A DNA stretch of 64,000 nucleotides from Phascolarctobacterium sp. (GCA_030540395.1 JAUNWI010000009.1:1-64000); one strand, 5' to 3'; positions 1-64,000 are shown, numbered from the stretch's first letter. Program-made: numbers and translations. Notes: generated from the letters alone by a model not told the origin.

Positions 1-90
1 TAGTATACTATTAAATTGGGTGCCGATTAAGCCGGTGGTTTATTTGACGCTTACTTAAGAGCTTTAATTGCTGATCGTAAAAGAGCTTTT

Positions 91-459
91 GTGATTCCTG
101 ACAAAGATAATGTGGCCAATTATAATTTCACCTATCTACCTGTTTCATATAGCTATTGGACTGTTTACGAAAGTCGTTGTGCTGAATTAGGCATTATCGA
201 AAATCATGAGTTAACAGATAGAATTATTCGCACCTATGTTGATGTAAAAGGGTTATTCGAAAACCTAAAGGATTTGGAAGAATGTACTAGGTTATATGCT
301 AGCTATGCAACTACCAGTAATGATAATGTAATGACCTTAAGATTAATCCAAGCGCACCATGATTACTGCTTGTTTATTTCAAAGCAGCAGGTGCCGATGG
401 TGGAAGAGGGCTTGTGTAAGCTGGCATGTGAGTTAGAAAAGGAATTGGGTAGTAAATAG
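91..459 (+). CDS. Hypothetical protein, probably the 3' part of a decayed gene
   Basis: A 122-residue reading frame begins at a GTG without an obvious ribosome binding site. The same frame stays open upstream to a TAA at 28-30 and the upstream translation (…LFDAYLRALIADRKRAF) is protein-like. The true gene may therefore have been interrupted by a nonsense change at 28, or the window starts inside it. I recognise no domain. A segment (171-270) recurs in degenerate form at 2751-2850, on the far side of the next two genes. The protein is soluble-looking, rich in Tyr, Leu and Glu, with no signal peptide or membrane segment. Confidence 0.4.
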   Translation: MIPDKDNVANYNFTYLPVSYSYWTVYESRCAELGIIENHELTDRIIRTYVDVKGLFENLKDLEECTRLYASYATTSNDNVMTLRLIQAHHDYCLFISKQQVPMVEEGLCKLACELEKELGSK

Positions 460-621
460 AATGGCAGGGCATATAAATGCTCACGATTTACAAAATAAGC
501 TTATTATTGAATTTAAAGAAATAATATTTGGATATAAGATTCTTGGTGACTGCAAATGTTAGAATATATTTCTAGGCTAATTTTACTTTGTATTTAACTA
601 TCTTCAGCTATACATTGGTAG

Positions 622-1707
622 GTGAGTTATATAGTGCTTAAAGATATCATCAATTCTATACCAGAGTTCATGTGGAACAACATTTTTTCTGTAATCAATA
701 CACTTGGATGTGGCCTGATAGTCGCATTTTTCACATCTACTTATCTCAAAAAGAAAGAAGAACGTACTCGGATTGCCGGTGTGATCGTTGAGAAAAGAAT
801 TAATAGCGAACAAGATATTCTGCATTTCTTAGAAGCTGAATTAATAAAAGAGGAAATCAACAGAGATAATAGCAGTAAGAATGACTATTTATATGACGAG
901 CTTTTAGAACAATTTGATCTTCCTGTTCCATATGATGGACAGATGCAATATGCAGCTATATTTTCAGACCCGTATTTATTTGAGGATTTCTTTCATGAAT
1001 TTGAAGAAAAAATCATGTATCACAAGCTTTGGCTCGATACAAATGTTAAAGAGCATTTAGTATTCATGCAATTATACTTTGCATGCTTTAATACTATACC
1101 TTTAATGATGAAGAGGATACCGTTGCCTAAAGGACAAGAGCTTTCAGATGAAGAGTTTGCAGATATACATGGTATGTTGCTTTTACTTTTAGGTCACTGT
1201 TGTGATAAAGAAATTAATTCTTTGATGTCAGAGCTAGATGAAAAGATTGTTGATTCTGTTTATAAGCTTGAGCTTTCTAGACCTAAGAAAAGTATAATGC
1301 GAGATAACATGTTCAACGTAGATATGGAACGATGTCAAAAAAGGCTTAAAAAGAATACCATACCTGGAAAAAAGCTGGAGAATATAACTAGACTTATTTT
1401 TAGTTTAATATATTCAATAAAGGGTATTGATGTAGATAGCCTAACCCAAGAAGAGCTTGATGAATTTATTAAATCATCAATGCCACGTGATTACGATGAT
1501 ATGAAGGCTCAATTGGAGGAATTTAAAAGCGGCATTCAGAAGATTGCCGAAGAGCACGATTGTAAGGTAATTCACAAGGATGAACTAAAAAAATATCCAG
1601 GAATGTATTCTATTAGTCTCAAGGATGCATTGGAAGGAAAAGAGCCTAGAAAAAATCCTTTGGATGATGACGAGGATGAAGTTAAGGATAAAGAACAAAG
1701 TATGTAA
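622..1707 (+). CDS. Membrane-anchored hypothetical protein
   Basis: A 361-residue protein with one predicted membrane segment near residues 19-41, followed by a charged cytoplasmic region of over 300 residues ending in an acidic DDDEDE tail. The GTG at 634 fits an AGGTG Shine-Dalgarno at 620-624 better than the GTG at 622, so the first four residues may not be translated. It lies 48 bases upstream of another gene encoding a one-pass membrane protein, and both precede an FRG-domain gene. I recognise no family. By position and architecture it could belong to a small phage-defence module, which is inference only. Confidence 0.6.
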   Translation: MSYIVLKDIINSIPEFMWNNIFSVINTLGCGLIVAFFTSTYLKKKEERTRIAGVIVEKRINSEQDILHFLEAELIKEEINRDNSSKNDYLYDELLEQFDLPVPYDGQMQYAAIFSDPYLFEDFFHEFEEKIMYHKLWLDTNVKEHLVFMQLYFACFNTIPLMMKRIPLPKGQELSDEEFADIHGMLLLLLGHCCDKEINSLMSELDEKIVDSVYKLELSRPKKSIMRDNMFNVDMERCQKRLKKNTIPGKKLENITRLIFSLIYSIKGIDVDSLTQEELDEFIKSSMPRDYDDMKAQLEEFKSGIQKIAEEHDCKVIHKDELKKYPGMYSISLKDALEGKEPRKNPLDDDEDEVKDKEQSM

Positions 1708-1755
1708 TTGTAAACGGCGTTTGAGCATGCATAGTGAAGCATAGAAAGGAATAAC

Positions 1756-2592
1756 ATGGAAATAGTTCAATTTCTTGTGAGTTCATTTGGATTGTCATCT
1801 TTTGTTGCATTATTAGTGTTTGGACTTGGATGTTTTTTCAAAGACGCTATATTCAATCATATTGCCAATAAGATGAATGCTGAGCTAGAAGAAAAAAGAG
1901 CAAGCTTATATCATAAAGTACAGACGCAACTGGAAAAGGAAAAGGGTGAAATTCAAGAGAAGCTCAATGAGCAGCAACATCAAATGCAATTGATTTTAAA
2001 AAATCAAGAAAGTGCCAACACGTTGTTAAATACAAAGTTTAATCTACTAAAGCAAGAGCAGATTAAAGCATATAAGGAAGTATATGGCAAGTTATTAAAA
2101 GTATTTCATAGGTTAGAATACCTTCTTCATTATGAGTGCTATATCAAGATGGGTGATGATTTTGACGAGTATATTATAAAAGTAATCTCCAAATTAGATT
2201 TGCCTAATACAATTAAAACGAAGATTATTAAAGCTATAGAAGATAAAGATGAAAATGCAATTGAATTACTGAAGTATGAAGAACAGATGAAACGAATAAG
2301 AGCCTTTAAAGAGGACTTCAAAGATTACAAGAAATGTTTTAATGAAAATGAGATATTTTTTGATGAAGATATTTCAGAGCTTATGGCAAATCTGTCCAAA
2401 AGGATGCAGATAACAGTTGATTACATATATAACTATTTGATAACAAATGATGTAAGAATGACCAATATCAAGTTCAATGAGATGTATAAAGTGAATTATG
2501 ATTTTGAAGGCAAGAAGAAAATCATTGCTAATCTAAAAGAACGGCTGGATATTGTAAAAGAGGCTATCAGAAATGAGATAGACAAGGTTTAA
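1756..2592 (+). CDS. One-pass membrane protein with long coiled coil, unknown function
   Basis: A 278-residue protein beginning with a hydrophobic segment (about residues 5-30), followed by a Glu/Lys/Gln-rich stretch (about 38-110) with strong coiled-coil character, then a mixed helical region to the end. The ATG at 1756 has GGAATAAC upstream, a usable but weak ribosome binding site. It is co-directional with the preceding membrane protein (48-base gap), so the two are probably co-transcribed and may interact in the membrane. No catalytic motif is visible and no family is recognised. Confidence 0.6.
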   Translation: MEIVQFLVSSFGLSSFVALLVFGLGCFFKDAIFNHIANKMNAELEEKRASLYHKVQTQLEKEKGEIQEKLNEQQHQMQLILKNQESANTLLNTKFNLLKQEQIKAYKEVYGKLLKVFHRLEYLLHYECYIKMGDDFDEYIIKVISKLDLPNTIKTKIIKAIEDKDENAIELLKYEEQMKRIRAFKEDFKDYKKCFNENEIFFDEDISELMANLSKRMQITVDYIYNYLITNDVRMTNIKFNEMYKVNYDFEGKKKIIANLKERLDIVKEAIRNEIDKV

Positions 2593-2750
2593 AATGATCA
2601 AATTAAAGAATATGCTTTTCCTATAAGGCTGCCTTAAATCAGCGAAAAGCTTATCTAAATATTACAGGCTTGCACAGCAGGAGCTTTTGTGTTTTTTATG
2701 CTTATATCAGGGCTTCAATGAGTGGCTTTGCTGGGATTATCTTCTTAGAA

Positions 2751-2850
2751 GAGTCGCTGTGCTGAAGCAGGGATTATCGATAATCATGAGTTGGGGGACG
2801 GAATTATTGGGATATAAGTTGATGGAAAGGGCTTATGAGGTGATAAAGAG
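2751..2850 (+). pseudogene. Degenerate copy of bases 171-270
   Basis: This 100-base stretch aligns without gaps to 171-270 at a constant offset of 2580 bases and is about three-quarters identical by eye (shared blocks include CATTATCGA/GATTATCGA and AATCATGAGTT). It carries stop codons in the frame used by the first gene, so it is a dead fragment. The surrounding 2593-2938 interval holds no other gene that I can support. Confidence 0.6.
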
Positions 2851-2947
2851 TTAATTAAGGAGGATATTTTCAATACTGATATCCATATAAAAATGACTAA
2901 CTAGTCATTTGCCACATAAGCAGCAGAAAACTTGGTAGGTGATTGAT

Positions 2948-4471
2948 TTGGATATAAACAAATTAACATTTCAGGAAAGATATGTATACGACGGCTTGTC
3001 AGAAGGCGTGAAAGAGTCACTTCTTGATTTTAAAACCGATAATTTTGCTTATCTTGATATGGTCAGGATGTACCTAAATAAGATTTATGGTGACAAAGCG
3101 AATTGGAAACAACTAGTTGCTCAGCAAGAAAGTGATTATAATTATCAGCGTTTGCATAAGCCTGTGTGCGGCATAGATGATGTTAATACTATAGATAATA
3201 ATAAATTATTAGAGTTAATAAACGAGGATAGTGCCTATTTATCTATTGTTGATATAGTCCTGAAACTAATGCCACAGGTAGAGGTTGACAATAAATTATA
3301 TACTTCTAAACTGCTACTTGTTGGTCAATTGCTAGGGCTAGTACCTAGTTTTGCAGAGGTGCCTATAAAACCTCTAAATAGCTTTATGATTGATTTCATG
3401 AGTATAACAAAGGAAGATATTGAAAGCATTTTGAGTAATAGGGAAAAGTCATATTATCTATACTTTGCAGAAAAAACTTTAGTACAGTACTATCTAGATG
3501 GCTTACAGGTTACATATCCTATAGTTGGAACGGTCATGAAGCAGCCTAAAGCTGCGTACTATTATCGTGGAGAAAATGCCTTTTATGGTTCTTCTAAGCC
3601 TGGGTTATATCGGAATATAGATAAACATATGTCAAAAGAATTTAAGAAGCGCATAGGTTTGATTAAATACGATGAGTGTGGTGCTTTCTTTGATAATTTT
3701 ACAAGCATTTTAAATTGGGGTTGTTCTAGTGTTAATCATATAGCCTTAATGCAACACTATGGCCTCACAACCAGTTTAATTGACATAACAAGCAGTATTA
3801 AAGTAGCTCTGTTCTTTGCCTGCTGTTATTGGAGAAACAATGAATGGAGGCCGTTGACCAGTAAGCATATCGCAAGAGCGGATTCCAGAAAGCATGTATT
3901 CAGATTGGGTGGGGATTCCAGATATGGTATGTTATATAGGTATAAAATTGAGCTTGATGATATTCATTGGGCCTTAGATAAACCTGAAGATATAGATGGT
4001 GAGATAATTCCTGTAGGTTATCAGCCCTTTATGCGCTGTAAGAGTCAATATGCATATACTTTGTTTAATCAAAATACTGACTATGATTTATATAAAGATA
4101 GACGGTTTGAGAAGTATAAATTTTTATTAACTGAAGAGTTCTGTGAGCAAATATATGAAGAAATGGACAAGGGAAAGGCCATTTATCCAGATACGGATGT
4201 GCCTGATATAACAGGATATTTGAAACGAATCGATTCCTCTAAAGTAATTCCTAAGGATATTTTTGATGAGTGGGCTAAGAATTATAGCAAAAGTGAAAGA
4301 GCACAGATTAGAAATGCTCTTGAACGATATGGTTATAAAATTTCAGGCAGAAATATCCCAGTTATAACAAAAAAGGAAATTGATAGTATCAATAGGTCCT
4401 ATACAGTTCAGAAGGTACAGGAAATAATAGGTGTTCAGCCAAAGATATTGCCTCTTATGGTTATTGGATAG
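2948..4471 (+). CDS. FRG domain-containing protein
   Basis: About 507 residues. The FRG domain (PF08867) is recognisable in the middle: YYRGE near residue 200 and, about 60 residues later, the block HYGLTTSLIDIT followed by VALFFA, the typical core of this family. The N-terminal ~190 residues and C-terminal ~150 residues are unassigned. The TTG at 2948 sits 6 bases after an AGGTG site; the GTG at 2939 lies too close to that site. The FRG family has no settled biochemistry; members often occur in defence islands. With the two preceding membrane/coiled-coil genes it may form an accessory, possibly antiviral, cassette (inference). Confidence 0.75.
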   Translation: MDINKLTFQERYVYDGLSEGVKESLLDFKTDNFAYLDMVRMYLNKIYGDKANWKQLVAQQESDYNYQRLHKPVCGIDDVNTIDNNKLLELINEDSAYLSIVDIVLKLMPQVEVDNKLYTSKLLLVGQLLGLVPSFAEVPIKPLNSFMIDFMSITKEDIESILSNREKSYYLYFAEKTLVQYYLDGLQVTYPIVGTVMKQPKAAYYYRGENAFYGSSKPGLYRNIDKHMSKEFKKRIGLIKYDECGAFFDNFTSILNWGCSSVNHIALMQHYGLTTSLIDITSSIKVALFFACCYWRNNEWRPLTSKHIARADSRKHVFRLGGDSRYGMLYRYKIELDDIHWALDKPEDIDGEIIPVGYQPFMRCKSQYAYTLFNQNTDYDLYKDRRFEKYKFLLTEEFCEQIYEEMDKGKAIYPDTDVPDITGYLKRIDSSKVIPKDIFDEWAKNYSKSERAQIRNALERYGYKISGRNIPVITKKEIDSINRSYTVQKVQEIIGVQPKILPLMVIG

Positions 4472-4499
4472 ATAGCATTTAAGTGTCAGCCTTTCACGA

Positions 4500-4960
4500 T
4501 TTTAGTATCAGTGTCACGATGTGGGACTATTATTATTGCTCAGCCGTCTTGTCCACGAATTGACCAATAATCTTGTCCGCCAGCTGCCAAACTTGTTGGC
4601 CATACCCAAGCTAGGGTGTGTAGTATCTGTATCTTTGTGGCAGTTGCCACATGTGTATTCCGGACGAATTGCCACACTCTCACGGTGAAATCGCCACACC
4701 GTCACGGAGCTTGCCACACTGTGCCGGAGGGTGCCACGGGGATTAAATGGTAGTTTGGTACCGCCATTCCGCTAACACAGTACCATAATCCGAAAGCTCG
4801 GTACCGCCATTCCGAAAACTTAGTACCGCGAATTCCAATAAGCGGATACCATACATGATAACAGTTTTTGGCCAAATGAAAATGTAGGTTTTGGTCAACT
4901 GGAATGCAGAATTTGGCCAACTGGAAATGTAGGTGATGGCCAACTGGATGCTGGCGTTTT
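4500..4960. repeat. Field of three short repeat families resembling IS21-type element ends
   Basis: No gene lies in 4472-5020. It contains three successive families of degenerate direct repeats. One is TGCCACA…CACGG type, 5-6 copies at about 4637-4738. The second is GGTACCGCCATTCCG, exact at 4757-4771 and 4800-4814 with diverged copies at 4779 and 4821. The third is TTGGCCAACTGGAAATG type, at about 4867, 4891, 4913 and 4937. IS21-family elements carry several short repeats at each end (established), and this motif style resembles them. No transposase gene remains. Confidence 0.5.
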
Positions 4961-5020
4961 TGTGGGTTACACCTTCACGCGGTTTTAGCGACACTCTTTT
5001 ACGCCAAGAGCTTCAGAAAA

Positions 5021-5047
5021 TAAAAAATCTCCCCACGGTGTGGGGAG
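5021..5047 (-). terminator. Rho-independent terminator (minus strand)
   Basis: The stem CTCCCCAC/GTGGGGAG is followed on the minus strand by ATTTTTTA. It lies just past the stop of the 53-codon ORF at 5061-5222. Nearly the same hairpin recurs at 5971-5998 and near 12180. Confidence 0.75.
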
Positions 5048-5060
5048 AAGAGTAAATATA

Positions 5061-5222
5061 TTAGAGTAAAGCTATGATACGAGGCCATTTACTCTTATCG
5101 ATGTTCAATGCAGTAAGAGCCTGCTCATTAGTCCAGTGTTGGGTTGCTTTGAGATTTTTGATGGCTTCAACAAGAGCTATATCTCTGCCTTCATTTCTCA
5201 GTTCTTCCATTACAGAGCACAT
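5061..5222 (-). CDS. 53-residue protein, like the C-terminal tail of Rpn-type nucleases
   Basis: The ORF reads MCSVMEELRNEG… and ends in LNIDKSKWPRIIALL. The reading frame is open for six codons upstream (…TEEGIQT), and that TEEG stretch encodes the GAGGAGG that can serve as ribosome binding site for the internal Met. Rpn-family (PD-(D/E)XK 'transposase') proteins of gut Firmicutes typically end with a similar YKE.EEG…MC.VMEE…ALNI segment (family knowledge). This is either a gene remnant or a retained short antitoxin-like product. It follows the ORF at 5244 by 21 bases and ends at a terminator. Confidence 0.55.
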   Translation of the reverse strand: MCSVMEELRNEGRDIALVEAIKNLKATQHWTNEQALTALNIDKSKWPRIIALL

Positions 5223-5243
5223 TGTTTGAATTCCCTCCTCTGT

Positions 5244-5438
5244 TTATTCCATGTAAAGATTACGGCGTTTGGCACGCTGTTTGGCGGCCATAACAGCAAT
5301 TTCTCGAAGTTGCTCTTCAGTAAGTTCCGGACAATCATCATCAAAAACGATGGGCTTTTTGTCAGCTTCTTCGATTTGTTTGATTTGTTCTGGGGTTAAA
5401 GGTTCATTTTCATAAATCATTTTGCGAATCATTACCAT
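5244..5438 (-). CDS. Small antitoxin-like protein
   Basis: About 64 residues, starting MVMIRKMIYENEPL and containing the acidic motif DDDCPELTEEQL followed by a basic AKRR tail. It is about 70 per cent identical by eye to the protein at 10024-10215, which supports the ATG start chosen here. The frame is open further up to a TTG at 5468 that overlaps the HicB stop. Proteins of this kind with a 'CPELT' motif are common small antitoxin-like hypotheticals. It lies directly downstream of hicB, so it may share its promoter. No toxin partner is adjacent. Confidence 0.6.
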   Translation of the reverse strand: MVMIRKMIYENEPLTPEQIKQIEEADKKPIVFDDDCPELTEEQLREIAVMAAKQRAKRRNLYME

Positions 5439-5464
5439 GGTAATTTTCTTTAGTTTACAACTTG

Positions 5465-5860
5465 TCAAGCCTCAAGCTTTTCTAAGAGTGCTTCCTGCAA
5501 GGTTTGACTGAAGTTGATGTTCTTCTCTTCAGCAATGGTGTTCATCCATTCAGGTATGGTGAGGGTCTTTTTGACAGCCTTATTGCTGGTGCGTTTTAAA
5601 TAAGCTGCTTCATCCCATTCTACTAAAGTGACAAAGCTGTCCTTATCAAGAATCAAAAGTTCCGGGCGCATGGCCTGAGGCAAGGGCTCTTTATCCTGTT
5701 TTAAGGAATATAGATATAAGCCCAGAGCATCTTGAGCCATATAAAGAGCTTCTGCTAGATCATTGCCTTCGGTGTTACAGCCAGGAAGGTCGGGGAAGGT
5801 GACGGAGTAGCCGCCAATCTCTTCTTTATGAAATATTGCTGGATAAATGCGTTTTTCCAT
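5465..5860 (-). CDS. hicB: HicB-family antitoxin, orphan
   Basis: 131 residues. The N-terminal HicB fold is clear (YPAIFHKEEIGGYSVTFPDLPGC), followed by an ALYMAQDAL helix and a C-terminal ribbon-helix-helix-like part (LTIPEWM…TLQEALLEKL). The ATG at 5860 has AAGGAGG 9 bases upstream, better than the earlier in-frame Met. HicB neutralises HicA mRNA interferase and represses its own promoter (family knowledge). No hicA is present nearby, so this copy is an orphan. It is very similar to the broken copy at 10912-11317 and related to 8054-8437. Confidence 0.85.
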   Translation of the reverse strand: MEKRIYPAIFHKEEIGGYSVTFPDLPGCNTEGNDLAEALYMAQDALGLYLYSLKQDKEPLPQAMRPELLILDKDSFVTLVEWDEAAYLKRTSNKAVKKTLTIPEWMNTIAEEKNINFSQTLQEALLEKLEA

Positions 5861-5932
5861 GGAAAGTAGCCTCCTTTTCAATAGAACGCAGAGCTATTTC
5901 AGCCCTGCGTCTTTGAGGATTTGGTTAAGAAT

Positions 5933-5961
5933 ATTATAGCACGTGTTGGCACGTATTACAA
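5933..5961 (-). promoter_or_regulatory. hicB promoter with ACGTG/CACGT operator
   Basis: On the minus strand TTGTAA (-35), a 17-base spacer and TATAAT (-10). The spacer contains the inverted repeat ACGTG-CCAA-CACGT, a natural site for autorepression. The same layout recurs at 8469-8497 and 12130-12158. Confidence 0.7.
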
Positions 5962-5970
5962 GGTAATGGG

Positions 5971-5998
5971 AATAAAAAACTCCCCACAGTGTGGGGAG
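5971..5998 (-). terminator. Rho-independent terminator (minus strand)
   Basis: The stem CTCCCCAC/GTGGGGAG is followed by GTTTTTTATT on the minus strand, 14 bases past the stop of the ORF at 6012-6161. It separates that transcript from the hicB promoter. Confidence 0.75.
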
Positions 5999-6011
5999 AA
6001 AGGTGTAGATA

Positions 6012-6161
6012 TTAAAGTAAGGCTATAATACGAGGCCATTTACTCTTATCGATGTTTAATGCAGTAAGAGCCTGCTCATTAGTCCAGTGTTGGGTTACTT
6101 TGAGATTTTTGATAGCTTCAATTAAGGTTTCAAGCTTTAATTCTTCCATTACAGCACACAT
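6012..6161 (-). CDS. 49-residue protein, like the C-terminal tail of Rpn-type nucleases
   Basis: It reads MCAVMEELKLETLIEAIKNL… and ends IDKSKWPRIIALL, nearly identical in its last 29 residues to 5061-5222. The frame is open ~27 codons further upstream (HDFSCLESKDIYNETF…RYKETEEGIQT) before a TGA, so more of the parent protein survives here. GAGGAGG, 11 bases before the ATG, lies inside that upstream coding. Published work on E. coli Rpn proteins describes short C-terminal isoforms that counter the full-length nuclease; this could be a surviving short form. The rest of the nuclease is gone. Confidence 0.5.
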   Translation of the reverse strand: MCAVMEELKLETLIEAIKNLKVTQHWTNEQALTALNIDKSKWPRIIALL

Positions 6162-6320
6162 GGTTTGAATTCCCTCCTCTGTTTCTTTATAACGCTTAAC
6201 ACATTCTTTAAAGGTTTCATTGTAAATGTCTTTAGACTCTAAGCAAGAAAAATCATGGACTCAAGCTTATTAACGTATGCAGATAAGGAACATTAGCTTG
6301 TATTATCAAAGTGTTGAATT

Positions 6321-6653
6321 CTAAAATAATTTGTTACTATGCTCTTGCTTCTTATATAGAAACCTTCTGACTTCCATGATTTTATTATCTGGATTATCAT
6401 CGATGACGACATAGTAGACCACAAAGTTTTTAACATAGATGCGGTAGTAAGGATATTTCCTTTCTTTTTTGGACCTTACCCGTTCGAAGGACTCACAAAA
6501 TGGTAGTCTTGCTAAGACAGCATTCTCTACGGCATCGATTAATTCATTTGCGGCCTTAGGATTTTGCAGTTTTTGAGAAATATAGATCACTTTTTCCTGT
6601 AGATCTTCATAAAACAATGGTAAATATCTTAAGATATATTGTGTATTATCCAT
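6321..6653 (-). CDS. RelE/ParE-family toxin
   Basis: 110 residues with the compact alpha/beta pattern of type II RelE/ParE toxins: an N-terminal helical hairpin (YEDLQEKVIYISQKLQNPKAANELIDAVENAV), then strands with RVRSKKERKYPYYRIYVKNFVVYYVV and IMEVRRFLY. The start overlaps the end of the antitoxin gene by 8 bases, the usual coupled antitoxin-toxin order. RelE members cut mRNA on ribosomes whereas ParE members poison gyrase; the sequence alone does not decide which. It appears intact. Confidence 0.85.
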   Translation of the reverse strand: MDNTQYILRYLPLFYEDLQEKVIYISQKLQNPKAANELIDAVENAVLARLPFCESFERVRSKKERKYPYYRIYVKNFVVYYVVIDDNPDNKIMEVRRFLYKKQEHSNKLF

Positions 6654-6903
6654 TTACCATGGCCCTCAATTTTCCAAAAACTTCATCATGACTAAGTCGT
6701 GCATCATTTTCGGCGGCTGCTGCATCTGCTAAATCTAATGCTTCTTCTACTCCATCAATAAGGTTGGAATAAGCCTCGATGCTTAATACAACCATGGCTC
6801 CATATCCATTTTTAGTAAGATATACAGGATTACCTTCATTTACAAGTTTTTCTATTTCTAGAAACTTATTTCTCAAGTCGGATACAGGTTTAATTTGAAT
6901 CAT
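6646..6903 (-). CDS. Phd/YefM-family antitoxin
   Basis: 85 residues. The N-terminal Phd/YefM DNA-binding fold is visible (IKPVSDLRNKFLEIEKLVNEGNPVYLTKNGYGAMVVLSIEAYSNL), followed by a toxin-binding tail with DLADAAAAENDARLSHDEVFGKLR. AAGGAG precedes the ATG by about 10 bases. Upstream (6915-6950) lies an AT-rich block with repeated ATGATA that may hold its operator. It pairs with the RelE-like gene immediately downstream. A second, N-terminally truncated copy of the tail is at 10187-10471. Confidence 0.87.
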   Translation of the reverse strand: MIQIKPVSDLRNKFLEIEKLVNEGNPVYLTKNGYGAMVVLSIEAYSNLIDGVEEALDLADAAAAENDARLSHDEVFGKLRAMVNG

Positions 6904-7147
6904 TATTCGTCACACTCCTTTATCGAAATACTATCATAATATTATCATCTTCATGGTAGCATATAACACGAAATTTTTCAAGCAGCAAATTGATTACAAT
7001 AAGGTGATACTCTTCATGAAGCGTGCAAATTTGCTAGCGCAAATTGGGTTAAAGTGGCTTCCTGGCAGAAGGGAAATAATAAAAAAACTCCCCTTGCAGA
7101 GAGTAGATGAGATTGTATTGGCGTAACCCAGGAAAACAGCTAATATT

Positions 7148-7423
7148 TTAGGCAATTTTGGCATCCTCCTTGGACATTTCCCACATGAGCAGCAGATTGT
7201 CTACAGCAAAGCTTTCAATCCAAAAGAGCTCATCCTCACTAAAGCCATAAGACTTAATGATATTTCTGTCAGGCATGATGATTTCAGCAAAATCAAAGCC
7301 ATTATTGGCATTGGGGCGTTCAAACCGCACGCAAATATACTCTTTATAACCTTCAATAATCACGTCACTGGTAGTAACAGTGATACCATTGAACATGCAA
7401 TAGTAATGCTTATTAGTGCACAT
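7148..7423 (-). CDS. Hypothetical protein
   Basis: 91 residues from the ATG at 7423, which has AAGGG 9 bases upstream; an ATG three codons earlier lies directly on that site. The sequence is beta-rich (YYCMFNGITVTTSDVIIEGYKEYICVRFERP) then mixed. I recognise no domain and see no signal peptide or membrane segment. It lies in the toxin-antitoxin island but no partner gene is adjacent. Confidence 0.55.
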   Translation of the reverse strand: MCTNKHYYCMFNGITVTTSDVIIEGYKEYICVRFERPNANNGFDFAEIIMPDRNIIKSYGFSEDELFWIESFAVDNLLLMWEMSKEDAKIA

Positions 7424-7489
7424 GATAGTCATCCCTTCTATGGGGTTACTTAAGTAAATGGTAATTTTCTGAAATCGATAGAGGAACTC

Positions 7490-7624
7490 TCACTTTTTCA
7501 AGTCAGCAAACAGTTCATCTAGATCAGTATAAGCTTTTACAGAAGGATCTTTAGCTATCCTTTCTGCCTCTAATAACGCAGCTATTGTTTCTTGGTTGGA
7601 TAATACTTTATGCGTTTCGTCCAT
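7490..7624 (-). CDS. 44-residue RelB-like small protein
   Basis: Reads MDETHKVLSNQETIAALLEAERIAKDPSV… and ends LDELFADLKK. The stretch ALLEAERIAKDP…Y.DLDELFADL resembles the C-terminal toxin-binding half of RelB/DinJ antitoxins, without the DNA-binding half. The ATG overlaps the end of the nucleotidyltransferase gene, so translation is probably coupled. It may be a genuine small antitoxin for that enzyme or an antitoxin remnant. Confidence 0.5.
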   Translation of the reverse strand: MDETHKVLSNQETIAALLEAERIAKDPSVKAYTDLDELFADLKK

Positions 7625-7955
7625 ACCATTCAACTCCTTCGTTGACTATGTTTTTATAAAAAGGCATGTACTGGGCCCGTTTGTAGAAGTTTCCCTTATC
7701 ACGGAACAATACAGAGAGTAAAACATCATATTTCATGCCTAGGAGAGCAGCTGTTTTACTGAACTGATTGCGATACTTTTTGATGTTTTCCTCTGCGTCA
7801 TCAATGATGATCATGATATCGATGTCAGATTCAGGAGTGTTATCACCTCTGGCATAGGAGCCGTAAAGTATGATTTTATGAATGTTAGGGAAGAGAAGTA
7901 ATGCTTCAGTTTTTAATTCCTGTGCAATTTTGTTTAGTGCTTGTTGCGTACACAT
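7608..7955 (-). CDS. MNT-type nucleotidyltransferase
   Basis: 115 residues from the ATG at 7955 (AAGGAAG 7 bases upstream). The minimal nucleotidyltransferase motif is intact: YGSYARGDNTPESDIDIMI, i.e. the GS…D.D signature whose Asp pair binds metal. Such MNT proteins usually pair with a HEPN toxin and inactivate it by adding nucleotides to it (family knowledge); no HEPN gene is adjacent here. The only coupled partner is the 44-residue RelB-like ORF. Confidence 0.8.
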   Translation of the reverse strand: MCTQQALNKIAQELKTEALLLFPNIHKIILYGSYARGDNTPESDIDIMIIIDDAEENIKKYRNQFSKTAALLGMKYDVLLSVLFRDKGNFYKRAQYMPFYKNIVNEGVEWYGRNA

Positions 7956-8053
7956 AGCATCACTTCCTTTCAAAGCTTTTTCAAGTCAATTGTATTATAA
8001 GATGTGGTAGTTGTCAAATAAAGATGAAAGTCTACTCGTGTTGTGAATAGAGG

Positions 8054-8437
8054 TTAAGCATTGAGTTCCTTAAAACGTTGTTTCAATGCATCTTGCAGGA
8101 TTCTGGACAAGCTTAAGCCAGATTCTATGACCAAATCATCCATCCATTTTGGAATGCTGACAGTTCGCTTTACAGCGCGATTTTCTTTGTAATCAATGCA
8201 AACGTAGTTAGCAAATTCGTCTGTTTCTACTTGAATAGCTGACAATGGACTTGGGGTAGGGAGTTGCATCTTTTTATCCTTTAAATATTCAATCCATTGC
8301 GTCAGCGCTGCTTGGGACATAAAAATAGCATTGGCGATTGTTTTTCCTTCAGATATGCATCCAGGTAAATCAGGAAAGGTTATAGTGTAGGTGCTATCTT
8401 CGTTTTTGTGAAAGATAGCAGGATATGCATATTCCAT
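8054..8437 (-). CDS. hicB: HicB-family antitoxin, orphan
   Basis: 127 residues, with the HicB N-terminal fold (YPAIFHKNEDSTYTITFPDLPGC) and a C-terminal ribbon-helix-helix-like segment (VSIPKWMDDLVIESGLSLSRILQDAL). AAAAGGAGG stands 9 bases before the ATG. Only moderately similar to the 5465 copy, so this is an older paralogue. No hicA toxin is adjacent. Its promoter carries a TACGTA-AAT-TACGTA operator. Confidence 0.85.
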   Translation of the reverse strand: MEYAYPAIFHKNEDSTYTITFPDLPGCISEGKTIANAIFMSQAALTQWIEYLKDKKMQLPTPSPLSAIQVETDEFANYVCIDYKENRAVKRTVSIPKWMDDLVIESGLSLSRILQDALKQRFKELNA

Positions 8438-8468
8438 AGTGTGTGCCTCCTTTTCCTAGTTTAAAAGT

Positions 8469-8497
8469 ATTATACTACGTAATTTACGTAAAGTAAA
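8469..8497 (-). promoter_or_regulatory. hicB promoter with TACGTA operator
   Basis: Minus strand TTTACT, 17-base spacer, TATAAT. The spacer holds the perfect inverted repeat TACGTA-AAT-TACGTA, comparable to the operators at 5933-5961 and 12130-12158. Confidence 0.6.
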
Positions 8498-8573
8498 GCG
8501 TGCAAATTACTACAGTGAATTGGATAAAGGGAGCCATTACAGCGTTAACATTTTCCGCAAGGAGTAATTATAA

Positions 8574-9740
8574 ATGAACATTTTTGAAAAAAGTATCAAG
8601 GAATTACAACTGAATAATGTTTTGGTGGTGCTAAAGGTAGCAGGGGGCGCGTATGATAGCCAGCTGTTGCAAGAAATGGTGAAGGAGTATAAACTGGTGG
8701 ACTTGTCACTGCCGGTATTGCGCTTGCAGGTGGAGCAAAATCCCTTGGGCTTTGCCCAGAGCTTGGAGCTGCCGGCGTACTTGGCCAACATGCAGTACAC
8801 GCCTAGTCTTTTGCCGGCACTGTTAGCAAGTGGCATACCCTTGGACAAAGTCATTGCCAGCTGCAGCCAAAGCTACTATTTGCAGGAGCATTTGGACAAA
8901 GGGGAGGGTAGCCATGCTAATGTTGCCTTCGTAGACATGCCCCTCAAGGAGCCGGAGGAAGAGCCATCCTTCGTGCCCACAGTGGAGCAGCTGGCAGCCT
9001 TGGCCCAAAAACCTCGCACCGACATTTTGCAAGCCATCGTCAAGGGCAGTGGGGCTTGGGGCGACAGGGACAGCATGGCCGTGCATCTGCGCAAGGTGCT
9101 CCAACAGGACATAATGGAGCTCACTACCGCCAGCGACGATATCAAGTTTTACCGCTTCTTGTGCACTGCAGCCAGCTTGACCGGAACGGTCATTAACTAC
9201 ACCACCTTGGCCAACACTGTGGGCATTGCTGCACCCACAGCCAAGCAATGGCTCCGCTTTTTGGCCGGGACGGGCTTGGTTTACCTGCTGCAGCCCGTGG
9301 ACAGTGTGCCCGGCAAGCGCATCATGAAGGCGCCCAAGCTGTACTTCCGCGACACGGGGATTGTCTGCGCCCTGCTGCAAATCAACGATGGGGTAAGTCT
9401 TGTGCAGAGCGTGTACTTCAAAAAGCTGTACGAAAACTACGTTGTGAATAAGCTCAGGGCCAGCTATTTGAGCAGGGGTATGGAGCCGGACTGGTATTTT
9501 TATCGTGACTCCAACGCCAAGGAGATCAGCCTCGTGCTCCATGACAAGGGCTTGGTGTATCCTATGATCATCGATAAGGATGGCATGAAGGGGAACAAGT
9601 TGCAGAAGAGCTTTGTGATTATGGAAAGCTATGCGGAGGAGCAGGGACTAGAGATGGGGAATGGTGTGCTGTTGAGCTCCAGTGGAGAGACGCAAGAGTT
9701 GTGTGCGGGGCTGTGGAGAGTCGATGTAGCGCAGGTGTAG
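8574..9740 (+). CDS. DUF4143 protein with degenerate ATPase half
   Basis: 388 residues. The C-terminal half matches the DUF4143 module of archaeal-type AAA ATPases (KFYRFLCTAASLTGTVINYTTLANTVGI, then TAKQWLRFLAGTGLVYLLQP and KLYFRDTGIVCALL). The N-terminal half keeps the order of that family, including a worn LPAYLANMQYTPSLLPAL block where DEIQ…P.LL normally sits, but has no GxxxxGK[ST] P-loop, so it probably cannot hydrolyse ATP. AAGGAG precedes the ATG. The GC content is much higher than in its neighbours. Compare the intact paralogue at 33063-34283. Confidence 0.7.
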   Translation: MNIFEKSIKELQLNNVLVVLKVAGGAYDSQLLQEMVKEYKLVDLSLPVLRLQVEQNPLGFAQSLELPAYLANMQYTPSLLPALLASGIPLDKVIASCSQSYYLQEHLDKGEGSHANVAFVDMPLKEPEEEPSFVPTVEQLAALAQKPRTDILQAIVKGSGAWGDRDSMAVHLRKVLQQDIMELTTASDDIKFYRFLCTAASLTGTVINYTTLANTVGIAAPTAKQWLRFLAGTGLVYLLQPVDSVPGKRIMKAPKLYFRDTGIVCALLQINDGVSLVQSVYFKKLYENYVVNKLRASYLSRGMEPDWYFYRDSNAKEISLVLHDKGLVYPMIIDKDGMKGNKLQKSFVIMESYAEEQGLEMGNGVLLSSSGETQELCAGLWRVDVAQV

Positions 9741-9751
9741 GTTTGGAAAAA

Positions 9752-9862
9752 GCGAAGGGAAGGCGAAGCCCCCTTCAGCCGCATTTAGGCTTGATGAATA
9801 GCCAATGTTCGGAGGCGGCAGCTCCCCCGGTGGGGGAGCCTCTCTTGCTAGCGAAGTTTCAA
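9752..9862 (+). repeat. Dispersed intergenic repeat, copy 1
   Basis: Begins GCGAAGGGAAGGCGAAGCCC and contains GAGGCGGCAGCTCCCCC/GGTGGGGGAGCC inverted arms and CTTGCTAGCGAAG. A second copy, interrupted by an insertion, is at 12211-12421. It is short, non-coding and palindrome-rich, like a REP/MITE-type element. Confidence 0.7.
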
Positions 9863-9885
9863 GGTGGGGGAGCCAAAAGGAGCCA

Positions 9886-9913
9886 ATAAAAAATAGCGGG
9901 GAACATCCCCGCT
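9886..9913 (-). terminator. Rho-independent terminator (minus strand)
   Basis: AGCGGGG/CCCCGCT stem with a short loop, followed by ATTTTTTATT on the minus strand. It could end minus-strand transcripts from 10 kb; with weaker logic it also sits after the plus-strand DUF4143 gene. Confidence 0.55.
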
Positions 9914-9999
9914 TGTGGTGGACCCGGGTCTTGCGACCAGCCCAATCAGTAGTACTGACTTTTATATATAGCTTATAAGAAAAATACTAATTAGTCAAG

Positions 10000-10019
10000 A
10001 AAAAATCACCATAGGGTGA
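10000..10019 (-). terminator. Rho-independent terminator (minus strand)
   Basis: TCACC-CTAT-GGTGA followed by TTTTTTC on the minus strand, 5 bases beyond the stop of the small ORF at 10024. Confidence 0.65.
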
Positions 10020-10023
10020 GGGA

Positions 10024-10215
10024 TTATTGTAAAGCTTTGCGGCGTTCAGCTCGCTGTTCGGCTGCCATAGCAGCAATTTCCATGAGCTGTGACTCAGTAA
10101 GCTTAGGACAATTCTCATCAAAAAAGATAGGCCTTTTGTCAGCTTCTTCGATTTGTTTGATTTGTTCTTGGGTTAAAGGTTCATTTTCATAAAGCATTTT
10201 GCGAATTGTTACCAT
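10024..10215 (-). CDS. Small antitoxin-like protein
   Basis: 63 residues from an ATG preceded by AGGA at a 9-base distance. It is the close paralogue of 5244-5438: both share the block LYENEPLT.EQIKQIEEADK, an acidic CPKLT/CPELT motif and a basic tail ending in RAERR. Its start lies inside the 3' end of the truncated Phd-like reading frame, so it was probably once translated by coupling. No toxin is adjacent. Confidence 0.6.
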   Translation of the reverse strand: MVTIRKMLYENEPLTQEQIKQIEEADKRPIFFDENCPKLTESQLMEIAAMAAEQRAERRKALQ

Positions 10216-10471
10216 ATTCTGCGATCCTTTGTCTGATTCTGGCAAATACTACATCGGCATCTTCTGAGCGATTAGCTAAAGCATCATTATAGCCTGCCTG
10301 TATCATGGCATCAAAGTCTTCTTTCGAACCTGCCGTGGTTCTCAGGTTTCCAAAAACTTCCTCATGACTAAGGCGTGTGTTGTTTTCAGCAGCTGCAGCA
10401 TCTGCTATATCTAAAGCTTCTTCTATATCTTCAAAGAGTAATTTGGCTTCAGCCTTTTCTGTTATGGTATG
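10187..10471 (-). pseudogene. Phd/YefM antitoxin remnant lacking its N-terminus
   Basis: The frame runs about 95 codons from just after a TAG with no plausible start codon. It includes EEALDIADAAAAENNTRLSHEEVFGNLR, nearly matching the tail of the intact Phd at 6646-6903, followed by ~45 further residues (DFDAMIQAGYNDALANRSEDADVVFARI) absent from that protein. The DNA-binding half is missing, so I treat it as a fragment. Confidence 0.6.
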
Positions 10472-10620
10472 CTACCTTCTTGCAAAACTCATCTTTTCAA
10501 TATCTTCTGCTTTTGCCCATGTAGGCTTGGGAACCGTTATTTGACTAGACTTTTTGTCAACAGCATCTTCTAAAGCGTTGACCAATGCTTCACAGCTTTG
10601 GCTATCTTTTATTATTACTT
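10472..10620 (-). pseudogene. Short frame, possible gene fragment
   Basis: An open stretch of about 45 codons (…VIIKDSQSCEALVNALEDAVDK… ending DIEKMSFARR) overlapping the end of the DUF2442 gene in another frame. No ATG/GTG/TTG start with a ribosome binding site is visible. It may be a truncated small gene between the DUF2442 gene and the Phd remnant. Confidence 0.3.
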
Positions 10621-10892
10621 GTTGAAAGAAACTTTTTGTAGGCATTAATTACACATCCGTTAGCGTACAGCTCATCACAAGAGATGTCCAAGTCGTCATT
10701 CCAAATGACTCCATATCCTCCAACATCCACCTGGATATTATTAAACAGGTCAGGGTCATCTTTTAAATAGCGAAATGCTTCCCATTTATCGAATAGCTGG
10801 GAAACATCATATATTTTAGTTATGCCTTCGGCGAATTGCACATTCAAGTGAAAATTATCTAAAGCGTTCACTGCTTTTACTTTGTGGAACAT
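10602..10892 (-). CDS. DUF2442 domain protein
   Basis: 96 residues from the ATG at 10892 (AGGATG upstream). The pattern V.AVNALDNFHLNVQFAEGITKIYDVSQLF, a central F.YLKDDPDLFNNIQVD and GVIWNDDLDISCDELY matches DUF2442 (PF10387), a small beta-rich family often found next to DUF4160 or other toxin-antitoxin-type genes. The product's role is unknown. It lies 20 bases downstream of the broken hicB. Confidence 0.75.
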   Translation of the reverse strand: MFHKVKAVNALDNFHLNVQFAEGITKIYDVSQLFDKWEAFRYLKDDPDLFNNIQVDVGGYGVIWNDDLDISCDELYANGCVINAYKKFLSTSNNKR

Positions 10893-10911
10893 GAAATCAC
10901 ATCCTTGTGCA

Positions 10912-11317
10912 TCAGGCTTCAAGCTTTTCTAAGAGCGCTTCCTGTAGGGTTTGGCGGAAGTTGATGTTTTTCTCTTCAGCAATAGTGTTCATCCATTCAG
11001 GAATGGTGAGGGCCTTTTTGATGGCCTTGTTACTGGTGTGTTTTAAATAGGCTGCTTCATTCCATTCTACTAAAGTAACAAAGCTGTCTTTATCAAGAGA
11101 CAGAAGTTCAGGGCGTGAGGCCTGAGGTAAAGGCTCTTTGTCCTGTTTTAAGGAATATAGATATAATCCCAGAGCATCTTGGGCCATATTATCCAATATA
11201 AAGGGCTTCTGTAAGATCATTGCCTTCTGTGTTGCAGCCAGGCAGGTCAGGGAAGGTGACGGAATAGCCGCCAATCTCTTCTTTATGAAATATTGCTGGA
11301 TAAATGCGTTTTTCCAT
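10912..11317 (-). pseudogene. hicB: Frameshifted hicB
   Basis: Starting at the ATG at 11317 the translation matches the intact copy at 5465-5860 (EKRIYPAIFHKEEIGGYSVTF) through …GNDLTEALYIG and then stops. The remainder (AQDALGLYLY… to LLEKLEA) continues in another frame. Compared with the intact gene an extra 10 bases (around TTGGATAATA on the coding strand) sit between the ALY and MAQDAL codons. The ribosome binding site is also eroded. A second AUG-initiated frame to 11274 is a by-product of the shift. Confidence 0.8.
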
Positions 11318-11361
11318 AGAATGTAACCTCTTTTGTCAATAGCACGCAGAGCTATTTTAGC

Positions 11362-11523
11362 TTATAATAGCTTTAAGAGCTTCTTCTGTTCTTCAGTCCC
11401 TATGCTCAGCGCGTCCATGGCCTGTTTAGCTGTCCAGTTACAGGTATCCATGAGAGAGCGAATATGATTTAATGTGCATTCTAGAGCTGCTGCTTTTTTA
11501 GCTTCCTTAAATGCATCGTACAT
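11362..11523 (-). CDS. 53-residue protein related to Rpn C-terminal tails
   Basis: Reads MYDAFKEAKKAAALECTLNHIRSLMDTCNW and ends GTEEQKKLLKLL. The ATG is preceded by a strong AAGGAGGT at a 10-base distance, so it looks like an independently translated small gene. The last ~35 residues follow the same IRSLM.T..WT..QAMDAL pattern as the tails at 5061, 6012 and 11592. Function unknown. Confidence 0.5.
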   Translation of the reverse strand: MYDAFKEAKKAAALECTLNHIRSLMDTCNWTAKQAMDALSIGTEEQKKLLKLL

Positions 11524-11591
11524 GGTATCAGGACCTCCTTATTTCACAGTAAGTGTATAATCAAAAGAAAAGTTGACCATGGTGTGGAAAT

Positions 11592-11744
11592 TCAGTCACT
11601 TGAAGCTTCTAGTAAAGCAAGGAGTTGTGGCCATCTACTTTTATCTATGTTTAATGCTATGAGGGCTTCCTCAGTTGACCAGTTTTGGGTCTCTTTCAGA
11701 TTTTTGATAATTTCAATTGAGGTTTCATTTTTTATTTCTTCCAT
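11592..11744 (-). CDS. 50-residue protein, Rpn C-terminal tail remnant
   Basis: Reads MEEIKNETSIEIIKNLKETQNW and ends PQLLALLEASSD. It shares the ALNIDKSRWP block with 5061 and 6012. The frame is open up to another ATG at 11765 (MIRICNVMEE), which preserves the family's CxVMEE segment but lacks a clear ribosome binding site. Probably a gene remnant. Confidence 0.45.
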   Translation of the reverse strand: MEEIKNETSIEIIKNLKETQNWSTEEALIALNIDKSRWPQLLALLEASSD

Positions 11745-11786
11745 TACATTGCAAATCCTTATCATCGAGAAGTGAGTTCTTGAAAT

Positions 11787-12056
11787 CTACGCATTCTTTA
11801 ATTCATCTAGAAATTCATTCTCATCAGCGTAATCGCAGATAGAGATTTTATTAGCGCCAAGATATTTTATAAATTCTTCCTTTGACATGCCAGCGATCTC
11901 AGATAAATGGCAAATGGAGGACTCTTCATTGAGAAATTTTGCTTTGGCTTTGATTAATGTAATCTCTTCTTCAGTCAGGTTTTCGGCCAGAAAAGATTCG
12001 AAGGAAGGACCAACATATTTGGGATTGATGGTAATTACTTCATCTTTTTGTACCAT
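11787..12056 (-). CDS. UPF0175-like small protein, putative antitoxin
   Basis: 89 residues with AAAGGAGGT 8 bases before the ATG. The C-terminal half (CHLSEIAGMSKEEFIKYLGANKI then DYADENEFLDEL) matches the helix-turn-helix-like signature of UPF0175 proteins, proposed antitoxins of PIN-type toxins; no PIN gene is adjacent. The N-terminal half is acidic and helical. Its leader and promoter are homologous to those of the hicB at 5465, suggesting module exchange. Confidence 0.6.
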   Translation of the reverse strand: MVQKDEVITINPKYVGPSFESFLAENLTEEEITLIKAKAKFLNEESSICHLSEIAGMSKEEFIKYLGANKISICDYADENEFLDELKNA

Positions 12057-12129
12057 GATATGCTACCTCCTTTGTCAACAGAACGCAGAGCTATTTCAGC
12101 CCTGCATTATTGAAACTTTGGATAAGAAT

Positions 12130-12158
12130 AGTATAGCACGTAATATAACGTATTACAA
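12130..12158 (-). promoter_or_regulatory. Promoter with ACGT inverted repeat
   Basis: Minus strand TTGTAA, 17-base spacer, TATACT; the spacer holds ACGT-TATATT-ACGT. Sequence and downstream leader (GCAGGGCTGAAATAGC hairpin) match the hicB promoter region at 5881-5961. Confidence 0.65.
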
Positions 12159-12210
12159 GATAGTGGATGGTAAAAAAGCTCCCCACGGTGTGGGAGGAGC
12201 AGTTCTTGGA

Positions 12211-12421
12211 GCGAAGGGAAGGCGAAGCCCCCTTCAGCCGCATTTAGGCTAGTAAAATAGCCAATGTTCTGAGGCGGCAGCTCCCCGACGCAAAGACCCA
12301 CGTTGTCACAAGCGTAGCGCAGTGAGAACGTGTTGGTCGTGCTAATACCCTTGGGTGCGGTGGGGGAGCCTATCTTGCTAGCGAATGTTCATGGCGGAGA
12401 GCCTATCTTGCTAGCGAAGTT
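12211..12421 (+). repeat. Dispersed repeat copy 2, split by a nested insertion
   Basis: Bases 12211-12286 and 12359-12421 together match copy 1 at 9752-9862. Between them, about 12287-12358, lies a foreign ~72-base segment with its own near-palindrome ACGTTGTCACAAGCG/CGCAGTGAGAACGT. The last part, GAGCCTATCTTGCTAGCGAA, is duplicated in tandem. Confidence 0.65.
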
Positions 12422-12482
12422 TTTTCTAGTAGCTAGCAGGAAAAAAGAGAAGTGTGTAGAATATCATAAATTGGAAATTTTT

Positions 12483-12733
12483 GACAGGTGCGCTGACTGT
12501 AATGGTCGGTGCTGAAAAGGGAATCCGGTGCGAATCCGGAGCAGTCCCGCTACTGTAAGTGGAGCCTAAGCATTTATGTCACTGACGAAAAAAGGTGTAG
12601 TTAGCTGCAAAAATGTCGATGCTATGACATAGCAAAACATGTGCTACGACATGAGTAAAGCAGCTAGATGTACCGAAGTTGGGAAGGCGCTGTGGGCGAC
12701 GAAGCTAAGCCAGGAGACCTGCCTGTTGCGAAA
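12483..12733 (+). promoter_or_regulatory. Cobalamin riboswitch
   Basis: Shows the conserved core of the adenosylcobalamin element: GGTGC…GGGAATCCGGTGCGAATCCGGAGC, then GCAGTCCCGCTACTGTAAG, a long peripheral hairpin (about 12590-12670), GTCACTG upstream of it, and the 3' GAAGTTGGGAAGGCGC…AAGCCAGGAGACCTGCC. It precedes cobU and ends about 70 bases before an intrinsic terminator, consistent with transcription attenuation of the cobamide operon by excess cobalamin. Confidence 0.95.
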
Positions 12734-12800
12734 CCGTGAGCCTACGGGAGATAGGCTGGTTCTCGTGCGCAATTAAATAGGAAGAATTTGGAAATTTTGG

Positions 12801-12829
12801 AGCCTCCCGCCATCAGTGGGAGGCTTTTT
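12801..12829 (+). terminator. Riboswitch-controlled terminator
   Basis: AGCCTCCC/GGGAGGCT stem followed by TTTTT, between the riboswitch and cobU. Its position makes it the likely expression platform. Confidence 0.85.
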
Positions 12830-12848
12830 ACATGAAGGGAGGACAAAA

Positions 12849-13436
12849 ATGGCTGGAAAATTGATAATGGTTACGGGTGGCGCCCGCAGCGGTAAAAGCG
12901 AATTCGCCGAAAAATATGTGCTGCATTATTCTCCCAAATGCGACTACATTGCCACCGCCGAAATCACCGACGGGGAAATGGCTGAGCGTGTCCGCCTGCA
13001 CCGGGAGCGTCGTAACGATGGCCGTTGGGTCAATCACGAAGCGCCCTATGAGGCGGAAAAAGTTTTCGCTGGACTGGGCGAAGAAACCGGGGCAGTGCTC
13101 TTCGACTGCCTGACCATCTACATGGCTAATTTATTTTATGGTAAGGGTGCACCGGACCCGGACAAGGTGAGCTTTTTGGAGCGCTGCGAATACGTATATG
13201 GCCAAATCGACAAGCTCTTGGCCGCTGCTCGCGCCAGCGGCAAAATCGTGGTTTTCGTGAGCAACGAGGTGGGCAGTGGCATCGTGCCCAACACCCCCGT
13301 GGGCCGGGAATACAGGGACTTGGCCGGCTGGGTCAACCAAAGAGTGGCCGATGCCTGCGACAGCGTCTATTTGTGCGTGGCAGGGCAGGCTGTGGATGTG
13401 AAGAAGCTAGCCTTTAAGTTCGAAGACGAGGACTAA
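12849..13436 (+). CDS. cobU: Adenosylcobinamide kinase / adenosylcobinamide-phosphate guanylyltransferase
   Basis: 195 residues from the ATG at 12849, with GGGAGG 6 bases upstream; a GTG at 12816 lies inside the terminator and is unlikely. CobU phosphorylates adenosylcobinamide and then transfers GMP to it. Visible are the P-loop GGARSGKS (residues 10-17), the RLHRERR segment carrying the His that is guanylylated in this family, and VSNEVGSGIVP with the later AGREYRD/VNQRVA-type motif. First gene of the riboswitch-controlled cobamide operon. Confidence 0.95.
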   Translation: MAGKLIMVTGGARSGKSEFAEKYVLHYSPKCDYIATAEITDGEMAERVRLHRERRNDGRWVNHEAPYEAEKVFAGLGEETGAVLFDCLTIYMANLFYGKGAPDPDKVSFLERCEYVYGQIDKLLAAARASGKIVVFVSNEVGSGIVPNTPVGREYRDLAGWVNQRVADACDSVYLCVAGQAVDVKKLAFKFEDED

Positions 13437-13499
13437 GGCAAAAGCTGAACAGCAGGGGGTTGCCCCTGGGAAACGAAGATAATCAAGGAGATATATATA

Positions 13500-14507
13500 A
13501 TGGAAGAAATTGTGATTCCTGCATTGGACCAGGAGGCCGCCGCCCGGGTACGGGCCGGCTGGAAAACTATCGACAAATGCGGCGCCCATTTGGGCAAGCT
13601 GGAGGACATGGTGGAGCAAATGGCAGCCATGACCGGCAGCGTGCCGGACAAGCTCAAAAGTGCCATGGTGCTCATGTGCGGTGACCACGGCATTGCTAAA
13701 TACGGCGTCAGCGCTTATCCCCAGGAGGTCACCCGCCAAATGATCAACGGCTACAAGCGTGGCACCGCCGGTGCCACGGTTTTGGCTCGCCATGCCAAGG
13801 CCGACGTCTTCGTTTGCGACGTGGGCACAGCCTTCGATTTGAGCGATATGGACCATGTGTATCCGAAAAAGGTGGCTTGGGGCACGGAGGACTTTACTCA
13901 GGGTCCGGCCATGACTAGGGAGCAGGCTCAGGCCGCGCTGCAGGTGGGCATGGAGATGGCGGATATGTGTATTGATAAGGGCTACAACCTGCTCTATACC
14001 GGTGAAATGGGCATAGGCAACACCACTGCCACCGCCGCCATTGCCAGCGCCTTTTTGGGACTGGACCCCCAGCTCACTGTGGGCCGGGGCAGCGGCATCA
14101 ACGACGAGCGCCTGCGCATTAAGCGTCAGGTGGTTGTGGACGGCTTGGCTAAGAACAAGCCAATTAAGGGCGATGCCATGGACATTCTCTGCAAGGTGGG
14201 CGGTTATGACCATGCTGGTTTGGCCGGTGTGATTATCGGCGGCGCCAGAAGGCGTGTGCCCACCATGGTGGATGGTGTCAACGCCACCGCTGCGGCCCTT
14301 TTGGCCTATGGCCTGTACCCGGAATGCCGCAACTACATGCTCTGCTCCCATTTGAGCAGCGATATCTCTGCCAAGGCCATGCTGGAGCTGATGGAGCTGG
14401 TGCCCATTGTGGACGCAGGTCTGCGGCTGGGCGAGGGCACCGGCGCCAGCCTAGCCATTGTGGTGCTGCAAAGCGCCTTGGATGTTTATAACCAATTACA
14501 CAAATAA
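13500..14507 (+). CDS. cobT: Nicotinate-nucleotide-base phosphoribosyltransferase (CobT; ArsA-like)
   Basis: 335 residues, full length for CobT, with AAGGAG upstream of the ATG. It transfers phosphoribose from nicotinate mononucleotide to the lower-ligand base. Family motifs are present: MCGDHGIAKYGVSAYP, GTAGATVLA, GEMGIGNTT, GRGSGI and, near the C-terminus, LRLGEGTGA with the catalytic Glu. A second, short CobT paralogue lies two genes downstream. Paired CobT homologues (ArsA and ArsB) in Sporomusa and Veillonella form a heterodimer able to activate phenolic bases, so this protein could be the ArsA-type subunit (inference). Confidence 0.93.
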   Translation: MEEIVIPALDQEAAARVRAGWKTIDKCGAHLGKLEDMVEQMAAMTGSVPDKLKSAMVLMCGDHGIAKYGVSAYPQEVTRQMINGYKRGTAGATVLARHAKADVFVCDVGTAFDLSDMDHVYPKKVAWGTEDFTQGPAMTREQAQAALQVGMEMADMCIDKGYNLLYTGEMGIGNTTATAAIASAFLGLDPQLTVGRGSGINDERLRIKRQVVVDGLAKNKPIKGDAMDILCKVGGYDHAGLAGVIIGGARRRVPTMVDGVNATAAALLAYGLYPECRNYMLCSHLSSDISAKAMLELMELVPIVDAGLRLGEGTGASLAIVVLQSALDVYNQLHK

Positions 14508-14519
14508 GCAGGTGAGAAG

Positions 14520-15254
14520 ATGCGTGATTTTATAACCTGCTTGGAATTTTTGACCCGCCTGCGCTTTACCAACCGCACGGAATGGCACGATGATGACTTT
14601 AGCCGCAGCGTGCCCTATTTCCCCCTGGTGGGACTAGTCATGGGTATCTTTATGGGCGGCGTCAATTACGCCCTGTGCTATTTGCACACCCCGGATCTGA
14701 TGCGGGCGGTGATGCTGGTGCTGGCGGAGCTCATTATCATCGGCGCGCTGATGTACGATGGCTTCATGGACACCTCCGACGGCGTCTTCAGCGCTCGCAA
14801 TCGGGAGCGCATGCTGGAAATCATGAAGGACAGCCACGTGGGCTCCAATGCGGTCATTGCCTTGGTCTGCCTCGTGCTGCTCAAGGTGGCCGCTTATACC
14901 TCCTTGGACCCTCTGAAGCTGAGCTACGCTTTTGTGGCACTTTTCGTGTGCACCCGCACCTTCATGGTCACCTATATCGTTAACTATCCCTACGCCCGCA
15001 AAACCGGCATCGGCCACATGTTCAAGGCCTATGCCAAGCCCGTGTACACCTATATCGCCTTTGCCATGTGCATTGCGCTGGTTTATGCCTGTGGCTTGCC
15101 CTATCTATACACTGCCTTTGGCACCTTCCTTATCTGCCAAGGCATTGCCCAATTTTTGAGCGGCCAGTTAGGAGGTCTCACTGGCGATACCTACGGCTTT
15201 TTGACCGAATGCGGCGTAGTGGTTTACCTGATGCTGGCCACATATTTGCTGTGA
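14520..15254 (+). CDS. cobS: Adenosylcobinamide-GDP ribazoletransferase
   Basis: 244 residues, a multi-spanning inner-membrane enzyme that joins the activated corrin (from CobU) to the alpha-riboside made by CobT. The family signature DGFMDTSDGVFSARNRERML then EIMKDSHVG is complete at residues ~78-105. Several hydrophobic segments follow. It lies 12 bases after cobT with a GGTGAGAAG site. Confidence 0.95.
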   Translation: MRDFITCLEFLTRLRFTNRTEWHDDDFSRSVPYFPLVGLVMGIFMGGVNYALCYLHTPDLMRAVMLVLAELIIIGALMYDGFMDTSDGVFSARNRERMLEIMKDSHVGSNAVIALVCLVLLKVAAYTSLDPLKLSYAFVALFVCTRTFMVTYIVNYPYARKTGIGHMFKAYAKPVYTYIAFAMCIALVYACGLPYLYTAFGTFLICQGIAQFLSGQLGGLTGDTYGFLTECGVVVYLMLATYLL

Positions 15255-15355
15255 TACCGGTGTGAAATTTGCCAGTTTATGCTTATAGGCCTTTGCCAAG
15301 GCTTTTGCTTTTGGCTGGCAATAGTATATAATAGAAGTAATGGGAGGAGCATCCT

Positions 15356-16150
15356 ATGCATATAGAAGAAATTATTCAAAAAATTGTGCCCGCTAACGGC
15401 GATTGCACCAAGCTGGCTCAGGCTCGCTTTGATGCACTGATTAAGCCCGTGGGCAGCCTGGCACAGCTGGAAAAGATGACCGCCAAATATGCTGGCATTG
15501 TAGAAAAATATAATAAGCTGGAGCTGGAATATCCCAAAAGGGAGCTTTTGGTGTGGTGCGGCATCACAGAAGCGGAGCAGGCGACCAAAATCATGGAGGC
15601 CAAGCTGCCGGTGAACGTGCTGGCCGCTGAAACCGGTGCCAGAACCCAGGCCCTTTTGGTCACCGCTGCCAGCGTGGAGGAGGCCTTGGAGGAGGGCGTC
15701 ACTCTGGTGCAGGAAATCGTCCATGAAAAAGGACTGGGCTTATTAGGCTTTGGCTGCCTTGCCAGTGCCGAGGATAACGTGGTTCTTGCAGCCATGACCG
15801 GTGGTATTTTGCAGGCTGCAGCTATGAGAGTGGGCATCATGCTGGACGGGGTGGCTACCTTGAAGGCTGCCCAAAAGGCAGCAGAGCTTGCCCCCGCAGT
15901 TTTGGATTACTGCTTCGCAGGACATGTGAGCACCGAAGCAGGAGTGGAGGAGCTGCTCAAGGAGCTAAAGCTTGTGGCACCCTTGAGACTTAATATTCCT
16001 GACGGAGCAGGGGAGGGCGCAGCACTGTGCTTTACCCTTTTTGATGCCGGGCTCAAGGCCTACAAGGAAATGGAAACCTTTGAGGAGGCCAGCGTCCATG
16101 CGGAGGTGAAGGAATTTTCCTTGGCCGAGCAGGAAAAGCAGGCTAAGTAA
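15356..16150 (+). CDS. Short CobT paralogue, ArsB-like
   Basis: 264 residues, 71 shorter than the CobT upstream. It retains the CobT N-terminus (RFDALIKPVGSLAQLEKMTAKYAGI) and C-terminus (GIMLDGVATLKAA, DYCFAGHVSTEAGVEELLKEL) but lacks the GDHG and GNTT core. Where CobT has LGEGTGA with the catalytic Glu it reads IPDGAGEGA. It therefore probably cannot act alone and may be the second subunit of an ArsAB-type enzyme. A possible TATAAT (15327-15332) and a long inverted repeat (TTGCCAG…CTGGCAA) in the 100-base gap before it suggest separate expression. Strong GGGAGG site. Confidence 0.8.
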   Translation: MHIEEIIQKIVPANGDCTKLAQARFDALIKPVGSLAQLEKMTAKYAGIVEKYNKLELEYPKRELLVWCGITEAEQATKIMEAKLPVNVLAAETGARTQALLVTAASVEEALEEGVTLVQEIVHEKGLGLLGFGCLASAEDNVVLAAMTGGILQAAAMRVGIMLDGVATLKAAQKAAELAPAVLDYCFAGHVSTEAGVEELLKELKLVAPLRLNIPDGAGEGAALCFTLFDAGLKAYKEMETFEEASVHAEVKEFSLAEQEKQAK

Positions 16151-16226
16151 GTTTTAAAATAAACACTTGTTTCTAACGTAAAATGCGCTAGGAAGCAAGA
16201 AGCGCGAGAAGAAGGGAATACGACCA

Positions 16227-16859
16227 ATGGGAAAAATCTACTTAATACGCCACGGCGAGACGGACAGCAATTTGGGCCACAAATTCCAGGGGCAGATGGA
16301 CTTGCCCTTGAATCCTACGGGCCTTGCCCAAGCCCGCCAGATGGCGGCCTATATGGCTGATAAAAAAATCGATGCTATTTATTCCAGCTCCATGCTGCGG
16401 GCCAGGATGACCACGGCAGTGCTGGCCCAAAGCCGGGGCATGGCCTATCGCTCCCTGGATTTGCTGAAGGAAATCAGCTTCGGCGATTGGGAGGGACTGG
16501 AATATGCAGAAATCACCGCTCGTTGGCCCAAGGAAATGGAGGCCTTTTTGCATCGTCCGGCGGAGTGGGAGCCGCCCCATGGGGAAACCTTTGCTGCCGC
16601 CCAGGAGCGCTGTCGCCTGGCCTTTGAGCAGATTTTTGCGGAGCAGGGTCATGACAAGAATATCGCCATTGTCTCCCACGGAGGCATCATCCGCCTGCAG
16701 CTGTGCTTGGCCTTGGGCATTCCACTGAATAACCTGTGGCGGCTCAGCGTCTACAATGTATCCGTTTCCACCTTGAGCGATTGGCAGGGAAATCTGTGCG
16801 TGGACACCATGAATGTGGCTGACTTTTTGCAGCGCAGTGTGGAGGCCCACGTGATTTAA
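16227..16859 (+). CDS. cobC: Alpha-ribazole phosphatase / histidine phosphatase
   Basis: 210 residues of the histidine phosphatase superfamily. The phosphorylated His lies in YLIRHGETDSN (residues 5-15), with the second His in VSHGGIIR. Position at the end of the cobU-cobT-cobS cluster makes the alpha-ribazole-5'-phosphate phosphatase role the best guess; general phosphoglycerate-mutase-like phosphatases look much alike. A GAAGGGAA site precedes the ATG. Confidence 0.8.
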   Translation: MGKIYLIRHGETDSNLGHKFQGQMDLPLNPTGLAQARQMAAYMADKKIDAIYSSSMLRARMTTAVLAQSRGMAYRSLDLLKEISFGDWEGLEYAEITARWPKEMEAFLHRPAEWEPPHGETFAAAQERCRLAFEQIFAEQGHDKNIAIVSHGGIIRLQLCLALGIPLNNLWRLSVYNVSVSTLSDWQGNLCVDTMNVADFLQRSVEAHVI

Positions 16860-16906
16860 GCTGGGGAGCTGGCAAAGTAGCTTAACATATTTTTTATAAT
16901 CCCTAG

Positions 16907-16935
16907 TTGACATTTGTATCCCGGTACTATATACT
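16907..16935 (+). promoter_or_regulatory. Promoter of the zinc-ribbon gene
   Basis: TTGACA, 17-base spacer, TATACT: a near-consensus sigma-A promoter. The start of transcription would be about 130 bases before the ATG at 17074, leaving a long untranslated leader. Confidence 0.8.
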
Positions 16936-17073
16936 GATATTGGTATCTCAGTGGTCCGTTTAAGTTACTAACTTCTTCAAATCATAGATATAACCATTGA
17001 TGACATGGGGAAGCCTCGGTAAAATCTTAATGCGTTCTTTGGGGTATTATCTATGATAAGGAGTGATTTCACA

Positions 17074-17364
17074 ATGAAAGAAGACAAGACTTTAACCTGC
17101 TGCGAGTGCGGCCAAGAATTTGTATTTACCGCTTCCGAGCAAGAATTCTACGCTGAAAAAGGCTTCACCAACGAACCCCGTCGTTGCCCCACCTGCCGTC
17201 AAGCTCGTAAACAACGCATGGGCATCCAAACTGAACGCCCCCAACGCGAAATGTTCCCCGCAACCTGCGCAGAATGTGGCAAAGAGACTATGGTACCCTT
17301 CAAACCCTCTAACGATCGTCCGGTTTACTGCCGCGATTGCTTCAACGCACGTAAATCCCACTAA
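17074..17364 (+). CDS. Zinc-ribbon protein
   Basis: 96 residues from the ATG at 17074 (AAGGAG 9 bases upstream). Two CxxC pairs form a first zinc ribbon (CCECG at ~8-12, RCPTC at ~38-41) and two more form a second (CAEC, YCRDC). Proteins of this type are abundant small zinc-binding proteins in Firmicutes with no assigned role. Codon choice is strongly biased (CGT, CCC, AAC), typical of highly expressed genes. It has its own strong promoter and a terminator. Confidence 0.8.
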   Translation: MKEDKTLTCCECGQEFVFTASEQEFYAEKGFTNEPRRCPTCRQARKQRMGIQTERPQREMFPATCAECGKETMVPFKPSNDRPVYCRDCFNARKSH

Positions 17365-17378
17365 TTTTTAGTCAATCT

Positions 17379-17408
17379 GGACTGTTGCTTTGGCAGCAGT
17401 CCTTTTTG
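17379..17408 (+). terminator. Rho-independent terminator
   Basis: GGACTGTTGC/GCAGCAGTCC stem followed by TTTTTG, 15 bases after the zinc-ribbon stop. Confidence 0.85.
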
Positions 17409-17532
17409 TTTGTGCAGGCGAGAATTTCTTGGAAAAAGTCAGGACCATAGCAGGATTTTGGCGGAATAACAAGAATTATATAATATTATAGTAAATATGG
17501 CTTCGAATGCCCCTTACAAAGGAGGAAGAACC

Positions 17533-18828
17533 TTGCTTTATAAATTCCTGTGTGGCCTGCTTTTAGCAGTGGGCCTTTTTGTGCAGCCCTTGGCCTTGGA
17601 GGCCAGTGGCATCACCACCTATCCTGCTCTGGTAAATCCTGAATATTGGCTCAAGCAGAATCAGGAGGGGGAGAAGCTGGTGCTGAATGCCAGTGGCGTA
17701 CAAAGCTTCAACAGCAAAATCCGCAGCGTGTCCCGCACGGTCTATGATTTGAGCACCTATCCCGGCACGGTCAGCGGCGATGCCTTAAAGACCCGCATTA
17801 TGAATTACGCGGTGCTGGAGGATGATTTATATTTAAATGGCAATAAGGTCAGCGATAATTATAAGAATATTTTGCGGACCCAGACCAATATTAAGGCAAT
17901 TCCGGCTACGGTTAATGTGCGCTATGCGGTGACCACCACGAGAGCGCCCATTCGCAATCTGCCCACGGGACAGGGCCTTTTCTATTATGCAGCGGATAAG
18001 GAATTCGATGTGCTGCAGGAGACCTGTCTGGACCCCGGGGAGCCGGTGGTGATTTTGCACCAAAGCGCCAACACTTATTTTTATTATGTGCAAAGCCACA
18101 ATTACAGCGGTTGGATTTCCCGCTTCAATGTGGGTGTGACCGATAAAAAGACTTGGCAGCAGTTCGTGAAGCCCAAGGATTTTCTGGTGGTGACGGATGC
18201 TAAATATGCCCTCAAGGTGGGCAAGAACGAGGTGCTGTACCAACAGGGGGCCCGTCTGCCGGTGGTGGCGGAGCAGCCCACCTTTTACACCGTGGAGGCA
18301 CCGGTGCGCCAGCCCAATGGTAATTTGGCTAAGCAGCGCTTGAATGTACCCAAAATTTCCAAGGCGGTGCACAAGGGGTATTTGCCCTACACGGCCAACA
18401 ATATTGTGCGCAGCGCCTTCCGTTTTTACGGCATGCCCTATGGCTGGGGCGGCCTCAAGGACAGCGTTGATTGCTCTGCTTTGGTGCTGAATGCGTATCG
18501 CACAGTGGGCATTTACCTGCCTCGCAATACGGATGAGCAGGCCGCCACGGCGGGAACGCGCAATCTTTTGGAGAGCTTGGACAATGCCCAAAGGCTTTCT
18601 GTGATTCGTGATTTGCAGCCCGGTGCTTGCCTTTACATGGATGGGCACGTGGTGATGTATATCGGCCAGATTAATGGTGCGCCCTATGCGATTCATGCTT
18701 TGGGTTCCCATTTCGTCAAGGGTGAGCGCCAGCGGGAGATGATGGTGGTGGTCAGCGATTTGACCTTGCAGCGCAGCTCCGGCAACACCTTCCTAGAGGA
18801 TTTGCACACGGCTGTGGAATTTAAATGA
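17533..18828 (+). CDS. Secreted NlpC/P60 peptidoglycan hydrolase with SH3-like region
   Basis: 431 residues from the TTG at 17533, which has AAAGGAGG at a 7-base distance; the ATG at 17497 overlaps that site. A signal peptide (LYKFLCGLLLAVGLFVQPLA) is followed by SH3-like beta repeats (RAPIRNLPTG…VVILHQS…GWISR) and a C-terminal NlpC/P60 domain. The catalytic Cys is in DSVDCSALVLN, the His in MDGHVVMYIG, and a third polar position is near IHALGSH. It would cut peptide stems in the periplasmic wall. Its stop overlaps the ATG at 18825. Confidence 0.88.
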   Translation: MLYKFLCGLLLAVGLFVQPLALEASGITTYPALVNPEYWLKQNQEGEKLVLNASGVQSFNSKIRSVSRTVYDLSTYPGTVSGDALKTRIMNYAVLEDDLYLNGNKVSDNYKNILRTQTNIKAIPATVNVRYAVTTTRAPIRNLPTGQGLFYYAADKEFDVLQETCLDPGEPVVILHQSANTYFYYVQSHNYSGWISRFNVGVTDKKTWQQFVKPKDFLVVTDAKYALKVGKNEVLYQQGARLPVVAEQPTFYTVEAPVRQPNGNLAKQRLNVPKISKAVHKGYLPYTANNIVRSAFRFYGMPYGWGGLKDSVDCSALVLNAYRTVGIYLPRNTDEQAATAGTRNLLESLDNAQRLSVIRDLQPGACLYMDGHVVMYIGQINGAPYAIHALGSHFVKGERQREMMVVVSDLTLQRSSGNTFLEDLHTAVEFK

Positions 18829-18851
18829 ATGGAGTAAGTGAGGTAGAAAAA

Positions 18852-20336
18852 ATGCTTAATGGCTTGGATATTAAGGCTGGGGCGGTAGCCACAGCGTCTT
18901 ACAATAATATAGATGGCTTATGCCTATTCTTGTGCAAGGAATGTTTGGCAGGACTGCCCAAGCTGGGCTTGCCGGAGCAAATACAGGCGGCAATTGGCGC
19001 TTATGCCAAGCGCCATGGGGACATGTTCGCGATTGGCACCATCAGTGAATTGGTGATTCCCCAGGGTGAGAGCCTGTTGACGGTGGTCATTGCTGGCTGC
19101 GGCGAGGGCTCGGAGTGCAAGCCCGTGGCTTTTCGCAAGGCCGCCGGGGAGGCAGCTCGGGCGCTGGGCAAGGCCAAGGTTACGCAGGCCGTGGCTGCTG
19201 CGCCCATTTTGACCAATCCCAAGCGTGGCGCCTATTTGGAGGCCATCGTAGAGGGCCTGTACTTGGGCGCGTACAGCTTCGATGAGTTCAAGAGCGAAGC
19301 GAAGAAGCCGACTGCATGCGTTGTGACGCTGTGCTCTGCAATCCTAGAGGCGGAGGCTTTGGTGGCCAAGGCGACCGTGAGCGCGGAGGCCGTGTGCTTC
19401 ACTCGTGATTTGGTGAACCGTCCTGGCAACGTGGTGAATCCCAAGGTGATGGCTGAGGAAGCACGCAAGCTGGCGGCAACACTGCCACTGGAAGTAGAGG
19501 TTTTGGACGAAGTCCAAATGGCAGAGCGGAAGATGGGCGCCATCCTGGCCGTGGGGCAGGGCAGCGTGAATCCGCCGCGCCTGATTACCTTGAAATATCA
19601 TGGAGCAGAGGATGCTCCCTACGTGGCTTACGTGGGCAAAGGCATCACCTTTGACAGTGGTGGCATTTCCATCAAGCCCGACGATGGCATGGGCGAGATG
19701 AAGGATGATATGAGCGGTGCCGGTGCAGTTTTGGGCGCCATGAAGGCCATTGCCAGCCTGGGCCTGAAATGCAATGTCCTGGGCATTTTGGCCTGTGCCG
19801 AGAATATGCCCGGGGGCAAGGCCCAACGTCCCGGCGATATTGTGCGGGCAGCCAATGGGAAGACCATTGAGGTTATTTCTACGGACGCAGAGGGTCGCAT
19901 GGTTTTGGCTGACGCTGTGGATTATGCCTGCAAGCTGGGAGCTAAGAAGGTTATCGATATCGCCACCTTGACCGGTGCGGTGATTATCGCCTTGGGCAAG
20001 GAGACCAGCGGCATTGTCGCCAATGATGACGAGTTGGTGGAGCAAATAAAAAAGGCCGGCAAATTTGCCGGGGAAAATTTCTGGCAGCTGCCCAGCTTGC
20101 CGGAGTGCAAGGAAGCCATCAAGAGCGATGTGGCCGACTTGCTGAACAGCGCGGGCCGTCCCGGTGGCTGCATCACCGGTGGTCTTTTCATCGGCGAGTT
20201 TGTGGGAAAGGACATTCCTTGGGCGCATCTTGATATCGGTGGCACCTCCACTGCCACCAAGAGCAGTGGGCACAAGGTGAAGGGCGGCACGGGCTTTGGC
20301 ACGCTGACGCTGATTAAGCTGGCTGAAGCGCTGTAA
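18852..20336 (+). CDS. pepA: Leucyl aminopeptidase (M17)
   Basis: 494 residues from the ATG at 18852, preceded by GAGGT; an earlier in-frame ATG at 18825 overlaps the previous stop (ATGA) and could give nine more residues. The C-terminal catalytic domain is intact: GKGITFDSGGISIKP, MKDDMSGAGAV, CAENMPGGKAQRPGD and STDAEGRMVLADA, containing the metal-binding Lys/Asp/Glu residues and the catalytic Arg. It is a cytosolic di-zinc exopeptidase. Confidence 0.93.
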   Translation: MLNGLDIKAGAVATASYNNIDGLCLFLCKECLAGLPKLGLPEQIQAAIGAYAKRHGDMFAIGTISELVIPQGESLLTVVIAGCGEGSECKPVAFRKAAGEAARALGKAKVTQAVAAAPILTNPKRGAYLEAIVEGLYLGAYSFDEFKSEAKKPTACVVTLCSAILEAEALVAKATVSAEAVCFTRDLVNRPGNVVNPKVMAEEARKLAATLPLEVEVLDEVQMAERKMGAILAVGQGSVNPPRLITLKYHGAEDAPYVAYVGKGITFDSGGISIKPDDGMGEMKDDMSGAGAVLGAMKAIASLGLKCNVLGILACAENMPGGKAQRPGDIVRAANGKTIEVISTDAEGRMVLADAVDYACKLGAKKVIDIATLTGAVIIALGKETSGIVANDDELVEQIKKAGKFAGENFWQLPSLPECKEAIKSDVADLLNSAGRPGGCITGGLFIGEFVGKDIPWAHLDIGGTSTATKSSGHKVKGGTGFGTLTLIKLAEAL

Positions 20337-20378
20337 GTATTGTTAGGACTTGGTTGTAGTCTTTCTTTGAGGATGTAG

Positions 20379-21245
20379 ATGATGAGTGAAAAAGATAAGG
20401 AGGCCCCGGGTGGTAACCCGGTGGCAGGTAATCCTTTAGTAGATTTACATTTGCACAGCACCTTTTCCGATGGTCGCTATACGCCTACTCAATTGGTGGA
20501 GGAGGCAGCGGCCAAGGGCATCGGGGTCATCGCTATTACGGACCACGATTCCTGGAATGGTGTGGCCGAGGCCCAAGCCGCTGCGGCTCGTTTAGGGAAC
20601 GTTCGCATTTTGACCGGCGTGGAGCTGGGCAGCCAATACGAAAACGATTCCGTGCATATTTTGGGCTACCATGTGGACATGGGCTGCGACGCGCTCCACG
20701 CCAAGATGGACGAGCTGCGCCACGGCCGGGAGCGGCGCCTAGAGAAGATGGTGGCCAAGCTGCACAGCTTGGGCTACCCAATAGAGGTGGAGGCCTGCGA
20801 CCCCTTAAACAGGGCAGTGGGCCGCCCCCATGTGGCCAAGGCTTTGGTGGCAGCGGGGTACTTTAAGACGGTGCAGGAGGTTTTCGACGCGCTGCTGCGC
20901 CGGGGCGGCCCGGCCTACGTGCCCCAGCCCAAGCTGGCGCCGGAGGAGGCCGTGGCGCTGATTCACGCCGCCGGCGGCATTGCCGTGCTGGCGCATCCCT
21001 CCGAGCTGGCGGATGCCAGCTTGCCGGAGCGGCTGCTGCGCACGGTTCCCTTCGACGGGCTGGAGGTTTATCACCCCAGCGCCGACAAGGAGGCCCAGGC
21101 CAAGTGGCTACACTTGGCCAAGGAGCTGGGCCTCATGGTCGGCGGTGGCAGTGACTTTCACGCTACACCTGACCGCTTCCCCACGGAGCTGGGGATTTGG
21201 CAGGTACATTACGCAGATGTTAAGGATGTTATAGAATGGAAGTAG
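20379..21245 (+). CDS. PHP-domain phosphoesterase (TrpH/RNase AM-like)
   Basis: 288 residues. Metal-binding motifs of the PHP family are in order: DLHLHSTFSDG (residues ~22-32), ITDHDSW, VELGSQYE, HILGYH, VLAHP and GGGSDFH. The family includes 3',5'-nucleoside bisphosphate phosphatases and 5'-3' RNA exonucleases that trim rRNA. GC content is high. The last codons overlap the next gene by 10 bases, implying coupled translation. Confidence 0.87.
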   Translation: MMSEKDKEAPGGNPVAGNPLVDLHLHSTFSDGRYTPTQLVEEAAAKGIGVIAITDHDSWNGVAEAQAAAARLGNVRILTGVELGSQYENDSVHILGYHVDMGCDALHAKMDELRHGRERRLEKMVAKLHSLGYPIEVEACDPLNRAVGRPHVAKALVAAGYFKTVQEVFDALLRRGGPAYVPQPKLAPEEAVALIHAAGGIAVLAHPSELADASLPERLLRTVPFDGLEVYHPSADKEAQAKWLHLAKELGLMVGGGSDFHATPDRFPTELGIWQVHYADVKDVIEWK

Positions 21246-22063
21246 TTGCTTTTGTTGGACCCAGTGGCACGGGCAAGAGTCATCACGCCATTGGCGTGGC
21301 CTTTGATAATAAATGCGATGCCATTATTGACGATGGCCTCCTCATCAAGGGTACCAAGATTTTGGCCGGCACCTCGGCCAAAAATGAGCAAAACAGAATA
21401 CAGGCCGTAAAAAGAGCCATTTTTACGGATAAGGAGCATGCGGCGGAGGTGCGCAAGGCGCTGGCCGCCAGCAATATTAAGCGACTTTTGATTATTGCCA
21501 CCTCGGATAACATGATTGGCAAAATCGTTAAAAAGCTGGAGCTGGACCCGCCGGTAAAGACGGTGTATATTAACCAGGTGGCCAGCAAGGCGGAAATCAA
21601 AAAGGCCCGCTATTCCCGCTTGCAGGAGGGCAAGCATATTGTGCCCGTGCCTACGGTGGAGCTCAAGCCCCATTTTACAGGGTACTTTGCGGATTTGCCC
21701 TATAATATTTTTTCTAGCCAAAGGCGGCAGGAAAAGGAAGCGGACCGCAGCATTGTGCGCCCCTCCTTCAGCTTTTACGGCAAGCTTTTGATTGCCGATA
21801 CTGCCATTGAGGATATTATTAATCTGATTGCGGAAAAGCTGGAGGGCGTGCAGAAGGTGAGCGGTATCAAGGTGCGCCGACGCAGTGACAATTCCAAGGG
21901 AATTGTCATTAGTGTGGAGGTGGTGCTGTTTTACGGGGTGAAGCTATTTGCGGTGACTCGCCAGCTGCAGGCGAAGATTAAGGAAAAGGTGGAGTACATG
22001 ACCGCCATGCAGGTGAAGAATGTGAATGTGTCCATCCGCAGCCTTGCTGTGAAGCATAGATAG
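21236..22063 (+). CDS. P-loop NTPase fused to Asp23/Gls24-type domain
   Basis: 275 residues. The N-terminus has a canonical P-loop, VAFVGPSGTGKSHH (residues 4-17), then an Asp-rich DDG segment and a kinase-like alpha/beta fold. The C-terminal ~110 residues (SFYGKLLIADTAIEDIINLIAEKLEGV then GIVISVEVVLFYGVKLFAV and VNVSIRSLAV) resemble Asp23/Gls24 envelope-stress proteins. Such fusions occur in Negativicutes and Clostridia but have no established function. Coupled to the PHP gene. Confidence 0.7.
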   Translation: MEVVAFVGPSGTGKSHHAIGVAFDNKCDAIIDDGLLIKGTKILAGTSAKNEQNRIQAVKRAIFTDKEHAAEVRKALAASNIKRLLIIATSDNMIGKIVKKLELDPPVKTVYINQVASKAEIKKARYSRLQEGKHIVPVPTVELKPHFTGYFADLPYNIFSSQRRQEKEADRSIVRPSFSFYGKLLIADTAIEDIINLIAEKLEGVQKVSGIKVRRRSDNSKGIVISVEVVLFYGVKLFAVTRQLQAKIKEKVEYMTAMQVKNVNVSIRSLAVKHR

Positions 22064-22069
22064 GATAAC

Positions 22070-22254
22070 TCCCTCCGTCTGCTCGCAAGCTCGCAGCCAC
22101 CTCCCTCAAGGAGGGAGGACAAGATTAAGCTGTGATGTTGAAATTGTGCTCCCCTCGGAGGGAGGACAAGAGTAAGCTGTGATGTTGAAATTGTGCTCCC
22201 TCTTAGAGGGAGCTGGCATTTTGCTTTAGCAAAATGACTGAGGGAGAGTATAAA
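22070..22254 (+). repeat. Palindromic CTCCCTC repeat block with a 47-base tandem duplication
   Basis: A non-coding interval of CTCCCTC/GAGGGAG palindromes. The 43-base units at 22111-22153 and 22158-22200 differ at a single position. The right end, CTCCCTCTTAGAGGGAG followed by ATTTTGCTTTAGCAAAAT and ACTGAGGGAGAG, is a type of dispersed element common in gut Firmicutes genomes. Confidence 0.75.
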
Positions 22255-22261
22255 AAACAAA

Positions 22262-22297
22262 AACTGCCACGTTAGCAATTTGCTAACGTGACAGTTT
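22262..22297. terminator. Bidirectional terminator
   Basis: AACTGCCACGTTAGCAA/TTGCTAACGTGACAGTT forms a long stem flanked by A-run and T-run, serving both the plus-strand P-loop gene and the minus-strand gene ending at 22308. Confidence 0.85.
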
Positions 22298-22307
22298 TTT
22301 CATTCCA

Positions 22308-22667
22308 TTACATAATCGGTGCGGAAACAGCGTCCGGCTGTTCAAAAATGAAGGCCGGGGAAGGATAGTAGAATTGGCAGTGCTGGAAGGCGATTTCTTC
22401 CGTGGAGAAACGCTTCAAGAGTGCATAGGAAGCGCGCTCTTCAAAATCAATCAGATTATCCTTGTTGATATCTGCATCCTTAACAATAACCAAAAGATAC
22501 GCCGGTACCTCCGGTGCATCCTCGGGAACCTGGCTTCTATCCAAAGGAATATTGGGAACAATCTCTAATTGGCCAACGGGTTGTTGGTTTTCGTTGTACA
22601 GCATGCAGCCATACACATTTTGGTACAGGGTGCGAACCAGTCGCAGTTGGTAAGCTCCGGAACTCAT
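22308..22667 (-). CDS. Hypothetical protein with an EF-hand-like loop
   Basis: 119 residues, AAGGAGTG before the ATG. Beta-rich N-terminal half (QLRLVRTLYQNVYGCMLYNEN…QLEIVPNIPL). Residues ~72-83 read DINKDNLIDFEE, which fits the calcium-binding EF-hand loop (D1, N3, D5, I8, E12). No signal peptide. Function unknown; the loop suggests divalent-cation binding (inference). Confidence 0.6.
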   Translation of the reverse strand: MSSGAYQLRLVRTLYQNVYGCMLYNENQQPVGQLEIVPNIPLDRSQVPEDAPEVPAYLLVIVKDADINKDNLIDFEERASYALLKRFSTEEIAFQHCQFYYPSPAFIFEQPDAVSAPIM

Positions 22668-22907
22668 GAATCTTCACTCCTTAATCATATTAGCGATATC
22701 CATCGCTGCAGCTCTAGCGAGCAAAATTTCTCAGTGCCTGGCAAAAGGCAATAAATATAACACTAATATTGTAACATAAATTACGCAAATAGGCAAAAAC
22801 AATCTGAAAAGACTGTGGAAAATGATAGAATATGCAGTAAAAACGCATATGAATGCTAAAAGACCCCGTAAGCTGGGGGCGGTTTGTATGTTTATGCCAC
22901 ATGTATT

Positions 22908-22917
22908 TTGTATACAA
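22908..22917 (+). promoter_or_regulatory. Palindromic operator candidate TTGTATACAA
   Basis: A perfect 10-base palindrome about 120 bases before the TAXI gene, followed by an AT-rich block that could hold its promoter. TTGTATACAA resembles sites bound by GntR-family regulators. The rest of the 368-base interval 22668-23034 shows no gene. Confidence 0.35.
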
Positions 22918-23034
22918 TCGTTTTTTGTTAAAATGTTAGCAGGATTTTACAAAGATATCTCGAATAAGGTAACCAATAGATATGTTGCTGTGACTCTTTA
23001 GCGCATATTCGATTACAGAGGAGGGGAATCCACT

Positions 23035-24003
23035 ATGAAAAAAATTTTAGCGTTTTTACTTGGTATGATGGTTATGGCTACTATGATCGCTGGTTGTGGT
23101 GGCGACAAGAAGGAAGAAAAGAAACCGGCTGCACAAAAATTCATTAACATTGCTACCGGCGGTACCTCCGGTACCTATTTCCCCCTGGGCGGCGCTCTGG
23201 CTGATATCCTGAACAAGAACATCAAAGGCGCTAACGCATCTGCTCAATCCACCGGCGCTTCCGTAGCTAACGTTAACCTGCTGAAGCAAGGCAAGGTTGA
23301 AATCGCTTTCATCCAAAACGATATTGCTTACTATGCTGCTAATGGCACCGAAATGTTCAAGGACAAAAAGGTTGCTAACCTGCAAGGTCTGGCTACCCTG
23401 TATCCTGAAACCGTGCAAATCGTAACCCTGAAAAAATCCGGCATCAAATCCGTTGCTGATTTCAAAGGCAAACGCATTGCTGTAGGCGCTGCTGGCTCCG
23501 GTACCGAAGCTAACGCTCGTCAAATCATGGCTGCATATGGCATTAAATATGATGACATTAAGGTTCAATACCTGTCCTTTGGTGAAGCTGCAAGCGCTCT
23601 GAAAGACGGCAACGTTGACGCTGCTTTCGTAACCGCTGGTCATCCCACCGCTGCTATTCAAGATATTTCCACTCAAAACGAAGTTGTTCTGGTTCCTGTA
23701 GATGCTGCTAAGGCTGACGAACTGATTAAGCAATATCCCTTCTACACCAAGCTGGTTATCAAGAAGGGTACCTATGCTAAACAAGCTGAAGACGTTCCGG
23801 CAGTTGCTGTTAAATGCATGCTGGCAGTTACCGACAAGATGGATGCTGACACCGCTTACAGCGTAGCTAAGGCTCTGTATGGCAATCTGGATCGCATGAA
23901 GGCCGCTCACTCCGCAGCTAATGCAATCTCCAAGGCAACTGGTAAAGATGGTATGTCCATTAAACTGAACCCGGGCGCAGAAAAATTCTTTGCTGAAAAA
24001 TAA
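23035..24003 (+). CDS. TAXI-family TRAP transporter substrate-binding lipoprotein
   Basis: 322 residues. The N-terminus is a lipoprotein signal with lipobox MIAGC (Cys ~21), then a charged linker. The mature part has TAXI features: NIATGGTSGTYFPLGGALADILN, then QSTGASVANVNLLKQGKVEIAFIQND and FKGKRIAVGAAGSGTEANARQIM. Such proteins hand carboxylates or amino acids (e.g. glutamate) to a TRAP permease. Codon bias is extreme, so it is probably very highly expressed. GAGGGGA site. Followed by DUF1850 and the permease. Confidence 0.93.
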   Translation: MKKILAFLLGMMVMATMIAGCGGDKKEEKKPAAQKFINIATGGTSGTYFPLGGALADILNKNIKGANASAQSTGASVANVNLLKQGKVEIAFIQNDIAYYAANGTEMFKDKKVANLQGLATLYPETVQIVTLKKSGIKSVADFKGKRIAVGAAGSGTEANARQIMAAYGIKYDDIKVQYLSFGEAASALKDGNVDAAFVTAGHPTAAIQDISTQNEVVLVPVDAAKADELIKQYPFYTKLVIKKGTYAKQAEDVPAVAVKCMLAVTDKMDADTAYSVAKALYGNLDRMKAAHSAANAISKATGKDGMSIKLNPGAEKFFAEK

Positions 24004-24012
24004 GATTTTTCC

Positions 24013-24549
24013 ATGAAGCCGAACTTCAAAGACCGGAAACCGGCTATTGCCGGCTCCCGGTCTTTTTTCCCAGTTAAGCATTTTGTAATTTTTGTTTGCA
24101 TTTTAGTTGTATTTTTAGCCTGGTATGGTAGCCGTTTGGTGGTGGCCGTGGTGCCGGAGGAGGGCAAGCCCTTCGCCTTTGCCACTTATCCCGGGGATGA
24201 ATGGCGTATTAGCTTGACTCATTCCGTGGAGAAAACGGCTTGGGATGATTATTTCCTTGTGCAGGGTGCCAATAAAATGACTATGACCCACACCCGTTTT
24301 TCCTCCCTGGGCTGGGGTTATCCCTATGCTCCTAGCGAGGGCAAGCTTACCAGAACTGCTGACGGTCGCTTTGATTTAGAAATGAACAGGCCCTACAAGG
24401 AGTTGGCATTGCGCATTTCGGAGCAAGCCATGCCCCATTTAATCCATGGGGAGGAGGATTATGATTTAATCAGGCTGTACGGGCAGGGGACGGCAGTAAA
24501 GATAAAAATCCAGTACCGCTATGAATACTGGTGGGAAAATTATTTTTAG
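24013..24549 (+). CDS. DUF1850 protein
   Basis: 178 residues. A membrane segment (HFVIFVCILVVFLAWYG) is followed by the DUF1850 core: WRISLTHSVEKTAWDDYFLV and a FSSLGWGYPY motif. DUF1850 genes are regularly placed between TAXI receptor and permease genes; their role in transport is unknown. The first codons encode the arms of a terminator-like hairpin (24031-24068) and no ribosome binding site precedes the ATG, so expression is probably low or coupled. Confidence 0.75.
   Translation: MKPNFKDRKPAIAGSRSFFPVKHFVIFVCILVVFLAWYGSRLVVAVVPEEGKPFAFATYPGDEWRISLTHSVEKTAWDDYFLVQGANKMTMTHTRFSSLGWGYPYAPSEGKLTRTADGRFDLEMNRPYKELALRISEQAMPHLIHGEEDYDLIRLYGQGTAVKIKIQYRYEYWWENYF
24031..24068 (+). terminator. 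Terminator-like hairpin inside the start of the DUF1850 gene
   Basis: AAGACCGG…AGCCGG pairing CCGG…CCGGTCTT with a TTTTTT tail, 28 bases after the TAXI stop. It would cut transcription after the abundant receptor and let a fraction through to the permease. Confidence 0.7.
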
Positions 24550-24590
24550 TTGCATATTTTGTTGAAATTAATGAGAGGAGCTGATACCCA

Positions 24591-26543
24591 ATGTCTGCAA
24601 AAGAAGAACAGATTAGAGAGCTTTCTGCAGAAGAGGTACTACAAAAATTTGATAAAGAATCTAATAAGCGCGAAATGAGCGGCTTATGGGGCTATATCAT
24701 TAATGGTATCTGCGTTTTGTTTGCAGCCTTCCAGCTGTATACAGCAACCTTTGGCATTTTGGACGCTCATTTGCAGCGTGCCATTCATCTGGCCTTTGGC
24801 TTTTTGCTGATTTTCCTTTTATATCCTACAAGAAAATCCTGGTCCAAGACCAAGATGAACCCTGTGGATGTGCTTTTTGCCATCGTAGGCGCTTGCTCAG
24901 CCATGTATATTGTAGTGAACTACAATGAGCTGGTGCTGCGCGCTGGTATGAATACGGAAACAGACTTTATTGTGGGCCTTATCGGTACAGTTTTAGTCTT
25001 TGAAGCAGCCCGTCGCGTAGTGGGCTGGCCCATGATTATTGTGGCCTTTGTTTTCCTGCTGTACGCCTTCTTTGGTCCCTATGTGCCCGGTATTATGGCT
25101 CACCGTGGCGTGGGTCTGGAGGAAATGTTTGACCACCTTTTCTTCACCACCGAGGGCATTTTTGGTACCCCCATGGGCGTATCCTCAACCTTTATTTATT
25201 TGTTCATCCTGTTCGGCGCTTATTTGGAGGCTACGGGTCTGGGCAAGTTCTTCATCGACCTGGCTAACGCCATTGCCGGCTGGGCAGCTGGCGGTCCGGC
25301 CAAGGTAGCAGTGCTGTCCTCCGGCTTGATGGGCACCGTTTCTGGCTCTTCCGTTGGTAACGTAGCTGGTACTGGTTCCTTTACCATCCCCATGATGAAG
25401 AAGCTGGGCTATCGTCCTGCCTTCGCCGGTGCTGTAGAAGCCGCTGCTTCCACCGGTGGCCAGCTCATGCCCCCTGTTATGGGCGCTGCAGCCTTCCTCA
25501 TGGCTGAATTTGTAGGCGTGCCTTATTTCGATGTTGTAAAGGCGGCTGTTATTCCTGCCATGCTGTACTACATCGGCGTATGGCTGGGCGTACATTATGA
25601 AGCGAAAAAGTTCGGCTTGAAGGGTACTCCTCGTGACCAGCTGCCCAAGTTCAAGGATTTGTTCTTGGAAAAGGGTCATTTGGCCATTCCCCTGATCGTT
25701 ATTATTTACCTGCTGGTAAGCGGTTATACTCCCATGCGTGCGGCCTTGGCAGCTATTGCTCTGAGCATTATCTGCGCTTGCCTGCGTAAATCCACCCGCA
25801 TTTCCTTCAAGCAGGTTATCCAAGGCTTGATTGATGGCTCCAAGGGTGTTTTGGGCGTGCTGATTGCCTGCGCTACCGCCGGCATCATCATCGGCGTTGT
25901 AACCAAGACTGGCGTAGGCCTGAAGGTGGCCACCGCCTTGCTGGACCTGGCAGGTGGCAAGCTGTTGCCGGCAATGTTCTTCACCATGATCACCTCTCTG
26001 ATCCTGGGTATGGGCGTGCCCACCACCGCGAACTATGTAATTACCTCTACCATTGCGGCTCCGGCTTTGATTCAAATGCAGGTGCCCGTACTGGCAGCCC
26101 ATATGTTTGCCTTCTACTTTGGTATTGTTGCTGACGTAACTCCGCCTGTTGCCTTGGCGGCTTATGCCGGCGCCGGCATCGCCGGCGCGAACCCCATGCG
26201 CTGCGGCGTTATCGCTGCTAAGCTGGCTATCGCAGCCTTTATCGTGCCGTACATCTTCGTTTTGGCTCCGGAGCTTTTGATGATTAACGCCACTGCCTTC
26301 ACCATTACCTATAGCGCACTTACTGCGATTATCGGTATGTGGGGCGTGTCCATGTCCATGATCGGCTTCTGCCAGAACCTGCTCTTGCTGCCCCAAAGAA
26401 TCGCCTTCCTGGTTGGCGGCGTGTGCATGATTATTCCCGGCACCTTGACCGACGGCATTGGTATTGCTTTGATTGTTGCTACCTTCTTCTGGCAAAAGAC
26501 CAATAAGCGTAAGGGTGCCATTGAGCAAACTGAAGATCTGTAA
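24591..26543 (+). CDS. TRAP transporter fused permease (TAXI family)
   Basis: 650 residues, GAGAGGAGC upstream. The protein is almost entirely membrane helices: an N-terminal 4-helix DctQ-like part (residues ~28-140) fused to a DctM-like part with SGSSVGNVAGTGSFTIPMMKKLGY, a second GMGVPTTANYVI motif and a PPVALAAYAGAGIAG motif. It is the secondary, ion-driven permease working with the lipoprotein at 23035. In a diderm cell it sits in the inner membrane. Confidence 0.93.
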   Translation: MSAKEEQIRELSAEEVLQKFDKESNKREMSGLWGYIINGICVLFAAFQLYTATFGILDAHLQRAIHLAFGFLLIFLLYPTRKSWSKTKMNPVDVLFAIVGACSAMYIVVNYNELVLRAGMNTETDFIVGLIGTVLVFEAARRVVGWPMIIVAFVFLLYAFFGPYVPGIMAHRGVGLEEMFDHLFFTTEGIFGTPMGVSSTFIYLFILFGAYLEATGLGKFFIDLANAIAGWAAGGPAKVAVLSSGLMGTVSGSSVGNVAGTGSFTIPMMKKLGYRPAFAGAVEAAASTGGQLMPPVMGAAAFLMAEFVGVPYFDVVKAAVIPAMLYYIGVWLGVHYEAKKFGLKGTPRDQLPKFKDLFLEKGHLAIPLIVIIYLLVSGYTPMRAALAAIALSIICACLRKSTRISFKQVIQGLIDGSKGVLGVLIACATAGIIIGVVTKTGVGLKVATALLDLAGGKLLPAMFFTMITSLILGMGVPTTANYVITSTIAAPALIQMQVPVLAAHMFAFYFGIVADVTPPVALAAYAGAGIAGANPMRCGVIAAKLAIAAFIVPYIFVLAPELLMINATAFTITYSALTAIIGMWGVSMSMIGFCQNLLLLPQRIAFLVGGVCMIIPGTLTDGIGIALIVATFFWQKTNKRKGAIEQTEDL

Positions 26544-26563
26544 GCAAGTCTGACTACAACTGC

Positions 26564-26597
26564 AACCCCTTGGCTCACTGCGAGCCGAGGGGTTTCT
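26564..26597 (+). terminator. Rho-independent terminator
   Basis: AACCCCTTGGCTC/GAGCCGAGGGGTT stem followed by TCTTT, 20 bases after the permease stop. The remaining 200 bases hold only a probable TGCTATAAT promoter (near 26750) for the next gene. Confidence 0.8.
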
Positions 26598-26813
26598 TTG
26601 TGCTCAAAAAGCATGCAGCAGTTAAGGTTAAATAGCTTTAAGATAGACTATTTAAGACGGGGCTTGGCAACCAGTATACATCTTAACAATAAATAAACCA
26701 AAAAAATAGTATTTATTTGAAAATTAGTGCTAGCTGAATCTATTGGGATATGCTATAATTAAAATATGCTAGGGTACTTTCCTGTTTTGTTTTGTTCTTA
26801 TATAGTTTTCTAG

Positions 26814-28067
26814 GTGGTGTGTTTTATGTATCATTACAGTTACAAAGTAGTCATCTTAAGTCAAGTCCTTTCCTTGTACACTAAGGTTGCAGCATTTCCA
26901 TCCCTAGCAGGGTTTACTAATATAGTTTCCCATGTGGAAAAAATTGATACTTCTATAAGTGATGCTGATTTATTGATTTGCCAGGGCAGCGCAGCCGAGC
27001 TCAAGCAGGCTTTACCTCTGGTGGCTGCCGAGGCCGTCAAGGTTTTTGTGGCTGAGCCTAAGGAATTGGAGCAGCTGCCTAAGGAGCTTTTGGCCCAGCT
27101 GGACGATTTTTGGAGTTTACCTATGAGCGATGCTCTTTTGGAAGCTAAAATTGCCAAGCTGTTTGCCCATATTAAAAAGGAGAAGGATTACCATCTGACC
27201 CAAAATTATTTTGAAACCTTGATTAATAGCATTCCGCCCTTGATTTGATTCAAGGATATCAAGGGTGCCCATTTGAAGGTTAACGACAGCTTTTGCACCG
27301 CCGTGGGCAAGGAAAAGAGCGATGTGGAGGGTCGTGGCCATTACTATATTTGGGATTTGAAGCCGGAGGAATATGCAGCCGGGGAATATGTGTGCCTGGA
27401 AACGGAGGAAGAGGTTTTGCGAGCTCAAAAGACCTTGCTTTTTGATGAAAAGGTCAAAACCCGTCGGGGACTTCGGGAGTTCAAAACCTATAAATCTCCC
27501 ATTTATGACGACCACCATGAGCTGATTGGCACCGTGGGCTGCGCCATCGACGTAACTGACGAAAAGCGCTTGATGGAAAAACTGATTAATGCAGCTGAAA
27601 CCGACACACTGACCAAGCTGTATAATCGCCGCTCCTTCTATAAATATATGAATAATATTAGGGAAGCCAAGGAGCCTGTTTCTGTCTTTTACTTGGATTT
27701 GGATAATTTTAAAAAGATTAATGATACCTATGGCCATGAGGTGGGGGACGAGCTGCTGTGCAAGGTGGCGCGCATTTTGGAGGCTGTGTTCAAGGATGGC
27801 ATTTGCGTGCGCTTTGGCGGCGACGAGTTCGTCTGCGCCTTGGAGGGCAGCAAGGGTGAGGCTGAGCTTGCCTGCTACGCCGAAAGCTTCCTTGGGGAGC
27901 TGGCTCAGCTCATCGGTGATTACGATAATTTTGCAGGGCTTTCTGCCAGCATCGGCGTTGTTTATACCGAAGCCATTGATGATGTGGATATCCTGCTGAA
28001 AAAGAGTGATGTGGCCATGTACGAGGCCAAGAACAGTGGTAAGGCAGCCTATCGCATTGCGAAATGA
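26814..28067 (+). pseudogene. PAS-GGDEF diguanylate cyclase interrupted by a TGA
   Basis: One continuous frame from 26814 to 28067, broken by TGA at 27246-27248. The N-terminal ~144 codons (receiver-like, then the start of a PAS domain ending NSIPPLI) and the C-terminal part (FKDIKGAHLKVNDSF… then GGDEF) read as one protein. PAS domains normally have I-W-F-K-D here, so TGG (Trp) has become TGA. The GGDEF domain itself looks intact (DTLTKLYNRRSFY, FKKINDTYGHEVGD, VRFGGDEF). A restart could still yield a soluble cyclase from about 27273. Confidence 0.82.
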
Positions 28068-28152
28068 ATTCTTCTTGAAGATTTTTCAAAATAATGATAT
28101 AATTTAATTTAGATTTCATATACTTTCCCCACTGTGGGGAGAAAGTGAGCTT

Positions 28153-29765
28153 GTGGGGATGAACGTAGATATATTAAAAAAGCTCAATTTAAAAGAATGC
28201 CTGGAGCTGGTCAGGGTGATGAATGCCAGCGTCACTGACCCTATGTATGTGTGGGATTTAGAGGAGGACAAGATTCATTTTACCCTTGCCATTAGTGATG
28301 TTTTGGCGCTGCGTCCTAAGGAGAATGAAGGCTTTGAAATCCAGGAGCTGTTGAACCTGACCTATTCCGTGGATAAACCTAGGATGGACAAGGGGATTTT
28401 TCGTGTTGCCAATGGTTTGGAGACGGAATTTGAAATTGAGTATCGTGTTATTGACCGGGAGGGCAAGCGCGTTTGGGTTAATAACAAGGGACAGCTGATT
28501 CATATTGAAAACGGTGAGCGCAGGGTGATTATCGGTCGTTGTGCTACCAGCCCTTGGTGGATGGCAGAAACTTTACCCTCTTGGGAGCGGAGGCGCTGCT
28601 GCGCTATCGTTCCCCCAATCGTGGTCTCATGAGTCCCGGTGAATTCATCATGCTGCTGGAAAAAACCGGCATGATTTGTCCTGTGGGCAAGTGGATTTTG
28701 CGGGAAGCCTTGAAGCAATGCTTGGAATGGCGCAAGGTGATTCCTGATTTTCGCATCAGCGTCAATGTGTCCTATGTGCAGCTCAATAAGGACGGCTTCG
28801 ACCAAGAGGTGCTGGACGTTTTAGAGGAGCTGGGGGCACCCGGCGATGCTTTGACCTTGGAAATCACGGAAAGCATGCACCTGAGGGATTTCGCCAAGTT
28901 CAACAAGATTTTTACCCTGTGGAAGCAGGCCGGCATCAATATTGCCGTTGATGATTTCGGTACCGGATATTCCAGCCTCAGCTATTTGAAGCGTTTGCAG
29001 TTTGATATTATCAAAATCGACCAATGCTTCGTTAGCGAGGTCACGGAAAGTGCCTACAATTATCGCCTCATCAGCACCGTGCAGGAGCTGGCCTCCTTCT
29101 CTAATATCAAGATTTGCCTTGAGGGCGTGGAGACAGAAAAGCAGCTGCGCCTTTTGAATGATTTGCAGCCGGATATTTATCAGGGATATTTGTTCAGTAG
29201 ACCTGTGGAGGCACCTGTTTTCACGGCCAGCTTTGTGGATAATGGGGCGGACGCTTATGCTGACTACAACACTAAGGTGCAGCGCTTCACCAGCCTCGAC
29301 GTGCAAGAGCGCATGCTGGATAGTCACCTTTTGTGGAATCTGATGTATGACGATCCGGGCTATGACATTGTGCATAACAATTCCGAAAATATTTTGCGGG
29401 ATTTGGAGCTGGGCCTGTGGATTATTCGCATGGAACCCGGTGTGGGCCATTACGAAATGTTTTTGGACAAGAACTGTGCGGAAATCATGTCCGCCTCCAA
29501 GGCTTTGTCGCCCCATGAATGCTATAAGAATTGGTTTGAGAAGATTACACCTGAATGCAAGCAATATGTGCTGCAGATGGTGAGCAAGATGATTAATTCT
29601 GGCAAGATTGTGCAGCTGGAGTACAATTGGCAGCATCCCAAGGCCGGAGTGGTGCGGGTGCGCTGTGTGGGCATTAGTGCTGCGGATAGCAATGGAATGG
29701 TGACCTTGAAGGGCTATCACAGAGTGATTAGTAATATTATCCAGTCCTCCTTCCTTGATGTATAA
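28153..29765 (+). pseudogene. PAS-EAL phosphodiesterase gene with internal deletion and frameshift
   Basis: The first frame (28153-28632) encodes a PAS domain ending GERRVIIGR and then runs into nonsense. The second frame (28539-29765) picks up in mid EAL domain (CYQPLVDGRN…EALLRYRSP), with ITESMHLRD, VDDFGTGYSSLSYL and ICLEGVET intact, then a C-terminal PAS-like part. The GGDEF region and start of EAL normally lying between are missing. A deletion therefore joined two frames near 28540. It would otherwise have degraded or regulated c-di-GMP. It follows another damaged c-di-GMP gene. Confidence 0.8.
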
Positions 29766-29772
29766 GTTTTTG

Positions 29773-29801
29773 TTGACAAAAGAGCAGTCTTTTAGTAAAC
29801 T
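29773..29801 (+). promoter_or_regulatory. Promoter of the Mn2+-riboswitch transcript
   Basis: TTGACA, 17-base spacer, TAAACT, placed just upstream of the riboswitch. Confidence 0.75.
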
Positions 29802-29807
29802 CAAAGC

Positions 29808-29905
29808 ATGAAGGGAGTAGCTAGCATGGCTCAGGCCATGTTTACACCATCGTCAAGACGATTGCCTGGGGCAATCCGGTTGTGTGAGTAAGTAGCGAGA
29901 CTTTG
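29808..29905 (+). promoter_or_regulatory. yybP-ykoY (Mn2+) riboswitch
   Basis: Contains the family's conserved 5' element GAAGGGAGTAGC, a variable hairpin, CGTCAAGACGATTGCC, GGCAATCCGG and the 3' closing GCGAGACTTTG. This RNA class binds Mn2+ and turns on manganese-efflux genes. The 3' GCGAGAC arm also pairs with the downstream terminator arm, giving a transcriptional switch. Confidence 0.85.
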
Positions 29906-29938
29906 TTGTAATTTTATTGCAGCAGGTCTCGCTTTTTG
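29895..29938 (+). terminator. Riboswitch-controlled terminator
   Basis: GCGAGAC/GTCTCGC stem with TTTTTG tail. Its 5' arm is shared with the riboswitch P1, so Mn2+ binding should block terminator formation. Confidence 0.8.
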
Positions 29939-29969
29939 TTTTGGGAATGCTGCAGTTGGGAGGTAAAAA

Positions 29970-30899
29970 ATGGACTTAGTACTACAATTTGCATTATTGG
30001 CTTTGGGCTTTGTGCTTTTGGGCAAGGGCGCGGACTGGTTCGTGGAGGGCGCCGCCGGCATTGCGGCCAAGTTTGGCATTCCCCAGTTGGTCATCGGCCT
30101 GACCATTGTGGCCATGGGCACCAGCGCGCCGGAGGCAGCGGTGAGCATTGCCGCGTCCCTGAAGGGCAGCGCTGATATTACCATTGGCAACGTGGTGGGC
30201 AGCAATATTATGAACATTTTGGTGATTTTGGGCTGTGCTTCGGTGATTACGCCCTTGATGTTGGCTCGCTCCACGGCGCGCATCGAGATTCCCTTTGTTA
30301 TTGCTATTACGGCGCTCTTGTATTTCCAAGGCATGGACGGGGTGATTTCCTTCTTTGATGGCATTGTTTTGTGCGTGGGCTTTGTGGTATACCTGCTCTA
30401 TTTGTACAGGATGGCGGTGAACAGCGCGCCTCCTGAAGAGGAGGAGCAGGGGGAGGAAATGAGCCTCAGTAAGTGCATCCTGTGGACGCTGGGTGGCTTG
30501 GCAGTGATTATTGCAGGCAGTAATGTAACGGTCAACGCGGCTACGGCTATCGCTGTATTTATGGGCCTGAGCGAGCGCATTATCGGCCTCACCATTGTGG
30601 CGCTGGGCACCAGCCTGCCGGAGCTGTTTACCTCCGTAACAGCAGCCCGGAAGGGCAATGCGGATATTGCTATTGGCAATATTGTGGGTAGCAATATTTT
30701 CAACATTCTCTTTGTGGTAGCTTTATCCGCGCTGATTGTGGATATTCCCTTTGATAAGGCTTTTAGCTTTGACTCCTACGTAGCCATCGCTGCCGCAGTG
30801 CTTTTGTGGCTGTGCGTGCTGCCCAGGGAGCGCCTGGCCCGTTGGGCCGGGGCGCTGATGCTAGTCAGCTATGGGGCTTATCTGTGGTATATTATCTAA
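29970..30899 (+). CDS. CaCA-family cation/Na+ antiporter, Mn2+-regulated
   Basis: 309 residues with about ten membrane helices in two inverted halves. Each half carries the alpha-repeat: GTSAPEAAVSIAASLKGSADI then GNVVGSNIMNIL, and GTSLPELFTSVTAARKGNADI then GNIVGSNIFNIL. This is the YrbG-like calcium/sodium antiporter family of the inner membrane. Control by a yybP-ykoY riboswitch suggests that the physiological substrate includes Mn2+ (inference). GGAGG site 6 bases before the ATG. Confidence 0.9.
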   Translation: MDLVLQFALLALGFVLLGKGADWFVEGAAGIAAKFGIPQLVIGLTIVAMGTSAPEAAVSIAASLKGSADITIGNVVGSNIMNILVILGCASVITPLMLARSTARIEIPFVIAITALLYFQGMDGVISFFDGIVLCVGFVVYLLYLYRMAVNSAPPEEEEQGEEMSLSKCILWTLGGLAVIIAGSNVTVNAATAIAVFMGLSERIIGLTIVALGTSLPELFTSVTAARKGNADIAIGNIVGSNIFNILFVVALSALIVDIPFDKAFSFDSYVAIAAAVLLWLCVLPRERLARWAGALMLVSYGAYLWYII

Positions 30900-30938
30900 G
30901 CGTAAACCTGTAAAAAAATATACATTTTACTCAAAAAA

Positions 30939-30971
30939 CTCCCGCTAAACACTTGTCTAGCGGGAGTTTTT
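30939..30971 (+). terminator. Rho-independent terminator
   Basis: ACTCCCGCTA/TAGCGGGAGT stem followed by TTTT, between the antiporter and rpsB. Confidence 0.85.
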
Positions 30972-31093
30972 GTGATAAAATATTTCGAGTGTAAAAATAC
31001 ACACGCAGGATAATTCATCGTCTGTCTGCGTAAGCCGCGCAGTTATTGATGAAAATGCATCCCTGCGGAGGAAAAAACAGGAGGAAACAAAAA

Positions 31094-31831
31094 ATGGCTA
31101 TTATCTCTATGAAACAATTACTCGAAGCTGGTGTACACTTTGGTCACCAAACCCGTCGTTGGAACCCCAAGATGGCTCCTTACATCTTCACCGAGCGTAA
31201 TGGTATCTACATCATTGACCTGCAAAAGACCGTGAAGAAAGTTGACGAAGCTTACAACTTCATCCGTGAGGTTGCTGCTGCTGGCGAAAGCATTCTGTTC
31301 GTTGGTACCAAAAAGCAAGCTCAAGAAGCTATGAAGGAAGAAGCTACTCGCTGCAACATGTTCTATGTTAACGAGCGTTGGCTGGGCGGCATGCTGACCA
31401 ACTTCAAAACCATCCAAACCCGTATTGCTCGCCTGCGTAAGCTGGAAGCTATGGAAGCTGATGGCACCTTCGACGTTCTGCCCAAGAAGGAAGTTATCGG
31501 CCTGAAGCATGAAATGGAAAAGCTGACCAAATATTTGGGCGGCATTAAAGATATGAAGAAACTGCCGGGCGCTATGTTCATCGTTGACCCCCGCAAAGAG
31601 CACATCGCTGTTCTGGAAGCTCACAAGCTGAACATTCCCATCGTTGCAACCGTTGACACCAACTGCGATCCCGACGAAATCGACCATGTAATCCCCGCTA
31701 ATGACGACGCTATCCGCGCCGTAAAACTGCTGACCGGCAAAATGGCTGACGCAGTTTTGGAAGGCCGCCAAGGCATGCAAACTGAAGAAGCTCCTGCTAC
31801 CGAAGAAGCTGCTGCTGAAGACGCTGAATAA
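31094..31831 (+). CDS. rpsB: 30S ribosomal protein S2
   Basis: 245 residues from the ATG at 31094 (AGGAGG 7 bases upstream); an in-frame ATG at 31046 lacks a site. Typical S2 sequence: [64 protein letters not shown] and [20 protein letters not shown]-terminal Ala/Glu-rich tail. Followed by tsf, the universal bacterial order. Highly biased codons. Confidence 0.98.
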
Positions 31832-31860
31832 TTTATACTTTATTTGAGGAGGAATTACTC

Positions 31861-32742
31861 ATGGCTCAAATTACTGCTGCATTAGTTAAAGAACTGCGCG
31901 AGCGCACTGGCGCTGGCATGATGGACTGCAAAAAAGCTTTGACCGCTGTTGAAGGCGATATGGACAAGGCTATTGACTTCCTGCGTGAAAAAGGCCTGGC
32001 TGCTGCTGCTAAGAAGGCTGGCCGTATTGCTGCTGAAGGCGTTGTTGGCTACGCACTGAGCGAAGACGGCAAGGTTGGCTGCATCGTTGAAATCAACTGC
32101 GAAACCGACTTCGTTGCTAAGACTGATGGCTTCAAGGAATTGGTTGCTAAGGTTGCTAACCACATCATTGCTACCAAACCTGCTGACGTAGAAGCTCTGC
32201 TGGCTTCCGATATCGAAGGCCAAACCGTAGAAGCTCTGGTAACCGCTAGCGTTGCTAAGATTGGTGAAAAGATTTCCGTTCGTCGTTTCGCTCTGTACGA
32301 AGCTCCGGAAGGCCTGGTTGCTGCTTACATCCATGGCGGCGGCAAGATTGGCGTTCTGGTAGAAATGAAGGGCGGCAACGCTGAACTGGGCAAGGACATT
32401 GCTATGCAAGTTGCTGCTGCTAACCCCTCCTACCTGGAGCGTTCTCAAGTTCCTGCTGCTGAGCTGGAGCATGAGAAGGAAGTTCTGTCCGAGCAAGCTC
32501 GTAACGAAGGCAAACCCGAAAAGATCATCGAAAAGATGGTTTTGGGCCGCATCAACAAATACTACAAGGAAGTATGCTTGGTTGACCAAGAGTTCGTTAA
32601 GGACCCGGATCAAACCATTGCTAAGCTGCTGAAGGCTAATGGCGCTGAAGTGCTGGCATTTGCTCGCTTCCAATTGGGCGAAGGCATCGAAAAGAAGCAA
32701 GAAGACTTCGCTGCTGAAGTTATGTCCCAAATCAAGGGCTAA
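31861..32742 (+). CDS. tsf: Translation elongation factor Ts
   Basis: 293 residues, GGAGGAATTACTC before the ATG. EF-Ts recycles EF-Tu-GDP. The N-terminal UBA-like part ([20 protein letters not shown]) and the TDFVA motif ([15 protein letters not shown]) are present, and the C-terminal part ends in [16 protein letters not shown]. 29 bases after rpsB, certainly co-transcribed. Confidence 0.98.
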
Positions 32743-32795
32743 TTTCACTCTTTACATTCGGATGTCTGTTATCCATAGATATCATCTCCTAAAAG

Positions 32796-32828
32796 AGCCT
32801 GTACCTGTAAGGGTGCAGGCTTTTTTTG
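32796..32828 (+). terminator. Rho-independent terminator of rpsB-tsf
   Basis: GCCTGTACC/GGGTGCAGGC stem (with G-U pairs) followed by seven T. Confidence 0.85.
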
Positions 32829-32854
32829 CGTTATGTGGCGATTGGTTTGGCAAC
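32813..32854 (+). repeat. Direct repeat, left copy (terminator tail)
   Basis: Starts GTGCAGGC…TTTTGCGTTATGTGGCGATT and continues through TTTGG/ACAACT. It recurs at 34324-34363 on the far side of the AAA-DUF4143 gene with two short differences. The left copy includes the 3' half of the tsf terminator. Confidence 0.75.
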
Positions 32855-32899
32855 TAAGTTGGAGCACAGAATTTGAGGTCGTGTATTTTGAGGTTAAGC

Positions 32900-32996
32900 T
32901 TTGGATTGAATTCCAAATATGTGCAAAATTAGTTCCTAGTTTGGATTATAATCCAAACTTACGTGAATTGATTGGTTTTCTTGGAATGCATTCCAA
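32900..32996 (+). promoter_or_regulatory. Three palindromic operators at exact 40-base spacing
   Basis: TTTGGATTGAATTCCAAA (32900-32917, one mismatch pair), TTTGGATTATAATCCAAA (32940-32957, perfect) and TTGGAATGCATTCCAA (32981-32996, perfect). Their centres are 32908.5, 32948.5 and 32988.5. The last one abuts the -35 of the promoter at 33002. The array must bind a dimeric regulator on one face of the DNA. Confidence 0.8.
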
Positions 32997-33001
32997 ATAA
33001 T

Positions 33002-33030
33002 TTGCATTTATAGACGCTTTGCTTTATACT
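33002..33030 (+). promoter_or_regulatory. Promoter of the AAA-DUF4143 gene
   Basis: TTGCAT, 17-base spacer, TATACT, immediately downstream of the palindrome array. Confidence 0.7.
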
Positions 33031-33062
33031 ATTAGTAAAGCAGAGTTGCGAGGTGATGGCGA

Positions 33063-34283
33063 ATGAATTTGAATTTGATAAATAGAGAAGAATATTTGGC
33101 TTGGTTGCACGCTTGGCGCGATAAGCAAATTATTAAGGTGGTATCAGGTGTGCGTCGCTGTGGCAAATCTACCTTATTCAGCTTGTTTAAAAACCAGCTT
33201 TTAAAAAATGGCGTTAGACAAGAGCAAATTATAAGTATCAATTTTGAAGCAATTGAATATGAAGCCTTACAAGATTACCATCAGCTTTATAATTATATTG
33301 TAGAGCGCTTGCAAGAGGGACAGAAAAATTACATCTTTTTAGATGAGGTGCAACACTGCCATGATTATCAAAAGGCGGTGGATAGTCTTTTTATCAAAGA
33401 TAATTGTGATATCTACCTTACTGGCTCCAATGCCTATTTTATGTCGGGTGAATTAGCTACTGTGCTGTCAGGGAGATATGTGGAGCTAAAAATGCTTCCC
33501 TTGTCCTTTAAGGAGTTTGTTTCTGGACTTGAACAAAGGTACTTAAGCTTAAGTTTAGCAGAGAAGTTTAATCTTTACCTGAGCTATGGTGCCTTTCCTT
33601 TCATAGTTCGTTATGACAGCTTTGGTGAAGAAGCAGTGAATTATTTGCAGGATGTATATAACACCATTATATTAAAGGATGTTGTAAATCGTTTAAAGAT
33701 AGCGGATATCACTTCCTTGGACCGTGTTACTAGATTTATGGCTCACAATATTGGTAATATTTTTTCTACCAATAAAATAGTGAATACCATGAAATCGGCT
33801 GGCAAGAGCATTGACAACAAAACCATTGATAAATACCTTCAAGGCTTAGTGGATGCTCTGTTTTTATATCGTGTATCAAGATATAACATCAAAGGAAAAC
33901 AGATATTGACTAATTTGCCAAAATACTTTTTGGTGGATACGGGCATGCGCAACATTTTGACACGCAATAAGGATAGTGATATAGGGCATATTATTGAAAA
34001 CATTACATATTTGGAGCTCATGCGTAGAGGTTATGAAGTTTATGTTGGAGATGTAGAAAAAGGTGAGGTTGATTTCGTAGCGATAAAAAATGGGCAAAAT
34101 GAATATTATCAGATTTCTGCTTCAGCATTAAACGATGCCACCTTGGCGCGGGAGCTGGAGCCGCTGAATAAGATTGGGGATAACTATCCAAAGTATCTGC
34201 TTACTTTGGACGAAATTTTTGCTGATGTTAATTATGACGGCGTTCAAAAATGCAATCTTCTGAAATGGCTTTTGCAAGGATAA
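33063..34283 (+). CDS. AAA ATPase with DUF4143 domain
   Basis: 406 residues. Walker A is VSGVRRCGKSTLF (residues ~28-40), Walker B is YIFLDEVQH and a sensor region reads IYLTGSNAYFMSGELATVLSGRYVELKMLPLSF. The C-terminal DUF4143 module follows (VDALFLYRVSRYNIKGKQI, KYFLVDTGMRN, ENITYLELMRRGYEVYVG), including the nuclease-like VDFVAIK segment. Such ATPases are frequent accessory genes of uncertain role. AT-rich compared with tsf. GAGGTG site. Flanked by direct repeats, so it probably arrived by insertion. Confidence 0.88.
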   Translation: MNLNLINREEYLAWLHAWRDKQIIKVVSGVRRCGKSTLFSLFKNQLLKNGVRQEQIISINFEAIEYEALQDYHQLYNYIVERLQEGQKNYIFLDEVQHCHDYQKAVDSLFIKDNCDIYLTGSNAYFMSGELATVLSGRYVELKMLPLSFKEFVSGLEQRYLSLSLAEKFNLYLSYGAFPFIVRYDSFGEEAVNYLQDVYNTIILKDVVNRLKIADITSLDRVTRFMAHNIGNIFSTNKIVNTMKSAGKSIDNKTIDKYLQGLVDALFLYRVSRYNIKGKQILTNLPKYFLVDTGMRNILTRNKDSDIGHIIENITYLELMRRGYEVYVGDVEKGEVDFVAIKNGQNEYYQISASALNDATLARELEPLNKIGDNYPKYLLTLDEIFADVNYDGVQKCNLLKWLLQG

Positions 34284-34323
34284 CTAAACACAAAAGGTAG
34301 GAGAAATCAAATTATCTGACCTA

Positions 34324-34363
34324 GTGCAGGTTTTTGCGTTATGTGGCGATTAGTTTGACAACT
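34324..34363 (+). repeat. Direct repeat, right copy
   Basis: GTGCAGGTTTTTGCGTTATG… repeats 32813-32854 although no terminator stem precedes it here, which suggests that it was copied from the tsf terminator tail (or the reverse). Confidence 0.7.
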
Positions 34364-34442
34364 AGTTTGCCAACTGAGCTGTCAAAACTTGCCAACAAAA
34401 TTGGAGCAAAGACTTGCAAAGTTGGCAAAAAGTTGCTATAAT
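34355..34442 (+). promoter_or_regulatory. Promoter and TTGNCAAC operator array
   Basis: The promoter is TTGCAA (34414-34419), 17-base spacer, TATAAT (34437-34442). Around it lie TTGACAAC (34355), TTGCCAAC (34367), TTGCCAAC (34389) and the inverse GTTGGCAA (34421-34428, between -35 and -10). This looks like autoregulation. Confidence 0.65.
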
Positions 34443-34488
34443 AAAGATGCTTAAGTATATTATAGGCTTCAAGAGGAGGGCTTGAAGG

Positions 34489-36018
34489 ATGCAAACGGAA
34501 GATTTATGCAAATTAGTTGACAAAATTCAGCACTTGCACTGCGAAATGCAAACTATAGAGCTCAAAGCTGCCAACAAAGGCTGCCCCACTCGTCTTTATG
34601 ATACTTTATCCAGCTTCGCCAATCAGGATGAGGGAGGTATCTTGATATTTGGCATTGATGAAAGCAAGGACTTTGAAGTGGTTGGCGTGTATGATGCGCA
34701 GGATTTGCAAAAAAAAGTTACAGAACAATGCAACCAAATGTCCCCTGTAGTGCGTGCACTATTTACAGTGGCTGAAATAGAAGAAAAGATAATCGTTGCT
34801 GCCGAAATACCAGGCTTTGATGTATCCGAAAGGCCCTGCTTTTATCGCGGGGCGGGGCGCCTCAGAGGTGCGTATATTCGTGTTGGCGATGCCGATGAGC
34901 CCATGAGTGAATACGAAATTTATAGCTATGATGCCTTTCGCAAACGCATTCGTGATGATATCAGGGAAGCTCCCGGCGCAAGGCGCAGCTTTTTTGATGA
35001 AGAAAAGCTGCAGGCGTTTTTGCAGGCAGTGAAAAAGGACCGCAAGCATTTGGCTTTGCATGTGAGCGATGAAGACATTTTGGAGCTGATGGGTGTCACC
35101 ATCAATGGAGTTCCAACCTTGGCTGGTGAATTGTGCTTTTCGAAATATCCTCAAGGCGTATTTCCCCAGCTGTGCATTACAGCGGTGGCCTTGCCCGGCA
35201 AGGAAATGGGAGAGCCTGGGCAGGGAGGAGAACGCTTTTTAGATAACCAGCGTATTACGGGCACCATAGAGGAAATGGTGGCTGAGGCTGTTGATTTTGT
35301 GAATCGCAACAGTCGCCATAGCACCATTATTGATGATTTTGGCAAACGCATTGATAGGGATGAATATCCTTTAAAGGCTGTGCGTGAAGCTGTTTTAAAC
35401 GCTTTGGTGCATCGGGATTATAGCATTCATTCCGAAAGCGTGCCCGTGCGCATAGAAATTTATCGGGATCGCTTGGAAATTATTTCCAGTGGTGGCCTCT
35501 ATGGTAAGCTGACCATCGACTCCTTGGGCAAGGTGCGCCCGGATACCCGCAATACTGCTTTAGCCAATATCTTGGAGCTTATGCATATCACGGAGAATCG
35601 CTACAGCGGCATTCCCACCATCTATTACGAACTGACCAAGGCCAAGATGGCTCCGCCCAAGTTTGCAGTGCGCAGGGGAGAATTTGTAGTGACCTTTATG
35701 AGCAAGATCGCAGCAGCATATGAACTGCCCCAAGTGGAGCCTTTGCAGGTGCGGGAAGCAAGAGCTCCATATTGTGCTCGCATGACCAAGGAGGCTGTGG
35801 AGCCTGTTATGGTGGCGGATGAGAACGAGAGCAAGTTGTTGGCTTTTTGTCGTATGCCACGCAGTCGTCAGGAAATAGTTGACTTTTTGGGCTTTTCTCG
35901 CTATTATTCTATGTCCAAAATCGTCCAACCCTTGCTAGATAGCGGCAAGCTGGCTTTGACATTGCCTGATAAGCCCAAAAGCTCCAAGCAGCGTTACTAT
36001 ACCCTTTTAAAACAATAA
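34489..36018 (+). CDS. AlbA_2 / ATP-binding domain protein, regulator-like
   Basis: 509 residues. The N-terminal AlbA_2 (Schlafen-type) domain reads ELKAANKGCPTRLYDTLSSFANQDEGGILIFGIDE (residues ~24-58), followed by a middle part and a HATPase_c_4-like C-terminal part (LKAVREAVLNALVHRDYSI, VRIEIYRDRLEIISSGGL). A final winged-helix-like ~80 residues could bind DNA. Members are usually annotated as putative transcriptional regulators or ATP-binding proteins. AGGAGGGCTTGAAGG precedes the ATG. Its own promoter is studded with TTGNCAAC sites. Confidence 0.82.
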   Translation: MQTEDLCKLVDKIQHLHCEMQTIELKAANKGCPTRLYDTLSSFANQDEGGILIFGIDESKDFEVVGVYDAQDLQKKVTEQCNQMSPVVRALFTVAEIEEKIIVAAEIPGFDVSERPCFYRGAGRLRGAYIRVGDADEPMSEYEIYSYDAFRKRIRDDIREAPGARRSFFDEEKLQAFLQAVKKDRKHLALHVSDEDILELMGVTINGVPTLAGELCFSKYPQGVFPQLCITAVALPGKEMGEPGQGGERFLDNQRITGTIEEMVAEAVDFVNRNSRHSTIIDDFGKRIDRDEYPLKAVREAVLNALVHRDYSIHSESVPVRIEIYRDRLEIISSGGLYGKLTIDSLGKVRPDTRNTALANILELMHITENRYSGIPTIYYELTKAKMAPPKFAVRRGEFVVTFMSKIAAAYELPQVEPLQVREARAPYCARMTKEAVEPVMVADENESKLLAFCRMPRSRQEIVDFLGFSRYYSMSKIVQPLLDSGKLALTLPDKPKSSKQRYYTLLKQ

Positions 36019-36029
36019 AGAAAAGCTAC

Positions 36030-36072
36030 AGAGCAAATTCAAATGACTGTGTCAGATGATTTGCTCTTTTTG
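36030..36072 (+). terminator. Rho-independent terminator
   Basis: AGAGCAAAT/ATTTGCTCT stem with TTTTTG tail after the AlbA_2 gene. Confidence 0.75.
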
Positions 36073-36160
36073 TGATTAAATATGCTAGTAAAATAATGCT
36101 TGACCATAAAGTTACTATATGGTGTATAGTATATTCATCTTAAAGAAAGAGGTGACTAAT

Positions 36161-36481
36161 ATGACCTGCACTCATGCAAAGTTCCAAATTCCTACCGATC
36201 CCCATGGTAAAAAGCGCTATGAAAGCGCTATGAAGCACGTAGAAGCAGCTAAAAAGGCTGGCAAATCCTCAGAAGAAATTCATGCACTCTTCAAAAAAAT
36301 AATGGAGTTTAACCCGATGGATATTGAATCCATCCCTAAGGATGAAGCCCATGCCAAATATCGCAGTGCCATGATTCACATGAAGGCTGCCTTAGCAAAC
36401 GGCAAGTCCGTCCAAGAAGCCCATGCCATCGCCAAAAAGATTCGCAGCGGTGAAACAACGGGCCATTGCAAAGCCAAATAA
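36161..36481 (+). CDS. Small protein with an internal duplication
   Basis: 106 residues from the ATG at 36161 (AAAGAGGTGA upstream). Two ~45-residue repeats share the pattern K.Y.SAM.H..AA...GKS..E.HA..KKI: RYESAMKHVEAAKKAGKSSE in the first, KYRSAMIHMKAALANGKSVQ in the second. Cys residues stand near both ends (MTCTH, GHCKAK). No domain is recognised. A plausible promoter (TTGACC … TGTATA) lies at about 36100-36130, so it is probably transcribed alone. Confidence 0.65.
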   Translation: MTCTHAKFQIPTDPHGKKRYESAMKHVEAAKKAGKSSEEIHALFKKIMEFNPMDIESIPKDEAHAKYRSAMIHMKAALANGKSVQEAHAIAKKIRSGETTGHCKAK

Positions 36482-36485
36482 GTAA

Positions 36486-36528
36486 AAAATACGTCAGAAG
36501 CTGAAGGTAGCTCTGACGTATTTTTTTG
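36486..36528 (+). terminator. Terminator
   Basis: AAATACGTCAGA…TCTGACGTATTT stem with a long T-run; on the minus strand the A/T flank would also allow termination of the MerR transcript only weakly. Confidence 0.8.
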
Positions 36529-36581
36529 CTTTAAAAGGGTAATTTTCTAGCTGTGTGGACTACATCGGGCATGTTTAGCAG

Positions 36582-37433
36582 TTAGCTAGCTTTAGTAGAT
36601 TGTACCTGAAGGAAAATCAGATTGATATAAGCATTGGTATCGTCATAAAGCCAATGATTTTCAATGGGCAGGACGTAAATATCGCTGCAGGGAGCAAAAT
36701 CATTGCGCTGCATGAAGGCATAAATCTTTTCTTTAAGCTGGACGGCCTGAGCGGAATAAGTACCTTTAAAATAGAGCTCTAAATATAAACCCATGGGTAA
36801 AGGGGTGCGAGGCACCTTATAATGCCCCTTTTGATGCTCAGAAAAAGAAAAGAAGGCTTGGGAACGATTAAAATTGCCGTTTTCAAAAAAGTCCTTTTGA
36901 GCAATAATCCAGCCTGCTTGCTTGTTAACAAAGCCGCGGTTATGAAATACTATTTGAGAATGACGGGCGAATTTAGTGATACGCTTTTTGCTGGTGTCTG
37001 TGTCTAGCACATTCGTCATACGCAATAAGCGTTCTTCTCGCCAAGAAACAGTAATTTGCCCAAGGGGTAAATTCTTATGCTTGGCTATATTTCCCTCTAT
37101 AAAATCAATGGAAGAGATAATCCTTTCGTTCTCTTTGATAAGGCTCTGACATTCAGTGCGCTTTTTCTCAAGCTGCTTGATAAACTCTGTTTTGTTACGC
37201 CGGCTAAGATAGTCTTTTATATCAGAAATAGGGATGTTAAGAGAACGAAAGTTGACGATTATTTCTAGATCAAGGTATTGATTAATGGAGTAATGGCGAT
37301 AACCATTATCACTGATAAAATCAGGGCAGAGTAGCTTAATGCGGTCATAATAAAGCAGTGTTTGTTTAGAAATTCCAAATAAGCTGGCCAGCTCCCCGGC
37401 GGTGAAGCAGTTTTCGAGAGAGATTTTATTCAT
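36582..37433 (-). CDS. MerR-family regulator with GyrI-like effector domain
   Basis: 283 residues. The N-terminal helix-turn-helix is FTAGELASLFGISKQTLLYYDRI (residues ~10-32), then the wing and a long dimerisation helix (EFIKQLEKKRTECQSLIKENERI). The C-terminal ~150 residues look like the BmrR/GyrI ligand pocket (LPMGLYLELYFKGTYSAQAVQLKEKIYAFM…DIYVLPIENHW). It is transcribed away from the NifH-like gene with a shared 121-base control region, so it is the likely activator of that operon. BmrR-type pockets bind bulky, often aromatic or cationic organics, which would suit a tetrapyrrole inducer (inference). Confidence 0.87.
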   Translation of the reverse strand: MNKISLENCFTAGELASLFGISKQTLLYYDRIKLLCPDFISDNGYRHYSINQYLDLEIIVNFRSLNIPISDIKDYLSRRNKTEFIKQLEKKRTECQSLIKENERIISSIDFIEGNIAKHKNLPLGQITVSWREERLLRMTNVLDTDTSKKRITKFARHSQIVFHNRGFVNKQAGWIIAQKDFFENGNFNRSQAFFSFSEHQKGHYKVPRTPLPMGLYLELYFKGTYSAQAVQLKEKIYAFMQRNDFAPCSDIYVLPIENHWLYDDTNAYINLIFLQVQSTKAS

Positions 37434-37450
37434 AATTAGTCCTCTTTAGC

Positions 37451-37492
37451 TTGACAATATATTAGGTATATAGTTTAGAATCAGAACTATAT
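37451..37492 (+). promoter_or_regulatory. MerR-type promoter with 19-base spacer
   Basis: TTGACA (37451-37456), a 19-base spacer, TAGAAT (37476-37481). The overlong spacer is the hallmark of promoters that MerR proteins activate by twisting the DNA. The inverted repeat ATATAGTT…AACTATAT (37468-37475 and 37485-37492) overlaps the -10 box and is a second candidate regulator site. Confidence 0.75.
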
Positions 37493-37554
37493 TATATAAG
37501 ATATTATACCACATTTGATGGATTTCGACTAGAAAAACTTCAGGAGGCTAAAGC

Positions 37555-38361
37555 ATGAAAAAGATCGCTATTTATGGCAAGGGTGGAATTGGTAAGTCTA
37601 CCACTGCTGCAAATTTATCTGCCGCATTGAGCGAAGCAGGCTTGAAGGTTTGCCAAATTGGCTGTGACCCTAAAAATGATTCGACCAGACTGTTATTAGG
37701 GCATATCTGTAAACAAACAGTATTAGACACTGTCCGTGATAAGGAAGAGGTTTTACCAGAGGATATCGTCCATTATGGATATAGGGGCATAAAATGTGTG
37801 GAGGCTGGTGGGCCTGAGCCCGGAGTTGGCTGTGCAGGCAGAGGAATTATTGTAGCTTTGGAGAAGCTGCGCGAACTGGATGTAATCGAGGATGAGGACG
37901 TGCTTCTTTATGATGTATTAGGCGATGTTGTTTGTGGCGGTTTTGCTGTTCCCATCCGTGAGGGCTACGCCAGTGATATTTATATAGTTTCTTCGGGAGA
38001 ATTAATGAGCTTGTATGCAGCAAACAATATAGTAAAGGGTATTAAACGCTTTGCGCAAAGAGGTAATGTTCGTTTGGGAGGCATCATAGGTAATGGCAGG
38101 AATACCCCCAACGAAAAGCAGCTTTTGGAAGCATTTGCCAATAGCCTGAATACAAGGCTGGTTGCGTTCATTCCACGAGATATCGTTGTGAATAAGGCTG
38201 AAAATAATCGTCAGACCGTGCTGCAATATGCACCAGAATCAGCTCAGGCACAGGTGTATCGCGATTTAAGCCAAATAATATTGCATAATGAAGAGCTTGC
38301 TATACCGACACCCATGAGTTTTGAGGATTTGGAAAAGCTGGTGGCAGATTATGGCCATTAA
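37555..38361 (+). CDS. NifH-like nitrogenase-type iron protein (BchL/CfbC class)
   Basis: 268 residues, AGGAGG before the ATG. ATP-dependent [4Fe-4S] reductase: P-loop GKGGIGKST (residues 8-16), Cys93 in GVGCAGRGI and Cys127 in [14 protein letters not shown], which together bind the cluster bridging the dimer, and the Arg in GCAGRG that is ADP-ribosylated in nitrogenases. It would deliver low-potential electrons to the two NifD/K-like proteins encoded immediately downstream (11-base overlap). No nifB, nifE/N or nifV is present, so dinitrogen reduction is unlikely; tetrapyrrole reduction, as in BchL, ChlL or CfbC, fits the chelatase neighbours better. Confidence 0.9.
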
Positions 38362-39637
38362 AACAAAACGCTTTATCTCTAGTCGTAAAAGCTGTAGCTG
38401 TAGCATGCCGGGCGTGTGGCGTGCCGTGGCCTACTGCGAGGGTGTAGTGGTGATTTTTCATAGTCCTAAGGCCTGCGCTCATGTGGCAAGAACCATGGAT
38501 ATTAATGCTCAATATCGGACTATTGCAGATGGTCGGAGGGAGGACGTGGGCCCGGTGCCACTGCTTGCCAGTCAGCTCGAAGAAAAGCATTCCATTTTTG
38601 GTGGTGTGGAGCGTTTGGAGGCTTGCATTGCTTATGCGGTACAAGAATATGCTCCGGAATGCTTGGTGATAGCCAACTCCTGCGTAGCAGGAGTAATTGG
38701 GGATGATGTTGAGTCCGTGGCAAGAAGGGCCGAGGAGCTATATAAGCTGCCCGTTCTGAGCTTGGACTGCTGCGGTTTTTTGGATGGTGAATACTACCAA
38801 GGCTATTACGGGATTACAAAATTACTAGTGGATAGATTTTTGCAGCCCTTGCCTCGTAAAGCAGGGCAGGTTTTGCTCCTTGGTGATAATGGTGGTCCCT
38901 GGGGCCATTATGCCCAGGAAGTGACACGTTTGTTGAATGCCATGGGGGTTAAGGTTTTGGGACAGTTTCCCGGCTACATGCCCTTTAAGGAATTGCCTAA
39001 GGTTGCTACTGCCGAAGCAATCATCGTGTTAGGTGGACGAGGACAGACACATATAGGCTTAAGCACTATTGCCAAGCTTTTGCAGGATAAGCTGGGAATA
39101 CCATATTTGGCTGAATATCCGGTGGGTTGGGAAAATACCAAAAAATGGCTAGTGGATGTGGGGCGGCTGTTAGGTCGTGAGCAGGAAGCTGCAAGGGTTT
39201 TGGCAGAGGAACAGAAGCTTTTTGCCAATCGTTTGCAGGATTATTTAAAGGTAACTAGCAAGAAAAAGACTGTGCTATGCATTGGGCGTTTGTTGCAGTA
39301 TTTTCATCCTGAGGCTGTTTTGACAACTATTCGGCTTTTGCAGCTTGATTTAATGGGTGTTGTGCTTTTGAATGCCTATGACCCTAAGGAAAAGCAAAAA
39401 ATGGTGCAGGAGCTGGGCAAGCATCCTGAGCTGAGACTTTATTCAGCTGAAGAGGGAGAGGCCTTATTAGAAGAGGCTGAGCTTGTTTTGACAACTCATG
39501 AATTACAAAACAAACAAATAAAGCAAATTTTTCTGCCCATGTTGCCCAGGGTTGGTACTAGGGGCGAATTGGATTTTATGGAACTGATTTATCGCAGGTT
39601 ATGTAGCAGGATTAAAGGGGGATTAAGTTATGTCTAA
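38351..39637 (+). CDS. NifD-like catalytic subunit, first of a pair
   Basis: 428 residues from the ATG at 38351, overlapping the NifH-like stop. Three cysteines have nitrogenase-type placement: Cys17 (SCSC), Cys42 (SPKAC) and Cys111 ([11 protein letters not shown]); the 25-residue gap between the first two matches NifK and BchN. The EEKHSIFGG motif lies between them, as in NifD/K. The rest follows the Rossmann-like three-domain layout ([24 protein letters not shown]). No FeMo-co ligand context is apparent. It should pair with the next protein as a heterotetramer served by the NifH-like reductase. Confidence 0.85.
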
Positions 39638-40946
39638 GCTAGGGGCAGGTAATTGGGGTGATGTCTGCAAGCGTGTGGATACATGTGCTCTGACTGGTGC
39701 CGCTGCTTTTGTAGCTGGTATTCCAGGAACGGAAATACTAGTTAATGGCCCCCTTTGGTGCTATTTTTATGCTTTGCGGTATCTAGAGCATGGTGCTAAT
39801 GGAATGGCACAGCGGTTTCATGGCTCACAGCCTGATAATACTGCTGTGGTTTATGGTTCGGAAAAGTATATTTTGGCTGCCTTAAAGCGTCTCCAAAAAG
39901 AGGGCAGTAAGCCAGAGCTGCTGTTTATAGAAAGTAGCTGTTCTATGAGCTTGATTGGTGACGACTTAAATGGAATTGCAGCGAAAGCAGGCTTGAAGTG
40001 TCCTTATGTAACCATGGACTGTGGTGGCCTTTTAGGTGGCTTTGTAGAAGGCTATACCAAGGCAGCCTTGTGTGTGCTGGATAAATGCCTGGACCTGCAT
40101 GCTCAACCCCAGGAGCGTGTTATCAACATTTTAGGTCAAACGGATTTTTATCTGCATGGTAGGGATGATACAGAAGAAATGGTGCGCTTGCTGTGCAAGG
40201 CGGGGTATCGACTGCAGGCAGTGCCGGGTAGCGGCAGCTCCTTAGAGCAGCTTAGACATTTAGGTAATGCCCAGCTAAATATTGTTACGAACGAGGAGCT
40301 GGGGTTACCACTAGCCGAATACCTTCAGAAGCGTTGTGGGACGCCGTATATTTTGGCAGGCTTGCCCTATGGCATAGCTGGCACCCAACGGTGGCTGGAA
40401 GGGATAGCTAAGGCTATGCCTGCCCCTAAGCTTGCAGATGTTTATGCCGAGGCAGAGTCTGTAGAAGAGTATGTAACAAGCTTACTAAATGATGCTCGCT
40501 GTCAATGGGGCGATTTGTGGGCGGATAGAATCATTATTAGTGGTCCCCCTACGCAAGCGCTTTGCCTAGGCGAGACGGTAAGAGGGGAATGGGTTGATAC
40601 TTCGGAGCTTTGGGTTTGCTGTCAAAGGCAGCTGCCTCACACTGCACCAAAGGCTTATTGCCAAGCTGCTGATGTGATTTATGTTAGTGGGGAAAGGGAG
40701 CTTCCCTGGGGTGATATGGCTCAATTTAAGGGAAGCCTTCTGCTTTTGGGGAGCAGCAGTGAAAGCAGTCTGCTTTATCGTCAGGGAAGAACTGATTTCA
40801 TAAATTGCAACATTGCTTTTCCCGCCAACGAAGAAATTTTTCTTACAAATCAACCATTAGTGGGATTGGAGGGAAGCAAGCAGCTTGTCCAAAAATTATG
40901 GAATGCATATATCAGGCTATGCATTCAAAAACAGGGTGAAGTATGA
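39630..40946 (+). CDS. NifK-like catalytic subunit, second of a pair
   Basis: 438 residues, 8-base overlap with the preceding gene, AAAGGGGG upstream. Cys19 (DTCALTG), Cys44 (GPLWC) and Cys104 (ESSCSMSLIGDD) stand 25 and 60 apart, very close to NifK (25 and 58). Both subunits thus carry a full Cys triad, unlike light-independent protochlorophyllide reductase where one subunit uses Asp. The middle portion (INILGQTDFYLHGRDDTEEMVRLL) is a typical NifD/K inter-domain segment. It ends four bases inside the next gene. Confidence 0.85.
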   Translation: MSKLGAGNWGDVCKRVDTCALTGAAAFVAGIPGTEILVNGPLWCYFYALRYLEHGANGMAQRFHGSQPDNTAVVYGSEKYILAALKRLQKEGSKPELLFIESSCSMSLIGDDLNGIAAKAGLKCPYVTMDCGGLLGGFVEGYTKAALCVLDKCLDLHAQPQERVINILGQTDFYLHGRDDTEEMVRLLCKAGYRLQAVPGSGSSLEQLRHLGNAQLNIVTNEELGLPLAEYLQKRCGTPYILAGLPYGIAGTQRWLEGIAKAMPAPKLADVYAEAESVEEYVTSLLNDARCQWGDLWADRIIISGPPTQALCLGETVRGEWVDTSELWVCCQRQLPHTAPKAYCQAADVIYVSGERELPWGDMAQFKGSLLLLGSSSESSLLYRQGRTDFINCNIAFPANEEIFLTNQPLVGLEGSKQLVQKLWNAYIRLCIQKQGEV

Positions 40947-41908
40947 AAAAGATAATTTTTGTATTTATGTTAATTATTTGTGGTTTTCTGTTGGGCTGTG
41001 GCACTGGTACGAAGCCTTTACAAGAAGAATCACAGCCCCATGTAGCCTATTCGGTTATAGATGATGCTGGTCGTAAGCTAAGCTTTGAGCGTAAGCCTGT
41101 ACGCATTGTGTCACTAACCTATGGCACGGACGAAATCCTAGTGGAATTAGTAGACTGGAAAAGGATACGAGCCTTTAGCCGCTGGGCCGGAGACAAGGAA
41201 ATCAGCTTCATCACCAGGGAACAGCTCATTGATGTGGGGTGCAAGGTAAACGATAATCTGGAGGCGATTTTGAAGCTGGAGCCAGATTTAGTGGTGGCTT
41301 CAGCTGCTACAAGCTATGATGTTGTGCAAAGCTTAGAAAATATTGGTATCAAGGTTTATATTGCTCGAAGCCCGCATAATTATCATGAGATGTGCGAAAA
41401 AATACTCAGATTGGCTGAGGCTGTTGGTGAAAAAGCACAGGGTGAAGCAATGGTCAGCAGGATGAATGAGCGCATGGAGGCCTTAGAGCAAAGGCTTAGT
41501 AAGCTGCCCAATGAAAAGCGCAAGGTGGCAGTTGCCTTTAATTTTACCTCTGCCATGGGGCGCAGGGGTGACTTATTGGATGACATGCTGACCATGGCAC
41601 ATGTGATCAATGGTGCAGCAGCTGTAACACCACCCATCAGTGAGCATGGTTCAGTAACCATTAGTAAAGAAATGGTGGTGGGCATCAATCCGGATGTTTT
41701 TTTACTTCCGACTTGGAATTATAACAACAAGCAGGATGTACGTGGCTATGCCTATGAGGTTAGGCATGACCCTGCCTATAAAGATATAAAAGCAGTCAAG
41801 AATAATCAAATTAAATTTGTTTCCGATAGATATCGCTACGTTGCCAGCCAACACATAGTAGAAGCAGTGGAGGCAATCGCTCGCACTATTTATCCGGAGC
41901 TGTTTTAA
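40943..41908 (+). CDS. Periplasmic-binding lipoprotein (BtuF/FhuD type)
   Basis: 321 residues. Lipoprotein signal with lipobox LLGC (Cys ~19), then a Peripla_BP_2 fold: DDAGRKLSFERKPVRIVSLTYGTDEILVEL, DLVVASAATSYDVVQSLENIGIKVY and PDVFLLPTWNY. Proteins of this class bind cobalamin, haem, siderophores or metals for an ABC importer, but no matching permease or ATPase is adjacent. ATGA overlap with the NifK-like gene, so it is part of the same translational unit; it probably binds the pathway's substrate or product in the periplasm (inference). Confidence 0.85.
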   Translation: MKKIIFVFMLIICGFLLGCGTGTKPLQEESQPHVAYSVIDDAGRKLSFERKPVRIVSLTYGTDEILVELVDWKRIRAFSRWAGDKEISFITREQLIDVGCKVNDNLEAILKLEPDLVVASAATSYDVVQSLENIGIKVYIARSPHNYHEMCEKILRLAEAVGEKAQGEAMVSRMNERMEALEQRLSKLPNEKRKVAVAFNFTSAMGRRGDLLDDMLTMAHVINGAAAVTPPISEHGSVTISKEMVVGINPDVFLLPTWNYNNKQDVRGYAYEVRHDPAYKDIKAVKNNQIKFVSDRYRYVASQHIVEAVEAIARTIYPELF

Positions 41909-41973
41909 TGAAATACTGACTGCAGCATTGTCACTGGAACAAGCTTGTTGCTTAGCAGGAGGAGTGATTATAG

Positions 41974-44900
41974 ATGTGCAAAGTTTTATTTTTAACCAAT
42001 GTTATCAGACGCATGGGCATGATGCAGCAAACCTTGGAAAAGCTGCAGCAAGAGGGTAAGCTAGATGCTTCCTGTGCCTGCAGATGGCTTAAGGATAATA
42101 CACAATGGGATAATAAATGGCAGCAGGAGCTGGAAAGCACTGACCTGGTGTTGATGAAATGGATGGGTAGTGGGCTAGACACTCCTTTTTTGCAAAAATG
42201 TCTGCAGTATCTGAAGCAAAAACAAATACCCTTTTATGTGGATGCAGCTGGCAGCAAGGAAGGCGAGGTTTCGCAAGGTATTCCCATAGATAGGATTGCT
42301 ACGATTAAACAATATGCTCTTTATGGCGGTGAAAAGAATTATTATCATTTGTGGCTGTATTTGCAACAATTCCTGACTAAAGCAGAGGAAAGCATTCCTA
42401 GGCCTGACCCTATTCATTGGACGGGCATCTATCATCCTAGAGCTAAGCAGGTTTACACTGATTTGGCAGCTTATGAAAAGGATTTTTGTGATCCCCAAAA
42501 GCCCAGTGTTGGCATGTTTTTTTATCGTGATGAGTGGGTTTGGGGCGATTTGGAATATCAAAGTGCCATGGTAGAGGCGCTGGAAAAACAAAATTTAAAC
42601 GTTATCTGCGTTTTCACCAATGGTATGCCCAATACGCAAATGGGCATGCCCTCTATCCCGGAGGTAGTGCAGAGATTCTTTTGTAAACAGGGACTGCCAA
42701 TTATTGATGCGCTGATTAATGTGATGAAGTTTTCTTTGACAAGCAGTGGTGCGTTGAATGTAGGATATTTAAAAGAGTGGAATGTACCCGTGCTACAGGC
42801 TTATACAATTATGGCACCCTATGAGGAGTGGAAGGATAGCTTTGAGGGTATGAACGCTATGGAGATTTCCATTAGTGTTTCCTTGCCGGAATTTGATGGT
42901 ATTGTTCATGGGGTACCCATTGCCTGCAAAAAGGTGTTGCCAAATGGGGATGTGCGGTACTTACCCATTGCTGATAGGGTGGAGCTCATGGCACGCAAGG
43001 CCGCCAAATGGGCCCGCTTACGCCATAAGGCAAATGCTGACAAGAAAATAGCCATCATTTTTCATAATTATCCACCTCGTAATTCCAATATAGGCAGTGC
43101 CTTAGGCTTGGATACCATTGAAAGCATTCGCCGCGTTTTGGCTTTAATGCAGGAGCGCGGCTATAAACTGGATACAATTCCCCAGGATACAAAGGAATTT
43201 ATTAAGCAATTAACTGCCAACGCCACCAATGACCGCAGCATGCTTACAGAAAAGCAGATGGAGGCTGCTTATAAGCTTTTAGGTAAGGAATATGCAGCCT
43301 TTTATAAGGGCATGCCGCAGAAGGTGCAGGAGCAGCTGGTAAAGGATTGGGGCGAGACTCCGGGCGAGGTTATGGAGTACAACGGGGATATCCTTGTTCC
43401 GGGCACCATGAACGGCAATGTTTTTGTGACCGTGCAGCCGCCGCGTGGCTTTGGCGAAGACCCGGAAAAGATTTATCACGACCCCTTTGTGGCGCCAACA
43501 CACCAGTATTTGGCCTTTTATAGATGGATTAGGGATGTGTGGCAGGCGGATGCAGTGGCACACATTGGTACTCATGGCAATTTAGAATGGCTGCCAGGCA
43601 AGAACGCCGGCTTAAGCGATAGCTGTTACCCCGACCTGGCACTGGGTGATTTGCCAAATATTTATCCTTATAATATCACAATCACCGGCGAAGGTATCCA
43701 GGCCAAACGTCGTGGTGCGGCCTGCCTTGTTGAACACTTGCCTGCGCCGCAAACGCAAGCGGGTGTTTATGATGAGCTGGAAGAGCTAGAAAAGCTCATG
43801 GAAGAATATATTCATTTTGAGACAACCCAACCGGAGAGCTTACCCAACCTGGAGCAAATGCTCAAAGAAAAAGCTGCTGCCGCTAATTTGCAGGATGAGG
43901 TGGTTTATGACGAAGCCAAGCCCTTTAAGGAATATGTGATGGCTTTGCATAATTACATTAGCGAGTTAAAGAATATGGAGGTGCATACGGGCCTGCATAT
44001 TTTGGGCCAGCCGCCTAAGGATGAACAGCTGATTGATTATTTGTGGTTGCTGCTGCGCTTGGATAATGGCGATGTTCCCAGCTTAACCCAAGCTGTTTGC
44101 GCCCTGTATGGCTTTGATTATTACGAGCTTTTGGAAAATAGCGGGCTTATTTATGAGCCCTTGAATATCTCCTACGGCATGCTGCTGGATAGAGTGGGTG
44201 AGCAATGTCGCGAGCTTATCCGCTTGCTGGCTACGCAGGATTTTGAGCCTGGTGCTTGGCAGGAGGTAGAAAAGCTGCTCTGGGTTGCTTGTGCGCCGCA
44301 GGAGCTGCGGCAAAAGCTGCAGCAGGTGTGCGAGTATACCTGCACCAAGGTTTATCCCAATCTGCAGCTTACTACCCAGGAAATCGAAAATGTACTGCGT
44401 GGCTTTAATGGGGAATATATCGAGCCAGGTCCTAGTGGCGCTCCCTCCAGCGGTGGCGCTGATTTGCTGCCCACAGGTCGCAATTTTTATGGTGTGGACC
44501 CGCGTACGCTGCCCACGCCTGCGGCTTGGGAGATTGGCAAGCAGCTGGCGGACCAGGTTATTGAACGCTTTATTGCGGAAGAAGGGCATTACCCGGAAAA
44601 CATCGGCATCGTGCTGTGGTCTGGCTCCAATATGCGCAGTCATGGACAATGCATTGCGGAATTCCTCTATTTAATGGGTATTAGGCCAAAATATCAAAGT
44701 GGTAGCTTACGGGTTTGTGGCCTAGAGGTTATTCCACTAACGGAGCTAAAGCGACCTCGTATTGATGTTATGAGCCGCATCAGCGGCCTGTTTAGGGATT
44801 CCATGCCTGCTGTGGTAAATTTGTTGGACAAGGCAGTGCTTTTAGCTGCGGAGCAGGAGGAAGACCAGAAGCTTAACTATGTGCGCAAGCATATTCAAAA

Positions 44901-45690
44901 CGATAGCAAGGAGCTGGAGAACACTGAGGGCATGACCCACGAGGACGCTTGGCGACAGGCTGCCTTCCGTATTTTTGGCGACCAGGAGGGCTGTTATGGC
45001 GCTGGTGTGGCGGCGCTATTAGAAGCAAAGAATTGGGAGAGCATTGACGATATTGCTGATGTTTATGTGCGCTGGGGCGGCCATGCCTATGGCGGCAAAA
45101 CAAGGGGCAAATTTTTGCCACAGCAGTTCCGTAAACGTTTAGGCAGCCTTGATGTGACAATCAAGAATGAAGATAACCACGAAACCAATATGCTCAGCAG
45201 CGATGATTATAATGCTTATCACGGCGGCATGATTGCCTGTGTGCGCAGCATTAAGGGAAGTGCGCCGCGCTCCTATTGTGGCGATAGCACGGATAGAACG
45301 AAAATTACTATGCATAGTGTACAGGAGGAGGCCAAACGGATTTTTCGTAGTGAAGCCATCAATCCTAAATATATCGAAGGCATGATGAAGCATGGCTATA
45401 AGGGCGCAGCGGATATGGCCAATATGATTGCGCATAGCTTTCAGTGGGATGCTACCAGCGCCGTGATGGAGGACTGGATGTACGAAAAATATGCAGAAAA
45501 ATATACCTTTGACCCCAAGGTACAGGAATGGCTTAGGGATGTTAATCCATGGGCTTTGCAGCGGATGACAGAAATCTTGCTGGAGGCAGAGCAGCGTGGC
45601 TTGTGGCACGCCAAGCCTGAGACCAAGGAGGAGCTACAGCAGCTATACTTGGAAATGGAGGGCGAATTGGAGGAGAGGGCTGATGACTAG
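41974..45690 (+). CDS. cobN: CobN/ChlH-family metallochelatase large subunit
   Basis: 1238 residues, typical CobN length, with AGGAGGAG upstream. Family blocks are clear: KKIAIIFHNYPPRNSNIGSA (~360), VTVQPPRGFGEDPEKIYHDP, HIGTHGNLEWLPGKNAGLS (~540-560), NIYPYNITITGEGIQAKRR and, near the C-terminus, RWGGHAYGGKTRGKF and DYNAYHGG. CobN inserts Co2+ into a corrin, ChlH inserts Mg2+ into protoporphyrin, and HmuS of Bacteroidetes is reported to remove iron from haem; the sequence does not tell which. ChlI- and ChlD-like partners are encoded downstream, giving a full HID-type complex. No signal peptide, hence cytosolic. Confidence 0.9.
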   Translation: MCKVLFLTNVIRRMGMMQQTLEKLQQEGKLDASCACRWLKDNTQWDNKWQQELESTDLVLMKWMGSGLDTPFLQKCLQYLKQKQIPFYVDAAGSKEGEVSQGIPIDRIATIKQYALYGGEKNYYHLWLYLQQFLTKAEESIPRPDPIHWTGIYHPRAKQVYTDLAAYEKDFCDPQKPSVGMFFYRDEWVWGDLEYQSAMVEALEKQNLNVICVFTNGMPNTQMGMPSIPEVVQRFFCKQGLPIIDALINVMKFSLTSSGALNVGYLKEWNVPVLQAYTIMAPYEEWKDSFEGMNAMEISISVSLPEFDGIVHGVPIACKKVLPNGDVRYLPIADRVELMARKAAKWARLRHKANADKKIAIIFHNYPPRNSNIGSALGLDTIESIRRVLALMQERGYKLDTIPQDTKEFIKQLTANATNDRSMLTEKQMEAAYKLLGKEYAAFYKGMPQKVQEQLVKDWGETPGEVMEYNGDILVPGTMNGNVFVTVQPPRGFGEDPEKIYHDPFVAPTHQYLAFYRWIRDVWQADAVAHIGTHGNLEWLPGKNAGLSDSCYPDLALGDLPNIYPYNITITGEGIQAKRRGAACLVEHLPAPQTQAGVYDELEELEKLMEEYIHFETTQPESLPNLEQMLKEKAAAANLQDEVVYDEAKPFKEYVMALHNYISELKNMEVHTGLHILGQPPKDEQLIDYLWLLLRLDNGDVPSLTQAVCALYGFDYYELLENSGLIYEPLNISYGMLLDRVGEQCRELIRLLATQDFEPGAWQEVEKLLWVACAPQELRQKLQQVCEYTCTKVYPNLQLTTQEIENVLRGFNGEYIEPGPSGAPSSGGADLLPTGRNFYGVDPRTLPTPAAWEIGKQLADQVIERFIAEEGHYPENIGIVLWSGSNMRSHGQCIAEFLYLMGIRPKYQSGSLRVCGLEVIPLTELKRPRIDVMSRISGLFRDSMPAVVNLLDKAVLLAAEQEEDQKLNYVRKHIQNDSKELENTEGMTHEDAWRQAAFRIFGDQEGCYGAGVAALLEAKNWESIDDIADVYVRWGGHAYGGKTRGKFLPQQFRKRLGSLDVTIKNEDNHETNMLSSDDYNAYHGGMIACVRSIKGSAPRSYCGDSTDRTKITMHSVQEEAKRIFRSEAINPKYIEGMMKHGYKGAADMANMIAHSFQWDATSAVMEDWMYEKYAEKYTFDPKVQEWLRDVNPWALQRMTEILLEAEQRGLWHAKPETKEELQQLYLEMEGELEERADD

Positions 45691-46708
45691 AAAAATAAAA
45701 ATGTTGGTGCTCAGTCTAACCGGAAAATGTAATTATGCTTGTCGTTATTGTTATGCTGCGTCCCATGAGCGCATGTGCATGACAAAGGAAACAGCCTTGG
45801 CCGCTTTACAACTAGTCCCTCGGGATGAAAGCTTTATTTTGCAGTTTTCAGGAGGCGAACCATTGCTAAATTTTGAGGTGCTGCAGGCTGTTGTCGAGCA
45901 AGTAGAAAAGGAGCAGCTTCCTGCTATTATGCAAATTCAGACTAATGGTTCTTTGCTGACTGATGAGATAGCTATCTTTTTGTACAAGCATAAGGTTGCA
46001 ATAGGTGTGAGCCTAGATGGAAGACCTAACGTAAATGACAAGCTGCGCATCAAAAAGAATGGTCATGGTGCAACAGGAGCAACTTTAAAGGGCGTTGAGA
46101 TTTTAAGAAGAAATAATATCGCCTGTGGAATAACCTGTGTTGTAACAGATGAAAATGTACGTGAGCTTAGCGGCATAGTTGACTTTGCCTATTTTTTGGG
46201 TAATATTCGTAAAATTGGCTTTGATATTTTGAGAGGGCAGGGACGGGGCAAGAGCCTTAAGCCACCGGCAGCCAAGGATATGGAGGAGGCAATGAAGCTG
46301 GTTTATGCAAGAAGGGACACTTTGACCAGGCTAAGTGGGGTATATATAGAAATTGCCCAGCAGGAAAGAGTGAAAACTCTGTGCCGAGGCAATAGTCATA
46401 CCTTTGGCCATTGTTATGCCATGAATGGCGAGGCCGCCTTTGTGACTGCCAAAGGAGATATTTATGCTTGTTCTTCCTTGATAGGCAATCAGGATTTTTA
46501 TCTTGGCAATGTGATAACGGGCATAGAACAGGAACTAGTGGAGAAAACCATGCTGTTTATAAGTGAGTCCATGGCTTTTTGTCGCCAATGCTCTGATTTT
46601 CAGCTGTGCGGCGGTGGTTGCTTTGCACGTTGGTATGGCATGGATGATAAAGAGGACTATGGCGCTGAATGCGCAATGAAGCGCGTGTCCATCAAACAGG
46701 TTGTGTAA
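45683..46708 (+). CDS. Radical SAM/SPASM enzyme
   Basis: 341 residues from the ATG at 45683, overlapping the CobN stop (GGAGGAGAGG upstream). The CX3CX2C motif that binds the SAM-cleaving cluster is CNYACRYC (Cys16, Cys20, Cys23); GGEPLLNF follows. The C-terminal SPASM region has Cys-rich segments ([33 protein letters not shown] and a final ECAMKR) for auxiliary Fe-S clusters. SPASM enzymes commonly modify peptides, but others act on small molecules. Here it may alter the tetrapyrrole or mature a neighbouring protein; no obvious precursor peptide was found. Confidence 0.87.
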
Positions 46709-46739
46709 TGCTTTAAGCAAAGGCGTAGGAGGACAAGAA

Positions 46740-47771
46740 ATGAAACGAACTGCAGTATATCCCTTTACCGCTATTGTGGGTCAGGAGGATATGAAGCTAT
46801 CCTTGATTTTGAATGTTATTAACCCTGCTTTGGGTGGTGTTTTGATAAAAGGCGAAAAGGGTACAGCCAAATCCACCGCTGTGCGAGCCTTGGCGGAGCT
46901 GTTGCCTGCCATGGAGGTAGTACATGGATGCAAATTCCATTGCGACCCGTATGATGCTAACCATATTTGCGATGATTGCAGTGCTTTGCTGCAAAAGGGC
47001 GAAGCACTGCCTATGGAAAGCGTAAAGATGCGGGTAGTGGAGCTGCCTGTGAGTGCAACGGAAGATAGAGTTGTAGGTACACTTGATATTGAGCATGCTA
47101 TTAAGCATGGTGAAAAAAAGTTTGAGCCGGGCATTTTGGCCTTGGCCAACCGCAACATTCTTTATGTGGATGAGATTAATCTTTTGGATGATCATGTGGT
47201 GGATGTGCTGCTGGATGCGGCGGCCATGGGCATCAACACTGTGGAGCGGGAAGGTGTTTCTTATTCCCACCCGGCGCGTTTTGTACTCGTAGGTACCATG
47301 AACCCGGAGGAGGGCGATATTCGTCCTCAGCTTTTGGACCGCTTTGGCTTGAGCGTGGTGGTAACAGGCGAGCATGACCCGGAGCAAAGGGTGGAGGTTA
47401 TCAAGCGTCGCTTGGCCTATGAGCAGGATGCAGAAGCTTTTATTGCCCAATATCAGGAGGAGCAGGAGGAGCTGGCAGCAAGGATTATACAAGCTGGTAA
47501 GCTTTTGCCGGCGGTAACGATTGACGATAAGCTTTTGGAAACAGTGGCTAAGCTGGCTGTAGAGCTGGGCGTGGATGGGCACCGCGCTGACATCACTGTT
47601 ATTAAAACTGCGCTCACTATTGCTGCTTTTAATGGTCGCACCGAGGCAGAGCTGGACGATTTAAAGCAGGCTGCAAAATTGGTGCTGCCCCACCGCATGC
47701 GTCGCCGCCCCTTTGAAGAGGGACAATTAGATTGGGATAGGGTAGAAAGCTTTTTGGCAGCAGAGGCTTAA
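46740..47771 (+). CDS. ChlI/BchI-like chelatase AAA+ subunit
   Basis: 343 residues from the ATG at 46740 (AGGAGG upstream). Walker A is [10 protein letters not shown] (~36-45), Walker B is [23 protein letters not shown], and the sensor/Arg-finger region is [20 protein letters not shown]. The [19 protein letters not shown] insertion with four Cys is typical of magnesium-chelatase I subunits. It forms hexamers with the D subunit to power metal insertion by the CobN/ChlH protein. 31 bases after the radical SAM gene. Confidence 0.92.
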
Positions 47772-47782
47772 GAGGTAAAGAT

Positions 47783-49717
47783 ATGCATACTAATTCTCTT
47801 TATCCCTTTGCGGCCGTGGTAGGGCAGGAGCAGGCTAAAAAGGCTTTACTGATTGCCTTGGTCAATCCCAAGGCCGGAGGGCTTTTAATCGGCGGTCGCA
47901 AGGGTACGGCGAAGTCTGTGTTGGCGCGCAGCACGAAGGAGCTTATAGAGCCGAAGCAGTTTATTGATTTGCCCTTAAATGTGACGGAGGATATGCTATT
48001 CGGCAGCATCGATATCGAATATGCAGTGAGCAAGGGGCAGAAGCGTTTTGCTCCCGGCATTTTGGCTCGTGCTAACGAAAATGTGCTTTATATTGACGAA
48101 GTTAATTTGCTGCGCCAGGAGCTTTTGCTAGCGGTTTTAGATGCTAATGCTGCTGGACTTAATCAGGTGGAGCGGGATGGCATCTCCTTTACTCATCCGG
48201 TGCACCTCACTGTTTTGGCTACCATGAACCCTGAAGAGGGTGTGTTACCCCAGCATATTTTGGACCGCTTTGGCATGTATGTGGATGTGACAAGTGAAAT
48301 GGAGCTGGAGCAAAGGATAAAGATTATGCGCCAAGCCTTAGCATATGGTAGCGATGTAGCTAGCTTTCGCAAGGAGTATGCCACCGCAACGCAGGAGCTG
48401 AGGACAAAAATTGCTGGAGCCATGGAGCTTTTACCCCAAATTCAGCTGAGTGATGCCATGTTAATTTTGGCAGCACAAATGGTTAGCCAGGCTCTGTGCG
48501 CTGGCCACCGTGCGGAGATTTACTTGTTAGAAGCGGCCAAGGCCTTGGCCGCGCTGGCAGGGCGTGCTTATGTGCTGCCTAAGGATGTGGAGGAGGCAGC
48601 GCAATTTGTATTGCCCCATCGCATGCGCAAGCTGCCGGAGCCACAGGAGCCGGAGGAAAGCGAACAGGATAACCCAGAGCAGGATGAGGATGAATCCGAG
48701 AATAATGATGATGAAGCTCAGGATAATCCCCCTGATGATAATAATTTGCCGTTCCCACCCGTGGATAATAATGATGATGGATCTGCTGATGATGAGCAAG
48801 ACGAAAATGAGCAGGACGAAAAGGACGAGCAGGAGCCACAGCAAAACAATAACCAGCGGGCTACTGAAGAGCAGATTGCAGATATCGATAAAGGCTTTCG
48901 CCTGCCTAAGATGCTGTTGGACTTGGGCAAGGACCGCAATATTCGCCGCGGCAGCGGCAAGCGCAGCACCACTCGGACCGATTTGAAGCAGGGCCGCTAT
49001 GTGCGTGCGGAGCTGCCCAAGGCGAAGGTGGAGGATTTGGCCTTTGATGCTACTATTCGCGCTGCGGCTCCCTTTCAAAAAATGCGGGAGGATAATGGCT
49101 GCGCCTTAAATATCAAGCCAGAGGATTTACGGCAAAAGGTGCGGGAAAAACGCATTGGCAATACCTTTTTGTTTGCTGTTGATGCTAGTGGCTCCATGGG
49201 TGCACGGGAGCGCATGCGTGCTGTGAAGGGTGCGATTTTTTACATGCTGCAGGAGGCTTACCAAAAGCGTGACCGTGTTGGCATGATTGCCTTTCGACGC
49301 CAAAAGGCCGAGGTGCTTTTGCCTATTACACGTAGCGTAGATTTAGCACAAAAATGCTTGGCAGAGCTGCCCACAGGTGGTAAAACCCCCTTGGCTGATG
49401 GCTTAGCTGTGGCTTTACAAACTCTATCCATGCTCAATAAGCACGATAGTGAGTTGGAGCCCATTTTGGTACTGGTAACGGACGGAAGGGCTAATGCTAC
49501 GGAGGAAAATGGCGGTGACCCGGTGCATAGTGCCCTAAAAATGGCGGAGCGCATTGGCAAGGCAAAAATTACCTCCGTGGTTATTGATACGGAATCGGAC
49601 TTTATTAAGCTGGGTTTGGCTAAACGTATTGCAGCGGCCATGGGTGCCAATTATTATACGCTGCAGCGTTTGTCCAAGGATAGCATTATTCGTATTGTGC
49701 GCAGTTTGGATGCTTAA
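47783..49717 (+). CDS. ChlD/BchD-like chelatase subunit (AAA+ plus VWA)
   Basis: 644 residues. The N-terminal AAA+ domain keeps a complete Walker A (GGRKGTAKSV) and LYIDEVNLL, whereas many D subunits have lost theirs. A ~75-residue acidic, Asn/Pro-rich linker (about 295-370) leads to a C-terminal VWA domain with an intact MIDAS: DASGSMGARERM, then TGGKTPLADGLAV and VLVTDGRAN. The D subunit bridges the I ring and the H/CobN subunit. 11 bases after the I-like gene. Confidence 0.92.
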   Translation: MHTNSLYPFAAVVGQEQAKKALLIALVNPKAGGLLIGGRKGTAKSVLARSTKELIEPKQFIDLPLNVTEDMLFGSIDIEYAVSKGQKRFAPGILARANENVLYIDEVNLLRQELLLAVLDANAAGLNQVERDGISFTHPVHLTVLATMNPEEGVLPQHILDRFGMYVDVTSEMELEQRIKIMRQALAYGSDVASFRKEYATATQELRTKIAGAMELLPQIQLSDAMLILAAQMVSQALCAGHRAEIYLLEAAKALAALAGRAYVLPKDVEEAAQFVLPHRMRKLPEPQEPEESEQDNPEQDEDESENNDDEAQDNPPDDNNLPFPPVDNNDDGSADDEQDENEQDEKDEQEPQQNNNQRATEEQIADIDKGFRLPKMLLDLGKDRNIRRGSGKRSTTRTDLKQGRYVRAELPKAKVEDLAFDATIRAAAPFQKMREDNGCALNIKPEDLRQKVREKRIGNTFLFAVDASGSMGARERMRAVKGAIFYMLQEAYQKRDRVGMIAFRRQKAEVLLPITRSVDLAQKCLAELPTGGKTPLADGLAVALQTLSMLNKHDSELEPILVLVTDGRANATEENGGDPVHSALKMAERIGKAKITSVVIDTESDFIKLGLAKRIAAAMGANYYTLQRLSKDSIIRIVRSLDA

Positions 49718-49729
49718 GGAGATATTTTT

Positions 49730-50293
49730 ATGAAAAAGCTATTGATTTTTTGTCTGATGGTTATGGCTTGTTTGGGTACTTTTAATGTTCAAGCAGAGGA
49801 AGTTACCAAGCAGGAAGGCATGAATTGGGAAATAAGCATGATGCCCAAGGCTATAGAAGAGGAGCAGGAGGCAGCCCGTTGGTCCATTGTGGTAGAGAAT
49901 AATTTAGGCGTTTATGCCTACGATATGGGCTCCTTGGCTTTCACTAAGGTGGAAAATGGCGTTGCTGATAAAAATATTATTTCCGTCATGACAAAGACAG
50001 TGTTTACTGATAAGGAAACCTTGAAAAAGCTTAATGCCAAATATAAGGACAAGCTGGCCAAAAAGGAAAAGGTGCAGTACTGCGAGATTTTGATGACCTT
50101 TAATCTGGCTGAAAAAAGCTATGCAGTGACTAATATGGATGTTTTTGGCAGCCAAAAGACGCTGCTCCAGCACAGCGAAAAGAAGCTGCAGTTTGTGCCG
50201 GTGCCCGAGGGAAGCTTTGCTGAGGCGATGCTGGAGATTTGTCAAAAGGCAGTGAATGATGAGGCACAAGAGCAAACAGAAGCTGGCAAATAG
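49730..50293 (+). CDS. Secreted hypothetical protein (adhesin-E-like fold possible)
   Basis: 187 residues with a clear signal peptide (KKLLIFCLMVMACLGTFNVQA). The mature part has strands typical of small periplasmic proteins (WSIVVENNLGVYAYDMGSLAF, VQYCEILMTFNLAEKSYAV, QFVPVPEGSFAEAMLEIC), a pattern recalling the 'surface-adhesin E' family, but I am unsure. 12 bases after the ChlD-like gene and 1 base before the adaptor gene, so it belongs to the operon and probably works in the periplasm. Confidence 0.6.
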   Translation: MKKLLIFCLMVMACLGTFNVQAEEVTKQEGMNWEISMMPKAIEEEQEAARWSIVVENNLGVYAYDMGSLAFTKVENGVADKNIISVMTKTVFTDKETLKKLNAKYKDKLAKKEKVQYCEILMTFNLAEKSYAVTNMDVFGSQKTLLQHSEKKLQFVPVPEGSFAEAMLEICQKAVNDEAQEQTEAGK

Positions 50294-50294
50294 A

Positions 50295-51551
50295 ATGCTG
50301 AAGGGATATATTGCAAAAATAAAGGATTATCTAAAAAAGCATAAGCAAATCAGCCTGATTGCTGTTTGTTTGCTGGGAATAGCGCTATTTTTTGCCGGAC
50401 GTGGCATCTTTCAGCATCAAAAACCATCTAAAACGACAGTAAAGCCACTAGTACATACCTTAAAGCTAACTAGGCAGCCCATTTATCGCAAAATCAAGCT
50501 CTTTGGCCAGATTAAGCCCGAAGCTAGGATTGATATTGTGAATAAATATGCTGGTGTTGTGGAAGCAATTAGCGTAGATTTGGGGCAACGTGTGGAAGCA
50601 GGACAGCTTTTGGCACAGCAAAGATTAACCGATGCGCAGGCAGAGGTAAACAAGACACATGCCCGTTACGAGGAGGCAAGCGCTAATGCCGCTACCTACG
50701 ACACTGATTACACAGCGAATATTGCTCGATACGAGGCTGATTATAAGCTGGCAAAGGTGAATGCTGAACGCTATGAGCGTTTGTATAAAATGGGCGCTGT
50801 ATCCCAATATGAAAGGGATGCTATGCAGCAGACCATGATTAACAAAAAAGCTCTTTATGAGGAGCTGGCTTTGCAGCAGCGTTTTGCCAATCGGCCCTCG
50901 CAGGTTTATCGGCAGGAACAAATTGCCGAGCGTCGCTACCAGGAATATCTTATTGCCCAAAACAAGTATAATGATATGGTCTTTCACGCTCCTCGTGCCG
51001 GTGTCATAGTGTATCGCAATGTAGAGGTTGGCGCATATGTGCCAGCAGGAACAAAGCTTTTGACTATCTTGGATGATAGTGGGTATAAGGTGGATTGCGA
51101 ACTGACTGAAGCTGATGCAGGAGCTGTGCAAGAGGGCGCAGCAGTCAGGCTTTTAATCGAGAGCATGGGCGAGTATTGTCAAGGAAAAGTGGTATTTGTT
51201 AGCCCTGACCGTAAACGTGATAATGATAAATTCTATTTACGAGTACGGGTTGACGAGTGGCCAAAAAGCTTAAAGGCCGGACTTTTTGCTCGCGGGGAAA
51301 TCAAGCATTTGCAAAAGCAGGCAGCTTTAGCGCTTCCCAAAAGCGCTTTGACCAATCGTAACGGCAAAAGCTATGCCTATGTACTAACAAAAGGGAATAA
51401 AGTTGAACAAAGGGCCATTGTGCTTGGCGTAAGCAACGAGCAGGAGGTGGAGGTCGTAGATGGTATCAACGAGGGCGAGCTTGTAATTACAGATAATTTG
51501 GCTCGTTTGCGTACCGGTATGGTAGTGGATGTGGCTAGGGAGGGTAAATAA
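50295..51551 (+). CDS. RND-type periplasmic adaptor (membrane fusion protein)
   Basis: 418 residues from the ATG at 50295. An N-terminal membrane anchor (ISLIAVCLLGIALFFAG) is followed by a lipoyl half-motif (YAGVVEAISVDLGQRVEAGQLLA), a coiled-coil hairpin (~110-210, DAQAEVNKTHARYEEASANAA…), the second lipoyl half (FHAPRAGVIVYRNVEVGAYVPAGT) and beta-barrel/proximal domains ending LRTGMVVD. It links the RND pump to an outer-membrane channel; no TolC-type gene is in the window. Its last base is the first of the pump ATG (TAATG). Confidence 0.9.
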   Translation: MLKGYIAKIKDYLKKHKQISLIAVCLLGIALFFAGRGIFQHQKPSKTTVKPLVHTLKLTRQPIYRKIKLFGQIKPEARIDIVNKYAGVVEAISVDLGQRVEAGQLLAQQRLTDAQAEVNKTHARYEEASANAATYDTDYTANIARYEADYKLAKVNAERYERLYKMGAVSQYERDAMQQTMINKKALYEELALQQRFANRPSQVYRQEQIAERRYQEYLIAQNKYNDMVFHAPRAGVIVYRNVEVGAYVPAGTKLLTILDDSGYKVDCELTEADAGAVQEGAAVRLLIESMGEYCQGKVVFVSPDRKRDNDKFYLRVRVDEWPKSLKAGLFARGEIKHLQKQAALALPKSALTNRNGKSYAYVLTKGNKVEQRAIVLGVSNEQEVEVVDGINEGELVITDNLARLRTGMVVDVAREGK

Positions 51552-54500
51552 TGAATATTACCCATTTTTCCATTAAGAGGCCAATCGGCATTTGTATGGT
51601 TTACGCGCTGATTTGTGTTTTGGGCTTTATTAGCTATTTTCGCATTGGCGTGGAGCTGTTGCCAGAGGTGGATTCCCAATTTGTAAGCGTTATTGTGAGC
51701 TATCCCGGTGCTAGCACGGAATCGGTGGAGCAGCAGGTAACCAAGCCCATTGAAGAAGAATTGAGCTCTTTGTCGCATTTCAAACAGGTACGCTCGGCTA
51801 CAAGGCCGGGGCGTAGCGAAATCTTTGTAGAACTGGATGCGGATGCTGATGCTGACTTAGTAGCTATCGAAGCTACCAAAAAGGTGAGTCGCATTCGCAA
51901 AAGTTTACCCGATGACATTAGCGAGCCAGTTGTTTTAAAGCGCTCAAGCGAGGAATATCCTATTATTCAGCTCGCTGTAACCGGTAAAGAGGCCTTGGAC
52001 GATATTTATAGCCTTGCTGATACGGTTTTTAAGGAACGCTTGCAGCAGGCAAGCGGCGTGGCCGATGTGGCTGTTTCAGGAGGCAGAGAAAAAGAAATAG
52101 CTATTGAGGTTGATAAAGAGCGCCTTAATAGTTATGGACTGACCTTGCAGGATGTTATCAATGCTGTTAAAAAAGAAAATGCGATTATTTCATCAGGCTC
52201 TGTTTATACGGAAAGTCTAGAAAAAACTGTGCGAATGGATGCTCAGTTTAAGGAGCCCAAGGAGCTGGAGCATATTGTGCTTCGTGGCAGCAGCCAAACA
52301 GTGGAGTTGGGCCAAGTGGCCCGCATTGTGGCCAAGGACAAAAGAGCCACCACCTATAGTCGCGTGGATGGTACGGAGGCAGTGTCCCTCGAGGTGTATA
52401 AGGCCAGCGGTGCCAATATCGTGGACACAGCTGAAAGTGTCATGCAGCAATTGGCAAAGCTCAAGCAGGCTTATCCTGAATACGTTTTCACGGTTGTGTA
52501 TGACCAATCCCACTTTGTCAAGGAGTCCTTGAGCAACACATTGCACACCCTGCTAGAGGGCTTGGTGACAACTGGTCTCGTGCTCTTCCTGTTTTTGCGG
52601 GGTTGGCGTTCCTCTATGGCAGTCATGATTGCCATCCCCATGTCCTTAATCGCCACCTTTTTCCTGATGTATATAGCGGGCTTCACCTTCAACATGATGT
52701 CCCTCATGGGTATGTCGCTGTGCATCGGTATCTTGGTGGACGACTCTATTGTAGTTTTAGAAAATATTCATCGCTTTTTGACGCTGGGCTATGATTCAGA
52801 AACAGCGGCGGAGCATGGGCGTAACGAAATCGGCATGGCGGCCATTGCCATGACTTTGTGCGATGTAGTGGTATTTTTGCCCATTGCCTTTATGCAGAGC
52901 ACTACGGGCAAATTTTTCCAACAGTTTGGTCTGACCATTGTATTCGCTACTTTAATGTCATTAGTGGTTTCCTTTACCCTGACGCCCATGATGGCCTCTA
53001 AATTTTATCGTCATGGCTTGGAGGAGCCCAAGGGTAAGCTGTGGAGCTGGCTGGACAATTTGGAGCAGCAGACCATCGCCAAATACGAAAAGCTACTGCT
53101 GTTTTGCCTCAGCCAGCCCAAAAAGGTGCTATTAGCAGTTACAGCCAGCTTTATAGCTTCCGTGGCCTTGGTTCCCTTGGGCATTGTGGGCTCTGAATAT
53201 ATGCCTCGCACAGATGAAAGTGCTATCCAAGTGAATTTGGAGCTGCCCACGGGCTATAACGCGGACAAAACCAATGAGGCTCTTTTGCAGCTGGAGGATT
53301 ATCTGCAAGGGGTTCCCGAAATTGAGCATTATATGACCAATGTGACCACCACCCAAAGCAATGGCAAGGCCACCTTGAGCCTCTATGGGCGCTCGGAGCG
53401 CAGCAAGGATGTGTGGCAGCTGGCCAGCGAAATCCGCGCCTTTGCCAAGGATAATATGGCCAATGTCAAGCTGCGTGTGAACGAAATCCAATCCTCCGTA
53501 ACCGGCGTATCCGGTGGACGTCAGCTGGTGCGCTCCCCGGTGCAGGTGGAGCTCAAGGGCAACAGCATGGAGCAGCTGGTTGCCGATGGAGCCAAGGTGG
53601 AGGAGCTGTTTCGTAAGACCAAGGGCTTGAAGGATATCAAAAATTCTTACGTGCAAGGTATGCCGGAAATCAAGGTGCAGGTGGACCGAGAGAAGCTGCG
53701 CTATTACGGCGCCAGCGTGGACAATATTTCCCAATCCTTCAGTGCAGCCATTGGTGGCCGTGAGGCCGGTGTTTTAGCCAACGACAAAAACAATCGGGGC
53801 AACGATACAGATATTTATGTGCGCTTTGTGGGCAGTGATGGCTTTGGGCCTGAGGATGTGCGCAATTTGCCTGTGAAAACGAGTCATGGCAGTATTTATC
53901 TGGGCGATGTGGCTAACGTGAGCGAGGGCGTGGGACCTATAACCATCCGTCGCGTAAATAAGGAGCGAATCATTAATATTCAGGCCAATCTGACGGATAG
54001 ACCCTTGAACGAGGTGTTAGGGGAGCTGCGCACCAAGCTGGATAGCATGGACTTAAAATGCAGCTATGCATTTGCGGGCCAAGCGACCAGCATGAACGAT
54101 TCCTTTAAGGAGATGGCCATGGCCTTGAGCCTTTCTCTGGTGCTGATTTATTTGCTGCTGGCGGTGCTGTATGAGTCGGTTTTCACACCCTTCATACGCA
54201 TGTTTTCCCTGCCCTTGGGCATCATCGGCGGCATCTTTTGCTTGCTGCTCACGGGCAATACCATTAATTTGTATTCCCTCATTGGTATTCTTGTCATGGA
54301 TGGCCTGGTGGCCAAGAATGGCACCCTGCTTTTGGATTATACCTTGACCTTGATGCATGGGGGCAAAAGTGCAAAGGAAGCAATCATCGAAGCGGGCAAG
54401 GTAAGGTTGAAGCCCATCTTTATGACGGCGCTGACCATGGTGGTGGGCATGCTGCCCACGGCTTTAGCCATGAGCGAGGGCTCAGAGACCCGTGTCAGCA

Positions 54501-54607
54501 TGGCTTGGGTCATTATTGGTGGCATGATTACTTCCACAGTCTTCACGCTGCTCATCATTCCAATAATCTTTTTGTGGCTGGCGAAGCATCATCCAAACAA
54601 AATTTGA
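51551..54607 (+). CDS. RND efflux transporter, AcrB/MdtB family
   Basis: 1018 residues, full length, with 12 membrane helices and two large periplasmic loops. N-terminal FSIKRPIGICMVYALIC and LPEVDSQFVSVIVSYPGAS are typical. The proton-relay Asp pair is in GILVDDSIVVLENIHRF (about residue 395-400), with the matching Lys/Thr region around TLMHGGKSAKEAIIEAG. It exports organic molecules from the inner membrane or periplasm. Being the last gene of the NifHDK-CobN-ChlID train it may export the tetrapyrrole product or a toxic intermediate (inference). Confidence 0.92.
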   Translation: MNITHFSIKRPIGICMVYALICVLGFISYFRIGVELLPEVDSQFVSVIVSYPGASTESVEQQVTKPIEEELSSLSHFKQVRSATRPGRSEIFVELDADADADLVAIEATKKVSRIRKSLPDDISEPVVLKRSSEEYPIIQLAVTGKEALDDIYSLADTVFKERLQQASGVADVAVSGGREKEIAIEVDKERLNSYGLTLQDVINAVKKENAIISSGSVYTESLEKTVRMDAQFKEPKELEHIVLRGSSQTVELGQVARIVAKDKRATTYSRVDGTEAVSLEVYKASGANIVDTAESVMQQLAKLKQAYPEYVFTVVYDQSHFVKESLSNTLHTLLEGLVTTGLVLFLFLRGWRSSMAVMIAIPMSLIATFFLMYIAGFTFNMMSLMGMSLCIGILVDDSIVVLENIHRFLTLGYDSETAAEHGRNEIGMAAIAMTLCDVVVFLPIAFMQSTTGKFFQQFGLTIVFATLMSLVVSFTLTPMMASKFYRHGLEEPKGKLWSWLDNLEQQTIAKYEKLLLFCLSQPKKVLLAVTASFIASVALVPLGIVGSEYMPRTDESAIQVNLELPTGYNADKTNEALLQLEDYLQGVPEIEHYMTNVTTTQSNGKATLSLYGRSERSKDVWQLASEIRAFAKDNMANVKLRVNEIQSSVTGVSGGRQLVRSPVQVELKGNSMEQLVADGAKVEELFRKTKGLKDIKNSYVQGMPEIKVQVDREKLRYYGASVDNISQSFSAAIGGREAGVLANDKNNRGNDTDIYVRFVGSDGFGPEDVRNLPVKTSHGSIYLGDVANVSEGVGPITIRRVNKERIINIQANLTDRPLNEVLGELRTKLDSMDLKCSYAFAGQATSMNDSFKEMAMALSLSLVLIYLLLAVLYESVFTPFIRMFSLPLGIIGGIFCLLLTGNTINLYSLIGILVMDGLVAKNGTLLLDYTLTLMHGGKSAKEAIIEAGKVRLKPIFMTALTMVVGMLPTALAMSEGSETRVSMAWVIIGGMITSTVFTLLIIPIIFLWLAKHHPNKI

Positions 54608-54705
54608 TGGGACAATAAGCCAACATACAGGTTGTAGACAACTGATATATGATATTAATAAAAATAAGTACTGATAAGATATTTTAATATTGTTGAGAAA
54701 AAGTA

Positions 54706-54734
54706 TTGTCAAATCTGTGAATTAGTGGTATACT
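54706..54734 (+). promoter_or_regulatory. Promoter of the cobalamin-riboswitch transcript
   Basis: TTGTCA, 17-base spacer, TATACT, ending about 22 bases before the riboswitch. Confidence 0.8.
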
Positions 54735-54756
54735 GATAACATCAAATGAAAAATTT

Positions 54757-54912
54757 TATCGATAGGTAAGCAATTTTAATAGAGAAGCTGGGTGAGATTC
54801 CCACACGATCCCGTCGCTGTGAAAGGGAGCGACTTCACACAATGTCACTGGCACAAGCTGGGAAGGCGTGAAGGAGCGATGAACTTAAGTCAGAAGACCT
54901 GCCTATTCGATT
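54757..54912 (+). promoter_or_regulatory. Cobalamin riboswitch upstream of the TonB receptors
   Basis: ATCGATAGG (54758-54766) pairs with CCTATTCGAT (54902-54911) as P1. Between them lie GCTGGGTGAGATTCCCACACGA, GATCCCGTCGCTGTGAAAGG, ATGTCACTGG, and GCTGGGAAGGCGTGAAGG…GAACTTAAGTCAGAAGACCTGCC, the conserved core of the class. It is shorter than the copy at 12483 because the peripheral hairpin is missing. It should reduce receptor expression when cobalamin is plentiful. Confidence 0.93.
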
Positions 54913-54961
54913 CTGCTACTGCTGCGCGCGACAGTAAGGGTATGGGGATAAGTATCTCTCT

Positions 54962-54995
54962 GGCCTTTTATTACGATATGTAGTAAAGGGCCCTT
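54962..54995 (+). terminator. Terminator-like hairpin after the riboswitch
   Basis: GGCCTTTTATTAC/GTAGTAAAGGGCC (G-U pairs) followed by CTTTCTATT. The T-run is imperfect, but the position suits an expression platform. Confidence 0.5.
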
Positions 54996-55031
54996 TCTAT
55001 TGTCTTGCAGCTCCTTTTGATTGTGATGCCT

Positions 55032-55258
55032 GTAACATACGGTCATGCAAGAATGGGTATGGGAAAGCATTTCAATAAATTATATTTTTGTATCATTTCA
55101 AAGGAGTGACTTGAATGGACGTAAAGGTTACTAAAAGTTTGTTGATGACAGCCCTGATTACGGGTTCCGTACTTTGGGGGGGTGCATCTGCATTTGCTGA
55201 AGAGAGCGTGGGCGAATTTGAATTAGACCCCATGGTAGTTACTGCTCAAAGAATGGAA
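55032..55258 (+). repeat. Shared receptor 5' segment, copy 1
   Basis: From GTAACATACGGTCATGCAAG through the ribosome binding site AAAGGAGTGA and about the first 48 codons it is over 90 per cent identical to 57141-57366. Beyond this the two receptor genes diverge. It includes 83 bases of leader. Confidence 0.85.
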
Positions 55259-57037
55259 ACCAGAGATTTGGATACGCCGGCTGCTGTTAGTGTTATTACT
55301 GCAAAAGATATTGAAAATAGTGGTGCTAAAACAGCTTATGAAATCATTGAGCGTCAAGTTGGCTTTACTAATAATGCTTATGGTCCTGGCGGAAGAGAGT
55401 TTGGTGGCTCATCGTCAAGAACTGTACTTCGTGGTTTAGATAAAGGTACTTTGGTAATGGTCAATGGTGCTCCTATTAATATGCTTAATTACAACAGCAT
55501 GGAAGGTATTCCTGCAGCTGCCATTGAGAAAATTGAGATTGTGCGTGGCTCACAATCTGTTTTATATGGTCCTGAAGCTTTTGGTGGTGTTGTAAATATT
55601 ATCACTAAGAAAGGTGGTAAATCTAGAACAACAATATCTGGCGGTGTAGGTAATTATGATAAGAAATGGACTGTATCATCTTCTGGAGAAAAATATAATG
55701 TGTATTTAAGTAAAGACTATTATGGAGATGTTGATCAAACTAATAAGGTGTTCTCGAAGTCAACTCGATTATGGGCAGACAGAAATAGTAGTAAAGACAA
55801 TGCGTTTGTTAATATTTCACCAACAGATAAATTGAGTTTTCAATTCTCTCATACAAAAGGAAAATACTATAGAGATTCATGGACATTGGAAAATGGTACT
55901 AAGACTGGTGCTGGTACTGCATATTTGTATGAGGATGAAAGAAATAATGCAAGTGTTACCTATGATGATAAGGATAATGAATTTAAGGCGATTCTTTCCT
56001 ACAATAAAAGAGTAGTTGATCCATATACTTCAACGATTAAAGACTATCAATACAAGGATATGAAGTCAGCTACTTCTTCAAATTGGAAGATGGATACAAC
56101 TACCTTAGATTTGCAAAAAGGGTGGGGGTTACGCAACAACAAAGATCATGTTATTACTGGTATAACTTTATCTAAGGATAAGATGAATGATAGAGGTGCA
56201 AACAAAGATGCGGATAGGGAGAATGCTGCTGTCTATACATCTTACACTCATGCCTTTAGTGATGTGTTTAATACAACAGTTGGGTTAAGAGGTTCTCATG
56301 TAAGTGACTTTGCAAAAGATCAAAATGTTCTATTGCCACAGCTGCAAACATTGTTAAAAATTAATAATAATACGTCCTGGTATGTTAATGTTGGTAAATC
56401 CTTCCAAATGCCTGCCTTAAATCAATATTTCTCTAAAGGAAGAACTGATAATCTAGAACCTCAAGAGGGCTGGACTTATGAGACTGGTATTAAATGGATT
56501 ACTGATAGCAGTTCTTTAAAGGCTGGCCTTTTCCATATGGACATTGATGGCAAATTTGAATGGATAGATGTCGGGTTACCTGATAAAGTTCTAATGAATG
56601 CTGGAAAGTTTAAAAACACTGGTTTGGAATTAGAGTACAAGCAAAAATTAAGCGAAATATTTAGCTACAATTTAGGAGCTACTTTATCCAATCCTAAACT
56701 ACAGGCATATAATACTGATTACTATACTCAAGCAGAAGCTAAACTGCAATTAGTAGCTGGTTTGGACTATACCATGGGCAAATTAAATTCTAATCTGAAT
56801 TATTTATATTTGGGTAAGAGAGAAAAATCTTATTACAATAGCTTGGGAACTAAAGGCAGTGATCACAGAGTTCCTCATAGAAGTTTACTAAACATGGCAT
56901 TTAATTACAAAGCTGATGATAATCACACAATAGGGTTGACTTTAAATAATATTTTGGATGTTGATGATACTATTAATAAATACGAAAACTGGGGTATGCC
57001 ATTTAACTGGATGCTGACTTATTCCTATTCCTTCTAA
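55115..57037 (+). CDS. TonB-dependent outer-membrane receptor 1
   Basis: 640 residues. Signal peptide (KSLLMTALITGSVLWGGASAFA), then a TonB-box-like stretch (ELDPMVVTAQR), a plug domain (TPAAVSVITAKDIENSGAKTAYEIIERQVG … VNGAPINML … IEIVRGSQSVLYGPEAFGGVVNIITKKG) and a 22-strand-type barrel ending in Phe (LTYSYSF). Control by a cobalamin riboswitch suggests that it imports cobamides or a related corrinoid/tetrapyrrole, as BtuB does. AAAGGAGTGA site. AT-rich barrel region compared with the upstream operon. Confidence 0.92.
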   Translation: MDVKVTKSLLMTALITGSVLWGGASAFAEESVGEFELDPMVVTAQRMETRDLDTPAAVSVITAKDIENSGAKTAYEIIERQVGFTNNAYGPGGREFGGSSSRTVLRGLDKGTLVMVNGAPINMLNYNSMEGIPAAAIEKIEIVRGSQSVLYGPEAFGGVVNIITKKGGKSRTTISGGVGNYDKKWTVSSSGEKYNVYLSKDYYGDVDQTNKVFSKSTRLWADRNSSKDNAFVNISPTDKLSFQFSHTKGKYYRDSWTLENGTKTGAGTAYLYEDERNNASVTYDDKDNEFKAILSYNKRVVDPYTSTIKDYQYKDMKSATSSNWKMDTTTLDLQKGWGLRNNKDHVITGITLSKDKMNDRGANKDADRENAAVYTSYTHAFSDVFNTTVGLRGSHVSDFAKDQNVLLPQLQTLLKINNNTSWYVNVGKSFQMPALNQYFSKGRTDNLEPQEGWTYETGIKWITDSSSLKAGLFHMDIDGKFEWIDVGLPDKVLMNAGKFKNTGLELEYKQKLSEIFSYNLGATLSNPKLQAYNTDYYTQAEAKLQLVAGLDYTMGKLNSNLNYLYLGKREKSYYNSLGTKGSDHRVPHRSLLNMAFNYKADDNHTIGLTLNNILDVDDTINKYENWGMPFNWMLTYSYSF

Positions 57038-57045
57038 TTGTTCAA

Positions 57046-57067
57046 TGGTGGCGCTTCGGCGCCACCA
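57046..57067 (+). terminator. UUCG hairpin between the receptor genes
   Basis: TGGTGGCGC-TTCG-GCGCCACCA, a 9-base perfect stem with a stable tetraloop, 9 bases after the first receptor stop. No T-run follows, so it may protect the upstream mRNA from 3' decay rather than terminate. Confidence 0.55.
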
Positions 57068-57140
57068 CTCCCCTTAAATATGAAAATAACAGTTAATAGC
57101 TGATTTTATAAAAGTGGTTTTGCTAGCGGTTGCAATGTAA

Positions 57141-57366
57141 GTAACATACGGCCATGCAAGAATGGGTATGGGAAAGCATTTCAATATATTATTTTTTGCA
57201 TCATTTCAAAGGAGTGATTTGAATGGACGTAAAGGTTACTAAAAGTTTGTTGATGACAGCCTTGATTACTGGTTCCGTACTTTGGGGGGGCACAGCTGCA
57301 TTTGCTGAAGAGAGTGTGGGCGAATTTGAGCTAGACCCGATGGTAGTTACTGCTCAAAGAATGGAA
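57141..57366 (+). repeat. Shared receptor 5' segment, copy 2
   Basis: Matches 55032-55258 with a one-base length difference and scattered substitutions. The leader part is as well conserved as the coding part, which suggests recent gene conversion or a function in the leader RNA. Confidence 0.85.
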
Positions 57367-59223
57367 AAACGTGATTTGGATACCCCGGCAGCTGTAGATG
57401 TAATTTCAAGAGAACAGGTAGAGCGTACTGGCGGCGCTAGTGCCTATGAAGTTTTACGTCAATCTATTGGCGTATCTGTAACAAGCCAAGGACCAAACGG
57501 AGTTTCTTATGGGGCCATGACTAGTGATGCTACAATTAGAGGTGTAGACCGTGGTACCCTTGTTTTGTTGGATGGAATGCCCTTAAATCAAGATGGTAAA
57601 TATAACTTGGAAGATGTTTCCTCTGACATCATTGAAAGAATTGAAATTGTTCGTAGTGGTGGTTCTGTTCTTTATGGTTCAGAAGCAAGTGGCGGTGTTA
57701 TCAACATTATTACTCGCAAGAATGTTGGCAATAAGGTTAAGGTATCAGCCGGTGATATGGGAAGACAGAATTATTCTGTGACCGTAGGAGATAAAGGCTT
57801 TAGTGCTGTAGCTTTTTATGAAAAAAGAGGACAGATTGATAGAACCTCTACCACAGCTGTGTCTGGTAGAGGCAGCAAAAAAGTAATGAAATACTATCGG
57901 TATGATGATGGTGAACGCAAGGGCATTCGTTGGAACTATGATATCAACGATAAATTACAATTCACTCATAGCTATTCTTTGAATGACAATACAGTATCGC
58001 AAATTAATCCCGACAGTAGCAAGTATAATAATGGTCAAATTCAAAGTAATGATTATAAAGATACCGATAATAGTTTTATGTTGAAATTTGATGATAAGAA
58101 TGGCTTTAAAGCACATCTTTCCTATGGAACTCAGGAAAAGGAATATAATCAAACAGCTTGGAAAAATACTGGTGCAATAGATTCTAGCGGATTATATAGC
58201 TGGCGTAAGGGTCACAATACTAACCTTGATTTACAAAAAGCTTTTGAAATGGGCAATAATAAGCTTCTAATTGGTGCTTCCTTCAAAAAAGAGGATATGG
58301 ACATTTATGGCACCATTTTAAGTGCTAAGCAATATGCAAATTATAGTAGAGATACTTACTCTGTTTATGCTGCGTATGATTGGGCTATGACCGATACAGA
58401 TAATTTATCCATAAATATGCGTGAAACATTTGCTAAAAATTGTTCAGCTGATTATAAAACTACTGTTGATCAATCCAACGATGCCAAGAATTTGAACAAG
58501 TTCACTCCTGAAGTACAATACATCAAGAAAATCAATGATGATAGCTCTGTATATGCGAAAGTTGGTAAATCATTTAGATTGCCCGAATTAACTAGAATAT
58601 ATGGCAGTAGCGTAATCCTACCTTCGGAAGAATTAAAGCCAGAGCAAGGCACTCATTATGAGGCTGGCTATAAACTGAATTCTGGTAATGCGGCTTGGCG
58701 TTTAGCATTATACAAATATGAAATTAAGGACTCCATTGGTTCAACTGGTTCAGCATCTGCTGGCAATTTACGTTATTTTAATGCTGACAGCAAAAGCTAC
58801 GGACTCGAACTGACTTGTGATGTTCAGCATAACGAAAATTTGTCTAGTTCCTATGGAGTTGCAATTAGCAATCCTAAGATGAAATCTGCTAATGATGTTT
58901 TTGAAAAGTATGGTAGCAGGTTACAATTAAATGCTAGTGTAAACTATCAAAAAGATAAATTTGGTAGCTCTTTGATGGCTAACTACTTGGGTAAACGTTT
59001 CGACAATGATGTTGATGGACATCCTGGACTAAAGGTTAAACCTGCTCTGTACACTGATTTCCATGCAACCTACGCTCCGGAAAAAAATCATAAATTCTTC
59101 TTCCATGTAAATAACATCTTTGACAGAGAGGATATAACCACCGATACTGCTCCTTTGGATGATAGATTAGGTTATATTTCTGTAGGTCGCAACTTCATGG
59201 TTGGCTATGAATATAGCTTCTAA
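57223..59223 (+). CDS. TonB-dependent outer-membrane receptor 2
   Basis: 666 residues. The signal peptide and first ~48 residues are nearly identical to receptor 1; the plug then diverges (TPAAVDVISREQVERTGGASAYEVLRQSIG, LDGMPLNQDGKYNLEDVSSDIIERIEIVRSGGSVLYGSEASGGVINIITRKN) and the barrel is only distantly related, ending VGYEYSF. It probably recognises a different ligand. It has no separate riboswitch and is most likely read through from the first receptor, past the UUCG hairpin. Confidence 0.92.
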   Translation: MDVKVTKSLLMTALITGSVLWGGTAAFAEESVGEFELDPMVVTAQRMEKRDLDTPAAVDVISREQVERTGGASAYEVLRQSIGVSVTSQGPNGVSYGAMTSDATIRGVDRGTLVLLDGMPLNQDGKYNLEDVSSDIIERIEIVRSGGSVLYGSEASGGVINIITRKNVGNKVKVSAGDMGRQNYSVTVGDKGFSAVAFYEKRGQIDRTSTTAVSGRGSKKVMKYYRYDDGERKGIRWNYDINDKLQFTHSYSLNDNTVSQINPDSSKYNNGQIQSNDYKDTDNSFMLKFDDKNGFKAHLSYGTQEKEYNQTAWKNTGAIDSSGLYSWRKGHNTNLDLQKAFEMGNNKLLIGASFKKEDMDIYGTILSAKQYANYSRDTYSVYAAYDWAMTDTDNLSINMRETFAKNCSADYKTTVDQSNDAKNLNKFTPEVQYIKKINDDSSVYAKVGKSFRLPELTRIYGSSVILPSEELKPEQGTHYEAGYKLNSGNAAWRLALYKYEIKDSIGSTGSASAGNLRYFNADSKSYGLELTCDVQHNENLSSSYGVAISNPKMKSANDVFEKYGSRLQLNASVNYQKDKFGSSLMANYLGKRFDNDVDGHPGLKVKPALYTDFHATYAPEKNHKFFFHVNNIFDREDITTDTAPLDDRLGYISVGRNFMVGYEYSF

Positions 59224-59430
59224 TTAACTAAACAACAATCCATCATTCTTCTTACATCCTTTTTACAGGGCGGTGCCTAGTGTGCCGCTCTGCTCTTCCT
59301 TTGAAAATTCTGCCTAATGGCATGTATATAAATGAAAAATACATATGGTATAGGTCACGAAAAATCATTGATTTGTGAAGTGGGTTAATACGTTGAAAAG
59401 AGATAAAATTTCTACCTTCGGAGGTGTATT

Positions 59431-59997
59431 ATGAAAAAGCTTTCTGTGATTTTGCTGCTCGTTTTGGGCTGCATGTTTGTAGTGGGCGGTGGCACGGCCA
59501 GTGCGGCACGCAAGCCCATGGATAGGGACAAAGCGTTGAGCAATCTGTATAATAATTTTCAATATGACAAGGTAGAGCTGGGGCAGTATCTGGACAAGGG
59601 CCTAAGCTATATGGAGCTGAAAAACATTTGCCTACATGCCTATGCTGCCAAAAAGCCCTTGCAGGAGGTAGCCCAGCTGCGCGAAAAATACGGCTGGATT
59701 AGAGTAAAGTATTTGCTGGGCCTGACGCCAGAAAAATTTGCCAAGCGCGAAATGGAATATAAGGCAGAGCGCATGGAGCGTTTGTTTGGCCTAGATAAAA
59801 AGCTGAGCATGAAATATATGAAGCTGGGTTATGGCGGCCACAGCGTTAAGCGAGCTATTGCGCTCTCTAAAAACTGCGATAAAAGCATAGAAGAGCTGCT
59901 AGATATGAAAACTCGTCAAGTGAAATGGTCGGAGATTTGCCAACAGCTTGGTTTGCCGGTAACAGCTTGCCTGCTTAGTACTGAGTCAAAGCAATAG
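59431..59997 (+). CDS. Secreted hypothetical protein
   Basis: 188 residues, GGAGGTG before the ATG. A signal peptide (KKLSVILLLVLGCMFVVGGGTASA) is followed by a highly charged, helical, Lys/Leu-rich mature part with a KYG/GYGG motif region (LREKYGWIRVKYLLG, KYMKLGYGGHSVKRAIAL). I recognise no domain. It lies between the receptors and the ECF transporter genes and may be a periplasmic helper of the uptake system (inference). The 207 bases before it hold no other gene. Confidence 0.6.
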   Translation: MKKLSVILLLVLGCMFVVGGGTASAARKPMDRDKALSNLYNNFQYDKVELGQYLDKGLSYMELKNICLHAYAAKKPLQEVAQLREKYGWIRVKYLLGLTPEKFAKREMEYKAERMERLFGLDKKLSMKYMKLGYGGHSVKRAIALSKNCDKSIEELLDMKTRQVKWSEICQQLGLPVTACLLSTESKQ

Positions 59998-60037
59998 TTA
60001 TTATTCTTTACAAAAATGAAAGCACATGGTATAAATC

Positions 60038-61696
60038 ATGCTATCTAAAGTATTTATAACGCTTATGCTACTGTGCTGGTCCACAGTTGCCAGCGCAGGG
60101 GCACTGCTTCAGGCAGAATATCCCTATAGCTTAGAACAAAAAAATATTCATCAGGTTGAGGGGGGCAGTACTATGCCCCTCTATATCAATTTAACTAGCT
60201 TTGATATAGCACAGGCTCAACTAGCCCAGATTAAGGTTACGCTGCCAAAGGGCTTTGTGGCTTTACCTAACAATGGTTGGCAAATTGCCAATGACCAAGG
60301 ACAGCAGGCTGTGGCCATGTGGCAATTACCTGGCAATTATGGGCAAAATTTTGATCTGCTATATATCAAGCCCCAAGAGCAGCTACAGGCAGGGGAATAC
60401 AAAATCTTGGTAGAAGCTACCTGCGAAGCTTGGCAGCTAAAGCAGGAAATAAGCTTTAACTATGTCCCTAGTGATAAAACCATGCAGGTCCAGAAGGCAG
60501 CTAATGTTGTTGTGGATAAGAGCCAGTATAATTGGTATATCCAAAGCGTTAACTTGCCCGTGGATGCTCAAGGCAACAAGGATGATAGAGCTGCCGCCAA
60601 TGTGATTTATGTGCGGGATACTACCTTGGAGGGCTTTCGTAACCGCATGACCGGTGATGGTGCTACCAATTGGAGCGCCGTGTTTAACCATCCCGCTACC
60701 TTTGTGATGCTGGAAATGCGCAATCCTCAAAAGGATGTGCGAGTGTTAAAATTTAAGGCCGAGCTGCTGGATAAAAATACCGGTAAGCTGGTGCCGGGCC
60801 TGATGACTGCCGGTAAGGTGGTGGACGAGGAGGGCCATGGTTGGGCAGGGGAAACTGGCGCAGCTGGTGAAACAACAGCCATGATTTCCTTGGATGGCAA
60901 AAAGAATCAAACCTTTATTTTGCCACTTTATGTGGACTATTTTACAGTCCTAGAGGGTGATTATAATTTGCGTGTTACCGTCAGTGGCAATGGACAGGAA
61001 AAGATTCAAGAAGTGCCTATCGCCATTACTAAAAAGCATAACGTGGGCTTGGGGGCTGTGGGCTTTTCTTTCCTGTGTGCCCTGTTGGCGCTGGCCAGCA
61101 GCTATCGCCTGCCTGGCTGCATCAAGCGTATCGGGGCGCGTGGTGCCATTACTGTGGCTCTCTTTGCTGCCCTGGCCTTTGGTGGTATCACCCTGCCCAC
61201 AACCTTGCTGGGTGATTTGTTGCATGTGTTTTTGGGCCCCTTTAGCGGCTTAGTAACGGGCATTTTGAGCGGTGTGCTGCAATATCTGTTGATTGTGTCG
61301 CTCTTAACGCTGTTTCGTGCGCCGGGGGTATTGGCTTTGATGTTCTTTGTCAAATACATGCTCAGCGGTTTGATGTTTGGCCATTTTACACCCTTGGGAG
61401 CCCTGAGCACCTGCGTGAGCGTGGTTGTGCTAGAGGCAGTGCTTTATCTATGCGGCTTTTATAGGGTGCAGCAGCTTGGCAAGCATTATATGATGCTGGT
61501 GGCCCTGCTTTTGGGACTGGCGGATGCAGCAGTGACCTTTATAAATTTGGAGCAGATGATGTTTTTCTATCGCTTGTATTACGCCGATTGGTATATGGCA
61601 CTGTATATGCTGATTAATGGCTTACTCTACAGCAGCATTGGCGCTTGGTTGGGCTTTAAAACCGGGAGCAAGCTGCAGCAGGTTATGGGGGAATAG
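60038..61696 (+). CDS. ECF transporter S component with large extracytoplasmic domain
   Basis: 552 residues. Signal peptide (KVFITLMLLCWSTVASA), ~320 residues of beta-rich periplasmic domain (LYINLTSFDIAQAQLAQIKVTLP … TFILPLYVDYFTVLEGDYNLRVTVSG), then six or seven membrane helices from about residue 338 resembling an ECF substrate-specific component (GITLPTTLLGDLLHVFLGPFSGLVTGILSGVLQYLL). Large N-terminal extensions are unusual for S components. It is followed four bases later by the ECF ATPase, confirming its class. Substrate unknown; a cobamide, tetrapyrrole or metal would fit the neighbourhood. Confidence 0.75.
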   Translation: MLSKVFITLMLLCWSTVASAGALLQAEYPYSLEQKNIHQVEGGSTMPLYINLTSFDIAQAQLAQIKVTLPKGFVALPNNGWQIANDQGQQAVAMWQLPGNYGQNFDLLYIKPQEQLQAGEYKILVEATCEAWQLKQEISFNYVPSDKTMQVQKAANVVVDKSQYNWYIQSVNLPVDAQGNKDDRAAANVIYVRDTTLEGFRNRMTGDGATNWSAVFNHPATFVMLEMRNPQKDVRVLKFKAELLDKNTGKLVPGLMTAGKVVDEEGHGWAGETGAAGETTAMISLDGKKNQTFILPLYVDYFTVLEGDYNLRVTVSGNGQEKIQEVPIAITKKHNVGLGAVGFSFLCALLALASSYRLPGCIKRIGARGAITVALFAALAFGGITLPTTLLGDLLHVFLGPFSGLVTGILSGVLQYLLIVSLLTLFRAPGVLALMFFVKYMLSGLMFGHFTPLGALSTCVSVVVLEAVLYLCGFYRVQQLGKHYMMLVALLLGLADAAVTFINLEQMMFFYRLYYADWYMALYMLINGLLYSSIGAWLGFKTGSKLQQVMGE

Positions 61697-61699
61697 GCT

Positions 61700-63349
61700 A
61701 TGCTAAAAATTGAAGGCTTTTCCTATCGCTACCAAAGCAGAAATTGCTTTACTCTTAAAAATATAAATCTACAGCTAAAGCCCGGCGAAATGCTGCTTTT
61801 GGCAGGGCGCAGTGGCTGCGGCAAGTCCACCCTTATCAAGGCCATCAGCGGTTTATTAGGCTCGGAGGGAGCCGGTGAATTGCAGGGTAGCATCTATTTG
61901 CAAAATGAAAATATCACTAATTGGGCACCGGAAAAAATCGGCCAGCTGGTGGGCACTGTTTATCAATCCCCGGACGACCAGCTTTTTGCCATGACTGTGG
62001 CGGACGAGGTGGGCTTTGCCTTGGAAAACCAGGGACTGGAGCCGCAGGTTATTGCTAGAGAGGTTAGCGATACCTTGGCTTTAGTGGGCCTAGCGGGCTT
62101 TGAGGATTACAGCATTCACAAGCTGAGCGGTGGACAGCGCCAGCGCTTGGCCTTGGCTTCTATTTTAATTACCAAGCCACGTCTTTTGATTTTGGACGAG
62201 CCTGTAAGCCAAATGAATCCTCAGGGCGTGCAAAGCTTTTTGCAGCTTTTGCTGCGCCTTAACAAGGAAGAAAAAATTGCTATTTTGATGATTGAGCACC
62301 GTGTGAACGAGCTTTATAATTATTTCACGCGGCTGGCGGTGATGGATGAGGGACAAATTATTTACGATGGTAGCATGGCTGAGGCTTGGTATGCTTTGAC
62401 TGCCAGACAGGACGTGGGTGTGCGGGAGCCCCAAAATGTGAAGCTTTGTCGTGCTTTAGGTTTGCCTCGTCTGACAACGGATGGTGTACAAATCGTCACC
62501 ATGATCAAGGAGCAACACCAAATCGTTGGGGAAATCAAAGCAAGGGCAAATAGAAAAGCTTTGGCTCCAGCAATGCTTCAGGAAGAAGTGCTGCTCAAGG
62601 CGGACTCCGTCACCTTCACCTATCCCGGCAGTAAGGAACCGACCTTGAAATTCTTGAGCTTCGAGCTGCATAGAGGTGAAATAGTGGGCCTCATGGGCTT
62701 TAATGGGGCAGGCAAGAGCACGCTGATGAACCTTTTAGGTGGTTTGACCAAGCTACAGCAGGGCAGCATTACTCTCGATTGTCTGCCCATTGCCAAGGCT
62801 TTAGGCAAAATTGGCTATTTGCGTCAAGAGCCCGATTTGATGCTTTTGGCAGACACCGTGCGAGAGGAGCTGTGTTGGAAAAATAGTGCTTTAGGCGAGG
62901 CTGAGCTGCAAGCCTTGCTCTCGAAGCTCAACCTGCAGCAATACGAGCACGATTTTCCCTTGGCCTTGAGCAAGGGGCAAAGGCTGCGAGTAGTTTTGGG
63001 TGCCATGCTGGCCAAAAAGCCGGAGCTTTTGCTATTGGATGAGCCCACCACGGGGCAGGATGAGCAGTCCTTGCAGGAAATCAAGCAGCTGCTTGTGGAT
63101 TATAAAGAGCAGGGTGGAACTGTGTTTATCTGCACCCATGATGTGGAATTGGCAGCAGAGGTCACGGACCGTATTATCGTGCTGCGTCAAGGAGAAATCA
63201 TTGCGGACGCTGTGGCCAATAGAGTTTTGAGTGATGTGACTTTGCTGGAGGAGGGTGGGCTCACGCCTTCGTCCCTGCTGGAAATAGCAGGGGAGCTGAA
63301 GCTGCCTCCCTGCGTCACTATCGAGGAGGTGCAGCAATATGTCCGTTAG
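61700..63349 (+). CDS. ECF transporter ATPase, two fused ABC domains (A-A')
   Basis: 549 residues containing two complete ABC domains. The first has Walker A GRSGCGKSTL, signature LSGGQRQRLALA and Walker B LLILDEPVSQ; the second has GFNGAGKSTL, LSKGQRLRVVLGA (a signature deviating from SGG) and LLLLDEPTTGQD. ECF ATPases normally occur as separate A1 and A2 proteins; a fusion is less common. It energises the S and T components on either side. It overlaps the T-component start by 11 bases. Confidence 0.9.
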   Translation: MLKIEGFSYRYQSRNCFTLKNINLQLKPGEMLLLAGRSGCGKSTLIKAISGLLGSEGAGELQGSIYLQNENITNWAPEKIGQLVGTVYQSPDDQLFAMTVADEVGFALENQGLEPQVIAREVSDTLALVGLAGFEDYSIHKLSGGQRQRLALASILITKPRLLILDEPVSQMNPQGVQSFLQLLLRLNKEEKIAILMIEHRVNELYNYFTRLAVMDEGQIIYDGSMAEAWYALTARQDVGVREPQNVKLCRALGLPRLTTDGVQIVTMIKEQHQIVGEIKARANRKALAPAMLQEEVLLKADSVTFTYPGSKEPTLKFLSFELHRGEIVGLMGFNGAGKSTLMNLLGGLTKLQQGSITLDCLPIAKALGKIGYLRQEPDLMLLADTVREELCWKNSALGEAELQALLSKLNLQQYEHDFPLALSKGQRLRVVLGAMLAKKPELLLLDEPTTGQDEQSLQEIKQLLVDYKEQGGTVFICTHDVELAAEVTDRIIVLRQGEIIADAVANRVLSDVTLLEEGGLTPSSLLEIAGELKLPPCVTIEEVQQYVR

Positions 63350-64000
63350 ACAGCTGTGGGAGGGCGCCGATAAAAAGGGTTGGGCCGAGGAGCTCAATGG
63401 TCGCACCAAGCTGATCATGCTTTTCCTTTTTGCGATTTTGACCATTACTGTGGATAATCCGCGTACCCTCTTTCTTTTATTTTCAGTGACACTGCTGTTG
63501 CATGTGGCAGCAGGAACATCCATCTACAAATGGCGTGTGCTAGCAATTCTTTTGCTGCTTGGGCTGTGGGGCTCCATGTTCAGCCAAGCCCTTTTCTTTG
63601 CCCAAACACCCCGCACACCCTTATTGACCATCATCAGTCCGGAGTGTCCCTATTTGGGCCAGTTGACTGGGGGACTTTACGTTTATCGCGAGGGCATTCT
63701 GTACGGAGCGGTGCAGGGACTGCGCTCAGCTAGCATGCTGGCCTTGGGACTTTTGGTGTGCTGGACCAGCGACCCGCGCCAGCTTTTGCAGGCTTTGCTA
63801 TCCTGGCGTCTTTCGCCTCAAATCGCCTTCATGCTGGTGACTGCCATTCGCTTTTTGCCGGTTATGGCAGCCGAAACGGGAGAGGTCATCACGGCCTTGC
63901 AGCTACGCAGTGACAGCCAAAAAGGACGCAGCGCCGTGCTCCAGCATCTGCCCTATATTTGCAAGCCACTGCTAGCACGCTGCCTAAGACGTGCCCAAAC
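63339..64000 (+). CDS. ECF transporter T component (CbiQ-like), truncated by the window end
   Basis: The ATG at 63339 has GAGGAGG 9 bases upstream and starts SVRQLWEGADKKGWAEELNGRTKL. Several membrane helices follow (LIMLFLFAILTITVD, FLLFSVTLLLHVAAG, VLAILLLLGLWGSMF, SMLALGLLVCW), then the LSPQIAFMLVTAIRFLPVMAAE segment characteristic of T components. 220 codons are visible; the Ala-Arg-Gly coupling motifs lie near or beyond the end. Confidence 0.85.
   Translation, partial: MSVRQLWEGADKKGWAEELNGRTKLIMLFLFAILTITVDNPRTLFLLFSVTLLLHVAAGTSIYKWRVLAILLLLGLWGSMFSQALFFAQTPRTPLLTIISPECPYLGQLTGGLYVYREGILYGAVQGLRSASMLALGLLVCWTSDPRQLLQALLSWRLSPQIAFMLVTAIRFLPVMAAETGEVITALQLRSDSQKGRSAVLQHLPYICKPLLARCLRRAQ

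Follow-up and report, generated by a model that had tools for sequence, protein, structure and literature searches.

A nitrogenase-like reductase gene set with two complete cysteine triads and a likely role in corrinoid metabolism of Negativicutes

Nitrogenase-like genes of gut bacteria raise the question of which iron-sulfur cluster their products hold and which molecule they reduce. P-clusters, in the enzymes found described, are always accompanied by an [8Fe-9S-C]-type cofactor. A natural family that keeps both cysteine triads and has no cofactor machinery would separate the P-cluster from the cofactor, and would offer a system in which P-cluster assembly and electron gating could be followed alone. 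The locus discussed here lies in a stretch of 64,000 nucleotides from Phascolarctobacterium sp. (JAUNWI010000009.1:1-64000), hereafter the window, and encodes a NifH-like reductase (H) and two subunits of the nitrogenase component 1 type (D and K). The reading favored, by a modest measure, is that HDK is an ATP-driven nitrogenase-like two-component reductase for corrinoid (B12) salvage or maturation in Negativicutes, the type of its cluster being left open. If true, this would extend the nitrogenase superfamily into the metabolism of vitamin B12, and genes that cause confusion when gut bacteria are surveyed for nifH/nifD, such as the P. faecium "nifD" named in PMC8597730, would acquire a function open to testing.

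Organization of the locus

The H gene (37555..38361, + strand) matches Fer4_NifH with an E value of 8e-109, and its product has a Walker motif and Cys93 and Cys127 at the [4Fe-4S] ligand positions; its score lies slightly below both the nifH and the CfbC equivalog cut-offs. On the same strand follow D, with its ATG at 38351 and a stop codon ending at 39637 (PF00148, E 5.8e-52), and K (39630-40946; PF00148, E 6.7e-43), and the presence of two adjacent PF00148 genes behind a Fer4_NifH gene assigns the set to the nitrogenase-like superfamily. K overlaps by 4 bases with the next gene, which encodes a periplasmic binding protein of the FecB/BtuF type (PF01497, 40943..41908, +). The overlaps H/D, D/K, and K/binding protein range from 4 to 11 bases, the start of D lying over the stop of H and that of K over the stop of D, so that these genes are probably translationally coupled.

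Further downstream, also on the + strand, are genes for a CobN-like class I chelatase large subunit (41974..45690; PF02514), which passes the NCBIfam CobN cut-off (950 versus 822), a radical SAM protein resembling SPASM maturases (45683..46708), and the BchI-like AAA+ (46740..47771) and BchD-like AAA+/VWA (47783..49717) chelatase subunits. A cobalamin riboswitch (54748..54920, +; RF00174, 91.9 bits, E 1.8e-21) lies upstream of the first of two TonB-dependent receptors (55115..57037 and 57223..59223, both +), whose best NCBIfam matches, BtuB and TonB-B12 respectively, are below the cut-off, and a double ABC ATPase of the ECF (cobalt-type) kind (61700..63349, +) scores over the cut-off of NCBIfam ECF_ATPase_1. 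Genes for HlyD/RND export are also within the window. On the other side of H, a divergent MerR-family regulator (36582..37433, − strand; Pfam MerR_1) adjoins the set, an arrangement kept in Acidaminococcaceae loci, and is preceded by a gene (36119..36481, +) for a small His-rich two-repeat protein of 120 aa, which has no Pfam or NCBIfam family over cut-off. Of 51 orthologous loci, 15 have a gene for this protein, possibly a metal or tetrapyrrole binder, no more than 10 kb from D.

Far upstream in the window, a further cobalamin riboswitch (12469-12740) is followed by the CobU, CobT, and CobS genes (12816-15254), behind which there is a CobT C-terminal-like stretch (15356-16150). The window also contains a match to the DUF3800-XI small RNA family (9898-9944, − strand, 63.7 bits).

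The cysteine triads and the interface cluster

Re-reading of the ORFs located Cys17/42/111 in D and Cys19/44/104 in K, the first gap being 25 residues in each subunit and an IGDD motif following the third cysteine of each (I116-G-D-D119 in D and I109-G-D-D112 in K), in agreement with the preliminary description of this DNA. When aligned with phmmer, the D cysteines pair with residues 66/91/158 of MarD, which are P-cluster ligands according to a cryo-EM paper (PMC12552129). In an unguided MAFFT alignment of 52 proteins, the cysteines of either triad share columns with S. fredii NifD C72/98/164 and NifK C70/95/153, and also with those of Nostoc VnfD/VnfK and of BchN C28/53/114; Nostoc VnfE and VnfN likewise have three triad cysteines each. 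The control BchB keeps one cysteine of three at these columns (P11/D36/C95), Cys44 of K standing in the Asp36 column. The earlier view that the D/K site is nitrogenase-like and not DPOR-like is therefore upheld, since the triads align with the NifD, NifK, and MarD ligands and BchB is without two of the three.

The triads were followed through a family set of 59 D (26-88% identity to the window) and 57 K proteins (30-84%) from many Negativicutes families. The three D cysteines are present in 59/59, 59/59, and 59/59 relatives and those of K in 57/57, 57/57, and 56/57, the lone exception being a Ser in a second-copy K (L118), in a genome that has another copy. Judged from their sequences, the triads are the P-cluster ligand set, under strong constraint. 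A chance occurrence or a spurious ORF was considered and is ruled out by the conservation and the overlapping genes. Other cysteines are also well kept, namely, D C92 (55/59), K C13 (51/57), and D C15 (49/59), and their high but incomplete conservation gives room for other ligation schemes.

At the columns of NifD Cys275 and His442, neither D nor K has a Cys or a His in the alignment, so that the absence of a cofactor-ligand context, first put forward as an impression, holds at these positions, and the phmmer alignment places no counterpart of MarD Cys270 in D. The genome of the window, which is 92.65% complete, gave no match for NifB, no further nitrogenase component 1 gene over cut-off, and no second D/K pair. 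Because cofactor ligands and NifB are missing, FeMo-co or an L-cluster is very unlikely, and the conserved triads, taken with the absent FeMo-co ligands, NifB, and second D/K pair, make a P-cluster-like site without FeMo-co plausible. The suggestion of a P-cluster-like double cluster without FeMo-co is thus supported in part: the kept triads and the improbability of FeMo-co or an L-cluster agree with it, but [8Fe-7S] and [4Fe-4S] are not separable by sequence. Whether the D/K interface would hold a P-cluster-like [8Fe-7S] rather than a [4Fe-4S] cluster is accordingly an evenly balanced matter, and the more specific proposal of a true P-cluster that, without FeMo-co or an L-cluster, passes electrons straight into a corrinoid as part of a B12 salvage enzyme is rather doubtful.

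The closest contender, which falls somewhat short of an even chance, gives HDK the same corrinoid role with a CfbD- or DPOR-like interface carrying [4Fe-4S] only, the spare cysteines being structural, redundant, or ligands of a second, separate cluster. It draws on the tetrapyrrole reducers DPOR and CfbCD, which reportedly hold only [Fe4S4] (PMC12552129), on the presence of D C15, D C92, and K C13 beside the triads, which permits other ligation, and on the homodimeric CfbD reported with three Cys per subunit (PMC11423573). However, spare ligands are lost in members with one [4Fe-4S], as in BchB in the MAFFT alignment and in IsrD, which keeps one of three (PMC11423573), whereas in D and K all six are kept despite up to 70-74% divergence. 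CfbD itself is a blurred yardstick of cysteine number versus cluster type, because one paper gives its subunit three conserved Cys (PMC11423573) and another describes it as lacking the full set and holding only [Fe4S4] (PMC12552129).

The AlphaFold model of D, built from five sequences (pLDDT 78), retrieved MarD, NifE, NifD, and BchB chains with Foldseek (E 1e-17 to 1e-20, TM about 0.6), the best being MarD, NifE, and NifD. The predicted model of K is of low confidence (pLDDT 48), and it is by homology that the triads would face the D/K interface; among the relatives that match K best is BchB. In a maximum-likelihood tree that took in Nif, Vnf, the Treponema Mar-like pairs, and Bch, the D proteins and the K proteins form two fully supported clades that are separate from all of these groups; the best reading of these sequences is that HDK represents its own branch of the nitrogenase superfamily, as judged against the groups in the tree. 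Full-length D relatives (E < 1e-115) occur across many Negativicutes families, and, in a draw of 398 genomes, none was found in those sampled from the same phylum outside the Negativicutes. Named records with D relatives are from Phascolarctobacterium, Acidaminococcaceae, and Pectinatus, in a single-query contig scan that gave 4 loci. Phascolarctobacterium faecium was reported to have nifD and to lack nifK (PMC8597730); contrary to that report, a K gene lies directly behind D in this species (L037:9196-12569) and was presumably overlooked owing to the divergence of K.

Corrinoid genes and cobalamin riboswitches around HDK

The distribution of D follows that of CobN, which was found in 29/29 genomes of the order with D and was absent in 33/34 without it, one genome having CobN alone; the Fisher value of this co-occurrence (4e-17) overstates the link, because the species are related. 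The genus of the window itself includes a 99%-complete genome without both D and CobN. Within 10 kb of D, the 51 loci contain CobN (30), FecB (29), FecCD (27), CbiZ (24), BchI/BchD (20), CbiK (7), and BtuR (3). In two loci, L106 (3532-10991) and L110 (4830-12000), D and K are located between cbiK and cbiZ-btuR, and no H match was found at the former.

Regulation points the same way in eight relatives, where the nifH-like gene is preceded, at a distance of 74-363 nt and on its own strand, by a cobalamin riboswitch, and a riboswitch also precedes the operon cbiK-D-K-cbiZ-btuR of L106. On the basis of these predicted elements, HDK in the riboswitch-bearing relatives is a member of the cobalamin regulon. 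A comparable response is documented in Dehalobacter restrictus, where corrinoid starvation raised the transcript of a CobN/CbiZ/Mg-chelatase operon with a cobalamin riboswitch 346-fold and its protein 46-fold (PMC4285132). This corrinoid operon-2, composed of CobN, Mg-chelatase subunits, two CbiZ, and an FepBCD/BtuCDE-like transporter, is the same starvation-induced, riboswitch-bearing salvage cassette, but no nitrogenase-like genes are mentioned for it, whereas the Negativicutes add HDK. Much of the cassette (radical SAM, CN hydrolase, CbiZ, FecCD, BchI/BchD) is shared by 30 CobN loci outside the Negativicutes, 27 of which have no nitrogenase-like genes nearby; the remaining three are close to chlorophyll-type BchL/N/B, which indicates that the search was able to see nitrogenase-like genes. 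HDK would thus be a Negativicutes addition to a corrinoid-salvage cassette, to which the reductase is not essential, as Clostridia carry the CobN/CbiZ cassette without nitrogenase-like genes beside it.

Several observations count against a corrinoid reading. In about 20 of the 51 loci, no CobN gene lies within 10 kb of D, CbiZ is absent from the genome of the window, and no cobalamin riboswitch precedes the window's own HDK operon, where the MerR regulator is found instead. In addition, CbiD, a marker of anaerobic B12 synthesis, is present in 28/29 D genomes; these already produce B12 by the anaerobic route and have no evident need for a CobN chelatase. That CobN works for ordinary anaerobic B12 synthesis is unsupported: CbiD occurs without CobN in 16 genomes of the order, so that CobN is not simply a servant of that pathway. 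Taken together, a role of HDK in corrinoid metabolism is likely, and this functional context, absent from the preliminary description, is more informative than the cluster site.

Two side observations concern gene content. A third component-1 (K-like) gene stands behind btuR in L106 and L110, and in a same-genus relative (L046:13442-19901) the immediate neighbors of the HDK cluster are a second CobN, a gene for a radical SAM protein, and a divergent pair of component-1 genes.

Proposed reaction and relation to known systems

As the genes stand among vitamin B12 genes and are often switched by them, what is reduced is probably not nitrogen but a ring of the B12 type or the cobalt in it, and partner genes for corrinoid uptake, chelatase, adenosyltransferase, and amidohydrolase make an ATP-driven corrinoid reductase the most economical reading; that a tetrapyrrole is the direct substrate is reasonably probable. 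The enzyme would consist of H2 and a D2K2 heterotetramer. H, reduced and loaded with ATP, would hand low-potential electrons to the iron-sulfur cluster at the D/K interface, most likely P-cluster-like and presumably positioned between both Cys triads as its ligands. From this cluster, the electrons would reach a corrinoid or related tetrapyrrole lodged in the cavity occupied by FeMo-co in nitrogenase and by protochlorophyllide in DPOR; as is also generally known, nitrogenase-like reductases without FeMo-co, such as DPOR and CfbCD, accommodate a tetrapyrrole in the same cavity (PMC12552129). As for the exact reaction, we infer two options. The product may be a Co(I)/Co(II)-reduced corrinoid, in which case the step from Co(II) to Co(I) would supply BtuR for adenosylation and then CbiZ for side-chain removal, or it may be a ring-reduced form, since reduction of the ring or the metal would aid metal insertion, removal, or exchange by the CobN-BchI-BchD chelatase.

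Other readings assign the genes to a different chemistry. An exported and re-imported new tetrapyrrole cofactor or metallophore, of the kind proposed for the group VI nitrogenase paralogues, would bring together the reductase, chelatase, radical SAM, export (HlyD/RND), and uptake genes of the window, and group VI, which is said to take part in tetrapyrrole modification, has been linked to putative tetrapyrrole cofactor biosynthesis (PMC9391474); this is unlikely, as few orthologous loci have the export genes again and the neighbors at other loci belong to known salvage and not to new biosynthesis. Less probable still is the acquisition of iron from haem, with the CobN-like protein as an HmuS-type dechelatase and the reductase acting on haem or its ring. 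This was first suggested by the CobN/TonB/FecB context, because HmuS, a CobN homologue, removes haem iron in gut Bacteroides (PMC12583661) and TonB receptors and FecB-type binding proteins serve haem too. It was downgraded, since riboswitches, CbiZ, CbiK, BtuR, and BtuB-type receptors indicate corrinoids and the nearest PDB entry to the chelatase is CobN 7c6o (E 4e-217), ahead of HmuS (1e-118). The six P-cluster cysteines, and a sequence and fold nearest to MarD and NifE, would also suit a nitrogenase, a methylthio-alkane reductase, or a NifEN-like maturase with an [8Fe-9S-C]-type cofactor, but D and K form a separate clade, neighbors for sulfur metabolism are absent, and the lack of cofactor ligands, and of NifB in the 92.65%-complete genome, leads us to reject this reading as exceedingly improbable.

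The corrinoid reductase proposed here resembles several known systems in part. MarDK and NifDK/VnfDK/AnfDK resemble HDK in the full triad that each subunit has at the P-cluster positions, in the NifH-type partner, and in the D/K gene pair; HDK differs in having no cofactor ligands or NifB, in lying among corrinoid genes instead of sulfur or nitrogen genes, and in its separate clade. DPOR (BchLNB) with the Mg chelatase BchHID is likewise a nitrogenase-like reductase that is tied to a class I chelatase set and has no FeMo-co, but it belongs to a chlorophyll context, BchB has P/D/C where K has C/C/C, and K scores 90 bits against a cut-off of 490 with the curated BchB model. CfbCD, the Ni-sirohydrochlorin a,c-diamide reductase, is a tetrapyrrole reductase that works without an L-cluster, as proposed for HDK, and H resembles CfbC almost as closely as it does NifH; CfbD is a homodimer, whereas HDK has two distinct subunits, which score 32 (D) and 21 bits (K) with the CfbD model TIGR03282, against a cut-off of 268.

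Nitrogenase-like pairs without FeMoco ligands were described in Archaea and Firmicutes by Dos Santos et al. in 2012 (PMC3464626), with 3+0 or 2+1 conserved Cys, and cobalamin reduction was suggested there for an NflD next to cobyrinate synthase. These pairs share with HDK the missing cofactor ligands, a NifH-like partner, and, for some, a position beside ABC transporters, while HDK has 3+3 Cys and is associated with CobN. A nitrogenase-like pair that has both triads, lacks cofactor ligands, and is set in a context of CobN and riboswitches was not found in the open-access literature, to which the search extended, and an earlier description in subscription papers is possible. Another nitrogenase-like set, made up of H, ABC transporter genes, and two component-1 genes, occurs in the same order in L064, L065, L066, and L067. 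One of its subunits has C/C/C and the partner S/T/S at the triad, so that it resembles the 3+0 type of Clostridium botulinum (PMC3464626).
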